Assembly: GCF_037038585.1 (NCBI RefSeq)
Contig: NC_092525.1
Location: 25,626,867-25,690,866, forward strand
Length of the DNA: 64,000 bases
Source: Patagioenas fasciata
Taxonomy: Eukaryota > Chordata > Aves > Columbiformes > Columbidae
Direction of reading: 5' to 3'
Below are positions 1 to 64,000 of this stretch, piece after piece. The first letter of the stretch is position 1. Each line of letters opens with the position of its first letter. The notes under the pieces were generated by a model, which saw only the letters and a program-made list of their open reading frames with translations, searched no databases and was not told where the DNA came from. The translations under genes and the position numbers were made by a program.

Positions 1-1179
1 TTTGAATATCTGGATTCTCGTTGGCCTGGAAGTCACAAACAGATATGTATGGCACTGGTTCACTCTAATCTCTTACCTCCATGCACTGTCAATTTCCTGC
101 TATGATAAAAGAAGTGTGTTATAAAACCAACCCAGTTTTAAGAGAAAAAAAATGTTACATAGATGAAAAGTTCAATATTCTTTCTTTTTTTTTTTTAAGG
201 TGAAAATTCTGCAATAATAACTTGTGTTATAAAAATCAACCAGCACGTGATATGTACTGTATATTAAAGAAATTAACTTCTGATGTAGTGAATGAAACTT
301 CTGTTAAGGGAGCTTAAAATGTTCCTGAGCTAAAGAGCCAACTATATGAAATATACCTGGTTTGAAATGTAAAAGAGAATGAGCAAAAAGAAGGATAAGA
401 TCACAGAAGTCAACAAGAAAACTGTGGGGAGGTAAGGTAAGGAATACGAGATCCCTTCATCCTCTTGAGCTGTGTCATGAAAGGGCATAGCACCAGTAAA
501 ATAAACTCTTTTCAGATGCCAATAAATTGTGCTCTGTCCTTAAAAAGGTGAGAAGAATAGAGGCAAGTAGCTTCCCTTCTGCGTGAGTTTGTTCATCCTA
601 CCAGATGAAGCTGAGGAATATCACTGAATTTCTTTTGCTTGAGTCCAGCTCTGTGTCATCTCCAATTTTATTTATTCCCCACCCATAATATCAAGTGATC
701 ATAAAAAGGAACATAGAGTACAGTATCTGCCGGGTGTCAACATTAGGCAGTAGCAAACCTAGGACATTTACAATACAGTAAGAGAGGAATTACATTAATC
801 TCTCCTGGCTGTCATCTTGCAAATTATTTATGCCTTTTTGAATAATAAATAGTTTCCATATGTTATAGTCAATAACCTGAGTGAAATTTTGCACAAGCCA
901 TTTAGCAGCTCACTTTCAGTTATTTGCAGAACTCCAATGGGCATAATTAAAGCTAAGAAGAGGTTCAACACTGTAAGTTCAACTGTTCAGAACCTTTCAC
1001 ATAAAATAGCAAAACACTATGAAATCATGCAAAGAGGGCCAGTTTCTGCCCTTCTATGGATGAAGACTGGATAATTTTTCTTGGGAGCAGGACTGGCTTA
1101 TAGAAGGTGCCCACGGAAGTCTTCAGGACCGAGGCATTTTCATATGTTTCTACTACAATAAAGCTAAAAAAAGAGTTAC
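1..1179. other. Intron of the factor H-like gene at the left edge
   Basis: I searched both strands for a further SCR exon (four cysteines, G-x-W, phase-1 borders) and found none. AT-rich sequence with no recognisable repeat. The next coding exon should lie left of the window. Confidence 0.5.
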
Positions 1180-1353
1180 CTTTACATACTGGTGGGGATG
1201 GAAACCATCCAAAGTAATAGCACTGAGTAGAGGCAGGTCCCACTCTCACATAACTGTTTGCACAGGTAAATTTCACAACATCTCCATTGCGGTATTTACC
1301 CTTCTTGGGAGAAAAATCTCCATTGGGCAATGTCAGCATGTTACATTCTATTG
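1180..1353 (-). CDS. Factor H-like exon 8: SCR resembling factor H SCR10
   Basis: 174 nt, phase 1-1, acceptor TTTGTAG and donor G|GTAACT. Encodes IECNMLTLPNGDFSPKK, VGPASTQCYYFGWFP and PVCKG. The VGP-S-QCY-FG block is diagnostic of factor H SCR10 and F13B SCR4. It is the last exon of this gene visible in the window; its donor implies more exons to the left. Confidence 0.78.
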
Positions 1354-4300
1354 CTACAAAGAGAAAATATTTTAACATCAAGTGTACACTCTTATAAAGT
1401 ACATGAAATACTAATGATCAGAAGAAAACTAAAGAAAGCCTTAAAGAAAAAGCTTCACAAAGTGTATACAGAGTTAACACTGATTAGTAAACACAACAAT
1501 ATTCACCAAAGCACTGGGGTGTTGGACTCCACTCGCCATTTATGTCACACCTCGAGGTACCAATTGGCATATTATCTGCAGTTTGATATCCCTCCAAACA
1601 TGCATACTCAATTGTGTCTTCAGGTATGAAATTAGTTCTATTTGCATGGTAATTCAAAATGTCCAAATGAGGTGTTTGACATGATTCTGTAGAATAAAAC
1701 AAAGTTAGAGCATTTTGTGATCCAGAACCATTTTCCTCTGGAACCATCATTTCTGTAGGTGCTTTAGTATGTGCTAGTCTATTGATCTACTCAGTATTTT
1801 TGAAATATCAAAAATTCTGCATTGCCAGAATATGAATGAAGACCATCATATGTAGCATATGAATATTATATCTATTGCATTATTCTTCAGAAACGTTTAT
1901 AGAGCTAATATCTAGCATAAATGTTTCTCCCTCAGATTTCATTCCTTTCCTTATACTACATATTATTATTATTAGTGTCACAGCAAACAGTTTGTACCCC
2001 TGTTTCCCATGGTCATTTGTAAGGAGGTCAGACAAAAAAAGTGCAAAATCCTGAAACAAAAGGATAAGTTATATATATATCTATATGTGTGTGTATATAT
2101 ATATCTATATGTGTGTGTATATATATATCTATATGTGTGTGTATATATATATCTCAGCTGAAGTTGGTCAATATTATGAGCCCTGGTATCATAACAATGG
2201 AAGATTAAGTCTCTTCTTTTACTATCCTATATCCCTGTTCAGGAGAGGAAGGAACGTTTAAGAAGAAAAAGACAACAACAATATTGAGGCATTTGCAGGA
2301 AAAAGCACTCTGGTGTTTTTAACAAATGTACTTTTTAACACCAGGGCAGACGTACGCATAGTGCTTTTTATGCATAGTGATAACATCTTTCCAAAAAATT
2401 ATTCCCTTTTTTCTCTAATTTGTTCACGTTTAAAGAAAGTTCTTGGCAGAATCCCTTGGTTCACAGGCATTTCTTCGCAAATCTTCCCTCACAAGTGTGA
2501 AAGGAGTAAGAATTAGGAGTATATTGGGCTGATATATACCTTGTATCAGGTAGGAATCAGTGGAGAGGTCAGTGATTATCATCTAATTTGTGCTAGAAGT
2601 CCAAAACCAAAACTCACCTAGGAGACAGTAGATATTTTCCTGCCTTACTAACTTCCTTTATGTTTTCTCGCTTTATTTTTTGGAGCCCCAGAAAGGTTAA
2701 TCTCTGGAGGATCAGTCCTCTATTTTAGTCTTTCTTTGCCTAATAAAAAAGCTACCAATCTAGATGACAAAAATCTGAGAACACAGGTCATCACGTCTGA
2801 GCCAGCAACGATAGGGAGCTCTGAAACATTTATGCTACTCACTGATGCACTTTGGAGGTGGAGTCCAACCATTCTCTTCACACCGTATCACTCCTCTTTC
2901 TTGTCCTTCTGGCGTTACAAAGCCAGTAAGACAACTGTAGGTGACCTTCTCCTGTAAACGAAATGTTTCCTTCCGCGAGGTGAAATAACCATTGTCAAAA
3001 GAGATACTCTGGCATTGTTCTGAAAGAGATAGACAGAATTTTTTCCAAGTAAAACACTGCTAAACTGCATGCTTATAATACACAGAAGAAGGGGGACAAA
3101 AGAAACAGCCATAGGATTTAGAACACTTTTAGGAGCACATGAAGTTTTGTTTCTACATTGAGCTCTCTTCCTGGGGGACAAGTGGAACATGAAAAGCCAA
3201 ATTTCACAGTTACAAACTCATGCAGCACAAACAGGGATGGACAAAGGTTTGATTTGCAGCAATCCTGTAAGCTTCCAAAATTGTGTGTCCAAACCTGGTC
3301 TTCACTAGAAACGAAATTCACGTTGGGCATGCATAAAGAGGATCCTCTGTCCATCTGGCAAGGTGGGGCACACCAGAAATCACCACAGTGTGCAGGTACC
3401 ACCTCTGTTCTACCAAACAGAAACCATTCAGAGTGCACGCGGTGCAGGACTGAAGCAGGTGTGTACCAAAGGACCCCTTCTTGCACACTAAAACAGTTGT
3501 GCAGACAGAAGCAATGTTGTAACTGATGTCACATCACTTAGAATACATTGTTTAAGCCAGCCTAAATAGATGGAAAACAGTCATATTGATTGGATATTCT
3601 GGTCTTGTATCCTGAATAAAAACTTCTACAGTATGCTAAATTCTTTCCTAATAAATAAACTCCTTCACAGAATAATTTAAGAAACTAACACTACAACAAA
3701 CAACAATATTTGCACATTAGAGGGTCAAGTAAATAAAGACACACACACAAAAAAGACTTTGAGGAACATTAGGGGATGTGTTTGAATGTTGGGAGCAGAG
3801 TTAATAATACATATGTGCAACAGCTTCAAAAGTTTAAATTTTACATTACTGGTATAAACACACAAAAATAATGTTTATGATTGCCTAACACTAGGAATCA
3901 TAAAATTCTATTTTGCCTGCTCATTGCTACGTCCAAATCTCAGTGGGTTGTGGTCCAAAGCATTCTGCGGTCGGTGTCTGTGTCAGGATGGGATTGCTTC
4001 CTAAAAAAATATTTTTATAATCTGAGAAAAGTTAGGTTGAATGATTTATCTTGTCCACATGAAATCATTACTTAATGTATTTAAAGTTCCTTGTGAGACG
4101 TTCTAGCAACGTCAGGCTCAATACGAGTCAGGAACAAAAGCTGAAAACAGAGTTAGGAGAGGTAACCTTCCCTTGCCTCCCCTCGTCCAGCATGACGCCA
4201 GCTGGAAAGGAAGCAAGAGAAACAGGGATCACATGAGACAGAGAGAGGATGAAAGAAGACAAGACATTACAGATAGGCTGTGCCAGGGGAATGATCACTG

Positions 4301-7300
4301 TTTATTATATTACTGCACACCTATGTAACAACAAGAGTTCACTACTGAAGACCAGAGCTTACGTTCTAGGAGATCCGATCGAGCCACGTGTGCACATTTT
4401 ACAGGGTTACATTCTGCACGTTTGTGTAGCGAATGACCTCAGCAGCACGCAGAGACGTGAGAGCTGCATCAGCCAGGTGAGAGAATCACAGCCTTGCATG
4501 TAGGTGACGTGATGATGGATTTACTGGGTTTAGCTATAAACCTCAGCAAAATGCAAGCACACTCACTTTTACGGATACATCTTGGAGGAGGTGACCAGTC
4601 ATTCTTTGTGCATGTGACTTCCCCATCTTCACGTTCAGTATAATAGTCATCATTGCAGACGTATTTAACTCTTTCACCTTCCTTGTAAACGTACTTCCTG
4701 TTATGTGAGAAGTAACCATTTTCCACGTGTCTGATATGACAGTTTTCTGAAGAAGGAAGGTAAGTACATTTAACTACAGGAATAAGTACAGCAAGAACTG
4801 AGGAAAATTAATTCTTAGAAAGACAGTTACTAAAATAGAGCCTCCTGGCATCTTTCTGTACCCTTCTAATCCAAAAAACCTTTGTGTTCAAATCTGAATG
4901 AAAGCATGTTTTGTTTCACTGCCCTTAGATTAACAAATCACATGAACAGGAGTGCAAGTCACTACATAAAGTGCTAAGAAGTTGTCTAGTAAACAATATC
5001 ACCTACCTAGAGTGCATAAAGCAAGGCTGGCTAACTTCAGTGCATCTAGCATCACGTACACCAGCTCTTGTTCGTCTGCTCTGTCTCCAGAGTGTTGATG
5101 TCTGCCCTGAGTGATTTTCAGCATTTGCCTCCAGGAGGTGTTAATATCTCTGTGCAAATGAGATTTTAGCAGCACCCAAGCGCGTAGGCTCTTCAGCACC
5201 CTGTGCCCCAGGTGTCCAGCCACGAGGAAGATGCCTGAAGAAATTCCTCTGAGCCAGACTCCACTCATTTCCTGCACTGAGCACCACTCCACTGAGGGCA
5301 GCAGGGAAAGAACAACCTCTTGTTTGAACTTGCCAAGCCCTACCAGTAGGTAGGAACTTCACTGTGAATGCACATGTGTGTTAGCAGAGGAGGCCTCAGC
5401 TCACTGCTTTAAATCTGTTTTCTAGTTTAAACCTGAAGTCAGTGTATCTGACCTATTGCAAGAGTGCGTGCCACCTTCTCAGCTCCAAAGGTTATCCAAA
5501 TGGACCAGGCAATGGACGTCAGAGAGGAACCTCTAGTTGAAGTACCCAAGCCAAGGAAGGAAGAACCTATCTACACAGAGTGGAAACTCTCTGTTTGTAC
5601 GTGCGGCTGTGTGTGCACATGAAAGAAGATGTATGCGCAGGACCCAGAAGCTAGAGAAAATAAACTTTTCCTATGTGTTTCTTAATATCATGGATAGTTT
5701 TAGGCATATAGGAACTCCAAAATCCAAAAGTATCATTTCAGCCTTACATACTGCAGAGTGTCACCAGCTGACAGTTCAAGCTCTGCTGATATTATGAGAG
5801 TCTGAGTGCAGTTCCAGGGGTCAACTGAAGCAGGTCTACTTTAACAAACTGTTCTTTGTTCCACCTTGTGCTCCATCAGCACAATTTCTGATGCACAGAA
5901 CTTTGATAATTATAACAGAACTGCCAATAAAGTGGACATGTACTTACTGAGGCATTTTGGCTCTGGAGACCAGCCCCTTTCAGAACAGACTACTTGAACC
6001 CAGGATCGTCCACTTGGGGTTGAATAACCATCATTGCAGCGGTAATCAGCATGCTGCCCAAACCTCATCGGAAAGTAGTAGCTTCTGTAGTACTCCAATG
6101 TGTCACTTAATTTGCCATTTTCAATAACTGGGTAGTCACACGGTTTCTCTGGAAATAGAATTCAACACCAACAGTATCAACACATGCTTGACAAAAAGTT
6201 CAGGACACAAGTAATTCAGATGGTTTCATCATCTCAGTGCTTTCTGAATCTGACAGAATCAGGACCACACATTTGGCGGATCCTAAGGAGTACAGGAACA
6301 ATTGCGCTCTGCTTTTGATGTCTTGGTCATTACCTATAGTTCCTATGGTTCCCTTCATTTAAATTACAAGCAACAGAAATGCAGTCAATATTCTCAGTGG
6401 AATCCAAAGGCTGATTCATGAGACCAAATGTATGTGTTTATTTCTTTGCTAATACTGTGCCTACTGGGCAAAACGATTTTTGTAGTTATGGAAAGTTTAA
6501 GCCAATAAAGAGCTCATAAACAATCAAGAATATCTTGGTTTGTTATTTGACAGGTTAAAATAGGTAGAATAAAACTGATTGTCCATGATATACCAACATA
6601 CAACCGCAAGTAGAAATCTAGAGCTGTGATAATGATGATGAAAGACACCTTCCAATCATTAGCTAGATTTTGCCTTTTTTGGAAAATTTTAACACTCACT
6701 ATGCCATCTTATCTGCAACTGCTATGAGCACGTGTGTTTAATCACACTTTATGCTGTTCAAATTATAATAAATGGGGGTTTCAAAGCAGCAAAATGCAGT
6801 GCTGAAATTCTGAAAAATCCATACATGCATCTGACATTCCGACATATGTACAGCTCTTCTAAAAGCTCTTCTGACTTCCCAATCAGATAACATATTAACA
6901 ATTTAAGAAATTTGATGGACTGAATATTTAACAGTGATTGTTACCATAAGCTTCCTGGGATTTTGCTTACATACTGACAATCCAATTCCATACAATCTCT
7001 GTTTGGAAAATGGGAGGAATAACCCCATCCACCAGTAGGATTACTATCAGCAAATATAATTGTCGTTGGAAAACCAATTGCCCACTGAATAAACAGTCTC
7101 TAACAGTACAGGTGGATGCAGTTCATGCACATGAACAACTGCAAAATTACACATAAGATCTATTTGACAGATCAAAATTATACAAGTATGATGCATATTT
7201 ACCACATGAAGGAAGTTGGATATCCCCATTAAAACACTGCCTGACAGGAGAGGCTGCGGGTTTAAATCCTGTCACGCACATAAATTTCTGCGACTGACCA

Positions 7301-9580
7301 CTTTGAATCAAAAATGAGTGTCTTTGTCCATTGGATAGAAGGAGATTTTTCACTTCCAGTTGCTGTTTTGTGATGATACATGGTGCTAGGGGAAACAAGA
7401 TAAAAGAAAAATGGTAGAGTATGAATCTTTGGTGGCTTTTAGCACGTGAAGCACCTCCTCAGCAAAGACTGTGCAAAACCAGCTTGGTTGTGACTCAGTA
7501 GGGATTTTTGAAAGTAAAATATAGACAACATAAACATTTAATCTCTATCACAAATAATTCAGGATGTTTAGTTTTAGGTAGTTTATCAATGATATGGCAC
7601 AACTTTCAAGCATATTCTTATTTACGTGTATAAAAGAATTGACAGACTTTGCAAATACCTCTCAAGAGGTACTGATTTCAGGAGACTGTATTCCTTGTAA
7701 TAATTAATTAATGAAATCAGTAGGAGTAAGTCTTATTTCATCCCTGTTGAGTTTCCATTATCTAGGATTAAAAATGAAATTATAGGATTCCTAACAAAGA
7801 GCTCTGCTGAAGGAACTGAAGACAGCAGAGCGGTTTACCACAGCAGTTCTCCTCCCACCTGTGAGGGACAGTGAGGAAACTACATGAAAGGATGCTTTAG
7901 CAAATGTAATCTCTGTATAAAGAGGCTGACACCACTGTCAGTACCTGCCCATTGTTGCATAAGTTCTTGTAAGTACAGACAAAATGTTTATGTGCTGGTA
8001 ACTTTCCAGACAACTCCAAAATTCTCACAATAAAAAACATGATTGAATGTAAGTGATTTTGGGGCCCTAAAGCCCAAGATCTACAAGCTAAGTAGTATTG
8101 AACCCAGGGATTAATTTCAGTCCTTTACAGACTTGGTAATCAAACAACTAATGTAAACCTAATTCTGAAACTCCCATTTTAAGAATGATCAGTATTGTCT
8201 ACCAGTACAAAGTCAGCTAGCAATAACAGTTACACTTACCCAAACATTGTGGTGGCCCAGGTACCCATATTTTTTCATGGCATGTTACCCATTCTGATCC
8301 TGATAAAGTGTATCCAGCGTTGCACATGTACTGCACTCTGTCTCTTTCCATATATCTCGATTTATTCCCACTAATAATTTCTCCAAAGTCAATGTCAGGT
8401 GGGTCTTCACAGGCAGTTCCTGCAGAAGCAGTGCACAGAATCTTGTTATCTGACTGCACCCTGCCATTTTCTTCTTATCCTGATTTATGTCTAACTAACA
8501 ATTTCTTCAAAATCAAAGCTATGTGGGTGTTTGCATGCCATTCCAGCAGAAAGCATCCACAAGTTATTGTTAACTGATAGACACAGAACAGTACTGACAC
8601 TTGCAAATAATGGAACTATACAAATTGGATGATATTCTGATGACCTGCATCCCTCCATCTGAGGGATTACTGTACTAATAAACAGCACTATCTTCTTGCT
8701 CTAAGAAATTCTCAACATCTTTACTATTTTCACAGTCTTTACATTGAAAAATGTTACTGAACTAAAAATATTTTAACTGAAAATATGAATAAACTTCTGA
8801 ATTTTTCACAGTGCAGTTTCTGTTTTCCAGCATTATACTGGAATAAGTTTTTACATCTGCAATCACAATTCTCAATTTTCTTTAATTCTACAAATAAGTC
8901 TGTTTGTCCTGGGTTCCTAAAATTAGTTCAACCATTCTAAATTGAAAGTATAAGGTACATATAAGTAACTACTTCTAAAGGCAGAGGGGGTAGAAGAATC
9001 TGAATACGATGAATAGATTTAAATGGATAAATCATGGAGTTTAAAATTGGTTATTTAAATAAAGGTAATAATTCAGTGAAGATCTCCTTCAGGTAGCATG
9101 TTTATTGTATCATACAGCTTATTGAAATAAAGTACCTCTATTTTTAGAGAGTTGTATAATACTTTGAAAAAATGTTGTATGTATTCAGAATATTTGTAGC
9201 TAAATTGAAATGCAAAGGCATTTATATGGATTAATCTATTTGAAGTTAGTTATGGCTTGTAATAAGTTCGGTTCTTTATGAGAAGTTTAGGCAGAAGACA
9301 AAGAAGCAATCTCACAAGAAAATACAAAGCAAATATTTTAACATGCATAGTTCTAAGTTGTAACTCTGTTAGTAAGCTTCTGAAAGGAATTATATAAGAA
9401 GCAAACAGTATAGTGTGGTAATGTTGCTGTTGGATTTTTGTTGTTGTTGTTTAGTTCCTTTTTCCTGATTGTCACCAGCTACATCAGTTGAATACATAGA
9501 TTTCCATTCAATAACTTACCTTCATGTGCAGTACAGCCCAGCCACAGCAGAAACACCACGGTGCAGCTCAGCAGCGCCAT
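1180..9580 (-). CDS. CFH: Complement factor H-like gene, 5' part (signal peptide + 7 SCR exons, continues off left edge)
   Basis: Secreted sushi-domain (SCR/CCP) protein of the factor H/CFHR family, which regulates the complement alternative pathway in plasma and on cell surfaces. Coding exons on the minus strand are 9520-9580, 8240-8419, 7203-7385, 5948-6148, 4567-4746, 2843-3019, 1507-1686 and 1180-1353. All have GT/AG borders and phase 1, so they join in frame to about 445 residues before the window edge. The first two SCRs resemble the factor H SCR19-20 pair; the next five resemble SCR6, 7, 8, 9 and 10 in order. Nothing resembling SCR1-5 is present. The gene lies head-to-tail downstream of F13B. 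It could instead be two genes: a short two-SCR CFHR ending after 7203, and a second gene whose signal exon I could not find. The symbol means 'factor H-like'; orthology is not proven. Confidence 0.65.
1507..1686 (-). CDS. Factor H-like exon 7: SCR resembling factor H SCR9
   Basis: 180 nt, phase 1-1, acceptor TTCTACAG and donor G|GTGAAT. Encodes SCQTPHLDILNYHANRTNF and ends WSPTPQCFG. Like SCR9 of human factor H it lacks the usual NG after the first cysteine and has an NxT glycosylation sequon (NRT) in the first half. Confidence 0.78.
2068..2155. repeat. 24-bp tandem repeat with alternating TA/TG core
   Basis: A unit made of a TA run, CTATATG and a TG run, about 24 bp long, is repeated three times almost without change inside the intron between exons 6 and 7 of the factor H-like gene. 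It looks like a compound microsatellite and is likely to vary in length. Confidence 0.85.
2843..3019 (-). CDS. Factor H-like exon 6: SCR resembling factor H SCR8
   Basis: 177 nt, phase 1-1, acceptor TTTCAG and donor A|GTGAGT. Encodes QCQSISFDNGYFTSRKETF, then a VTPEGQERG stretch and GWTPPPKCIS. The SISFDNGYF and G-VT-EG blocks match SIDIENGFI and GYVTADGE of human SCR8. Confidence 0.78.
3118..3530. other. Intron segment open in both directions; unidentified
   Basis: A stretch less AT-rich than its surroundings stays open for 122 codons on each strand (3118-3486 minus, 3158-3526 plus) within an intron of the factor H-like gene. The minus-strand reading is cysteine-rich and contains DCCKSNLC, which recalls the closing motif of Ly6/uPAR domains, but spacing and flanks do not build a full domain. 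No splice or start logic supports a gene. Confidence 0.3.
4567..4746 (-). CDS. Factor H-like exon 5: SCR resembling factor H SCR7
   Basis: 180 nt, phase 1-1, acceptor CTTCTTCAG and donor A|GTGAGT; an alternative donor C|GTAAAA lies 6 nt earlier in the same phase. Encodes NCHIRHVENGYFSHNRKYV and ends DWSPPPRCIRK. The HVENGY and WSPPPRCIR segments correspond to LENGY and WSPTPRCIR of human SCR7, the domain that holds residue 402. Confidence 0.78.
4990..5480. other. Intron segment with higher GC; no gene recognised
   Basis: Part of the intron between exons 4 and 5 of the factor H-like gene. It has short overlapping minus-strand open frames (4999-5292, 5141-5362) with no family motif. It may be an old repeat fragment; I cannot name it. 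Confidence 0.3.
5948..6148 (-). CDS. Factor H-like exon 4: SCR resembling factor H SCR6
   Basis: 201 nt, phase 1-1, donor A|GTAAGT. It encodes KPCDYPVIENGKL and YYFPMRFGQHADYRC, then RGWSPEPKCLS. The PCDYP start, the FP-V/M segment and the STPSGRSW block correspond to SCR6 of human factor H. SCR1 of F13B is the next closest relative. Confidence 0.8.
7203..7385 (-). CDS. Factor H-like exon 3: SCR domain of SCR20 type
   Basis: 183 nt, phase 1-1, acceptor CCCCTAG and donor G|GTAAAT. It begins APCIITKQQLEVKN and ends IQLPSCG. The PC start, the SGQS-KFMC core and the short C-terminal half match the terminal-type SCR of factor H (SCR20) and SCR8/SCR10 of F13B better than ordinary SCRs. If the donor is not used, translation runs 18 more codons into the intron and stops at 7147, which would make a two-SCR secreted protein. 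Confidence 0.75.
8240..8419 (-). CDS. Factor H-like exon 2: SCR domain of SCR19 type
   Basis: 180 nt, phase 1-1, acceptor TTCTGCAG and donor G|GTAAGT. It encodes one sushi domain with four cysteines and the conserved tryptophan, starting ACEDPPDIDFGEI and ending PGPPQCLG. The PPQCL ending that runs straight into an APC start in the next exon mimics the SCR19-SCR20 border of factor H. Confidence 0.8.
8473..8600 (-). pseudogene. Broken tandem duplicate of factor H-like SCR exon 2
   Basis: The stretch aligns with exon 2 and its upstream flank (about 8349-8476) at an offset of about 124 bp: GATTTAT, CTAA-AATTTCT and the GTGGGT-T block all recur. The encoded start, AGMACKHPHSFDFEEI, mirrors AGTACEDPPDIDFGEI. 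Only the 5' part of the SCR is present, followed by a stop, with no second cysteine pair and no donor. It is a decayed exon duplicate lying just upstream of the live exon. Confidence 0.75.
9520..9580 (-). CDS. Factor H-like exon 1: signal peptide
   Basis: The ATG at 9580 opens a hydrophobic leader beginning MALLSCTVVFLLWLG, ending in a donor G|GTAAGT after 61 nt (phase 1). This is the standard first-exon layout of factor H family genes. A TATA-like box lies about 75 nt upstream, so the 5' UTR would be short. Confidence 0.8.
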
Positions 9581-9650
9581 TTCCAAACTTTAGAAGTTGA
9601 AGATGTCCTCTGCCACAGCGTTGCTATTTTCTGCACTCCGAATTGCATGT

Positions 9651-9659
9651 CCTTTTATT
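9651..9659 (-). promoter_or_regulatory. TATA-like box of the factor H-like gene
   Basis: Minus-strand AATAAAAGG lies about 71 nt upstream of the ATG at 9580. That places a transcription start near 9620-9630 and a 5' UTR of about 45 nt. A TTGCAAC-type C/EBP-like motif lies about 55 bp further upstream, near 9710, which would suit a liver-expressed gene. Inferred by motif and position only. Confidence 0.45.
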
Positions 9660-11689
9660 CACTCCCATGATTCCTGAGGATGTTCTTGCAGTCTCCTCCC
9701 CTAATTTTCTTGCAACACAGCAGTCAACCTGTAAAGATAAATTATGCAGTTGTTGCAAAAAGGCTTCCAGTTTTTTGACAAAACTTTTCAGACTGAACTT
9801 GACACAGAAGCATTATGAAACCCATAACTAAAACCTCACAGTATGTTTATAACGCAAAACATAGTGCACTTAGTTTTTCAAGCCTAACATTTTGTTATGG
9901 GCAAAACCACCTTATATGCAGAGCCCATAATTTATTATCAGTCTACTTAAAATCTTAACAGCCTAATAAAAATACTGATTTATTGTTAGTCCACTTCCAA
10001 TAACGCTAACACTCATAGTCCAAATTAATGGAAAAAAAAAAGCTTCAGTAATGCTTTAAAAAACAAATAGACAAACAAACAAAAAACAACCCCCAAAACC
10101 CACCACTGTCCTAGCACCTAAGCAGTTCCTCTGCTGTTACACTCCTCCTTCCCCTGCTCTCTGGCTGACAGCACCAGTCTTTCTCAAGGAGGCTCTCAAG
10201 GCAGGGGGAATGCCACGTGAGCCATTAGTGTACCAAGGTTTTTGTTGGGAAGCGTTCAACGCAAGTAGCAAGGGTTCCTTCCTTCTAATACTGAGGTGTC
10301 TTTGTGTTTACATGTATGTACTTTCTTAATACATCTCACTTTTTAAAATCCCAGTTGTTTACGTCTGTTCTCTAAAACTGGGTTTACTGGATAAGACCAC
10401 ATCACACTTCTGCTGGGGCCACTGCTTGAACACTGTGGGGGTTTTTTACAGTCTTTGACCTCTGTTCACCTTCGTGTCATCCTGCATTGTCCTTTCCCAC
10501 ACCACACTTTAGTCTGGAGTCACAGATAGTTCAATAACTGCTTGTTACCAGTATAAATCAGAGCTAAAACAAAAACATTTAGGTAGCCAATGGGGTAATT
10601 GTTAAACAACCGCTGTCACAGCTAAACAAACTAAAATCAGGTAAACCCAGGCAAGTCCAGAGATCCTGCACAGTCAGGTCAATGTAGAGCCTGTGCTATT
10701 TTATTAGTAACAGCAAAAACCATATTTATTGGGCTACACCCAGCAGTATAGCTTGGACTGAACATTCTCATGTGGCAATACTAAGATAATTTTCAGTATT
10801 TCATTATTTCCTGTGGAGTTTCTTACACAATCTTTTTTTTTTTTTTTTTTTAGGTCATTCTCTTTTTTTATTCCAATGCACTTGCTGCTCAGAACTATTA
10901 TGAAGAAGGAAGAACAGTGGTTTTGATTTGTTGGTGTCAGAAGAGAAAGCTTACAGTAGAATTCACTACCCTCCTGCTCTACCCAACCTGCTGCTTAGTG
11001 AAAAAAAAAATTACATTACATGCCACTGAGTGGTGTGGTACTGCTCTTGTATCCACTCTACCCAAAATTCCTCAAGACAACTACCTTCTCCTTCTGATAT
11101 CAGTTATGTTATTGGTGACCTGTGATACCTCACTGACTTTAAAACCCAGCAACTTCATGTCAGGACTTCAGAAAGTACATCACTGCTTGTCACAACATAG
11201 GAAATTACTCTGAATTCTGCTCTCAATAAATGTTCCAGAGACTGACATTTAAACCCTTTTCCTCCTTTCCCCCAGTTCTGCTCTTTAAAGAGAAGGGTCT
11301 TTTTAGATTTACCATGTATTCTTGTGCTTCATCCAGAGCTCCTCAAAGGCAACAAGTCTGGGCAACAGGCCCATGAGCTTCACTACATGAAATATTGTCA
11401 AGCCAATATAAGTAAATGAAACTTCACTGACACACAGGTTCACTTTGGTTAAAACATGTCAGTCTAAATCAGCAAACGCAGCACTCAAAACTTCAAAATA
11501 GGAAGTGCCTGATCTGTGATTTTCTACTGGGACAAAAGTCAGTTTCCTCAGTTATGTACTGTGCAAGCAAGAATTTAACTGGAAAACACAGATTACAATC
11601 TATAAATAAATCTAAATGCCTATTTGGCTAACATTTGAAAAAAAAAACCAAAACGCATAAACACAAGGTTGTTAGGCAAGGGGAAAGAC

Positions 11690-11965
11690 CTCTTGTGACA
11701 GAACAGCAGCTTTAGACTGAAAGAGGGTAGATTTAGATTAGATATAAGGAAGAAATATTTTTTACTACAAGGGTGGTCAGACACTGGAACAGGCTGCCCA
11801 GAGAAGTTCTGTGTGCCCTGTCACTGGAGATGTTCAAGGTCAGGTTGGATGTGTCTTTGAGCAACCTGATCTAGTGAAAGATACTCCTGTCCATGGCAGT
11901 GGGGTTGGACTAGATAGTCTTTAAATGTCCCTTGTAAGCCAAATTATTACATTATTCCATGATAA
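11690..11965 (+). mobile_element. CR1 LINE 3' fragment
   Basis: The plus strand carries the typical avian CR1 tail: GGAAGAAAT, CACTGGAACAGGCTGCCCAG, GGTTGGACTAGAT, then an ATTCCATGAT end. It is 5'-truncated and sits in intergenic DNA. Confidence 0.85.
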
Positions 11966-12204
11966 TAAATAACAAGCTGATACTGAAAAAATTTGCACAA
12001 GTCAGACTTGGTGCAGAAGTGTTATCATATCGCCTACCTACTCCCTAGCCAGCACTATGACTGTGAAATGAAAGAGTTGAGAGATTTTTCTGTTCTGATG
12101 CTATTGGAAGTTTCTGATACACAAGGAAAGTGCCAACAGAAACACACTTCTTTTTTCATCATGCCCCACACACCCAAAAGCAACTCATTATTTTCTGAAT
12201 GTTT

Positions 12205-12505
12205 CTTAAGAAGAGAAGGCTGGGAGGAGACCTTATTTCTGGTTTTGGCTTCCTAATGGGAGACTATAGAGAAGATGGAGCCATACCCTTCTCAGAGACG
12301 CACAGTTATAGAATGAAAGATAACAGACACAAAGCAGTAAAAGAAGTTCCAGTTAGATATTAGAAAAGAAGATTCACCTTGAGGGTAGATAGACATTCAA
12401 ACAGGTTGTCAGAAAGGTTAGAAAATATATCCTTGGAGATATTGAAAACTCAGCCAGACAGGCTCCTGAGCAACCCGATTCTTATTCTGCTATTCTGTGC
12501 CTAAC
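12205..12505 (+). mobile_element. Old, diverged CR1 LINE 3' fragment
   Basis: The GAAGAGAAGGCTGGGAGGAG start, a GATATTGAAAACTCAGCC block and a GAGCAACC-GATT end follow the order of the CR1 tail, but with many changes compared with the copy at 11690. Clearly an older insertion. Confidence 0.65.
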
Positions 12506-14087
12506 TATGCAGAAAGCCAGCGAAAGTTCAGGAGTGTTAATGAGCTAAATTGAGATCTTTGGTGTGTTGATGGTTATTTTAAAAGTTATTCTGCCATCAC
12601 AGTTTGTTAAGTCTTTCTCTGCTTCCAAACACACTGAGGAGGTCAGAATCCCTCTTGGGCTTGCACATCACTGGGTCTCATTTGCACATACTCCAGGTAC
12701 TCTAGCACAGAGCTTTGACAGATGTATCAGCATCCCACCCTCAGCAGGACAACAGCACGCCTGAGCTGCATGCCTGCAGCAGCTTCTCTGCTGCCACAGC
12801 AGTGTGTGGAGCTCATCTACGTCTTCCAACAATGCCTGGACACGTTTGCATGTGTATTTTCTGGGAAAAATTAAGGTAGTGGAAAGGAGTCATCAACAAA
12901 GTTTCCTTACCTTCCAAAAAGCAACTTGGTCACTTCCCCTGTATTCATTAACCTCTGTAAGAATTCTGCATTCAGTCAGTTTTGCAATGTTCCTATTGCA
13001 CACCTTCCTTTTTCGAGATTTCACACATATTTCTGAGATGTTTCAGATTTCGAAACAAAAGCTGCAGTTCTCATTGCAAGCAACAAGTTTTGTTGTTGTT
13101 TTTTTTTTTTCTTTTTCAAATAATTAATAAAAAAAAATTTAAAATGGGAAAATGAAAGAAATTCATATTCTCTTTACCAGGGAAAATAACTGAGTGCTGT
13201 CCTGAACATGCTGAAAACAAAACAAAATAAACATACAAACAAAAAACCCCCACAAAACAAACAACAATCAATAAAAAAAACCAAACCCTTGAGAACAAAA
13301 GAGTTAAATACACTGGCAGAGGCTGGTGTTAGGTGACCAGGAAGATGCTGATGCCATCAGGCCTGAATAGGCATCATCACAGCGACATGTGGATGCTCTG
13401 CCTGTTTCTCTCAGGCTAGCCAGTGGATGTGCCTTCCCTCCCTGCTCTGACCAGGAAAATAGGTTTGACCTCTCTGGTATGGTCAAGACTACAGATTTGG
13501 GGTTCTGGCCTGATGTAAGCCAAGGTAATGAAGTACAGAGTTGCCTGACTGGTATCCCCAGAGAGTCTCAATTATATGTGTATACCTTAATACCCACCCA
13601 AAGGTACTGATTAAAAACTTATAACCAATCATTTTCTTTAAATGAGTTCTTGCATTATTTCTTAACTGAGAAACACCATTTACATTACAGTTGTTGTACA
13701 CAACATGACCTAGAACTAAAAGCTATAGTGAAAGTCTAGTTCAGATCTAGATGTCCCACATCAAAAGTTCATTATCTAAAATTGCTCTCTCATTGTTACT
13801 TTCCTTCATTTTTAAATACTGCCTTACAAAGAAATTATTTTTTCGTATTTTGAAAACGTTTTGGAGTGTTATTTTTATCAACATTTTCCCACCAAATGTT
13901 TGACTGGGTCTTGATTAAACAAGCAGAATTTGTCTATTTCTTCAAAGCTTTCATTTCTTTGTTGTTTTATTTATTCATGTGGCACTTGAAAGCCTTGGAA
14001 AACTATACAGAACAGTATGCATGCAATGACATCACAGAAAGATGAAGTTTAGAGATAAAATACAGAAGAGACCCTCACAATGACTTT

Positions 14088-14093
14088 TTTATT
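14088..14093 (-). terminator. Candidate poly(A) signal of F13B
   Basis: AATAAA on the minus strand, about 865 nt after the F13B stop codon at 14957. It is the first canonical hexamer I found downstream, so the 3' UTR would be about 0.9 kb. A second cluster occurs near 13966. Confidence 0.4.
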
Positions 14094-14956
14094 AAAACAC
14101 ACTAAAATGGACAAAAGGCAAACATCATCTCTATTCCTGAATTTTCTCCATATCTTCAGTCACACAACACGTTCAAAGGTAGAGCACCAGGAGTATGTGT
14201 GTTTCAGTGTAATAGAAAATCATACAAAGTAGTTGGACTAGATATTTTAGTAGTTAAAATGCACTCTAGTAAGAAACGAAGATGCTTGCTTGATTTTTTT
14301 TTTTAAAGAATGGTAATTAACTACTGTGTAGAATTTGCATATTTTTAGGTTTTAAATAGTTTCATAGATCCATTAAACACATTTTTTAATACTTTTTTTT
14401 TCTTGCCCCTCAAGCCTTGTCCTTTAGAGGCTTCTGACCTGTAAAAGGAGACATGGGTGCTGTTAAGATGTAAAAAAAATATTCTCCTTTCTCTCTGTAG
14501 AATTAGAGTTTAACATCACAACATTCAAGGGCACAAAATTAAATCTCAATTTAGCTATATCCTATAGTCACAAAAGCACTCCTATTATTAAAACCACCAA
14601 TATCTTCACAAAGGGCACTACTCGCTCAGCATCTTCTCGTCATGGTGCTTTGCTCAAATCCTCCAGATTGTGATGGATCCTCAGGATGATCGCTGTAATC
14701 CTTAGAAAACTCTTTCATCTTAGATTTTCCACATGTATGCCAATACTGCATTCTTCTGCTGCATTTCCCATCCTCATACCACAAAGCACTTTCACTTCTC
14801 TCTTCCTTCAGCTGAGACCCAACAATGCCACTGAACACTCATTTCTCAAAAGTAACTGTAGTGATCCAGAAAATATAAGGTCATCTTAATTCAGCTGTTA
14901 ATACCAGACAGAGAACATGTACATACCTTTCCTACAGGGTTTCCTGAAGTCCATAC

Positions 14957-15168
14957 TTATTTTCCTCTTTCAACACATCTTGGATATGTCAGCTGTCCTC
15001 TCTTACACTGCACTTGAAATAAAGTTGTACCAGATTCTTCTCCAAAATGGTTCTGTTTACAGTAAAATCCAACATAATCCCCATGGTAAAAGTAAACTTG
15101 AGTCTCATAGAACCCTTGCAGCAGCACATTATTTTTCTCCATTTCATCTTTTGACAAAGTACATGGCT
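14957..15168 (-). CDS. F13B: F13B exon 11: SCR10 and stop
   Basis: 212 nt, phase 1 in, ending at TAA (14957). PCTLSKDEMEKNNVLLQGF through LTYPRCVERGK. EMEKNN-LL and PRC match human SCR10. The human protein continues about 13 residues past the last cysteine from a further exon; here the stop comes 5 codons after it. Confidence 0.9.
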
Positions 15169-18100
15169 CTAAAGAAGAGAGATGTAATCAGTGTCAATAA
15201 ATCAATTATTTCTGAAGTTGCATCATTTTCACGAACCTACATTAAAATTGTACATATTTCCCATTCTCTTAACATATTATACATGAAACTGCTGTATTTT
15301 TTGGATACTGCAGGCATGTCACATTTAAGAAAAAAAAAAAATACAGACAAGCTTACACTTATATCAACATTTTCATCTCTAACTGGAAAAAAATGAAGTA
15401 AGATCTTAAAGTTCTATTTGACAATACTCAATTTATAAATTTAAGAATCTAAACTATTGAGCCTAGAGAAGAGAAGGCTTTGGGGAGACCTTATTGTGGC
15501 CTTTCAGTACTTAAAAGAGGCCTAAAAGACATGTGGGAACAGACTTTTTTGCACAACCCATTGCCATAGGACAAGGGGTGATGGTTTTAAACTAAAGGAG
15601 AGGAGATTCAGGCAAGAGATGAGGAAGAACTTTTTTTTTTTTTACGAGTGGTGAAACACTGGTCCAGGTTGCCCAGAGAGGTGGTGGATGCCCCATTCCT
15701 GAGAACATTCAAGGCCAGGTTGGACGGGGCTCTGAGTAACCTGATCTGGGTGAAGATGTCCCTGTTCATGTCAGCGGGGGTGGACTGGATGTGCTTTGAA
15801 CATCCGAAGGTCCCTTCCAACCTAAGTTACTCCTATCTATAATTCTATGAATTATAGAGAGAAATAAGTTCTTATTTATCATATCACACCTACCTATACA
15901 AACTGGTGGTGAAGTCCACTGCCCTTCAGAACAGTAGATTGTCTCAGATCCTTGCAAAAAATGATAGTCAGAGCAACTATACTGAACCGAAGAACCACTG
16001 TCATATTGGGTCAGGGGTGGGAGAGTAAGAGCTCCATTTGCAATAGAAGGTGGAGAGTCACATTTTTCTGTAGGAGCTGGAATAATGTTAAAAACATTTG
16101 AGAAACATTCAGCTTAAGAAGCTAAGAAATCAGCGGCTTTAAATGCCTGTCAACACTAGATATCTACCAGCTCTCATTGTCTTTTCTTACTATTTCATTA
16201 TGTCTCAGATCAGAATGCAATCTCCTGCTGAATTCTAGCCATAAGAAATCCCTTGTGTGCATTTAATCATTCAGAGTCATCTTTCTGTAGAGCTTTGAGT
16301 TCCCTGGTCTTGCAGAACAGCTCCTGCCCCTTTCCCTGTCAAAGAAAGGTGTATCGTTTTTCTGTGTTTGGATATATTTAATACTACAGCTATCTTGTGC
16401 AAGGATATCTGTGTACATCTGTATTGCTGAATCCTAACCATCTATTATTTACAACAGCTTCTAGGCCTGCACTTCCAAAGCAAATTGTTTCTAAATAGGT
16501 CTGAGACTAATTAATTAAAAAGGCAATAAAAAACTATTGTTTTACCTTGCAAAATGCATTTTGGATATTTCAGTCTGCCATGGTTGCACTGTGTCCTCCC
16601 AGGAGACAGAATGGTAGTCTGGAGAAAATTGTACCCCTGTTTACATTCGAACTCTACGAGATCACCATGTAGGAAAATTAATTCTTCCTGTCTCCATTTC
16701 AACTCTATGTTGTTGCTGTCCAGATCAATTACATTAAGAGTGCATGGTTCTAGAAAATAAAAGTGTACTTCAATTAAAAAAGTAACCTTAAGTGATTTCT
16801 TAGCACCCTTTTGTAAGAGTCAAGAAAGAGAAATCTAAATCAATAGATCTAAAATGTTTTAGAATCTTGTAAGAAAAAGAACTATAGATGCGTTAAAAAA
16901 AAAGAGAATGTAAATATAAAGAAATGGGCTGAAGTAACACAATACGCAAAAAAACCCTGAACTGTGAATGGTAAATCACAGAAAATATACACATCTGATA
17001 GAATCTGGTTTCTACAACTATTGTAAACATATGGCAGCCTGGCTTTACCATTAAAGAAGAAAATAATTTCTTTACTGTAACTTGAAAGAACTTCGTATAA
17101 CGAAAATATGCATCCATCATTCATCCATCAAAATCACCCGTTTAGATTTGGTCCACAGGTTTGGTAAGCCTTTTGAGGATACTAGTAGTTAATACACAGT
17201 AAGTTTCAACTAAAGAAGTGTTTTGACAATTTCCTTTCTTCACCTTTTTGCTTTGCTTTGTCAGTTCTAAAAAAATGTCTAGATCTTCCAAAAACCCTTC
17301 GGAAGTTTTGTGTTCTTCTTTGGGCTTTTTCATGTTATTCAAAGTCAATATTATTTTGGTTGCTTTCTGTCACATTTCTTAAAATTTAGTGCCAGGATCA
17401 CATGAGGTAGCCTTGCTTTCCATTAGGCAGTTAACCTCATTAACTTTTGGAACCACTGATCTACTTAAATGAAGCCTGACAGAGGGACAGTTATAGAAAT
17501 ATATTTCTACAAGTTCCACAACAACCGTTGCCTGATAAAGGCCTTTATTAATGCTTTGCTGAGGGAAAGGCAAGGAGAAATCAGTTATTATGCATTTTTA
17601 TGACAGCACCATAAGAACAACTAGGCATGGGTATTTTCCTGAAACTAAGTACAGTGTGTGCTCTTTCTAGTCCGATTAGGTGAGGGTTGAAAAGAAATCT
17701 CAGAAAACATGGAAAGAATGATGTGGTTATTTGGATGGTTAGGAGACAAATGATGTTTATAGGAAATGAGTTTTCATTATTTCACAGGATTTGTTAAATT
17801 TGAGTATTCAGATCTAAGAATGCTGAACTGGATCTTTTGATCCAGATGAGGTACATTTTATTCATTTAAAAATAAGTAACAAAAACTGAACTATTTATGT
17901 CCATTTTCACAGCAGATTATAGACTTGAAGTCAATTTAACAAAGGATGCTGGTAAATAGAATGATTTCACTACAGGAAGAAAGAAAGGAAAGATAAACAA
18001 ACAATTCTTATAGGTCATCAGTAGTAGTATTTCTGCTAGTATTGATAATTCCTAATAGTGTTTTGAACAGCATACCTAAGCGCAACATGAAAAAATTGAA

Positions 18101-21100
18101 GTCCAGAATGAAATAATAGATGTAAAGACACATAATAAAACAGAGGCTGAAGTTTTAAAAATGAAGGTCCAATATGTCATTGTTTTACTTGTTAATCATA
18201 TCTAAAAGCCATTCTGGCAATGACTGCAGACATCTATTGAAAGACAAGAAGAAATCCACTGAATGGAGAATATGGGAGAAAGAAATTAAAGAATCCTCCT
18301 AGGTAACAGGGACAGCTATGTTGTACAATAGTTCGACTCAAGAAAACAGAGAAATCTCTTTAATTGGCTGTTCATAAGAACAGGCCAGAAGACACTTGCA
18401 GGAGTGGTGTGGGTATATTTGATTTTGGGTTTTTGTTTTGGGAATCTTTATTAACTCAAATGAAAGAGAAAAGGTGGTAATGAAAGAATTATCTAGAAGT
18501 TCTTCCCAGTTTTGCCTTTCTGTATTACGTATGACAAAGCTTACCTAAGCACATTGGTTGTTCAGTCCAATTTCCTTGTTCACAGTAAACAGTACTAGGT
18601 CCTTCCAAAAAATGGTAACGCTGACAACTGTATTCTACTGAGGAACCATTCTTGTAACTTGTCAATAATGGACCAAGAAGAACACCGTTTTTAATCACAG
18701 GTGGAGAGGTACAGTTTTGCTGCATTTCTAATACGAGGTAGGGAGATAGGTATTTAGATATTTAAAACAATGTTAACACTGTTGAAAATATCAGACTAGC
18801 AATAGACTCAGCAGAAATTTACATACAAATAAAACGTAAAACAATGTAATTTCTTTTTCAAATTTTGTTTTCAGAAACTGTACACTTGCCTTACTGAACT
18901 GCAGGCAGGCACTCTATTTCCTTCTACGCTCCTCATCTATGTCCACCCTTGACTCTTGCTAGTTCACACTCACTATAGATTAGTTCTTTTTCTGTGATGA
19001 GACAGTCTTTATTTGTTGCTTCATATGGTTAGCATATGCGTGGTTAAAAATAAAGAAAAGAAACCTCACTGGAACTATTAATCAAAAGATCAGTAAAATA
19101 CTCCTAGATTTGCATGTTTAGACAACATTAACAGAAGGGGCACAAAATGACTGAAGGTAAATGCTAATGTATAAAATAAAATTACAAATACAGCACCGGC
19201 TTATAGGTGTAGTTTATAACCACTATAAATGAGCAACGATGGCCTTTCAGTCAGCCAGTCAGACTGTTATTAATACACTGACATCTGCAGCATGTGCAAA
19301 CGTTTTCAACAGTAAGGAACTGTACTGCAGCAAAAGAGTAGTCCTAAAATGCCTATAATAGCATTGGAGAGTACTGAAGTCCCTTTTAAATAGAAAAGTA
19401 ACATTCACCTACTCGTATCTTCTTCATGATATGTTTTGCTTGTCCTTACTGCTGCTTGTGCTTTGAGTGGTGGTGGTGCCTCAGGTTCCCACTTATCCAT
19501 AGCTCCTATATGCACAGCAGAAACTAAGAATCAGTTTTCTCAGAAATAACTCATTTTTAAATACCAAAACAGAGAGACACTGATGTGTTGTAAGAGGTAA
19601 TAAGATCAATGTTTCAGGGAAGAACTACACAACACATATTTCAGTTGAATTCACCTAGGTCATCCTTTCTTTTTTTCTATGAACAACAGATTGTTGTTAA
19701 ATTATGCAGAACTTTACCTCTCCAGTATTTTAGCACAAGAGGACATAAAGAGTTTTGCAGATATAGAAACTGAGGCTCTGTGGAAAATTAAAGCATTGTT
19801 TGAAGAACTATTTCTGTTCAGCTGTCAGTCTTCACAAAAGTACTCACCAATACAAATGGGGGGTGATGACCATTTTCCTTCTACACACTGGATTTCAGTT
19901 TCAACAGTATTTTGACACTGTATACGAACTTTGTCTCCGTTATGATATGTTCTTTTAACTGTGATGACATGGGCATGAGGAGGAAGCGGTGGTGGAGGAC
20001 ATTTGTTTTTTACATCTGGAAATAAAAAATGTATACTGTTTTCTCACTAATCTAAACCACGTAAACATTTTTACTATACAATTTGCAAGCCTATCACTCA
20101 AAAGACATTTTTGGTTGATCCAGAGTAATTACTTACACTCATGTTGTTCACAAAATGGGAGACCACAACAAAAAAGTGATTTTACATTCAACAAATATAA
20201 AATGTAGATATTATGCTATTGCACTGTTATAAACCACTTTGTAATTTCTCTGCAAAAACTCAATAAAGTGTTCCTTAAAGGACTTCAGGAAATGGAGATT
20301 TTTCATATCCTCCATTGACATAGTATTTAAAGCAACTTATGTATTAATTCTAATGCTACAGAAGTAGCAATAATCATAGCCCATTTCCTATCTCCAAATT
20401 AAGTTTGTGATTACTGTATCCTGAAAACTAGATTTAGGCCTGAGCACCCCACCTTCACTGCACTCACTCAAAATTCCTGTTGTCTCGTCAGAATAAATAC
20501 AGGGCTGGTGTCCTAATACATGCCATTTAAGTGAGATATTCTAGTGCAATTTAAATGCTACTGTATCTTCTAGGAAAGGAAGATTAATTTTTAGAAAACA
20601 TACTTCACAGGAAAAATTCCTGTAAAAATGCACTGGAAAAGAATAGCATAGATTGAGCTTAAAGCAATAAAAAGGGTTGGTTTCCCTATCCTCTGTTATC
20701 AATGCCTGGCATCACTTGTATATAAAGTAGAGAATTTGTTACCACAAGACAGCGAGATCTCCTAAAGCTCAGAACTAATCCTCATGAAGAGGACAATATC
20801 CAGATACAACAATGACCCACAACTATCAAGGTATGTTGAACAATATTATAAATTCTCAGCTAGTCTAAATGTTGTGTTGTATTGTTTCCTGCTGTATGCT
20901 ACATGTCATCTGGTTCTCTAGACTTTTCATTCTTCCGAAAGTTTATTTTCTGAGAATCTCTGTTATCCCCCAGTGAGTGAGGAAGTGATGGTAATTGCTA
21001 AAGTTGTGTTTCTGTCCTCAGGAAGACCCTTCTGGTTAATGCTGATGAAAACATGTACTGTTTGGTGAGGCTGTAAAACTCGGAGAAGTATCACAAAACC

Positions 21101-24100
21101 CCAGCTCTGGAGAAACCCAGAGATTTTTGTTACAGATTTTCTTCTTAATGCCTCTCAAGAGGCATGATCCCACCTTACCAAGTGGGATTAAACATGCTCG
21201 ATTAGAACTTCATGCAATATGGTTTAACTTGAGCTTCAGGGTCTGAACGACTTCCCTGCAATTGTCAATTCCTGCTTCTCCAGGGTACAACATATAGACG
21301 AACAACAGCAAGAGACAATATCTGCTCTATTGTTAGTCTACCAAAAGCTTATTCCAGTTATCATTGCCTGCCTCCCTCCCTGTCACCTTGGCTCCACTTG
21401 CTTCAGCTACCACTTGATTTCTATTTAAGCTGTGAACTGGTACAAAAAGCATCTTTTCCTTTTGTATTCGTAAAGCATTTCATGAAAGAAGATGCTAGTA
21501 TTTCACTAAGAATTTGACATAATAAAACTATAAAAATAAGGTACCTTCACACACTGGAGGGTCTGGGTACCATCCAAAATAGTAACATTGAATTAGGTCA
21601 AATACACTGACAGAATAATTTTCCTCACAGAAAAAATGAACAACATCTCCCTCTTCATAAATTTTCTTCACAGGATAGAAACCTCCATGTGCTATTGCAC
21701 TCAACGAGGAGCAAGTTATTTCTAGGAAGAAAAGATACAGCAGTGAAATCCAGTTAAAGAAGGCTTCCCGAACCCTCAACAGCCTATAAAACAAGCCTTT
21801 TCTTAACTTTTTGTTCATTTATAGAATAAACCACATTTCAAATATTATTATTTTCCAGCCCATTACTTACTAGTGCAATTTGGAGGAAGGGACCACCCAT
21901 GTGTTAGACACACTGCTTCTTCTGTAGTGTTTCCTCCTGCAGTGTGGTATCCCTCATCACATCTGTACAGCAGTGTTTCATTCAATCGAAGCTCTTGTCG
22001 GTCTGTGAAGTAGCTGCCGTGATGTAAATTTGGTACTTGACATGACTCTTAAATAAATAAAGCATATACAAAATATTAATAGCTCTTTTCATTTCAAGTT
22101 ATTTACCTAACTTGACAGTGGTCATATCCAAAGCAATAACCCTTACAAGTAATAAATAGTTAAAAATACAATAGTTTACACAAGTTTTCCAGTCTTCATT
22201 TAGGAAGTTTGGATAGCAATAGATGCAATTTCATTTACACCGATTCCTTCTACAAGATTGTCCTGGAGTCATTGAAAAACATATGAATGACAGCGCAGTC
22301 ATTGGTCCCAGCCAGCATGGGTTCATGAGGGACAAGTCTTGCTTGACAAACTTCATTTTGTTCTACGACAAGGTTACCCACCTAGTTGACCAAGGGAAGC
22401 CTGTCGATGTGATATTTCTGGATCACATCGAGCTGGGCTCAAAGGGTTCTCGTAAATGTGGTTGTGTTGGGTTGGTGACCAGTCATTAGCGAGGTTCTGC
22501 AGGGATCCATCTTAGGGCCAGCACTCTTCAATGTCTTTATAAATGACTTTATAAATGACTCAGGACTCAAGAGATTGCTTAGTAAGTCTGCTGATGACAC
22601 AAAATTGGGAGGAGCTGTTGGCACTCTAGAGGGCAGAGAGGCCCTGCAGAGGGATTTGGACAAATTGGAGAACCGGGCAATCACCAACCCTGTGAAGATC
22701 AGCAAGAGCAATTGCCAGATTTTGCACCTGCGACACAGCAACCCTGGCTGTACATACAGGCTGGGGGATGAGATGCTGGAAAGCAGCTCCATGGAGAGGA
22801 ATCTGGGTGTTCTGGTTGATGACAAGTTGAACATGAGTCAACAGAGTGACCTGATAGCCAAGAGGGCCACCCATGTCTTGGTGTGCATCCAGCACAGCAT
22901 TGCCAGCCCGGTGAGGAAGCTGATTGTCCCTCTCTGCTCTGCACTGGTGCAGCCTCACCTGGAGCACTGGGTGCAGTTCTGGGCGCCACAGGATAAAAAA
23001 AGATACTAAGCTACTTGAGGGCATCCAGAAGATGGCAACAAAATTGGTGAAGGGTTGGGAGAGGAAGCCATATGAGGAGCAGCTAAAGTCACTTGGCTTG
23101 TTCAGTCTGGAAAAGAGGAGACCTCATCACGGTTACAGCTTCCTCACAAGGGGAGGAGGAGGGGCAGGCACCAAACTCTTCCCTTTAGTGGCCAGCGACA
23201 GAATCCAATGCAGAATTTGGCCTCACAGGTACAGCAACAACAGAATGATATGTATATGAAAAAGATTATAAAGGAGAGAAATGCAGAATCCTACCAATTT
23301 TTGTAGCGCAGCTTGGCTGAGAGGACCATCCTTCTGGCTGACATTGTACTGTATCTTCAGTGGCACCACTAGGAGTGTGGTAGCCTGGATTACATTTGTA
23401 TTGCAGTTTCTCCTCTATTTTGAAGTATGTTTCTGTACCATAAAAAAAGCCATTTTCCAAAAGTGGCTTGCTACATTTTTCTGAGAGAAATGAGATAGCT
23501 TAGTTAGAAAAAGAATTCATAAAATATTTTTGTTCTCTGATAAGCAAGAGAAGGGGGTTTTTGGCTAACCTGATCTAATCTTATTTTCTTCACCTATTGA
23601 AGAAACTACCACAATCATCAAACAATACATCAAACCAATGGTAACAACCACACACACAAGAACCAAGGAATCTAGAGCTAGGGAGGCTCTATAAGATACA
23701 CATCTGAGAGGAAGTTGTCCATTAGTCTCACCGAAATAAGGAAAGTGGGCAAAGCCCTTATAATATGTATAATTGAAAAATATTCCATATCTAAATATGT
23801 GTAGTTTGTATACATAAAGGGTTGATTTCACTCCTACTATGCAGCTTCTGTTCCTGTATGTTCAAGGAAACACAGCTGTTAACAGAAGCAAAACTGAGGT
23901 AAGTAAAGCCAACTCACTGTAGCACCGGGGCACAGGAGACCATCCTTTGGCTGTGCAAGTTATTCTTCCATCTTGAGTCCCACTCTCAGTTGTATAACCA
24001 ATCATACAAGAATAGGAAAGTTTTTTTTCCTTATGCATGGGGAAATAATAACTTTTGAAACTATAATAGTACTGAGCAATCTTTCCATTTTCTATGTGTG

Positions 24101-25619
24101 GCAAATCACAAGGTTTATCTGCAAAAAGATAGAGATATTTCTCTCTAAAATTCTCAGCCCAGATAATTTTATTTTACGTTAATTTATTTAATATCAGTTG
24201 GATTGATTCAGGCTTTCAAACAAGGTGGGTGAAATTCTGAAGGATCAGGTAGGGTCTTGTAAAAGACTCACCAAAATGAAGACATATGACAATTATATCA
24301 GCTTTTGTTCTTCAGATTGACAGGAATGTCAGCTGTAGAGTGACACTTCCTAACATGAACTGGACAAAACTGATCCAGGACACATTTATTTGACTTTTAT
24401 TTAGCCCAGAAGATGTAAGCATGAGCACCCTTTGCTGCATAAACCTACAGTGGCAACAGTGTCAAGATTGGCTATGCCATAGCCCCTCATTCAGCAAATG
24501 TCACCAGAGCAGTGTGACCAACTGCCAGGAGGTAATATAGGAGTTAAATCTGCTGAAGAACAGAAACTGAAGAACAGTCAAGAGAAGAGAAAGAAGAAAT
24601 GCAGGTTAAGGAAAGAAGAACTGTTCCTTTACTCAATGTCACTAGCATTTACTGCAACTTTAGTATTTTTACTAAATAGAAAGTGTTAAGTTTTTTTTAA
24701 ATAATTCTCTTCCTCACCCAACCACTCTATCACATCTGAAAAAAAAAAAGAAACCAACCAAAAATAAAGCACACACACCCCAAGAAAACAAACCAACAAA
24801 ACCAAGCAAACAAACTTAGAAATCTTAATTACCATCAGGTAATTAAAAAGACAGATTGTTGCTACATACATACCTTTTGTTCAGCTTTTCAGAGGCTATC
24901 AGTGTCATTTCAACTGCTTTACCAATAAGGAGAAAATTAGTGAAGATGGGGCAACTCCCTCAGAGGCCACAGATATTTGCAGTTGAATATACATTAGCAA
25001 AACCAAGATGAGATGCAACAAAAGAGACACCTTTTCAATTAATAGAAGTGCACTTTTATACACAGTCCATAGCTTTGTGAACTTACAAGTTCAAGTGGTA
25101 TATAAACTCTATAAACCCAAGAATTATAGGGAATACTGAAAATAGGGATAGAAAATGCAGAATCACCCCAGATTAACCTCTGGAAGTTCCATTGAACTTC
25201 TACTCTTCTGCTTTGTGGTTAGCCAAAACACTTCAATCACCAAGAAACTTCATTATAAAACAAGTTTTAATAGCAATCTAAGTGCCTCAAAACCACTCAA
25301 ATACATTTCAAAAGAAACTTTTTCTGAATAAAAGTGTGAACACTTCATTATTAGCTTTAATATTAATATTAGCTTTTTGAAGCTTAAATAGCCCTGAGCT
25401 ACAGATACACTTATCAGCCATCTCACATTAAAATTAAAAAGCAGTTTTTAGTCTTGGTAAATGTATGAAAGATATTGCACTTCAGCTACCTAGACTGCAC
25501 ATTCCAGATCCAACGTACATTTATTAGCAAGAGATTTCAGTTTATTTACCTTCTGCAAAGAGTTTGCCTGAATACATCGTAACTAGGAAGAAGAAACAGC
25601 TTTTAAATCTCATCTTCAT
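14957..25619 (-). CDS. F13B: Coagulation factor XIII B chain, complete (11 coding exons)
   Basis: Plasma carrier subunit that binds and stabilises the factor XIII A transglutaminase, the enzyme that cross-links fibrin. Exons: 25550-25619, 23918-24118, 23295-23480, 21871-22047, 21545-21721, 19848-20015, 19413-19505, 18545-18727, 16546-16749, 15894-16067 and 14957-15168. All phase-1 joins agree; the sum is 1,845 nt, or 614 residues plus stop, against 661 in human. The order is signal peptide, then SCR1 to SCR10. SCR1-5 and 7-10 each match the human domain at the same position, for example IENGKIAQYYYSFKSYYFPM in SCR1 and CKQGYNF in SCR8. SCR6 is reduced to 31 residues and has lost its disulfide framework. 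Translation ends three codons after the CVE that closes SCR10, so the short human C-terminal tail is absent. The neighbouring ASPM supports orthology. Confidence 0.93.
15455..15850 (+). mobile_element. CR1 LINE 3' fragment in the last F13B intron
   Basis: Plus-strand CR1 tail: GAAGGCTTTGGGGAGACC, GACAAGGGGTGATGG, GGTTGCCCAGAGAGGTGG, GTTGGACGGGGCTCTGAG, then the TCTATAATTCTATGAATT end. A T-run (15631-15643) interrupts it. It lies between the SCR10 and SCR9 exons, antisense to F13B. Confidence 0.88.
15894..16067 (-). CDS. F13B: F13B exon 10: SCR9
   Basis: 174 nt, phase 1-1, donor G|GTAGGT. KCDSPPSIANGALTLPPLT through WTSPPVCIG. SGSSVQYSC--YHFLQGS matches NGSSVEYRC--HHFLEGS of human SCR9. Confidence 0.9.
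16546..16749 (-). CDS. F13B: F13B exon 9: SCR8
   Basis: 204 nt, phase 1-1. PCTLNVIDLDSNNIELKW, then LHGDLVEFECKQGYNF and LKYPKCILQ. This is the terminal-type SCR that follows directly on SCR7, paired as in SCR19-20 of factor H. Confidence 0.9.
16750..18544. other. F13B intron 8 (1.8 kb), no gene recognised
   Basis: Sequence between the SCR8 and SCR7 exons. Three neighbouring minus-strand open frames (17379-17573, 17142-17348, 16882-17124) together look slightly coding-like, but they have no known motif, no splice borders and no poly(A) tail in the right direction. No SCR exon is hidden here. Confidence 0.45.
18545..18727 (-). CDS. F13B: F13B exon 8: SCR7
   Basis: 183 nt, phase 1-1, donor G|GTAAGC. 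NCTSPPVIKNGVLLGPLL through WTEQPMCLG. YKNGSSVEYSC matches YATGSSVEYRC of human SCR7. Confidence 0.9.
19413..19505 (-). CDS. F13B: F13B exon 7: eroded SCR6 remnant (31 codons)
   Basis: 93 nt between an acceptor ATATAG and a donor A|GTAGGT, phase 1-1 like its neighbours. The encoded AMDKWEPEAPPPLKAQAAV followed by RTSKTYHEEDT aligns with the first half of human SCR6 (CEEPPFIENGAAN, SKIYYNGDK), but the first cysteine is gone and the second half, with the other three cysteines and the tryptophan, is missing. The frame stays open, so a short proline-rich linker would replace the domain. If the exon is skipped, SCR5 joins SCR7 in frame. Confidence 0.7.
19848..20015 (-). CDS. F13B: F13B exon 6: SCR5
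   Basis: 168 nt, phase 1-1, donor G|GTGAGT. NKCPPPPLPPHAHVITVKR through WSSPPICIG. The CPPPPLP start is the human SCR5 signature. It is slightly shorter between the second and third cysteines. Confidence 0.88.
21545..21721 (-). CDS. F13B: F13B exon 5: SCR4
   Basis: 177 nt, phase 1-1. ITCSSLSAIAHGGFYPVKK through QCYYFGWYPDPPVCEG. The YEEGDVV-FFC and QCY-FGWYP blocks match human SCR4 closely. Confidence 0.9.
21871..22047 (-). CDS. F13B: F13B exon 4: SCR3
   Basis: 177 nt, phase 1-1, donor A|GTAAGT. SCQVPNLHHGSYFTDRQEL through HGWSLPPNCTS. The GYHTAGG-TTEE block corresponds to GYYTAGGKKTEE in human SCR3. Too broken up by frames to show as one long open frame, but all four cysteines are present. 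Confidence 0.88.
22205..23250 (+). mobile_element. CR1 LINE with decayed reverse-transcriptase region, in F13B intron 3
   Basis: The plus strand carries pieces of the CR1 pol ORF: KSCLTNFILFYDKVTHLVDQ, KPVDVIFLD, then after an internal deletion SADDTKLGGAVGTLEGREAL, RNLGVLVDDKLNMSQQ and LEGIQKMATKLVKGWERK. These are the finger-palm and thumb regions of a non-LTR reverse transcriptase. Stops, frame changes and the missing catalytic block show it is dead. It lies antisense between the SCR2 and SCR3 exons. Confidence 0.92.
23295..23480 (-). CDS. F13B: F13B exon 3: SCR2
   Basis: 186 nt, phase 1-1. KCSKPLLENGFFYGTETYF through EGWSSQPSCATK. The GWSSQP-C ending equals human SCR2. The donor G|GTAGGA is weak but keeps the phase. 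Confidence 0.88.
23918..24118 (-). CDS. F13B: F13B exon 2: SCR1
   Basis: 201 nt, phase 1-1. KPCDLPHIENGKIAQYYYS through GWSPVPRCYS. The ENG-IAQYYY-FKS-YFPM block is specific to F13B SCR1, the domain region implicated in A-subunit binding in human. Confidence 0.9.
25550..25619 (-). CDS. F13B: F13B exon 1: signal peptide
   Basis: The ATG at 25619 begins MKMRFKSCFFFLVTMYSGK, ending LFAE at donor G|GTAAAT, 70 nt, phase 1. A second in-frame ATG two codons later matches the MR-L start of the human leader better, so either could initiate. Confidence 0.85.
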
Positions 25620-25673
25620 TACTGTCTCCGTTAACTTTCCACCACCTGTGAAAACTTCGTAGGTATTACTTTT

Positions 25674-25686
25674 GTAAATAATTAAC
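25674..25686. promoter_or_regulatory. HNF1-type site in the F13B promoter
   Basis: GTAAATAATTAAC matches the palindromic HNF1 consensus GTTAATNATTAAC at 12 of 13 positions and lies 55 bp upstream of the F13B start codon. HNF1 drives many liver plasma-protein genes, so the position fits hepatocyte expression of F13B. Motif evidence only. Confidence 0.6.
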
Positions 25687-25689
25687 TAC

Positions 25690-26858
25690 ACTTCAAAGGT
25701 ATTCACAAATGCCTTAGTGTCCATGGTATTTTGTAACAAGTTATTTCACTGAAACCACTATTTTCATTTATTTTAGTTCTCTCAATAACCTAACATGAGA
25801 CCTCCATTTGGCATACTTTAAAGCACTAAAGAGGACAGAATTTATTTTACAGTGAAAGCAGACAGCAAGCTTACAGAACAATTTAAACTAGTTGATCACT
25901 GATCCACCCAGAAGCTTCCAGTTTCAAGTTTAAAGGGCATTCTGTTATCAGGTTATTTATCTTGGCTGAAATAAGAGGAAGTGGGAAATGTGCCCCCTTG
26001 CAGCCTATGCCCATATAACCAGTCAGTTGCATTCTATATGTTATTAATTCTGGAGGCTCTTACATTGAGAACATAGTCATAACTGTTATCTGTCTGTTGG
26101 GTTTTACTGTACACAGCTAGCTCCTTTTGAGTCCTATTAAAAAACAAAACAAATAAACCAACCCAACAAAAAAACAAACACACAGAAATTAGAACCTCGT
26201 TTACAATGCATTATCACCTGACTAATGGCTGTCAGTTGATTTAGCCCTACATTCCACCCTTGGGAGGCATAATCTTTAAAATTTGAGGGTGGAAGGGAAG
26301 GTGTAATTTTACAGTTTTCATTTTCTTGGCCTTACTCTAAGAAAATGCAATTTCAAGGCACAAGAAAACATAATTTAAGGGACTGTGATGAACACCATGT
26401 ATTCAGCCAGATGAGATGCATGCTTGTATGTACTATCACTTGATAGGAACAAAGTACTCACAAATCACATCCCTTAAAATATCTGGTCAGAATTTCTAAA
26501 AATCACTCTTACGATGCCCCATTGTTCCATCATAGCCTTGTATTCTTTTTTTTTAATGGTAATTATAAAAAGATAATAAAATTCTTACAGTCACACATGA
26601 TCCCCCAAGACCTTACAAGAAAGAAGACTCAAGCTTCCCCAAAACAGTAGCTAAGTTTTGAAATCCACAGACTACGCCTTCCTTCCTACCTATACCTCTC
26701 TGGATCAGACAAGCCAAGATAACTGTCCCACACAAACAATTGTTTTAAAAAGTTCTATATTATTTAAGCAGACTGAGGAATACCATGCTATTTGTGAGAT
26801 TCGCAGTTGTGTAATAACAATACATTGCTGCAGTAGTGAAATTTACAGGGCTTATAAT
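25690..26858. other. Intergenic gap between F13B and ASPM
   Basis: About 1.2 kb from the F13B promoter to the likely ASPM 3' end. AT-rich, with A-rich runs near 26140-26180 and no exon or repeat that I recognise. The short gap implies that the ASPM transcript ends close to the F13B promoter. Confidence 0.55.
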
Positions 26859-26864
26859 TTTATT
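26859..26864 (-). terminator. Candidate poly(A) signal of ASPM
   Basis: AATAAA on the minus strand about 200 nt after the ASPM stop codon at 27066. This gives a short 3' UTR. Confidence 0.5.
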
Positions 26865-27065
26865 GTACAATTGATTTTGGTAGAAGTACAAAATAGGATT
26901 TCAAAAGCTGTACACAATACAAAAAAGATACAGAAATGTTAATTGAAATTTGAAAAAATACATTTTCAAGGGTAGCTTGACACTTTTTTGTTTTCTTTCA
27001 AAGTCATTTAGATGTTCACCACATACGTGCTATACAAATACATTTTCATATACATCATTTACATT

Positions 27066-27171
27066 TCAGTAACAGGCAATACCCAGTGTATCCATCACCA
27101 TCAGAATTGCTTGCAGAGGATCCACAACTTCTTGCATGTTATCTCTCCTCAAAACCCAGTCTGGCTTAATT
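27066..27171 (-). CDS. ASPM: ASPM exon 29: C-terminus
   Basis: 106 nt, phase 2 in, TGA at 27066. [20 protein letters not shown] and [14 protein letters not shown]. The human protein ends DTLGIPY; the last residues differ slightly. Confidence 0.92.
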
Positions 27172-30100
27172 CTGCAAAAATATTAGTTGCTTGTCATTAA
27201 AATTTTATAATACCACATCAAAAACAGCAGACTGATTTTTAAGCTCTTACCTTGAAACTGTTTTTATTCTTAGAGGAGTTACTGGAACAGAGGAAGTTCC
27301 ACTTAGAGTGTTTGTTTTCTGCTTCACAAGTGTCCTCTCCGCATCCATTTTGTGTTTACGAGCTGTAAGTTTATATATGCTTTGAATGCAAGTAACAGCT
27401 CTTGGCATGCTTCGGATTTCCTGAGGAAAAAGTGTAAATAGCACAGTTAATAATACAAATTTGAAAGCAACTGAACAAATCAATAAATCTGTTTTATTCA
27501 GTAAAAACTGAATATTTATAATTTAAGCTTAACTTCCACTCACAAGTACAAATAAATGATTTTAAAGCCACCACACCTACAACAAGCCAGTCATCTAATG
27601 CTTTCAAAATACATAACAACTGGTATGAGACTCCAGATCTCAGGAAATTCAAGCTCTTACAAGTCAGATTTTACTGATTTCTCATTAAAACAAAATTTCA
27701 CATATGGCATTGGCATATGCCTTCAATGATTGGTACAGAGAGACAAATCAGTGTCTGTACCCATCTTCATAGCAATGAAAGAATAATGCAATGGTCAGAA
27801 GTGACTGGATAACTTAAGTGCTTACATCTGAAGGAAAAACAGCTGGCGAATTTACAGTGCAGAACCTGGGCTGCTTTAATAACCTCATTAGGTATGCTAG
27901 CAATAGGCATGAACAAAGGAAACTACTTTCAATAACAGGCTGTGTCTCTGCTGTGATACAGTATGTCAACACGAAGTCACAGACAATTACATTGCCAGTT
28001 ATTACTGATAATAAAGATCTTGACTGTCTCTGAAAAGCAACAGTAAATTTTCAGAAATGGAATAGAAGTTAATTCAGAGGCAACTAAAGTACATTTAAAG
28101 CTACGGAATTGATAGAAACTCATCAAAACGCCCTGGGAAGCAGGGATTACAATATCATAATCCTGTAAGGATTGCAGGATGAGAACCTCAATATCTTATT
28201 GAATAGCTCTGGGTGACCAGGGCATACAAAGCACAACATAATGAGTGTTTTCAGTATCTTGCAAAGGCTTTTTTTTTTTTTTCTAATCAGAGTTCAGTCA
28301 TAATGAACATTACAGACATAATAGGTATGGTAGAGAGGGAGAGTAATAAAAAGAATTACAAACAGCAGCAAAATACACAATAAAAGCACATTAATCAAAT
28401 TATTAAACCCAAAACATTTAAGTCTTACCAAAGCTCTTTTTGAGTCCTTTGAAAGGATGGCCAACAGGCAACAGGTCTTTGTGAAAATGCTTCCTCCTTT
28501 CTCTGAAACTTTGTCCCCAGCTTTCCCTCTGTACATTTGCAGTAGGTCTAGTAACGTGTCTATAGAATTTTCTGCTTCATAAACTGCTTGAGTAGTTCTT
28601 TCATACTGTTATACAAAAAAACGCAAGAGAGTTTATATAGATGGATATTTAAAATACCTTTCATGTAAGAGGAAAAAAGCAAAATCCATATTCTCTCCTA
28701 GATTAAATTTGTAGCTGATCTGGCATCCAAGCGATAAAAATCACCAGTGTAAAAGGTTACAAAAAGCTACCCTTTGTGCTTCCCACCTTGTTTAGAGACC
28801 TGTAGAATCTGATTTTACTTTTAAAATAGAAGAATATATAAGTTTAGAGAAATTTTAAAATAAACTTAGCCTAAATATTATTTTCTATTTTGAAATAGCA
28901 ATAAAAGAATTTAAATGTAAATGGCTGTAGGATGGATATAAGATCAAAAACTACATTTAGCAAAGATTTTAATTTCAAAGAAAAAAACCACTAGAACAAT
29001 CAAATCCGTAGTCAATAATCCATAGTCAATAACTATAGTATTACCATAGTACTGAAGCAGCTGTAAGTATTTATGAAAGCAATCTGTTCCATAAGAAATA
29101 AAAAAGTGGAAATATAGTCTATTCTATGACATGAATTTGGAAAAGTAGCCTGTCTTCTGGAACATACGCATTTCTACCTTAAAAAAACCTTCATAGCTTA
29201 TCCTAACTGCAGTTTTGCATTTCTACACGATTTAATGCATTTCTACAAGTTTCATGCAATACTTGAGATGCCTTGCAATGTAATAACTTAAAAGTAAAAT
29301 TATTACTATAAGCCCATGGGATAATTTTCCTTTGCCAAAAGGAAAATTAAATTGTAATTATTACAAAGTAGATAATTGGTTTCAAAATAACAGTTACAAT
29401 TCAGAAACTTTTTTTTAAATTCAAAAGTATTAATTTTGTTTCAAATTTATTCAGAATTTTTGCTAAGTAAATATTAAGTAGTCTACAGCTTATAAACCTG
29501 CAAAGCAAAATATAACAGTTACCTTTGAAACATTAAGTAGAACCTGAACTGAATATCTGATCACATCCATGCATGGAACACTCCGGTTGCAACTTCGGAT
29601 CAGAACAAAAATAGTGAGGATTGCTCTGCTCTGGGCCATGTTTTCACAACAGAGCGGGGACAGCCGGGTAGCCACCTCTGTGGTAATTGAAAAATTAAAA
29701 AAAAAAAAAAACCCAACAAAATAAACACCAAACTCTGAAGCTCAAGCAATTTAGTTGCAAACCAGGGTTCTCTCTTATTTTTAAGTAGAAATGCAAAGAA
29801 GTTAAAGCCACAATTACTGATTTAAACAAATATTTCTATATTGGTATTTAATATTCCAGTCTAAAAATTAATAATCAATGAAGAAACATACACTGATAGT
29901 AAATATATAATTAACTTATGTAAGACACAGTATTACTAGGACTGCCAGGAAATCAGAGCAATCAGGATTTCCTTTCTTTGTGTTACCATTTTAATACCGT
30001 TCTTAAATCGGTAATCTGGTTTTACTCTGGGAAAAACAAAGAACCCACCAAAAGTTATAGCAACACATTCACATTTCACAATCATACAGAAAGCCTAAAT

Positions 30101-33100
30101 ATCATTATGAACTCTTCTCAGATGAAAAATTCCAGTTTTTATCATCCTGTAAATCTATCAGTTAAATAAAATTAAATACTGACCAAGATGCTTTAATGCT
30201 GCAAGAATATAAGAGAGATGTTTGTATTTTAGAAGGTATTCAATAGCAATTGCAGTTCTGTTGCACAATTTGTTTTCTTCTCTGCTGTTTTCATTAGCCT
30301 TTTCTAAACTGTGTCTTAAAGCTCTAGTTTTTGCTGTGTCATTACTCTTTCTCCAAGAATATCCTCTCCACAATGCCTACAGAAAAGGAATTTCATAAAG
30401 AGAAAAAAAAAGCTGTGAGTGAGACAATAGAACTTCCATTACCATTCAATGTCAATTTTACACAAGTCTGACAAAGAAGTTAATTACCTTGGTTACTAAT
30501 TTTTAAGTAACTACCATGCAGTGTTTTAATCTTCCAAACACTGGATTTTCAAAACAAAAAACCAAAATAAACATGTGTATACACTCCACTCACACTCCCG
30601 CATAAACAACCTCAACCAGTATATTGCTAAATATTACTTCATGATCTGTCTGCATTTAGCTTTGATGTCTAAATTGAAGCTGACTTGGCTTGTAATTTAA
30701 CTGATAAATTCAGCAACAAAAGTAAACATCTTTCCCCTCCCCAAAACCCATGAGAGAAAAACGAAAAAATAATAACAAAAATTTCTTACAATAGGTATTT
30801 ACCTGAAATTTAACTATTCCCACTGCAAATTTTCTCCTACGTCTGCATGCAAGGAATCTTCGTACATTACGCTGGATTATTGTTGCTGCATCATTTCTGT
30901 GATTTAGCCAGCCTCGAACCACACGTTGTAATTGAATGATTCTTTGGCAATCTCTTAGAAATCTCTTTTGTTGCATTTTTGCTCGGAACCATTTCTGTTT
31001 AAAATTAAAAATACTTTTCTATTTATTTTTCCCTAAATTCCCTTTTTGCATTCTAAACAAACATTGATAAAACTGTAGAACTGTTTCAACATAAGCTTTA
31101 ACAGACACAAACACTATAAACATCACTATGCTCATACAACCACCATGATACAGCTCTGCTTGGCCTTGGAGTAGCTGAAATGTAAGACTGCAGAATGAAA
31201 TCTTAACTAGGAGCAGTTAGGGAGGCATTCAGAAGAGAAAATTTTCAGTTCAAAGGGAGCTACAACAATCATCTAGTCCAACTGCCTGACCAAACGTTAT
31301 AGCACATTATTAGGACCATTGTTCAAATGCTTCTTAAACACTGGCAGGATGGGGCATTGACCACCTCTCCAGGAAGCCTGTTCCAGTGTTCGACCATCCT
31401 CTTGGTAAAGAAATGCCCCCTAGTGTCCAGTCTAAACTTCCCCTGATGGAGGTTTTGAACCATTCCCACACACCCCATCACTGGATACCAGGGAGAAGAG
31501 CTCAGCATCTCCCTTCCACATCCCCTTCTCAGGAAGCTGTAGAGAGCCATGAGATTGTCTAGTTTAGAGAGGAGGAGGCTGGGGCACAAGCCCAGAATCA
31601 TCAGCCACTCCTCACAGGACGTTCTTTCCAGCCCTTTCACCATTTTGTTTTGTTGCCCTCCTCTGGACACATTTGAGGACCTTCACATCCTTCTTAAATT
31701 GTGGGGCCCAGAACTGCACACAGCACTCAAGGCAAGGCTGCACCAATGCTGAATACAGTGGGATAATCCCTTTACTTGATCAGCTGGTTCTACCATGTTT
31801 GGTGCCCCCAGGATGGGGTTTGCCCCTTGGCTGCCAGGGCACATACTGCTGACTGGTACGGAGTTGTTGCCACCAGCACGCCCCATCCCTTTCTGCAGGG
31901 CTGCTCTCCAGCCATTCCACTCCCAATTTATACTTGTGCTCGGTATTACTCTCTTCTAGGAGTTTACTTTCTCTTGGCTGGCTCTCAAGGAGAACACCTA
32001 TCCACTTTTCTCATTCCCCAGCTCTGTTTCTTCCTCTCTATATACAGAGAAGGGAGATGGGGTACCGTATGCCAAATTTGAGTAAAAAAAGCCTCTTCCA
32101 CCCATTCGCTCACACCTTAAGTGGAAAATATAACCTATGGGGAGAGATAACAGATCTGTATACATGGAGAAGTAGTAGAACAAAGTTTGCCATCACATCC
32201 TTGACTAGAGAACAGCTATTTCAGGGCTCCTGTTTCAGTCTCTCCATTTTTCTAACACTGACCTTCCACTGTTGGGACTCAGCTAATGGTCAGTTTTGAA
32301 ACCTTAAGATAATTTTTACTATTAGGCAGTGCTGTAATACAGACTTGATTTTTGATCTTGCTTTTAGAAAAGTAAAATGTGGTTATAGCAAAAAATGCTT
32401 CAACTCTCACAGGTTCTAGTACCACTGGCAGGTTAGAAACATCCAACCAAATAAATCACTGCATCCCAAGAGATTGTTCATGCAAGGAGATGCTCTTCGT
32501 TTCATGGGCCTTACAGGTTGTCCTGTCTGATCTTTCCTACTTCTAGTAAGATGTAAAGAAACAGGCTAAAACAGTACTCAGATTCCTTTAGCAAGCTTGA
32601 AGGTCTGAAGGAAATAAAAACTTGCCCATTCTTCCTCAGCGTTAAAGTGCTTAATCCTTCAGAGCCTGCTGAGATTCACTATTATGCTTAGCTGGGCATA
32701 AGCAGCATTAATAAATCAGTCTTCATAATTTAGGTTTACATTTTTATGTAAGAAACTACAGTGTCTAAGTACTACAGCTTATCTGAGAGAAAAAAAAAAT
32801 TAAAAAATCAGATGATGTTACACAAAATCAATCGTCCTTAGTTTGACTAACCTGTATTATAAGAACAGACGAGATCCGGTTCTGTGCAAGTTTTAATATG
32901 AGGTGAATCCTATATGCCCTTTGAATTTTAATTGCAGAGATATGATGATATGCAGCTGCTGTAAAATAAAGTAGTTTCTTCTGTTGTTTCTGTTCTGAAA
33001 TCTGTAGAAGGGAAACAAAATAAGGAACATTAATTTTCATACTTAGAAGTAGCTGATCATCTATGCAAAGACCATAGTACATGGCAACATACTATTAGAT

Positions 33101-36100
33101 GCTGAAGAATTGCGTCAGAAGCCATTACCTCAGAACCAAGTAAGCTACCTTTCTTCAGAAATAGCTCTCTAATCTAAACAAAAACACAAGGAAGTGATCG
33201 TAACGAACAACATTAATATTTAGCAGAGAACAGTTTCATTGTAAGCATGTGTGTGCAGAAGTATCAGTTATAGGTAAGCCACAAAGACCTCAGAAACTAA
33301 AAAAAACCACCCAACAATGAAAATTTATCTTAGAATAACAGGATTGCAAGAAAAGACCCAGACTGTATTTTGGTCTATTCTGATCCAACCAATTCTCAAA
33401 GCAGTCAACAAGAATTTGAGTTCAATAACAGGCAATCAGGTTCTTGCCAACTGGAATTAATGCTAAAACAGCTGTAATTTACATTAAAAGTATAGTTTTA
33501 GTTTGAAGTATACCAACCTTTTTTCTAACTAAATAACCCCGTATCAACGCTTGCAGTTTAATGACAGCTTTTCTAGTTTTGTTGTATTTCATGAATTGAT
33601 GCTTGCCTTCCTGCCAAGCCCTCAGATGTTTCTGGATAATTAGAGCAGCAGCTTTTTGTTGATCAAGTTTCCTTCTTGCCTTGAAGCCTCTGTATGCATT
33701 TTGGATCAAACATGCAGCTTGAAGCTTCTGAAAAAGGTTTTAAAGAATGTATTTATAATTAAACTTTTGTTTGATCGTGACATCTCTATACATTTCTATA
33801 TTGGTTCTAGATATTTTTTTCCAGTCATAAGAACAAAAATAAAACAGGAAATACAAGCAAACTCATGAAGTACTAGTTCACATAAAAATGCAATTTCACT
33901 ATTTGGAAAGTCTTTTCTCTAAGCTAAATTGGGTCAAAATATGGTCAAGTTAACTGAATTTGTTGTAAGCAATAATGCCAGCAGAAAATTTTACATTTTA
34001 ACTTGCTATCAGTATAGACAGGGATAATTCCACAATTTGAACTGTTCAAAAACAAGAATCAAACTTGTTGCTCGAAGTAAAAAAGGAAATTTAGTATTTT
34101 GAAGATTGAACAGTGTTGATTTTAAAAATCTGTTCTGGTCTCACTTTTTTTTTTTCTATATTTCTGCATATTGATGACAAAAATCACTCCAATAGCTTGA
34201 AAACTTTTTAGACAACTATGATATAGCAGAGTGCAAGTGAAAACACACCTTTCTTAAAAGTCTTTTAGTTCTGTACTGTCTATACACCAACTGAATCTTC
34301 ACTGCAGCATTCTTAATTGCCAGAAACTGATGTCGAACCATTCGTGCAGTAAGGGTTGCTCTCCATCTTCTTTGAATGGTAAGTGCACAGGATTTCATTT
34401 TCAAAAACCTAACATGAAAATGCATTTTAGCTTTTTTTCCAAAAGTTGAGAACATTTACATTTTTAAAGCAAGAAAACAGTGAAGGTTTGCAAAATTATT
34501 ATGACAGATATTGTAAAATCAGAGCTGTTATCCACCAAACCTTGGAACACTAGAACAAGGGAACAGGCAGCAATGTTGGCAGAAAGCCTGGTTTAAAATA
34601 GAAGATATTTCTTGTTTTCCCACAGTAGGTATTTCCAGAACTTGTTGCCAAAGGAGGTTGAGGAGGGAAACAGCAGTTAGAAGGCATTAGACAAACTGAC
34701 ATACAAGTCCATATAGATAATAAAGAGAATAGGCAAGGATGCAAATTCTAGTATCCATAATCTAACAGGACCTTACAAAGTGGTCAGGTTAACATACTCT
34801 CCCTAAACAGCATTTTCTGAATGAGATGAGCTATCAGGCTGATCTGCTAAAGCTTTTATTGCAAAATCATCTCACAGCAAAATAAGCACAAACCAATTGA
34901 ACTATTCCATTACACATTATAAAAAAATAGCTTTTCATTTGATTAGTTTTATGCTGGAATTTTAACAATATTCTAAACATCCTTCCAGTAAGAAAAAAAA
35001 AAGAAAATATAAGCGAAAAAAAGATAAAGGCCTAGTCTTTCTAGATCCGTAACATGCAAAATTTAAGTTTGTGAGGTAGCTTCCAGTCCAGAAAAATACT
35101 TAAACATAAGAAAAATACTGTGCTAAAGAATTATCCCACCTGTGTCAATGGGATTATGTTCATGCATGTTACACACATACTGCAGGGTCAGAGCCTGAGA
35201 ATCTATAGATATTTGCCAGAGCACAAAGCAGTAGCAATCATTACATAATAAAAGCTTTTAAAAGTAGAGAAATGTATATCAAATTCAGCATTACCTGGTC
35301 CGCTGCTGTTTTGTTTTGAAGTGATTCTGAATAATGCGTGTAGCTTTTACCACAGATGCATATTTCTTCCGTGCTCTGCAGCCTCGAAACCAGGCTTGAA
35401 TTACTTGTGCTGCTCTGATTTTGTTAACCCACTGCCTGGTTTTATATCCTCTATATGATGCCTATGAAATATCAAAAGAAAAAAAAACACCTTCAAAACT
35501 TGTTTTTGTTTAATGGAACAAACAAAATTAAAAGGAAAAAAAGTCACATGAAAATGAAAGGCTTTTCAGATTCCAATCTCTACAGTATTACAAATATCTA
35601 ATTTATCACAATGGTGTTTTCTAAAGCAATTGAAATGCATTCAGAGAAATACCATAAATGCCACTCTCCTTAATGCCTCTAAAAATAACGATGTCATGAA
35701 GAAACAAATACAAGAGAGATTAAAAATAGGAAAAAAAAATGAAGGAAAAAAGAAAAAAATCAAACCAAACCAACCAACTACAACCAACCAACCAAATCCC
35801 CACAACAACAACGAAGGAATAAAATAAAAACAAACTCAACACCTTCTGGGATTACCTGAATTCTAATGGCCGCTTTTTTCATTTGATGGTATCTTCGTTG
35901 TTCAATATTTCGCATCTGATGCGCTCTGTAGTGCTGCTGTATTAATATAGCAGAAAACCTGCACTGAAGGTACTTCTGTCTCTGAATAAATCCGCGGAAA
36001 AATGCCTTAAAAGAAAGAGACATAATCTTGGAATATTTCACCACTTGAATGCTATTCATTGGCTTGTTAGAAAAACAACAATAGAAGCAAATAAATTTCT

Positions 36101-39100
36101 GACTTCCCAATGAATACTTTTTTCTACATTTTAAGCAAAGTAATCACACTTAAATTATTTAGAATGTGCAAGTTAAGTACTCAGAAAATAACTAACAATC
36201 TGCCACTTCTCCCCCAAACCATGGAGGTGAGGAAGGCACACCTGTTATCTGTTAAGGAGAGCATGGGCTCTCCAGCAAGATACTAATAGCAACCTAATAA
36301 ATTATTATTATTAGAGACTATTTCCCTTTCTTCCCTCATTTGAGGGAGAAAAATCCTCTCATTCCAATAATATCCTAAGGAGAAACTGCTTCTAGTAGGG
36401 TAAAATAACTAAGGCCACCAGAGGAAGTCAACTTGAAGTTTTTTTCAGAAGGGAAAACAAAACAATCCAACACAAAAGAAAAAAAAACCCCACACCCTAA
36501 AACCATTACTATACAATTAAAAGTACCTGAATTTTTATTGTGTTCTCTTTAATTTTGTGAAACCTCTTCTTTTCAATGAATCCTCTGACTCTAGCCTGCA
36601 CAATTATAATGTTCCTCCGGGTCTCTAAGTAAGTCATTCTTTGGTGTTTCACAATCAAGTGGGATCGGTAGCATCGTTGTAAGACAACTGCTGCTTTTTT
36701 GTAGCTTGTATACTGTGATTTAGTTTTATGCATTAAGTAATAAGCTTGTAACGTAATAGCTGCTGTTCTAAGTTGAATAAATTTTCTACGCTGCACAGCC
36801 ATCTGAAGAAAAGATTGAATTTTTCTTGCAGCTCGTATTTGTCTTGCTGTTTTTCTTGCTTTCATACCACGGAAAGCAGACTGAATAATTACTATTGCTT
36901 GTCTTTGAGCACAATACTCCGCTTTCTGTAAATGAGCCCTGCAACATGCTCTGTACCACCTCTGAATAGCAACTGCTGAACTCTGAATCAGTTTATAGTG
37001 ATTCCTTGCTCTTTGGCATCGGAACATAGACTGGATCATTATTGCTGCTGCTTTCTTTCTAAGAAAACGCCTCCTTTCTACACACATTTTTAAGAAGGAT
37101 TGTATGCACCGTGCAGCAACATTGGTTTTATACAACTGCCTCGCCTTTTTAGCACGAAAAGAGGACTGAAGGCAAATGACAGCCTTTTTTATTTTTGCAT
37201 AGCTTTCCATGTCAGCTTCTTTTGCCCTTTTGGCTCTGAACCTGTGTTGTATAACTCTGACAGCCCAGCACAACTGTTTGTAATATCTATATTGTAAGTA
37301 CATGCGATAACTAGACTGTATGACAGTTGCTGAAATATGCATGGTTTTCAGTTTCTTTCGTTCCTTCATGCCTCTATATGAGGCTTGAATAAGAAGAGCA
37401 GAATTCTTCATTGTCAGGTATTTCTTTCGTTGATTCTTTCCTTTAATGTAGGACCGATAGTGGTTCTGTATAACAATAGCTGCAATTCTCATATTTTGAT
37501 AAGACCTTCTAGTCCTGTGCATTTTGTAGGCTGACTGTATAGTAATAGCAGCTAAACACATGTGCTCAATCCTCTTCCGCACTCTGATACCTCTGTACAC
37601 AGCCTGGATGTGAATAGTTGCTCTGCGAAGAGAAAGATACTCCGAAGTATGCTGTCTTGACAGAATCAAAGCTCTGTATCTTCTCTGAAAGACAAGAGTA
37701 GCTGCTTTAAGAGAGAGAAATCTTTGACGTTCTCTAAAAGCCTTAAAATTTTTCTGGACAACAATAGCAGCACTGTGCATTTTTTGACGTCGTTTTTTTG
37801 CACGCCTGTCTCGAAAAGCCTTCTGAATACAAGTTGCTGCTTTCTTTAATGAAGAGTAATGCTGTACTGCAATTTTCTTTAGGTTATTGGCTCTGTACCT
37901 CTTCTGTATTAGCTGGGCTGCCCACTGAACTTTTCTGTAATGGCAGTACTGCCTATGCATTCGGTAGTTTCTCTGTATTATAAGTGCTGCCTCACGTTTT
38001 TTCTTCAAGATGCGTCTTGTTTTCATTCCTCTATAGGCAGCCTGAAGAACTAAAACAGAATTGTACTGTTTTAAGTATATTTCTCTCTCACGCTTCCCTT
38101 CTCTGTAAGCACGATAATGTTGCTGTATGATCACTGAAGCAAGCCTGATAGCTTGATAAGAAATGTAAGTTTTATGCATTCTGAACATCGTTTGAATAAC
38201 TGTAGCAGCTTGATGCATCTGCTGCAATTTTTTTCTTACCACAAAGCCTCTATAAGCAGACTGTATGATAACAACAGCATTAAGCAAAGAAAGATATTTT
38301 TGACGTTGAATTTTTGCCTGTTTTGTTGCTCTGTATTTTCTCTGAATTACAATAGCAGCTGTCTTAATGTAAATAAAATGTTTTCTTTTGAGAAAAGTTC
38401 TAAATCTTCTTTGAATAATCTCAGCCGACTCACTCATAGTTATTATAAGTCGTCTTGTTTTCCTGCCACGGAATGCAGCCTGGATACGAAGTGTAGCCCT
38501 TTTCATAATCGTATAGTTGCGAAGTTGTGTATTTCGCTCCTTACAAGCACGGAACCACTGCTGAATCCGCCTCGTTGCCAGCAACAATTTTCTGAAATCC
38601 CTTTGTTGTTTGTGCATCCGATAGTAAGACTGTATTATTGCTGCTGACTGATGCATAGTTTTCAGGTCTTGTCGGACCTTCAAGCCTCTACAGGCAGCCT
38701 GGAGGATAATAACAGACTTCTTTAGTTCCAAGTACTTTTTACGTTGTACTTTGCCTAAACAAAATGCTCTATATTGTCTTTGAATTATAATTGCTGCCAT
38801 TCTCATTGCCTGATACTTTATGTTCAGGCGATGCATCTTAAACATGGCTTGGATACAAATAGCTGCTTGATGCATACGGTAAACTTGTTGTCTAACTCTT
38901 ACACCTCTATAAATTGCTTGCATTTTGACTGTTGCTTTTTTTAAAGACAAATATTTCTGCTTTTGACATTTGGCATGAATATTTGCACGATAATGCCTTT
39001 GAATGACTATAGCTGCAGATCTAAGTCTTTCATAGCCCTTTTTGACCATGTAGGATTTGAAGGCTGCTTGTATAGTTGTAGCACATTTGTTTAGTTTGTT

Positions 39101-42100
39101 CAATTCTTTCCTCACAGTCATCCCTCGGTAAGCAGACTGCAAGACTAACACAGCTGCCTTTGTTTTTAGATAAATTGCACGTTGGGTTTTTTTCATACAG
39201 TGAGCTCTGAAGTGGTTTTGAATCACTAAAGTGGCTTGTCTTAGTTTCTTATACTTTAGTTGATTTACATGCATTCTGTAATAGGACTGAATAATTGTTG
39301 CAAGATTATGCTTCTTTTGAATTGTTTTTCTCACAGTTTTCCCCCTCCATATTGCCTGAAGATGCACTACAGAGTTACGAAGCTGAACATATTCTTGCCG
39401 TTGTTTCCGGCCTATAACGCTGGCTCTGTAATGCCTTTGGATAGTTCGCACAGCACAGTTCATACGTTTGAATTTTTTCACAGCTATGAATTTTCTGAAG
39501 GCAGACTGTATCTTAGTAGCAGCAACATGTTGTCTTCGAATCTGCTTTCGTACCTTCCAGCCACGAAAAGTTGCTTGTAAAGAAAGTACTGCTGCTCTTG
39601 TCATTAAGAAGTTCAGTCTTTGCCTGTTACCAGTCTTACAAGTTCTGTACCATCTCTGAATCACAATGGAGGCCTGAACCATTGCCTTGTATTTCACTCT
39701 TGCGGCATGAGCTCTAAAAGCAGTCTGAATTTTAATAGCAGCTCTATATTCAAGTTTAAGCTTTTTGCGTGCTTTGTAACCCCTGTAGGCTGACTGTAAG
39801 CACACAGCTGCTTTTTTAACTTGCAAGAACTCCTGCCTCTGACACAGCTGCTTTTTGTATGCACGATAATAGTTTTGAATTATGACAACAGCACTACAGA
39901 TGCTTAAATAACGTTGCCTGTCCCTTCTCATTCTGTAGCGTGCCTGGAGAAATAATGCAGTCTCCCTCCACCTTTGTATTTGTTTCCTGACAAGATAGCC
40001 TCGAACTACAGCTTGAATTCTTATGCAAGCACCCTTCAATTTCCTATAATCTTCTTTAAGTTGAAGAGCATATCTACGAGACCGATACCTTCTCTGGACA
40101 CAAAGTGCTGCCTCCCTTAATGCACAATAATGCTTATGTGCATGTCTCATCTTTACAAACGCTTGAATCTTCACTGTTGCATCTTTTAAGTTTTTAAATC
40201 TCTTACGGACAACATAAGCGCGGTAACTTGCCTGAATTTTTATCACAGATCTCAATATGTGAGCCTCTTTTCTAGCTTTCAATCCTCTGTAGGCAGACTG
40301 TAGGACGACAGCAGCCCTACGCATCTTCTGGAAAGAAGCAGCTGCTTTTTTAGAAGTAACGTGTGCCCTGTACCAAGTTTGAATTACAGTAGCTGCATTT
40401 TTCATCTCTTTGTATCTTTTTACTTGCTGGTATTTTCTGACATGTGACTGCAATGTAGTAACAGATTTTTTTAATCGTAGAAATCTTAGTTTCTCTTTTT
40501 TCATTCTCCACAGTGACTGAACAACACAAACTGCCTTAGTTTGTCTGTATAGTTTACGTGCCTGCATGCCTCTAAAAGCAGCTTGGAGAACTACTACTGC
40601 TACACGTTTTTGCAAATAGTACTCTCTTTCAATTTTACCTACTTTATAAGCTCTGTAATACTGCTGAATTGTCACTATTTTTGCCCTGAGTTCCTGGTAA
40701 ATATGTCTAGCCAACTGACACCTGTACCAAGCCTGAATCTTGATAACACTTTGCTTAATACGTAGATACTGTTTCAGATCTCTGTGCATCCTATACCAAG
40801 ACTGTATGACAAGGGCAGCCCTCTTTCTTCTAGCCAGTTTTGAAGATTGCCATTTTCGGAAATAAGTCTGAAGTACTAAAGTTGCTTTAATTTTCTGTTG
40901 AATTTTGGTTTTTTTCCATCTTCTGAATGCAGATTGAATAGTAAGTGCTGAAGACTTTAAGAGTTCGTATCTTTGCCGATCTTTTTTTGCCAACTTAAAT
41001 GCACGCAGATGACTCTGAATTGTAACAGTAGCCCAAACAATTCGTTTATAGGCAGCAACAGCCTTCACCATCCTTATCCTTGCTTGTACAAAAGTAACGT
41101 AGTATCTTAGCTGTAAATATCTTTTCCTGGCAGCATATCTCCTCCAATAAGCCTGCAGGAAAAACAAACCAACCACACAGAAAATTTAGTATTTTCTTCA
41201 TGATATCTCAAGTTAAGCTTAAATTTGAGGACTGCCAACCTCAGTGTTATCTATACCCTAACCAACAGACTTTTAAAGATTTCTTTATTCCTACTTAATC
41301 CCTAGGAAGAAAAGTACAAGTATCTACACAAAGAAACCCAAAAGCCAAATGCTTGAATCATGGCTTTAAGTATCTTCTATTCTGGGAAAATGCTAAATTT
41401 GCCCTGGTTACAAAAGATTGCCTTTTAAACAATTTGATAAGTCAGTGATTCTGTAATTTCCATTCTAGAAAGTCTTAAGAATGTAATATTTAGCTTTGGG
41501 TAATAGCGGGGAAGGTATCTTGAGAAACTGAATTAACTGCCCAGCTACCAGTTGGTAACTAAAGTCTACCATTCTGAATGTGCCCACTGTAGGTGTCATA
41601 ACACTAGGAGAGTAACTATTTTTTTTAAAGCTTCTGTAAGTAAAGTTCAGCAGCTGCAGAGGCAAGCCAAAACAACCTCATCAGTCCTTAGCCTGACTTG
41701 TCTGAGGCCCAGTGTTTTAATGTTTATGGTATGCCAAAATATTCACATTAAGAAGAAACAATTACTGATTTAATAGCATGCTACCATTTCTCTCTGAAGA
41801 TAAAAAGTTACTAAAACATCTCAAAAGGGAGGGAAAAAAAAAAAGAAAAAAAGTTACATTTTCATTAAGACATCAGTTGCTGCAAGCAAAACCAATGACC
41901 CTGAGCAAGCCTTTGTTTTTTTCCACAGATTTCAGAGGGTTTCCTTGCTTTGTAATCTTACTTTAGATTGTATTACCTGAATTACTGTGGCAGATTTACT
42001 TCTTACTTCTTCCAGTTTTGTCCTTTTCAGATTTAAGAAAAACATCCTGGCTAAGTATCTTCTCCAGTACTTCTGGATGAAAATTGCTGCATTCACTTTC

Positions 42101-45100
42101 TTCAGGATGCGTCGACGGGACAAGAAGTTTAATACGGATTTCTGAATTATCCGAGCAGCTTTGTCTCTTTCCTACAAAGAGTAGATTTCCACTGAACAGT
42201 TAAGATTGGAATTTTCACTCAAAATTTTTATATATTGAAATGACTATCTAAAGCAGGCTCATAAAAACTAGGCTTGTTGATAGAACAGCCTTCTTTTACT
42301 ACAGTAAAAGAACTTTTCTGAGATGGAATATTTATTTCATCACCAAGCTATTTGTAAGAGGGTTGCGTCATTTAAATCTGAATCCTCCTGCCTTCATAGT
42401 TCTTCGTCTTTGATACTCAATTTTTCAGCGCTCCTAGGAACCCCTTTTTAAGCCTTAATTTTAGTTCTCATTCATAAGAGTTTAAGATGCTCTTACTAAC
42501 AGAACACACCAGAATGTTTTCAAGGTATATTTAAATAATGTAAGCATATAGTCATAACAGCTCGCATCCATCTAGCACAAAGTTTTGTTTGCACATACCA
42601 ACCACTGTCACTATAATAACTCAGAGACTGCAGTTAAACTGATGTACATCAAAGTAAAAAGACAAAGCAACAAACAATGTCAATATTTAGATCATTTTGT
42701 CAGAATCCTCCTACTAGCCTATCCTACCATAGGGCAAAGTACATTTGCACACATTGTAAGGTTAAATTAAAAATCAAGCTAAAACAAAAAATGCTTGCAA
42801 CTAACTCTTAGAGACTTTGTTTTTGATTTCCCTTACCAGCATTTTTACTATTAGTTATTTCAAAACAGTTATAAAAGGAATGTTTTGTCTTCATCACTAA
42901 GGTTGTGCAGTTTGTAAAAAGCAAAGTAACTAGAGATTAAGAAAATGACAAATATAACTTCTTCCACCTTCTAGACCACAGATTCTTAGAATATAACACT
43001 TGAACACTGTTCCAGCATCAAATAGTAAGTATCTCACACACAGTGGTGGCATTTATCAACTTTAATGGCATCATAGTTTTAAAACCATCACAAGATCTGG
43101 TATAACTCCTAAAAAAGCAAGAAACAAAATATCGGAAGTCATGAGATTCCACTCAAAAGACCGGTGAAGTTCAGCTCCTGAACAAAAATAGTAAATCCAT
43201 GTAGAAGTTTAATTACTCTTGTAGACATTAATAGGAATTAAAAACTAACTACTCCTTTTTTGTTTCAAGGCAGCAGTGCAACTATTTTATATTTAAAATA
43301 TTGGGAAAAGGACTTAAGGAATGACATGCTGTATTCAGAACACACACAAAAAGATCAGTAGCCTTTAAACAAATGTAATTACTGAAGAATAGTCTTAAAT
43401 GAAAGTGGTTTTTAATAGATTACACAAACAAGGCCATATATTTTCTTAACAAAAATGATACTTATTAATTTAAATGCCGATATTATTCTAACAAACCTGT
43501 GTACTCCAAACAGCAAATTTATATCACTTACTATTTCTCAAAGTAGAAGCTATGAATATCGCACAGGCAAAAAATACCTGAGAAAGTTTCAGTTCCCTTT
43601 TCAGCCTGTAATTCCTCCAAGCAGACTGAATTAACCATGCAGCTCGAGTTTCTTGCCGAAGGTCTAGAAGTCGTGAACACAGAAATGATAGGTAGGTAAT
43701 AACAACCTGTATAAACACAGAAGATGGCAAGTTAAGGGCTACAGGGAAGAGCAGGAATGTTCACAAGAGAGCAGAACACATTCACATCAACTCTGAAGAC
43801 ATCTTACCTTCTCATCAGGAATTGTATTTGACATGTCTGAGTGATGGATCATTGCTGGTATTCCGCCTAGGTCAGAAACTGCAGCATTGATCAGCTGGAA
43901 GTTCTTCCTTTCATTGTCCAAGAGTTCCTTGTATAGGTCTGAGGCAGTTACAGCTTTGCAAAGAGAAAATGTTTATCAAATAAAATTGTGCATGAAAGAA
44001 ATAGATTTAACATGAACTTCTGTGCAGCCAATAACTCACTTTGGTCAAACATTCCTTCCGTAACATTTAGAGAAGTATCAGACTCTGAGGAGGATGAAGA
44101 TGAAGAGTTTAGTCCTACTATACGAGTCCTTGAGCATTCAACTGTTTGAGTTGTACGTTGGCACACAGCTTCCAAAGGCACATAACATGGATGATAATGA
44201 TGAATCAAATGACACAATACTCTACCATCTGAGAAACACACTGTGAAATTTTCAACCTGTTAAATAAAACACAATAAGATACAAGTTCCTTGAATTTTTG
44301 TTACCAGTTAGTTGGTATAAACTGGATATAAAATTCTTCTACCTTTGAAAGTAACCAAGTGCAACTTTTTTTTTTTAATGAGTGTTCATCCTAGAAGTAT
44401 TTGTGCATAAAATTTTCAGCATATTAAGAACTGTAAGAATTAAACCAAAAAAAAAAAAAAGCATAAACAAAACTCTAACAACCTCACATTCCAGCAAAAA
44501 TTTTCTATTTTTAAAAGGCACTTTTATGCATAAGACTAACTGGAAAGGGAGATACTTTTCCTAAAATTTGTTTAAAAGGAGAGCTGCAGCTAAACTCATA
44601 GAAAGAGTTATTTTGAATCAGACTGAACAAAGTCCAGAAGAATATTTAAAACTACTGTTGGCTGCTACTACACATTTGATAGTTTGAAGAATTCTGCTCT
44701 ATAAAGAATAAGCATTCTTATTACAGCAAAAGATGTATTTGCAGAAATGTACGCAAAAACTATTTACCTTTATATTGTAAAATCCACAAACAGCATTAAC
44801 CCATGCCATGAGCAGCCTCACAGTTGTACTGTAACTTTGAGGTGAGGAGTTGTTACTATTATCATCTTCTACTCTGCAACAATTCAGAGAAGTCTTGAGA
44901 GCACCCAATTGTGTTTTCTTCTTGTATGCAATCTTTAAAAACTCAATTTCCTCTTTTAACTGTTCCACATTAAGAAAAACATCCACCTATTAGGAAAAAA
45001 AAAACTACATATGACACCAACAGTCTGACATATCATGCATTATAGCAGTTGGATGCAGAGGGTTTAGATATGGCATTTTAAAGAGAAATTACCCTCACTA

Positions 45101-48100
45101 CTTAGCAGTACTTGCCACACCAAATCACTAGTGGATAATCTGGACTTGCCAGCACAGATGGCAGCATCTGCTACCAACTGCTTCAAATAAAAGAACCTAA
45201 ACCCACACTCACACTGTTCTGTGTAAAAGTTACTTCACTAATCAATAGTTGGGGGAAACAGGGAGATTCCCCAAAACAGCCCATTTAATTTCACCATACT
45301 TTCAGAGGAAACAACAATTTCAGAGTCTCGCCTGCATTTCTATTGAGTCCATGTAACACACTCCCTCATTTAAGGGATTCTGAGAGGACCTGAGCTGGTG
45401 TTGTGATGGTATGAGAAGATTTGGAGAAGTAGCATGTCCACAGGGCTTAAATAAAGCCAATGCTCACAAACTATTTCTTTAATCAGAAGCAATGCAACTG
45501 TGACACATGAATACAGGAGAAACGACTGGAGGAAGGTAACTACTGTTATAGTTTTGACTAGTTAAGTAAGAAAATACTTCCATTTGCTTTTTATTATGTT
45601 CTTCTGGCTCTTAAAAAAATCTTAAGAAAACTATTTTTGCTTCCTCTATCAATTTATTCCAGTGGCTTTCAAATGTCTCTGCAGTAATCCTTTAAAAAAA
45701 AAAAAAATCTTCATTCTTATTTCCTGAAAATTTCTTCAAATTGACTGTTTCAGACAAATGGAAGAGAGCTATAATTTCAGGGCTTACTTTATAATTGTCT
45801 AAGAGTGTAACCCCAAAATGTTTATTTCAGTTAAGAACTTACCAGTGTTTTGAGACCAACACTATTTTATTCTTAATTATAAATTCTCTTGGCATCCAAC
45901 ATGAACTCAGGTTTTTTTCTAACAAAGTTTACGAATGTATACAAGAAAAAGCACAGTTAAAATGGTATCTAAACTGTATTGTTAGGAAGCAGTTAGCAGA
46001 TTTAGGTCAAGTTTGCATGGCACTTCAAACACACAAAGCGGAATATTTCATAGTCTAAAATTTGATTAGCAGACGCTTTCACAGACAACAAATATTCCTG
46101 AAAGGCGGTGTTTTCATTTTCTCTCATTTATAATTAGCAACAAACAAACAAAATAAGTAATTGAATAATACCTGGAAGGCAAAGACAATCTTCCACAGGA
46201 GAGCTAATGTTCGCTCTCTGTGTCTATCCACAATATCCCTGGAGTCAATTGAAGCACCTATCAAATAAAACAACGAATTAAAGTGTGCACTAGTCCTCTG
46301 ATGCCCTTAGAATAACCCTGATATCTAGGTCTTACCACTTTCATCTTTCAAGTGAATTCCTCGCTCTTTAAGGACATTAAGAACAATGTCAACATTATGC
46401 ATCTTCTGTAGACGACTTATTGCAGGAACTCTCAGTTGTTTTGAAAGACTCCAGTTCTTCGTGAGAAGTTCCATTGTTCTCCTAACAAAGTGAATTTCAC
46501 AGTTTAATCTCTTAGCTGAGTATGATACAAAGGAAAATAAATAATTCAAAATAATTCTGTATCAACGCACACAAGACGAATGCCGCATTGTAAGTCCACA
46601 GCCAAATTGGTTACAGCAAAATCAAATTCATCAAGTGGAGTTTGAATATGACTGACGGGTAGTCCTAGGAAACCGAGATGGCGGGAAAGGTCACCTTCAC
46701 CACTCAGGAAGTCCCGAGAAAATGCAAGCAGAAGGTCTCTGCTAGTCTAAAAGGAGGGCGAAAAAAAAGGAAGGTAATCTTAGCACTGCAGTATTTATCA
46801 AGCAGAACACAGTTTTTGCTCCTTGCTCCTCAAATTGCATTCCAGATTTCCTTACCCAGTACTTAAAATTTTATATACATATTTTAAAGTATTTTAAACC
46901 AGTTCACACAGCTTTAATTTTCATCACACCTGGCTATTAAGTCACTGAAAGCACCACCAAATTCAGGAATACTTTTTTCTCAGTCTGTCTGCCTACATAG
47001 TACAAACCCAAGAAAAGGTGATTTTATTTGAACATATTTGTTAATTAAATTTGTATGACAGGTGTTGCATAGTCATTCTTATCACAGCAAAGTAAAAGAA
47101 GAAAAAAAGAAAAACAAACAAACAAACAAAAAAAAACCAAAAAAAACCAGGAAAGCCCAAACTGACTTGCAGTTTAAGTTCAGCTGCAGTATGCTACAGT
47201 CATATTTAAAAATAGTGCAGAAGCTTATATTTAGAGAGGGAAGACAGACAATACAAGATAACTGAGTCCTTCCTACAGGACCAACATCTCAAAATTTTCT
47301 TGGCAATGCCTTTATATGACTGTGAGATGTGTTGAGAATGTTTATGTCAAAGACTGAACAGCCAAGACTTGTTAAAGAAAAGTACATAGATTTTTAAAGA
47401 AAGTACATATTTTACATTGAGTCTTAGGACAATATTAGAGGGAGACATCAAGTCACAGCTCTCTTACCTTGAACTCTGCATCTTTACAGAAGAGGCAAGG
47501 GTCATGGTCAATCATTCTGGACCTCTTGGCATAATCCAGAAAGCAAACTAACAGCAGCAACTTTTTCAGTGTGAATTTTGACAAAGCTTCTTCATGACCT
47601 AAAATGACAGAGCCCTTTAAGTGCTAGTTCAAAAATTAAGTGCTAAAAATAACCTATTTTTGGAAGTTGTAGTTACCTTCTCGGTAAAGGTGAGGCACAG
47701 AGGGATGTCTGTATTCAGCTGCAATGTCAGGGTTCCAAAGCAAGCGATTAAGGATAAATATTGCCAAACCCATAACATCACTATTACTCTCCAAGGCTAT
47801 CAGTTCTCCATAAACAGTCTAGTATGAAAGGAGGGGGAAAGAGCAGAAATGTTAAAAATCACCTCAAATACCATAAGGATTTTTTTAAAATAATATTACC
47901 GAAATTCTGAAGTAGCAAATGGTAATTTGTATTTAAAAGTCAGACAGTTTTTCAAATCAGTCACGGAATAATAAAGCCAAAGGAAATTTCAAAATATCCA
48001 GTCTCATTCCAACACATGTATGAACGTTTGCATCTGAGGAATCAATCAGGAACTTCCTTAAGACAACTGCATTTTTCTCCAATTCAGTGGAGAGTAAAAC

Positions 48101-51100
48101 TGTAGGAAACCAGTTTTGTGTTATTTGTCGGAGTTAACTTTGACTCTCCTTGATTAAATATTTTCCTCTTTAATAAGGTAAGCACTTTTTTCAAAGCAAC
48201 TTTGCTGCAATAATTTAAGAGAGATGTAAATATGCTATAACCAAATTGAACCTACCTAGACTATTAAAACAGGAAGTACAAAAAAAAAACCACTCAAACA
48301 ACCCCTGCTAAAGAAAAAAAATTGCTAAATGTCCTTTAAACTTTAATAGACCGTAAGTTCTGCACTTACCTCCAGACCTATACGCAGCCACAAGGGGTTG
48401 TAAGATAAAAGCCAGTTAAGGACTTTCTGCCTCTCTCCTGCAAGAGAATATCTTGTAATATTACATCCAGCAAACACTTCATGTTATAGCAAAAATTTAT
48501 ATCAACCGATTTCAGATTAAATCAATTTAATGTGTGAAAAATCCTGTTTCTACCTACAAGAAAGGAAAGGATACAAAGTTTTAGTATTCTTACCTACATC
48601 TTTCCAGAGGTGTCTGTCTCTACGAACTAGCAAACGTCTAGTTTCAATCTCAACTTCCAGCTTCTTAATAGCTTTAACCATTGTTTCAGATGTAAACAAA
48701 CGGCAAGCATCCCGTCGTAATTTATTCAGCTTACGATGAGCTGTATAAGCTTTTAGAGATGCTTCGTCTTTCGTTGGTGCTTTAGGAACACTGGTTTTGT
48801 GATGGTTCTCTTCTCCCAAAATAAGAGCAGCTGCATTTACTATTTAAACACACACAAAAACTGTGTTTACACCTCAGATAAAGATAGCTTTGTCCACTTA
48901 TTTTTTTTCATCTCTAAGTTCTCATTTTGTTATTTTCCTTCTGACTAATGATTTTATCCCTCAGGAAGCTTATCAGCACTAAACATGTATTGTCAAGTAC
49001 ATTAGTCAAATATTTAATATAACAATGCTTATTTCATAAGCAAGCAGTGCTAGGAATTCAGTTTTAAGATTAATTGTACCATCTTCCATTTTTTAGATTG
49101 GAGCTAAAGACAGAGGAAAAAACATGGTACCATCATTTTAGTAACATGACAGCTATAATGTTTTTCCGCAGGTGGGGATTCTCCACTCAACACCACTGAG
49201 GAGTGCTGCAGCCATGCATTCCTGTGTGTTTCTTGCTACAGAGCTCACCCTGCCTTGCGTTGTGTGGTGTGTTGTGCTTGGCATGAACAAGTGTGCCATC
49301 CACACTTAACACAAGGGCAAAATATGGCTCTGAAAAGGGTTAGGTAGCTATAAAATTCTGCTGAGACAGACAGTACTGTCTCCAATGTGAGAACTGCTTT
49401 TGGTTTAGTATATGCCATATTTTCTAGCATAACTGCTAGAATATTTGGTTTATGATTATCACAGTATTAATCCAAAGGCTGAAAAGGGAAACAGAGGTGA
49501 TATATATAAATTAAAAAACAAAAATCTACTCTTCCCTAAGAGTTTAATGTTACACATACAAAAGTGACAATTCGGGACTACTGTAAAGCTAGTACTACTA
49601 TTCATTAATATTAGTAAAGTACATTATATAATGCTTAAGAACATTACAAGGCAAAGTGAAAATTCTTGTACTCTTACCTTGTGGGGTGTTTGTTTTTACA
49701 CTGAAGTCATCAGGGGTCAGTACAAAATTTAACCACCAGGTAAAACCACGTTGCTGCTTTTCCTTCCAACGTTCATCATAAAACATGTTTTTAGCAGCAA
49801 AAGGCATTGGGTGCCTAGGGATGACTTAAAATAAAAAAAAAAAAAAATAAGTCACTCTAGTTCTTGAAATGTTTGGTAACCAATATACATTTAATTGTGA
49901 AAAGGATTAATGTTCGACACTACATTTAGCACTATAGCAGAAAAAAGCAGATTATTAGAATCTTCAGTGACTTGCAGACCAGTCACCACTAGATAAATTT
50001 CAGTCACAAAAAACGGATTAAGTTATTAAAGCACTAGAACAAAGACAAGATTTCTAGAACCCAGGCCATTTGCAATGCACATATCTTGGGGCAAAAACAA
50101 GTTGAATTGGATTACGTCCAAAAAGAACCATTTTATAGATGTGTTTTTTCTGATTAAATCCACTTAGTATTATTATGTCTGCAAAATCAGTACCTTTTCA
50201 GTTTTCTCTTCTTATGTATTCTGTTGTATTAAACATCATCAGATACGGAAGAGGCATTTCACTGATAACCATCAGCCAGCTGGGAACATACGTGTAATGT
50301 AGCTTTCGCACTTACAGGCAAAACTGGAGGAAAGTAACATTCACCTTCAGCTGGCCATGTGTTGCAACCCCTTTTCTTATGAGCAATCAGAAGATGAAAG
50401 TTCACATGTATTTTTCTACTATATGCTGTTTCATTGTAAGTACAATCTTCTATTTCATCTCCACTCTAACCAGCTGGGTCTTACCAATCACCTGCAGTAG
50501 TAGTTATGACATTCAGCTCAGTGCACGTTGTTTTACTAAATACCAGAAGTCTGCCTACCTGTTTTCAGTGGTTTCACAAACGTCAGGTGAGACTGAGCCA
50601 ACCCAGGGATGGGTTTACTAATTCTGTTGGTAGTTTTAGATGCCTTCTGAAGCGAAGAACCTATAAGCATTAACATATGACTATTAACAGCAAATATGTC
50701 AGTGAAAGTTACTGTATAAAGGTTCATATCACTTGTAAACCATGGAACTGGAGTAATTCCCCATGAAACCATACAAAATACCAGTAATCTCCTGTTGATG
50801 GAAAAAGTAAAGAAGTTTGACTACAATCAAAAGGGAAAAATAGTTAAAAGTAAATAAGAGCTCTCAGATTTCACAGTTCCTCCATACATTAAGGAAATAC
50901 ACTATTTGCAATTCGTTATCATATGGCTAGAAACACTGTGTTGATTAGGAAAAACATTCACTAGAACACAAAGTGTGTGTTCTGTAAGAATCTGATGTAA
51001 GAGTCATGACTCTTCAGGTGTTGACTCACCTCTTCCCACTGTTAGATGCATACTACAGTCATGCTCATTTAGAGCAGCCTGACTCTTGTTACCTTAGGCA

Positions 51101-54100
51101 TCAAGGCACTTGCTAATAAGTATTATCCACAACATAGCAGTAGAAGGACTTCAACAAAACACGAGGAAAAAAATGCAGATCTAGGCTTTCTGAACTCTCA
51201 ACATGTAAAAATACACACTTCTAGTGTAATCATTTTGTTACACTGACATCAGATGAAAGATTAAAAAAAGAATGTCCTTGCAGATGGACTATAGCTGCTG
51301 CCTGACACCCACTGACAAGATGGTACTTCGGAAACAAAAGACAGAGACCATAAATTACAGGTTGCACTGTCCTTCTTAGCTAAAGTAGTGTTTTTCATAG
51401 AACATTCACTTCTAGAGAGGTGACAAAATCACTCCAGTCTCTCAGATATTTTATTATAAAGTTGGGTCTTAAGTGGATTGACTTAATGATGGGTATTTTA
51501 AAGTTAACTTTCAGTAGTGAAATGTGATTTTTCTTTGTGAAGCCTAGAAACTGACTATGCAATTAAAATAACAACAGGTTATATTCCTCAAGAAAAGTTG
51601 CCAAGAAGAATAAAACCCAAAGCTGTCATCATTTTTGCATTTCACAACCACAATTAATAGACCAAGTCATTTTGGGCTCACAGAATACTTCCTTGTCCAG
51701 CCCATCTAGCTTTATCATAATGGGTGAATACAAATAACCTGGTAGATAACACAGTTTTTCCTGCTGCACACTAACACAGTTAGTGTGTTGTGTGGTTTTA
51801 CATTGTGGGCTATCTTAGAAAGCCTGAAATGAAAGTGCGTTACTGTAAGCCCCAAATCAAATCTACATCACAGAACAGACCGTTTGAACTGAACAAAGCA
51901 GCATGCTATTTTGATCTGAAAGCCATAATGAATTTTTCCTATTATTTATATTGCAGGGACTGCATGAAGACACTGCAAATTAAATGCTTCTTTCAGATAC
52001 AGACCCTCACGCTTTTTCTATTCCAGAGCATATCTGGGAACAGAACATTTAGAAAACCTCAAATACATTAAAATATAAGAAGTCAACTTCAGATCTTCAA
52101 GCAACAAATTACTGGCAAACTATAAAGGCAGGGAAAAAAAATCTACACAAGGCTGACAAAAAGCTAATTACAGACAATAAAAAGCAGGAAGCATGAATGA
52201 GACTTGGGAACTACATATTTGAAAACATTTGACAGCAGCAATGGAGTCAAACATTCACAATGGCAACTGGGCATATGATAGAAATTTCATGCAATGAGTA
52301 ATTTCCTAGTAAATTTGAATTACATAACAAGGTCTTTGCTCCAGAACTGCCAGATACTTTTCCTGGTACTGTCATTAACAAGGTTTACAAAAGAATGAAG
52401 TAAATTTGAAGCCAATTACATAATCAGAACACTGACCTAGTTATCCAATGTTTAAAATGCAGATAATATCTAACAAATCTCAAAGGCCCACATTTGAGTG
52501 ATATTCCCGACTTGCTAGACGGTTCAGTTTGCTATACAAATTTCACGATCAAAGGCATCTTTCAGAAAGTGGTAAATGAAGGAAATACTGCTCACCAGCT
52601 TTCTTTCTCTGCCCTGCTCTCTCTCGGTTTGTGGGTTTGAAGGCTGACGGTCTCATAGTAGTATTCATTTTATTGTCCACACCAAATCTTCGAGTTCTTT
52701 TTCTTTCCACTTCTTCCACATCCACCAGATCTGTAACTCTACTATTTTCTGCATATGTTTCACTTTTCCTCTTATGACTCCAAGAAGTTGATCCAGTAGG
52801 AGATGAACGTACTTTGTCATTCTGACACTTATTTTCAGCTGAAATGGGACCTATAACTGGAAGACGTTTAGATATTTCTGCTTTTGTATGTACAGACACC
52901 ACATTAGCACATTCCATTATTGCTTTACTGAGGCATTTTTTAGATTTTGGCTGGATGTAGTTTTCTTCAGCAGGAGTAGGCTTGTTTTTGATGACAGTGG
53001 CAGAAAGAACCGGACGCTTTTTTGGTTGCTTTCTCCGAGAAGAATTTTGAGTCTGAAGATCCTCTGCAGAAGGAAAATTGAAGGGATTTCCTCTGGCTTG
53101 GTCACAATGAAGTACCTGTGATTCCACATCATGTACTTCAAAGGCTTCATTTAAGTTGTGCTCAATGTGAATATGTGTTTGTGTCTCTGCATCTCCACAT
53201 TTTTTCCATTTTGAGGGTAGGCGTTTCTTGACAACGTAAGTCTCTGTAGTAGCAGATATTAAAGCTGCCTCAAGTTTAGGAGTCTTTGATTGCTTATCTA
53301 ACAAGCTGTCTTTCACAAATTGATCAGGTGACAGAATTGGAACAGATGGCCTGATTGTATCTATATCTGCCTGATAACTGCCATTTACAAAGGAATCTGG
53401 ACTTAAAATTCTCCTTGTACTTAAAGCAGGCACAGATTCTGAGTGTTCTGGTGGGCAAACTGGTGAGAGCGTACAATTAAGTACTCTATTGTTTGAAGCT
53501 GGCAGTTGTGCTAAACCTATAGAATTGTACACACTTTCAGATTTTAATTCATTGTGCTCATGAACAATTTTCTTGACATTACAGCCATCTAGTTTGGGCA
53601 ATAACTCATGTACAGTGGTAGCAATATCTGCGAATGTAGTAGACCTTCTCATTGCAAGTGGTGTGCCAACAGGAGTACGACATTCCTCTAGCACTGGTGC
53701 AATAGGAGATATTGGCAATTTATTTTCTGAGCCAACAAAGGGGTCATTTCCTGGGGATGTACTATTTTGCACTGTGTTCTGATTTTCACATGGTTGAAGT
53801 GGGCTTCTAAGTCTGTCCACCTTCTGGGAAACTTGAAAGGTTTTATTAACATTTTTATCTTTCAAAGTACTTTTTTTAACTTTTGTTGAAGCAGATGTTT
53901 CTGAAGAATTTTTCTTTTTTATAGTATCCCAAAGACTCTTCTAAAAAAGAACCATAAATAAAAGTTAGTATGCTGACTTTCTACATAGTTTTATATCTAA
54001 AAGTGAACATTACTAATGTATTCATTTGAAGTGTAAAAATACTATAAAAAGAACACCTAGTCCAAAATTCACCTTAGTTTATTTCCAGGCTTGAAAACAG

Positions 54101-56316
54101 CTTTTGTGGTCATGTTTTAGTTTTATTCTCTAAGCTGCAATGCACCAGTATCTACTTTCCAACCCAGCTGAAAAAATTCAAAGACAATGGACATTCCCAC
54201 AGACAGCATCATTTATCAATTTTTAAATCTCCTTCAATGAACTTTCTACTAATAAAAATATCTGTGTCAGCTATACCAAAGTAATAGAATTAAGACACAT
54301 AAAAACCACACACACCTTTTTCTTCAGAGACACTTCAGCAACACCCAGGAGCACAGCTTGATGCTTTATGATGCCGTTAATAACAAAAGTTACCAGTTCT
54401 CTGACTTTTCCTTCTTCTAATGGTGTCCATGTTACAGCAACAAAGATTCTTTGTCCTGACTATTGGAGAAAGAAAAATGTTTAACATCCAGCACTTAGGT
54501 ACACTTAGGTAACATCAAAGATGGATTAATCAAATCAAATGAGAAACAGTATACAGAAGTAACATACATTCCAACAACATGAATTGACAAACAATTATTA
54601 AATGTTTAAATGTCAGTTTTTCCTTCTGACATGCAAGCAACCTCCATCGAAAGTGTTGTCCTACTAAAAGGGTATATTCATGAAAATATAATGGAGAGCA
54701 AGCAAGAACACATATAACAGATAGTAGACAAGATTTGAATGAAGTAGAAGAAATTACATCATTTTTTGCACATATTAACTAAATAAGTCCACTAAAGTAA
54801 TTTTGAGAGAATCATATTTGGACTATCAATTAAACGTTAATTTTTAGGACCTCAGCTGAATCTAAATAAAAGCATCAAGTTTTTTAGTCAAGCAATTTGA
54901 CACACAAGTTCATTGAATAAAAATTAAAACACCACCAATGAACAAGGAAGTCATGGTGCTGTATGTGATCTATATAAAGATCCTTAATGCACCGTGACCT
55001 CTACTGAATCATTTCAATGCTCTGCTGATATCAAAACCAACCGATCAAAGAATGTTCACACCTCAGATAAAATCAAAGAGTGTGAAAATGACCAGTCTCT
55101 TGAGCATTTCAATTAGGAGTTCCACCTCTTTGGGCAGATGCATTTAATAAACACACACAAACAGTGAAGCCGGTCAACAACGGTTAGTATTGATTAATTA
55201 CTATAGGAACTTGTTATACAAGTCCTTCACAGCGAGACTCCAGCCTGTTTTTATAGGCATACTGTTGCAAGAGATCCCCACGGTTTCTTCTCTCACAAAG
55301 ACTCCGGAGAGCTCTGAAGACCATGACACATTTGCCTGGATGGTCCTTTTAAAAATCGGCATTGTTTGCCTTAATTGTAGTTAATATTTCCTTTGGAATC
55401 GTAAAGATTTATTCCTAGATTAGGACTGCTTTGCTCTCTACTGTATCATTAATTAACACGCAGAACGGTGAATTAGTATCCTCTTCATAACAAACGCCCT
55501 CAGCCTTTTTCCTGAAGTAAACAGATGCCCTCCAACTTTTTGAGAGGTCACATTTTTAACACCTCGTATTCTTCTGTCTCTGTCTTTAAAAGCACATTCC
55601 CAGAGAACAAATAAGTGTTGTTTTGGGTTTTTGCACCTTACTGAAAATAAAAAAAAAAAAAGAAAAAAAGACTGTTGAGTGCGGATTTACCGCCTCCTCA
55701 GCCTGTGACAGCCCGCAGAGGTCTAACCCTGCCATCCTGCAGCTCTTCCCCTTTAACACGAGCACAGCACCCACAGCCAGGTGCAGCTCCCGGAGTACCG
55801 CCCGCCCAAACCCGCAGCACTACGCGGCCAGGTGCCACCTGCCCTTTCCCGGGGGTTCTCCCGCTGCAAACCGATAACGCCCTCGCACCGGCAGAGCGGC
55901 GCGGGAGGGAGCAGCCCCGCAGAGTACGGCGTGGGGTTCGCTCGAGTGTCACACACACCCACCCACCGGCCTCGCCTCTGCTGCAGCTTCGCGGCCCCCG
56001 GACCGCCCGGTACCTGCACAGGAAAACGGCGATGCTCAATGCTGAAGCCCCTAGCAGAAGCCGGGAAGCGGTCGACCACCACATCGGCGTCCTCCGCGTT
56101 GGGGTTGTCGATGCCAAGGAGGCGCGTGCGGGAAGCGCCCACGCGCAGGCTGCCGAAGCTGAGGAACGGCGGCCGCGAGAAGTGGCTCAGAACCAGCACG
56201 ACGGGGCCTTCATCCCCGTCCTCCTCGCCCCGCCGCGCCGCCCAGCGCCGCCGCGTAGGGCTGGCGGTGGAGCTCGGCTCCCACAGCGCCGCTCCAGAGA
56301 AGAAACCCGCGGCCAT
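27066..56316 (-). CDS. ASPM: Abnormal spindle-like microcephaly-associated protein, complete (29 coding exons)
   Basis: Spindle-pole and midbody protein that focuses microtubule minus ends, binds calmodulin through IQ motifs and works with katanin; human loss causes primary microcephaly (MCPH5). I read 29 exons whose phases all agree: 10,398 nt, or 3,465 residues plus stop (human 3,477). Layout: ASH-like N-terminal region (exons 1-2), long disordered exon 3, the conserved [19 protein letters not shown] block in exon 5, two calponin-homology regions (about exons 9-11 and 13-16), IQ repeats from exon 16 to exon 25 with the giant exon 18 in the middle, and an armadillo-like C-terminal part ending LKPDWVLRR-type in human and IKPDWVLRR here. 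The start at 56316 lies in a CpG-rich promoter, and a typical SLSHF-type block follows about 40 residues later. The extra exon 19 and two LSPDxFV motifs are discussed separately. Confidence 0.96.
27251..27420 (-). CDS. ASPM: ASPM exon 28
   Basis: 170 nt, phase 0 in and 2 out. [20 protein letters not shown], then [15 protein letters not shown] matches [20 protein letters not shown] and PETPVRTRIVSR of human. Confidence 0.92.
28429..28605 (-). CDS. ASPM: ASPM exon 27: armadillo-like C-terminal region
   Basis: 177 nt, phase 0-0. [40 protein letters not shown], then SKDSKRAL at donor TTG|GTAAGA. Confidence 0.93.
29523..29677 (-). CDS. ASPM: ASPM exon 26: armadillo-like C-terminal region
   Basis: 155 nt, phase 1 in and 0 out. 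[40 protein letters not shown] and VQVLLNVSK, nearly identical to human. Confidence 0.94.
30184..30376 (-). CDS. ASPM: ASPM exon 25: last IQ unit and start of C-terminal helical region
   Basis: 193 nt, phase 0 in and 1 out. [26 protein letters not shown]-type block [19 protein letters not shown] and YILAALKHL. The donor GTCAGT is non-consensus beyond the GT but keeps the human phase. Confidence 0.92.
30803..30994 (-). CDS. ASPM: ASPM exon 24: IQ motifs
   Basis: 192 nt, phase 0-0. [39 protein letters not shown] and FAVGIVKFQ. An [11 protein letters not shown] unit looks more IQ-like here than in human. Confidence 0.92.
30995..32851. other. ASPM intron between exons 24 and 23, expanded by a CR1
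   Basis: About 1.9 kb, one of the longer ASPM introns here. Apart from the CR1 (31235-31960) I see no exon. The open frames 31776-32299 on the plus strand have no domain and partly lie in the repeat. Confidence 0.6.
31235..31960 (-). mobile_element. CR1 LINE 3' fragment, same strand as ASPM
   Basis: The minus strand reads the CR1 pol C-terminus and tail: [20 protein letters not shown]-like start, [35 protein letters not shown]. The plus side shows CCTGTTCCAGTGTTCGACCA and ends in GGCTGCTCTCCAGCC. Stops break the frame. The left end (31235-31280) is the CR1 3' end. Confidence 0.88.
32852..33001 (-). CDS. ASPM: ASPM exon 23: IQ region
   Basis: 150 nt, phase 0-0. [30 protein letters not shown] and SVLIIQ correspond to [28 protein letters not shown] of human. 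Confidence 0.9.
33518..33727 (-). CDS. ASPM: ASPM exon 22: IQ motifs
   Basis: 210 nt, phase 0-0. [39 protein letters not shown] and [16 protein letters not shown]. The donor GTTGGT is weak but gives the human junction. Confidence 0.9.
34249..34408 (-). CDS. ASPM: ASPM exon 21: IQ motifs
   Basis: 160 nt, phase 2 in and 0 out. [19 protein letters not shown] and [20 protein letters not shown]. The open frame continues past the donor AAG|GTGTGT into the intron. Confidence 0.9.
35295..35461 (-). CDS. ASPM: ASPM exon 20: IQ motifs
   Basis: 167 nt, phase 0 in and 2 out. [38 protein letters not shown] and [16 protein letters not shown]. It matches the human segment AMWRRYRAKKYL to TKLERTR at equal length. 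Confidence 0.9.
35856..36005 (-). CDS. ASPM: ASPM exon 19: extra two-IQ exon (50 codons)
   Basis: 150 nt, phase 0-0, acceptor TTTTAAG and donor [28 protein letters not shown], then [20 protein letters not shown] and AAIRIQ. In human, as I recall it, the unit ending NSTIKIQ (end of exon 18) is followed directly by the sequence matching exon 20 here, so this exon has no counterpart. It would extend the IQ rod by two units. Confidence 0.85.
36527..41152 (-). CDS. ASPM: ASPM exon 18: giant IQ-repeat exon
   Basis: 4,626 nt (1,542 codons) in one open exon, phase 0-0, acceptor CTGCAG and donor CAG|GTACTT. It encodes dozens of IQ units spaced by about 23 to 27 residues, with cores such as [22 protein letters not shown] and [12 protein letters not shown], that bind calmodulin-like light chains and form a long helix. 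Human exon 18 is of similar size (about 4.7 kb). Repeat units alternate between RMH-type and YRGxxxRK-type in a higher-order pattern. Confidence 0.97.
41977..42171 (-). CDS. ASPM: ASPM exon 17: IQ motifs
   Basis: 195 nt, phase 0-0. [20 protein letters not shown] and [17 protein letters not shown] carry two IQ-type units, and a third begins at SATVIQ on the border. Confidence 0.93.
43578..43706 (-). CDS. ASPM: ASPM exon 16: end of CH region, first IQ motif
   Basis: 129 nt, phase 0-0. [19 protein letters not shown], then [19 protein letters not shown], the first IQ-type helix. Confidence 0.93.
43808..43953 (-). CDS. ASPM: ASPM exon 15: second calponin-homology region
   Basis: 146 nt, phase 1 in and 0 out. 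[20 protein letters not shown] and [20 protein letters not shown] match human. Confidence 0.92.
44040..44256 (-). CDS. ASPM: ASPM exon 14: second calponin-homology region
   Basis: 217 nt, phase 0 in and 1 out, donor [27 protein letters not shown] and [19 protein letters not shown], then a run of seven serines. Confidence 0.93.
44768..44986 (-). CDS. ASPM: ASPM exon 13: linker into the second calponin-homology region
   Basis: 219 nt, phase 0-0. Begins [18 protein letters not shown] (first codon GTG, internal) and ends [16 protein letters not shown], as in human. A serine- and asparagine-rich stretch lies between. Confidence 0.92.
46172..46257 (-). CDS. ASPM: ASPM exon 12
   Basis: 86 nt, phase 1 in and 0 out. 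[20 protein letters not shown] and IVFAFQ correspond to [25 protein letters not shown] of human. Confidence 0.92.
46336..46481 (-). CDS. ASPM: ASPM exon 11: first calponin-homology region
   Basis: 146 nt, phase 2 in and 1 out. [20 protein letters not shown] and [20 protein letters not shown] match human. The long open frame here starts upstream in the intron; the exon begins at the GTTAG acceptor. Confidence 0.93.
46571..46746 (-). CDS. ASPM: ASPM exon 10: first calponin-homology region
   Basis: 176 nt, phase 0 in and 2 out. [19 protein letters not shown], then [21 protein letters not shown] chose the donor GT|GTGCGT because it alone restores the human RLVRTMELL junction. Confidence 0.92.
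47468..47598 (-). CDS. ASPM: ASPM exon 9: start of first calponin-homology region
   Basis: 131 nt, phase 1 in and 0 out. [39 protein letters not shown] and AEFK align with human without a gap. Confidence 0.93.
47677..47818 (-). CDS. ASPM: ASPM exon 8
   Basis: 142 nt, phase 0 in and 1 out, donor [46 protein letters not shown] and VPHLYREG match human closely. Confidence 0.93.
48370..48437 (-). CDS. ASPM: ASPM exon 7
   Basis: 68 nt, phase 1 in and 0 out. [20 protein letters not shown] is identical to human; the exon closes with LE. Too short to appear as an open frame by itself. Confidence 0.93.
48594..48839 (-). CDS. ASPM: ASPM exon 6
   Basis: 246 nt, phase 1-1, donor [45 protein letters not shown] and DRHLWKDVG follow the human order without gaps. 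Confidence 0.93.
49678..49824 (-). CDS. ASPM: ASPM exon 5: conserved WWLN block
   Basis: 147 nt, phase 1-1. [20 protein letters not shown] and [15 protein letters not shown] are nearly identical to human, one of the most conserved parts of the protein. Confidence 0.94.
50559..50660 (-). CDS. ASPM: ASPM exon 4
   Basis: 102 nt, phase 1-1. [19 protein letters not shown] and VKPLKTG match [25 protein letters not shown] of human. Confidence 0.9.
50661..52595. other. ASPM intron 3 (1.9 kb), no gene recognised
   Basis: Sequence between exons 4 and 3. No repeat tail, exon or RNA gene seen. The plus-strand frame 51790-52071 has no motif. Confidence 0.5.
52596..53940 (-). CDS. ASPM: ASPM exon 3: long, probably disordered region
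   Basis: 1,345 nt, phase 0 in and 1 out. Starts [12 protein letters not shown]-like, continues [20 protein letters not shown] as in human, and ends RKKAG at donor G|GTGAGC. It is rich in Ser, Pro and Lys with SP sites, and has two LSPD-FV motifs. The [16 protein letters not shown] block is conserved with human. Confidence 0.94.
53305..53409 (-). other. ASPM: Two LSPDxFV linear motifs in ASPM exon 3
   Basis: [11 protein letters not shown] (53377-53409) and [11 protein letters not shown] (53305-53337) are spaced by 24 codons start to start. Human exon 3 has about four such motifs as I recall it. The motif has been linked to binding of katanin by ASPM; I state this from memory. Confidence 0.7.
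54316..54459 (-). CDS. ASPM: ASPM exon 2: ASH-like region
   Basis: 144 nt, phase 0-0. [19 protein letters not shown], then ILKHQ-type block [13 protein letters not shown]. Matches human IVISVNWTPFKEGRVREI. Confidence 0.92.
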
Positions 56317-56640
56317 ACCCGCGGCACAACCGCAGAGCGGGCGGGGGACCAGCTCCAGCTCTCCGCACGGCTCCGCTAGCGCTCCGTCACCGCCTCAACC
56401 GCCGAGCCTCCGCTCGCCCGTTCAAATGCGGCCTCCCGCCAACCCCCGCGCGGGCCCGCTCCGCCTCGCCCCGCCTCGCCCCGCCTCCTCGCTTCTCCGC
56501 CAATTAGCGCTGGGCGTTTTATTTAAACGGCCCGACCTCGCCGGGGCACGAGAGAGGCGCCCCCGCGCGGCAGCGGGAGGAGCGGTCCCGGTCGTCCCGC
56601 GGAGCTGGTAGCGGAGATGGCCAGCGGGAGCTGGGATGAA
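55850..56640. promoter_or_regulatory. ASPM: CpG-rich promoter of ASPM
   Basis: A GC- and CpG-rich block unlike the AT-rich surroundings covers the first ASPM exon and about 320 bp upstream. Three CCCCGCC GC boxes (about 56455-56488), CCAAT at 56500-56504, a CHR-type TTTGAA on the minus strand at 56421-56426 and a palindromic TTTAAA at 56524-56529 are present. The CCAAT plus CHR layout is usual for G2/M genes controlled by DREAM/MuvB and NF-Y, which fits the mitotic role of ASPM. Confidence 0.75.
56014..56316 (-). CDS. ASPM: ASPM exon 1: N-terminus, start of the ASH-like region
   Basis: 303 nt, phase 0 out, donor [28 protein letters not shown], then [18 protein letters not shown] and [14 protein letters not shown] match human LSLSHFCRSPFLCFGD and GASRTLSLALDNPN. 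Very GC-rich, as part of the CpG island. Confidence 0.92.
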
Positions 56641-56694
56641 CAGAAAAAATCGGATTCAGCAAAACTCCGTGCTAAAAAGTTCTTCCCATGTTAA
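56617..56694 (+). other. Small divergent plus-strand ORF at the ASPM promoter
   Basis: ATG in a strong context (GCGGAGATGG) opens 25 codons, beginning MASGSWDEQKKSDSAK, rich in Lys and Ser, ending at TAA just before an A-run. It points away from ASPM from the edge of the CpG island, where divergent transcripts often start. I do not recognise the peptide. It may be an upstream divergent RNA with a chance ORF. Confidence 0.3.
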
Positions 56695-57155
56695 AAAAAA
56701 AACAAAATCAAGCAAAGCCAAGTACTTTTCTAAATAAATTTAATTTACAAAATATTTTAAAATAAAAAGTAGAATGAGATGCACACAAATGTGATGAAAA
56801 AAATTGCCTCATCTGTTTATCTTTTGTGAGCTTTAAAATTGAAAGACATATAGAATACTGGGTTTCCACACTGATTAAAACAGGGGCAGAATGCAAATCT
56901 TAGCACAAGCACCTCTGCAAGAAATCCTGTGAAGCGAGCAATGTTAAGACAAATGAACTTTACTTTTCCATAACAAACAAAATTACACATAGGACTGAGT
57001 ACTTCTACATTTACAGTACACTTCCTAACTTTTCCTTACAGCAAAGGATTTCCCCATAAAAGACAACTTCACTTAAAGACTTCCACCTAAAATACCAACC
57101 TATACAGATCACATTTAAAGCACGTTATCTGAAAAAACAGTGACAAAATATTGAG

Positions 57156-60100
57156 TTTATTTCACCTTATTCTTTCATATAAAAGGACAAACATTTAAAC
57201 ATGATCAAAATGGTTATGGAGGATTAAAAAATGTTGTCATTGTTACCTTTAATCCATTAAATCCTTCTAAACCAAATCATTTCTTATGAACCATGAAAAA
57301 GATCCTTGTGGGTTTAAGCAAAGCGACTGCCCTGCATTAAATTCTGTTTGTCATTCCTCATGAATTAAGCAAATCACTGCAAGATGATCTTTAGAAAAAG
57401 ATCACACATTACATTATTCACATGGACCTGCAGATAAATGCGATCTGATTGCCTCAAGCTTCAGTTGTATAGAGAACATGCAACCTGGATCAGTTACGCA
57501 TGTGTGTTCAATACAGAAAAAAAAAATCACAGATTTGTTACTGTTTTCAGGGAAAAAAAACCTCTACTCATCTACAACAGCCTTCTCAGAATTCATTCAT
57601 AATTTGACATTCATCAACTTCCATAAAGAAACTACTTTAAATTTTAAAACTTGAGGGTCATTTATTCCTTAGCACTCCATAACACATTTAATATTCGATC
57701 AAGCAAGTTATGAGGTGATTCACTTGAAGCATTCTTCAGAGTCCTGGATGCTCTTTCCCATTCGTTACTAGGGAAATAAGCTTAGCTCTCTGATGATACC
57801 AAATAAATCTTTGTCATTATGGTCTGGTATGACCCATCCTTAAAAATAAAGATCCGAGTTATAGTCCAGACTAAAGTAGCACTATATTTTTAAGGAAACC
57901 ACAGCCTTAAAGAAGACATACTGTCACCATTACAATTACCGATGTTCGGCATAAAAAGAACCCATGAGAGTCATACTTCTGTAGGAAAAGTGTCAGTGCT
58001 CAAAGAAGAAATTCCAATATAAATAAATAAACTCAATATAAAATCCACTTAAAGATTTAAAGGCAGTAACCCAGTCAACAACCAGAAATTTGTTCAGCAA
58101 AAAAAACCACAAACATAATTCAATGTTTAAACAGAACGACTACAGTAAGTTCTCAGAACCACGTCGCACTTTAGAGTAGCAACGCAGACTCCACTTTTCT
58201 CCTCAAAGGTCAGCATGTGGTGAAGACCAACTTTCTGCAATGTGCCACTAATCATCCTTCAGAGATATTTTTAGGAGACCTGCTTCTTCCTTCTTTGGCA
58301 ACGAACAGTCAGCTGAGTCAATGACTGCCAGATAAAACAACAGCCTTTACTGTAAAAGCGCCCTCCAGGTCAACATGACGTGCACGTGTTAAAATGGAGT
58401 TTCAGCCCCTGCAGCTGCGAGGTGCTGCTCTCTGCCCCTCAACTCCAGCCCTCTTCAGAGGAACTGTCCTCCACCAGAGATCAGCTGCTTCCACCTACCA
58501 GATGAAGTATCAGTCCATGAACATTTACTTTGCTCATATATGAATTTTAAATAGATGTAAAGCCATAAGAATTATAGATTATGATATTAAAAAAATAAAA
58601 ACTATGTATCTAGCACATAAGCTTTCCTATTTTCTTTCACTGTCAACTGGCAATGATCCAGCCTGACCAGCAGGTAAAAACCCTAACTAGTAGGGTTATC
58701 TGCAAATAAAAGAACGCCAAAGAACTAGTAGGTCATTTTTCTAGGAATGACTAGCAATTCTGGCCACCCAAACAGCAAAGATAGTTCTCATTTTTCTGAA
58801 AAACAAGTCCTTTTATAACCTGTTGCTTGTTGGGCATCCAAAAACTTGAAGCCCTTTGGAAGATATTTACCTCAATGTTTTCTGAATAACCAAATGAACT
58901 AGAGAAAAAGCCATTATTCCGAATATATATAAAAGGCACAATCATGAAAAAAATTTTAAAAGGACATTATCAAGTAAATATGCTCCAAATTCCATTTTAG
59001 TATTTTCCTAGAGTGCCTTCTGAACAGACTGGATTTAAAAGAAAAAATTAGTTACCAACTATTTTTAAGCTGCTGTTTTGTCAAAATCCTACAATACTTT
59101 TTTCTACCGTAGGACAGCAAAGACAAGAAATAACAGAGCGATTGGCTTTTAAGTCTGACAACAGCACTTACACCATTCCTGTCAGGTTATTTTTAATGGT
59201 ACAATTACAAATGCTGGAAATCAGGTTTCATGTCCACATGAATGTGCACATGCGGTAATATTCATATGATAGACACATGAAGACTTGAAAATTACACATA
59301 AACCGTCAGTTTTCAAGCCATGGAGTGTAAAGGTGACAGAAACAATTTTGAAAGGAGATGAAGGTGGAGTGAGAAAGCAAGAAGGGTAGTACTTGATAGT
59401 GTCCTTTCAGCAGGTGGCATTCAATGGCCTTGTTATTGCTGTGTGTTCATTAGTAATGAGCTTCTTACCAGATGTATTTACAGCACATCAGTCTGAACAT
59501 TCCCAGAGCACAGCTCCAAATTTTACTTTAGAGATACAAACATAAAACAGTTAAACATATGTAGTCCTGTTTTAGAAACGGAACTTTTAAAGTTTAGGAC
59601 TTCTATTGTGCTTCTTTGGCTAAGTCCTATTTAAATATCAATAACACTTAAAATTCTATAACTCTGCCACTATTTGACAGCTACAGAAATCTTTGGTGTG
59701 TTTAGGTTAAGAATCCATTAGGGTACAAGCTTCAAAATATGAACATTCCGGCAGCTCTGGACTTTCTCCCGCCAACTGCTCAACACTGAAGTAGATGGGG
59801 ATTAAAAGAACTTAAGTATTTAAATAGGATTTAAAATGATCCATGCCACTTAGAGTTTATAGAACTGGGATGATAAACAAGCTTTTCAGCACAGATCACT
59901 TGTGCTCAGGCCATTGGCTAAGTTCAACATTTACAACCATACACATACACCCAATTTCCCATTTGAAAGTTTCTTTAAGATAATAATTTAACAACAGGGG
60001 AAACTGCAGAAAATTTTGCCTTAATATGTAATTCTTGTGAGGAATAATGATGATTACAAAATTACTTCAGATATTTTCTTTGGCATAATATTCACCAAAC

Positions 60101-61361
60101 AAACACAGAATAATTATTTTTAAAGTAGCCTCAACATAGATAGCTTGACGTGGCTAAATTATGCTAGATTTCATGGTGAATTACAGTAGATTTGTAAGTC
60201 AAAATGGTTCTTTTGGAAAAAACCCTTATGGCTAGTAAAGAAAAAGCTAAAAATAATTAAAGACATAAAATACTCTCAAGAATTTGACTTTGTTTTATAA
60301 ACACAGTACAAGAAAGTGAGAAACAAAACAATTTCATTAGCAACTCACAAGAAATTTATAATTCCTGATTATTTATTTTTTTAAATAGAAGTTGAGTACT
60401 GTTCTGGAAATACTAGCCTTTAAATTTCTTCTCTATCACAAATAACCTGAAAATGTGCAGGCTAATGCAGGACCCTGTTATGCTCTAACAAGGATAAGCC
60501 ATGCCAATCCTTTCTGACTGTTTATAGATAAAAACGATCTTGCAAATATTCCCATTTTTTTCAAAGTTAGAGTGCGGGGCACACGTTAGAAGACAAGATT
60601 GAAAAAGCAAGAAAAAAATGCATATTAAAATTGTATAGGACTAACTGCAGAAAATCAGACAATACTATTGTCTAGATCCTCCCACATAATTCAATATTAG
60701 AGATCAAGGAAGAATTAAGAGGCCAAATTTAGGCAGCGTGATTATACTCAGAGGGATCACCAAAGCCCCTGCTTAGTGTCTTCATAAAATATCTGAGTGA
60801 CTTTTCAGAATAATCTAGTTCCTGTGTCCACTGGCTAGGCTCCAGAGTCCAGCAGACTTTAAAACCCTCCAAAAATGCCTGAGGGTTCAAGTAAAATTAT
60901 ATTTTCATTTTTATGTGGAAGATAATTCAAAGTTTGTGATTCATATCCCTGCCTGCCCTTACAACTTTTTATAAATTTGATACAGTTCGTATTCTTCCAG
61001 AATGCTTTCTATTACACTTAAAACAATAACTCAAAGTGAGATGCAGAAAGGCAAACGATTTTTTAAAATAGCTAGATATGTAATTACATTTCTCAGCCAC
61101 TATCCTTAAAAGATATCAGAGCATAATTTTTAAAAGACCATCTATAAGATTTTTAAAAACTCTCAAAAACACAAGAAACACTCTTTCAGTATGCATCAAA
61201 ATGTGCCTAAATGTTCAAATATTATGGAAACAAACCTGTTTTTCCAAAGCTATGCAGAAGACTCATGAGTCCAAATAAAATACAAAATATAAATCTTAAT
61301 TGCCATATCAGCCTTCTGTTGGCTAATGGCTTAGTAAATTAGGTGGAATGTTATGGTCTGA
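57156..61361 (-). other. ZBTB41: Probable long 3' UTR of ZBTB41
   Basis: 4.2 kb after the ZBTB41 stop codon with almost no open frames, no repeat fragment and uniform AT-rich sequence. AATAAA hexamers on the minus strand at 57661-57666 and 57156-57161 are candidate ends; one near 60371 would give a shorter UTR. The human gene, as I recall, also has a UTR of several kb. If the distal site is used, the gap to the ASPM promoter is only about 0.5 kb (56700-57155), in which I see nothing further. Confidence 0.5.
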
Positions 61362-62002
61362 TCACGAATGTTCATTGTCTGAAATATTCTGTACAGTAGG
61401 AGCTGTATCTAGCCCCAGTAGAGTTCCAAGATATGACTGGTCTCTAGGATCCAACATTTGCTCGGGCCTTACAGGATGAACAATATTTGCAGGTTGTGGG
61501 GTGAGAGTATATTTCTCTAGAAATGATAGATCTGTTGCTCGTTGATAATCTGTCTGCTCAGGCTGTGGAGGAAGAATGCCATGGGACTGAGCAGTGTGCT
61601 GCACCAGATCAGCTTGCGGATCAGACATGTGAACAGGTACCAGAGTCACAGGCACACATACTTCTGTAGATACATTCTGTAGCAGAGTTTTGGCTTCTGA
61701 TTGATATGCTTTGGGCTGTTCCACATACTGTTTAGCCTCTGTTTGGTAAACTTTGTCATCAGAGGTATACTGCACTGGTAAGGAGACTAGCTTTTCTTCT
61801 GAAGATGCCAATGCCTCTTCTGCAGCCTTTGATCCATGAACATGATCAATATGATATTTCAGCTTGTCTTTCCGTTTAAATGTTGCATTGCAGTGTTGGC
61901 AATTAAAAGGTCGAGCATCTGAATGAATAACCATGTGTTTTGTTAATGTCTTCTTAATTCTAAAAGACTGATTACAGATTTGACATTTGTAGGGTTTCTC
62001 AC
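61362..62002 (-). CDS. ZBTB41: ZBTB41 terminal exon: last two fingers and C-terminal tail
   Basis: 641 nt, phase 1 in, TGA at 61362, acceptor CTTTACAG. EKPYKCQICNQSFRIKKTL and RPFNCQHCNATFKRKDKLKY are intact C2H2 fingers, the second with H-x4-H. The tail keeps the human EEKLVSLPVQY, YQSEAKTLLQNVS and EVCVPVTLVPV blocks. Confidence 0.96.
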
Positions 62003-64000
62003 CTGTAAAGACAGAGAAGTAAAAATTAGGTGCTCTGAGTAACACCGTGTCACAAATAAATATGCAAATGCATACATGCATTATGAAATAGAGACCTAGT
62101 ATAAAACAATTCTACTGAAAAGAACAGCATATGTTTAGCATCAACTTCAGAATCGAGGGAGCCCTTAGAAGTTTGTTTAGAAGTTATATTAGCATACCAT
62201 TCTCTCAATATTTGGGATTTCTGCCAGGTACACACAAAGGTAATCACAATATAAACCAAATAAAAAAAGAACAGTCTTTAAACTGTTATGATACTGGTAT
62301 TAAATGAGCTCAATTTGTACTTCTATACACTTCTGAAGGACAATGATTTCCCTAAATATAAGGCAGGAAAAACAAAGTCAGACATACAAGAACAGACACC
62401 TTTCCAAAAGGATTTCAAATCCTTGTTTAGATTACCAGTTGAAGCATAATATTCTCTGGACCACAAAAAATGATTAGAAGGTTCTGGGTAAATTTGGCAA
62501 GAACATACACCAGTAAACGAAAGGAAGAGGTGTAGAGAGCATACCACAGCCCTGTGTTGAGGACTATTAGTATTTCAAGTGATCCATACAGAAGGCAACA
62601 TTCAGGAACAACCAACATATGGAAAAGAAAAAGTCGTCTTGCTGCTTCCTGCTCTCTTGCCATGAATGCTCAACAACCATAGTGAATAAAATAATTCCAT
62701 CAATGTTGATGCATAAAAATACATTCCTTCATGTTTTGTGGTTTTGTTGGGTTTATTTTTACCTGAGTGTGTCCTAAAATGCATTTCCAAACTTGTTTTC
62801 CCTTTAAAAACTTTCTTACAGACTTCACACTGGTGAAATGTTGCTTTATATCTTTAAAGAAGAAAAGACATTTCATGTTAGATACCTTTTTCTTTAAACC
62901 AACTAACAATAAAGCTACGTGCACAGTGCCTTCTGAAATCTTTAACTGCAAAATAGCTGAATATCGAAGTTTCAAAATGTTCTCACTTATGTTCATATTT
63001 CCTTGCATCTGCATACCAATAAGGTCAATTAGATTCTTTTCTTTATTCAATTGTATTCTCTGTTGGGATTGGCACTTAGTATTTCTTCAAAGAACAAAAC
63101 CCACTAAAATTTATTTTCCGACTCCAAAAATAACCTTAAGTAACAGTTTCTGCCCAAGATCCAAAAGAGGCTTTCACTTTGGCAGAATTATGCCATAAAT
63201 AAAGTACTAGGAATGGTTTAGGCTACTGGCTACCAAGAAAAAACAGAGAGAGTTAGCAGACAATAAACTATACTTTCAACACAGACACATCTGTAGTGGC
63301 TTCTACACAATGTTAGTGAGTACAAGCAGCTAAAACACATCATTTGAAAAACAAACAGGTCTCAGTTAATTTTAAAATCTCTGAAAGGCTTATTTTTGGA
63401 GCTCAAGAATTTAAAAACTCTATTGCCTTTTCAATTTATAAACATAACATGGGTTTAAAAGTTTTTACCTACTTTCAGAGCCACTAATCTGCTATCAGCT
63501 TCTACAATACCTAACTGTGGGATAGTCCACACAGCGCTTAAATGATGTATAATAATTCAGTCTAACTAGTCTGCAACAACAATAATACAACAAACCATCA
63601 ATTTAGAACAACATCGAGAGGGCTAGCTGACAGATGAAAATTTTATCCCTTTTTATGTTTTTATTTTATTTCCTTAATTATGTGTCCTGGATTTGTTAAA
63701 AACCAAGTTTCTCTTTTAGTGAATTTGCCTGTCAGCTAAAGCCTTCATATTAGCTGTGTTTTCCTGGAGAACCAGACACATGTTTTGGTAAACCCAGCAA
63801 TGGAATGCAAACTTATTGATAAGGACAGATTCACATCTTGCGAGAGGGGCAACGAGAAACTGGTGACCAAGAAACTGACCAACTGTGTATAACATTCCAT
63901 TCACGTGAATACTTCATATAAAGATCACGAGGATCTCCTTTTCCCTTTTTCTTTTTTCGCTTCTGCTTATGGCTGACATTAGGAGAGGACCTTGCTGGTC
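61362..64000 (-). CDS. ZBTB41: Zinc finger and BTB domain-containing protein 41, 3' part (last two coding exons)
   Basis: C2H2 zinc-finger protein with an N-terminal BTB domain, presumed nuclear DNA-binding regulator. Only the C-terminal end is in the window: exon 62763-62851 and terminal exon 61362-62002, joined in phase 1 so that THSG runs into EKPYKCQIC. Three C2H2 fingers are seen (FHQCEVCKK, YKCQICNQS, FNCQHCNAT), then a non-finger tail ending TVQNISDNEHS. The tail blocks LEKYTLTPQPANIVHPVRPE and QSYLGTLLGLD are nearly identical to human ZBTB41. The BTB domain and the other fingers lie to the right. Its place next to ASPM is the conserved order. Confidence 0.95.
62763..62851 (-). CDS. 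ZBTB41: ZBTB41 penultimate exon: one C2H2 finger
   Basis: 89 nt, phase 2 in and 1 out, acceptor CTTTAAAG and donor G|GTAAAA. YKATFHQCEVCKKVFKGKTS and LEMHFRTHSG: cysteines C-x2-C and histidines H-x3-H are all present. YKATFHQC also starts this unit in human. Confidence 0.93.
62852..64000. other. ZBTB41 intron at the right edge
   Basis: No further zinc finger is found on the minus strand. At 63840-64000 a minus-strand frame stays open to the window edge with a lysine- and arginine-rich run (HKQKRKKKKGKGDPRD); I cannot assign it. The remainder is AT-rich without repeats that I recognise. Confidence 0.45.

Follow-up and report, generated by a model that had tools for sequence, protein, structure and literature searches.

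What kind of gene would place an SCR19-20-type pair directly behind its signal peptide and ahead of SCR6-10-type domains is the question raised by the initial annotation of the minus strand of our window, the whole stretch of 64,000 nucleotides analysed here (C6:25626867-25690866, in a genome totalling 1.45 Gb). Together with C6:25540001-25630000, which was examined in addition (87 kb to the left of the window), this stretch supports as the best explanation, and in our judgement a reasonably probable one, a second, inverted gene of the factor H family that would act as an FHR-like antagonist, in which an old front composed of a signal peptide and two SCRs was fused to SCR6-20 of factor H.

Within the window, the exon check recovered eight exons on the minus strand with AG/GT borders, all in phase 1 and joining into a single open frame, which bears out their order and compatible phases as originally proposed:

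9520..9580, minus strand: exon 1, with the start codon, the signal-peptide-like MALLSCTVVFLLWLGCTAHE and a phase-1 donor (hydropathy and donor scans)
8240..8419, minus strand: exon 2, an SCR with best scores to SCR18, 11 and 19 of factor H and SCR6 of F13B (Pfam, pair scores, tree)
7203..7385, minus strand: exon 3, a divergent SCR20-type domain, internal, with donor GTG/GTAAAT (phmmer, pair scores, tree)
5948..6148, minus strand: exon 4, SCR6 of an inverted factor H copy (exon check, arm alignment)
4567..4746, minus strand: exon 5, SCR7 of the inverted copy (exon check, arm alignment)
2843..3019, minus strand: exon 6, SCR8 of the inverted copy (exon check, arm alignment)
1507..1686, minus strand: exon 7, SCR9 of the inverted copy (exon check, arm alignment)
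1180..1353, minus strand: exon 8, SCR10 of the inverted copy (exon check, arm alignment)

The Pfam Sushi cut-off was passed by six of the seven SCR exons, while exon 3 had no Pfam Sushi match at E<=1 and matched only Sushi_2 (E 0.092, below the cut-off of that profile). Pfam constitutes the independent test here, as the profile of our first search was built mostly from these same exons, which makes its E-values for them circular. The gene is cut by the edge of the window: the exons between 1180 and 9580 stand, but the gene does not end at 1180, since it proceeds leftward out of the window through the remaining domains, SCR11-20, to a last exon at C6:25616997. The complete model comprises 17 SCRs and 1,066 residues with zero stops, its SCR exons are all in phase 1, and its C-terminus consists of SCR19-20 followed by a short tail to the stop. 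None of SCR1-5 is present in it, and the absence of the regulatory end, as in CFHR proteins, had thus been correctly recognized.

The view of exons 4-8 as SCR6-10-type domains in the normal order was confirmed by phmmer against PDB chains, in which the five-exon string aligned collinearly with human factor H SCR6-10 along 301 residues (214.7 bits, versus 126.8 for the best F13B stretch). When each exon is compared by itself, four of the five (4, 5, 7 and 8) score better against an F13B SCR than against the corresponding human factor H domain, and single-exon scores would mislead on the source of these exons. F13B was considered as that source and dropped, because the exons lie in an arm 99.3% identical to factor H and their string matches factor H better.

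An ordinary factor H gene is located on the plus strand left of the window, from C6:25576292 to a last exon near 25607170. It is composed of a signal peptide exon (25576292-25576352), SCR1, a split SCR2, SCR3-20, a second SCR20-type exon (20b) and a small last exon, with a frame open over 1,316 residues; the numbers SCR15-18 were assigned by order along the gene, as the scores give no one-to-one pairing with human SCR15-18. Rightward follow the minus-strand FHR-like gene and the F13B SCRs (minus strand, window 24110-14975), and further right what we take to be ASPM and a zinc-finger gene. The minus-strand gene adjoins factor H tail to tail, in the interval between factor H and F13B in which the human CFHR genes are also located. 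Its SCRs are homologous to those of factor H (as a 99.3% copy) and its C-terminus is of the SCR19-20 type, as in FHRs, whereas SCR1-4, found in the plus-strand gene, are absent from it, so that it does not qualify as a second factor H.

Part of factor H is duplicated in inverted orientation, and exons 4-8 sit inside one of the arms. The two arms (25590431-25606902, plus strand, and 25617094-25633580, minus strand) extend over 16.5 kb and align in 16,490 columns with 92 mismatches and 11 gaps, i.e. 99.3% identity. A 3.4 kb piece of the arm gave exactly two matches genome-wide, in a nucleotide search that scores the best candidates only and skips very common words. Three features of this copy fall within the window:

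1..6714, minus strand: in-window part of the inverted arm (C6:25617094-25633580, mirror C6:25590431-25606902; alignment, 99.3%)
6710..6714, minus strand: junction at which 4,056 bases of the plus copy, including SCR4 and SCR5, have no counterpart in the minus copy
6710..6956, minus strand: outer piece, belonging to the inverted copy and derived from the factor H SCR3-SCR4 intron (C6:25586133-25586380; 248 columns, 97.6%)

Homology to factor H ends at the upstream edge of the outer piece (window 6956), upstream of which a comparison with the factor H side gave only three short matches (32-42 bases). SCR1-3 lie outside the copied stretch, and SCR4-5 are missing through the 4,056-base gap. At the second SCR20-type exon the minus copy is without 171 bases, donor included, and omitting that exon keeps the frame; this loss is one of the points that we count against an antagonist.

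Beyond the inner end of the arms, identity drops at once to 86.5% (25607379-25607833; 340 of 393 aligned bases identical, 53 mismatches, 66 gap positions), compared with a divergence of 0.56% within the arms (Fisher p 2e-49), and an inner-flank query against the genome returned no match except at its mirror. Such an abrupt change of divergence along an otherwise unrepeated homology fits the trace of a conversion tract in an older inverted duplication. More tentatively, an old inverted FHR gene might form a palindrome with factor H in birds, its SCR6-20 decoy body being repeatedly rewritten by gene conversion and its front remaining its own; if so, regulator and antagonist would evolve in concert, and a pathogen that adapted to capture factor H would go on capturing the decoy as well. 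Rather doubtful is a very recent, simple inverted duplication running from the SCR3-SCR4 intron to the 3' end without any conversion, in which the similarity of the inner flanks would reflect an older, separate local duplication: the mismatches are indeed spread along the arm (1-11 per kb) without a divergent island, but the flanks adjoin the two arms directly on their inner side, in register with each other, and match nowhere else in the genome.

The copied exons have remained intact, with no stop or frameshift in 920 codons, and the 15 shared exons are free of all 11 arm gaps (chance 0.13). Differences between the arms are no rarer in exons than outside them (17/2763 versus 75/13709), and the copied codons contain 10 non-silent and 7 silent differences, a weak excess of silent changes (pN/pS 0.39, one-sided p 0.053). 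These differences appear compatible with function of the copy, although they do not demonstrate constraint; the undiminished exonic divergence and the weakness of the silent excess are likewise counted against the antagonist.

Regarding the front of the gene, the segment at window 6900-9700, which contains exons 1-3, had as its sole other match in the genome 57 bases in common with the factor H SCR3-SCR4 intron. In phmmer searches against PDB chains the exon 2-3 pair matched best with human factor H SCR19-20 (58.8 bits over that stretch, versus 39.5 and 36.7 for F13B pairs), and pair scores were 179 with human SCR19-20, 173 with SCR19-20 of this genome and 120-144 with F13B pairs. With SCR19-20 of both human factor H and the factor H of this genome the pair shares only 32% identity, and for that reason would be old; a recent copy of factor H SCR19-20 was rejected on this same identity and because no second copy was found in the genome. 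The designation of exons 2-3 as SCR19-20-type held only in part. Exon 3 falls within the SCR20-type clade of the tree (ultrafast bootstrap 99), on a long branch, whereas exon 2 lies outside the SCR19-type clade (98), its placements elsewhere being supported at only 51-61; the pair as a whole is nearest to SCR19-20, and exon 2 taken singly scores best with the mixed set of domains listed above. The best SCR1-5 reference ranks 12th of 60 for exon 2 (85 versus 110), and by such scores exon 2 is no copy of any SCR1-5 domain. A profile scan between exon 4 and F13B found exons 2 and 3 only, leaving the gene without SCR1-4, as expected of an FHR.

Surface targeting through the leading SCR20-type module, also suggested in the initial annotation, was not upheld. 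In the alignment with human SCR20, exon 3 carries S and N at the positions of R1182 and W1183, where factor H SCR20 of this genome carries K and W. In human SCR20 these residues belong to the C3d/sialic-acid site. Exon 3 is probably without this classical site, which to judge from its residues (K, W) is better preserved in the ordinary SCR20 near the 3' end of the gene, outside the window. The structure model of exon 3 is poor (pLDDT 64.1), with no PDB match at E<=0.001. This poor model and the failure of exon 3 both in Sushi and in the hallmark SCR20 residues are further points on the opposing side of our account.

The front and the copy would be joined in one transcript through splicing of exon 3 to SCR6. 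Donors were scored with a matrix; that of exon 1 is the strongest of the 38 scored, and the exon, with a hydropathy of 2.64, is signal-peptide-like, the product being predicted to be secreted. From 7203 to 6148, a scan for a further signal-peptide exon, defined by an ATG, a hydrophobic run and a donor in phase 1, yielded six candidates, none convincing, the best having a hydropathy of 1.41 against the value of exon 1, in line with the single-gene interpretation first advanced. The same scan gave two overlapping candidates of hydropathy 2.2 in intron 4, downstream of SCR6, and these too are counted against the antagonist.

It is unlikely, in our view, that the locus makes its products separately, with exons 1-3 encoding a small FHR-like protein of two SCRs whose end lies in intron 3, and the downstream inverted SCR6-20 copy being silent. 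Read-through of exon 3 does reach a stop after 18 residues:

7147..7202, minus strand: in-frame read-through of exon 3 to the stop, an 18-residue tail; possible short intron-retained form

Also in favour of separate products are ATTAAA at 6742 and AATAAA at 6442, both in intron 3, the exonic divergence no lower than the non-exonic one, and the precedent of human factor H, which has an intron-retained short form, FHL-1. However, polyadenylation-type hexamers also occur in five of the six other non-coding stretches scanned, the phase-1 donor of exon 3 is of middling strength, with nine of the gene's 17 other donors scoring lower, and the 15 copied exons are free of frame damage. Furthermore, SCR20 and 20b of factor H in this genome are themselves internal exons with donors, and the donor of exon 3 therefore needs no special event.

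That the inverted arm is an assembly artefact, i.e. a misplaced allele or a fold-back read on a true chromosome in which exons 1-3 alone separate factor H from F13B, is very improbable: a divergence of 0.56% is also possible between two alleles, but the 4,056- and 171-base gaps between the arms, the 66 transitions versus 26 transversions among their differences, the absence of N from 150,866 joined bases and the homologous inner flanks (86.5%) found at only these two places argue against it, as a fold-back would not leave so abrupt a change.

For the FHR-like antagonist that we favour, the first three exons (a signal peptide and two old, diverged SCRs, the second of SCR20 type) would be the gene's own, and the part from SCR6 to the 3' end would be an inverted factor H copy, whose 99.3% identity was recently maintained or produced by gene conversion or re-duplication. 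The phase-1 borders would permit splicing of exon 3 to SCR6, and the secreted product, with 17 SCRs but none of SCR1-5, could bind C3b/C3d, glycan and pathogen ligands of factor H through SCR7 and SCR19-20. Being without SCR1-4, this protein would be unable to act as cofactor or to decay convertases, and we propose that it would therefore compete with factor H as a decoy, the most likely mechanism as judged solely by homology.

Human CFHR genes lie on the same strand as factor H and have an SCR20-type domain only at the C-terminus. We know of no FHR gene that is inverted, has 17 SCRs or begins with an SCR20-type domain. Like the bird gene, human CFHR1-5 are factor H duplicates without regulatory domains that keep the surface-binding SCR6-7 and SCR19-20 types, according to the accessible sections of one report (PMC8044877); unlike them, the bird gene is inverted, has 17 SCRs and carries an extra divergent SCR20-type domain near its N-terminus. 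In the excerpts of two papers, FHR proteins of human and mouse are without regulatory domains, compete with factor H and are thought to be decoys limiting the microbial recruitment of factor H, the human gene duplications postdate the rodent-primate split, and mice have their own FHRs (PMC8044877, PMC11813886). Because the human duplications are dated after that split (PMC8044877), the origin of the bird gene is likely to be independent of the human CFHR genes. Mouse FHR proteins similarly are very similar to mouse factor H and without N-terminal regulatory domains; mouse FHR-C is long (constructs FHR-C13-14 and FHR-C14-15), and the mouse genes lie downstream of Cfh, a leading SCR20-type domain being unmentioned in the sections available (PMC11813886).

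A fusion of FHR front and factor H 3' end is also seen in the human reverse hybrids CFHR1::CFH of atypical haemolytic uraemic syndrome, which, in the part of the report at hand, acquire between one and three of the final factor H exons (21-23) in patients (PMC9923232), whereas the bird gene has SCR6-20 in an inverted arm of an assembled genome. Mammalian sex-chromosome palindromes, as described in extracts of two studies, also have inverted arms more than 99% identical and held alike by conversion (PMC3723533, PMC8981503); they are sex-linked. F13B and ASPM, by contrast, are autosomal in chicken, and the bird arms hold a regulator and its FHR-like copy. The locus would represent a further, structurally different FHR-like origin within a near-perfect palindrome with factor H, in which it would become testable whether conversion keeps regulator and decoy alike.

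Among the matches listed in our search of the literature on avian factor H gene structure, with subscription papers mostly outside its coverage, this arrangement was not described. In the portions available, a survey recovered only one member of the factor H family from chicken (PMC7768046), chicken plasma proteomics lists the symbol CFHR2 for a product called complement factor H (PMC6205363), possibly but not necessarily this gene, and a seabird study names bird proteins complement factor H without structure (PMC7168935).

Upstream of exon 1, one further element was noted:

9688..9719, minus strand: 32-base element, 27/32 identical to an element upstream of the factor H start codon; candidate shared promoter element

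It lies ~108 bases upstream of the start codon of the minus-strand gene, its counterpart ~138 bases upstream of that of factor H, and its score of 44 was reached by 3 of 400 random stretches, all three overlapping the query itself; the element hints that exon 1 and the promoter share descent with those of factor H.

Beyond its SCR20 exon the plus-strand factor H gene carries a second exon of the same type, and the encoded chain would, as read from the exons, end in two SCR20-type domains, a C-terminal layout that, to our knowledge, has no counterpart in mammals. In the exon at the SCR15 position, the acceptor of which was picked by a simple score, the second canonical cysteine is missing and an additional cysteine stands upstream, both in factor H and in its inverted copy.

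Exons on the contig carrying the window (G000:C6)
25602703-25602909, SCR15-position exon; mirror copy 25621294-25621088
25606832-25607029 (+), second SCR20-type exon, 3' of the SCR20 exon

A further cluster of Sushi exons lies ~1.2 Mb off on the same chromosome (G000:C6:24378524-24382805, minus strand).

Profile scans of the F13B gene recognised nine SCR exons, of types 1-5 and 7-10, and found no SCR6-type exon between window 14960 and 24173 (-). A short open stretch then running into a stop was read by eye within the gene; it is similar, likewise as judged by eye, to the beginning of F13B SCR5 and looks like a decayed SCR exon at the place of the absent SCR6. Right of F13B, a very long open frame, which we take to be ASPM, is adjoined by a zinc-finger exon, and the gene order of this neighbourhood presumably matches that in man.

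Features in the window
14960-24173 (-), F13B
19408-19482 (-), open stretch EAPPPLKAQAAVRTSKTYHEEDTSR
36509-41185 (-), frame with IQ-like repeats
61362-62111, zinc-finger exon
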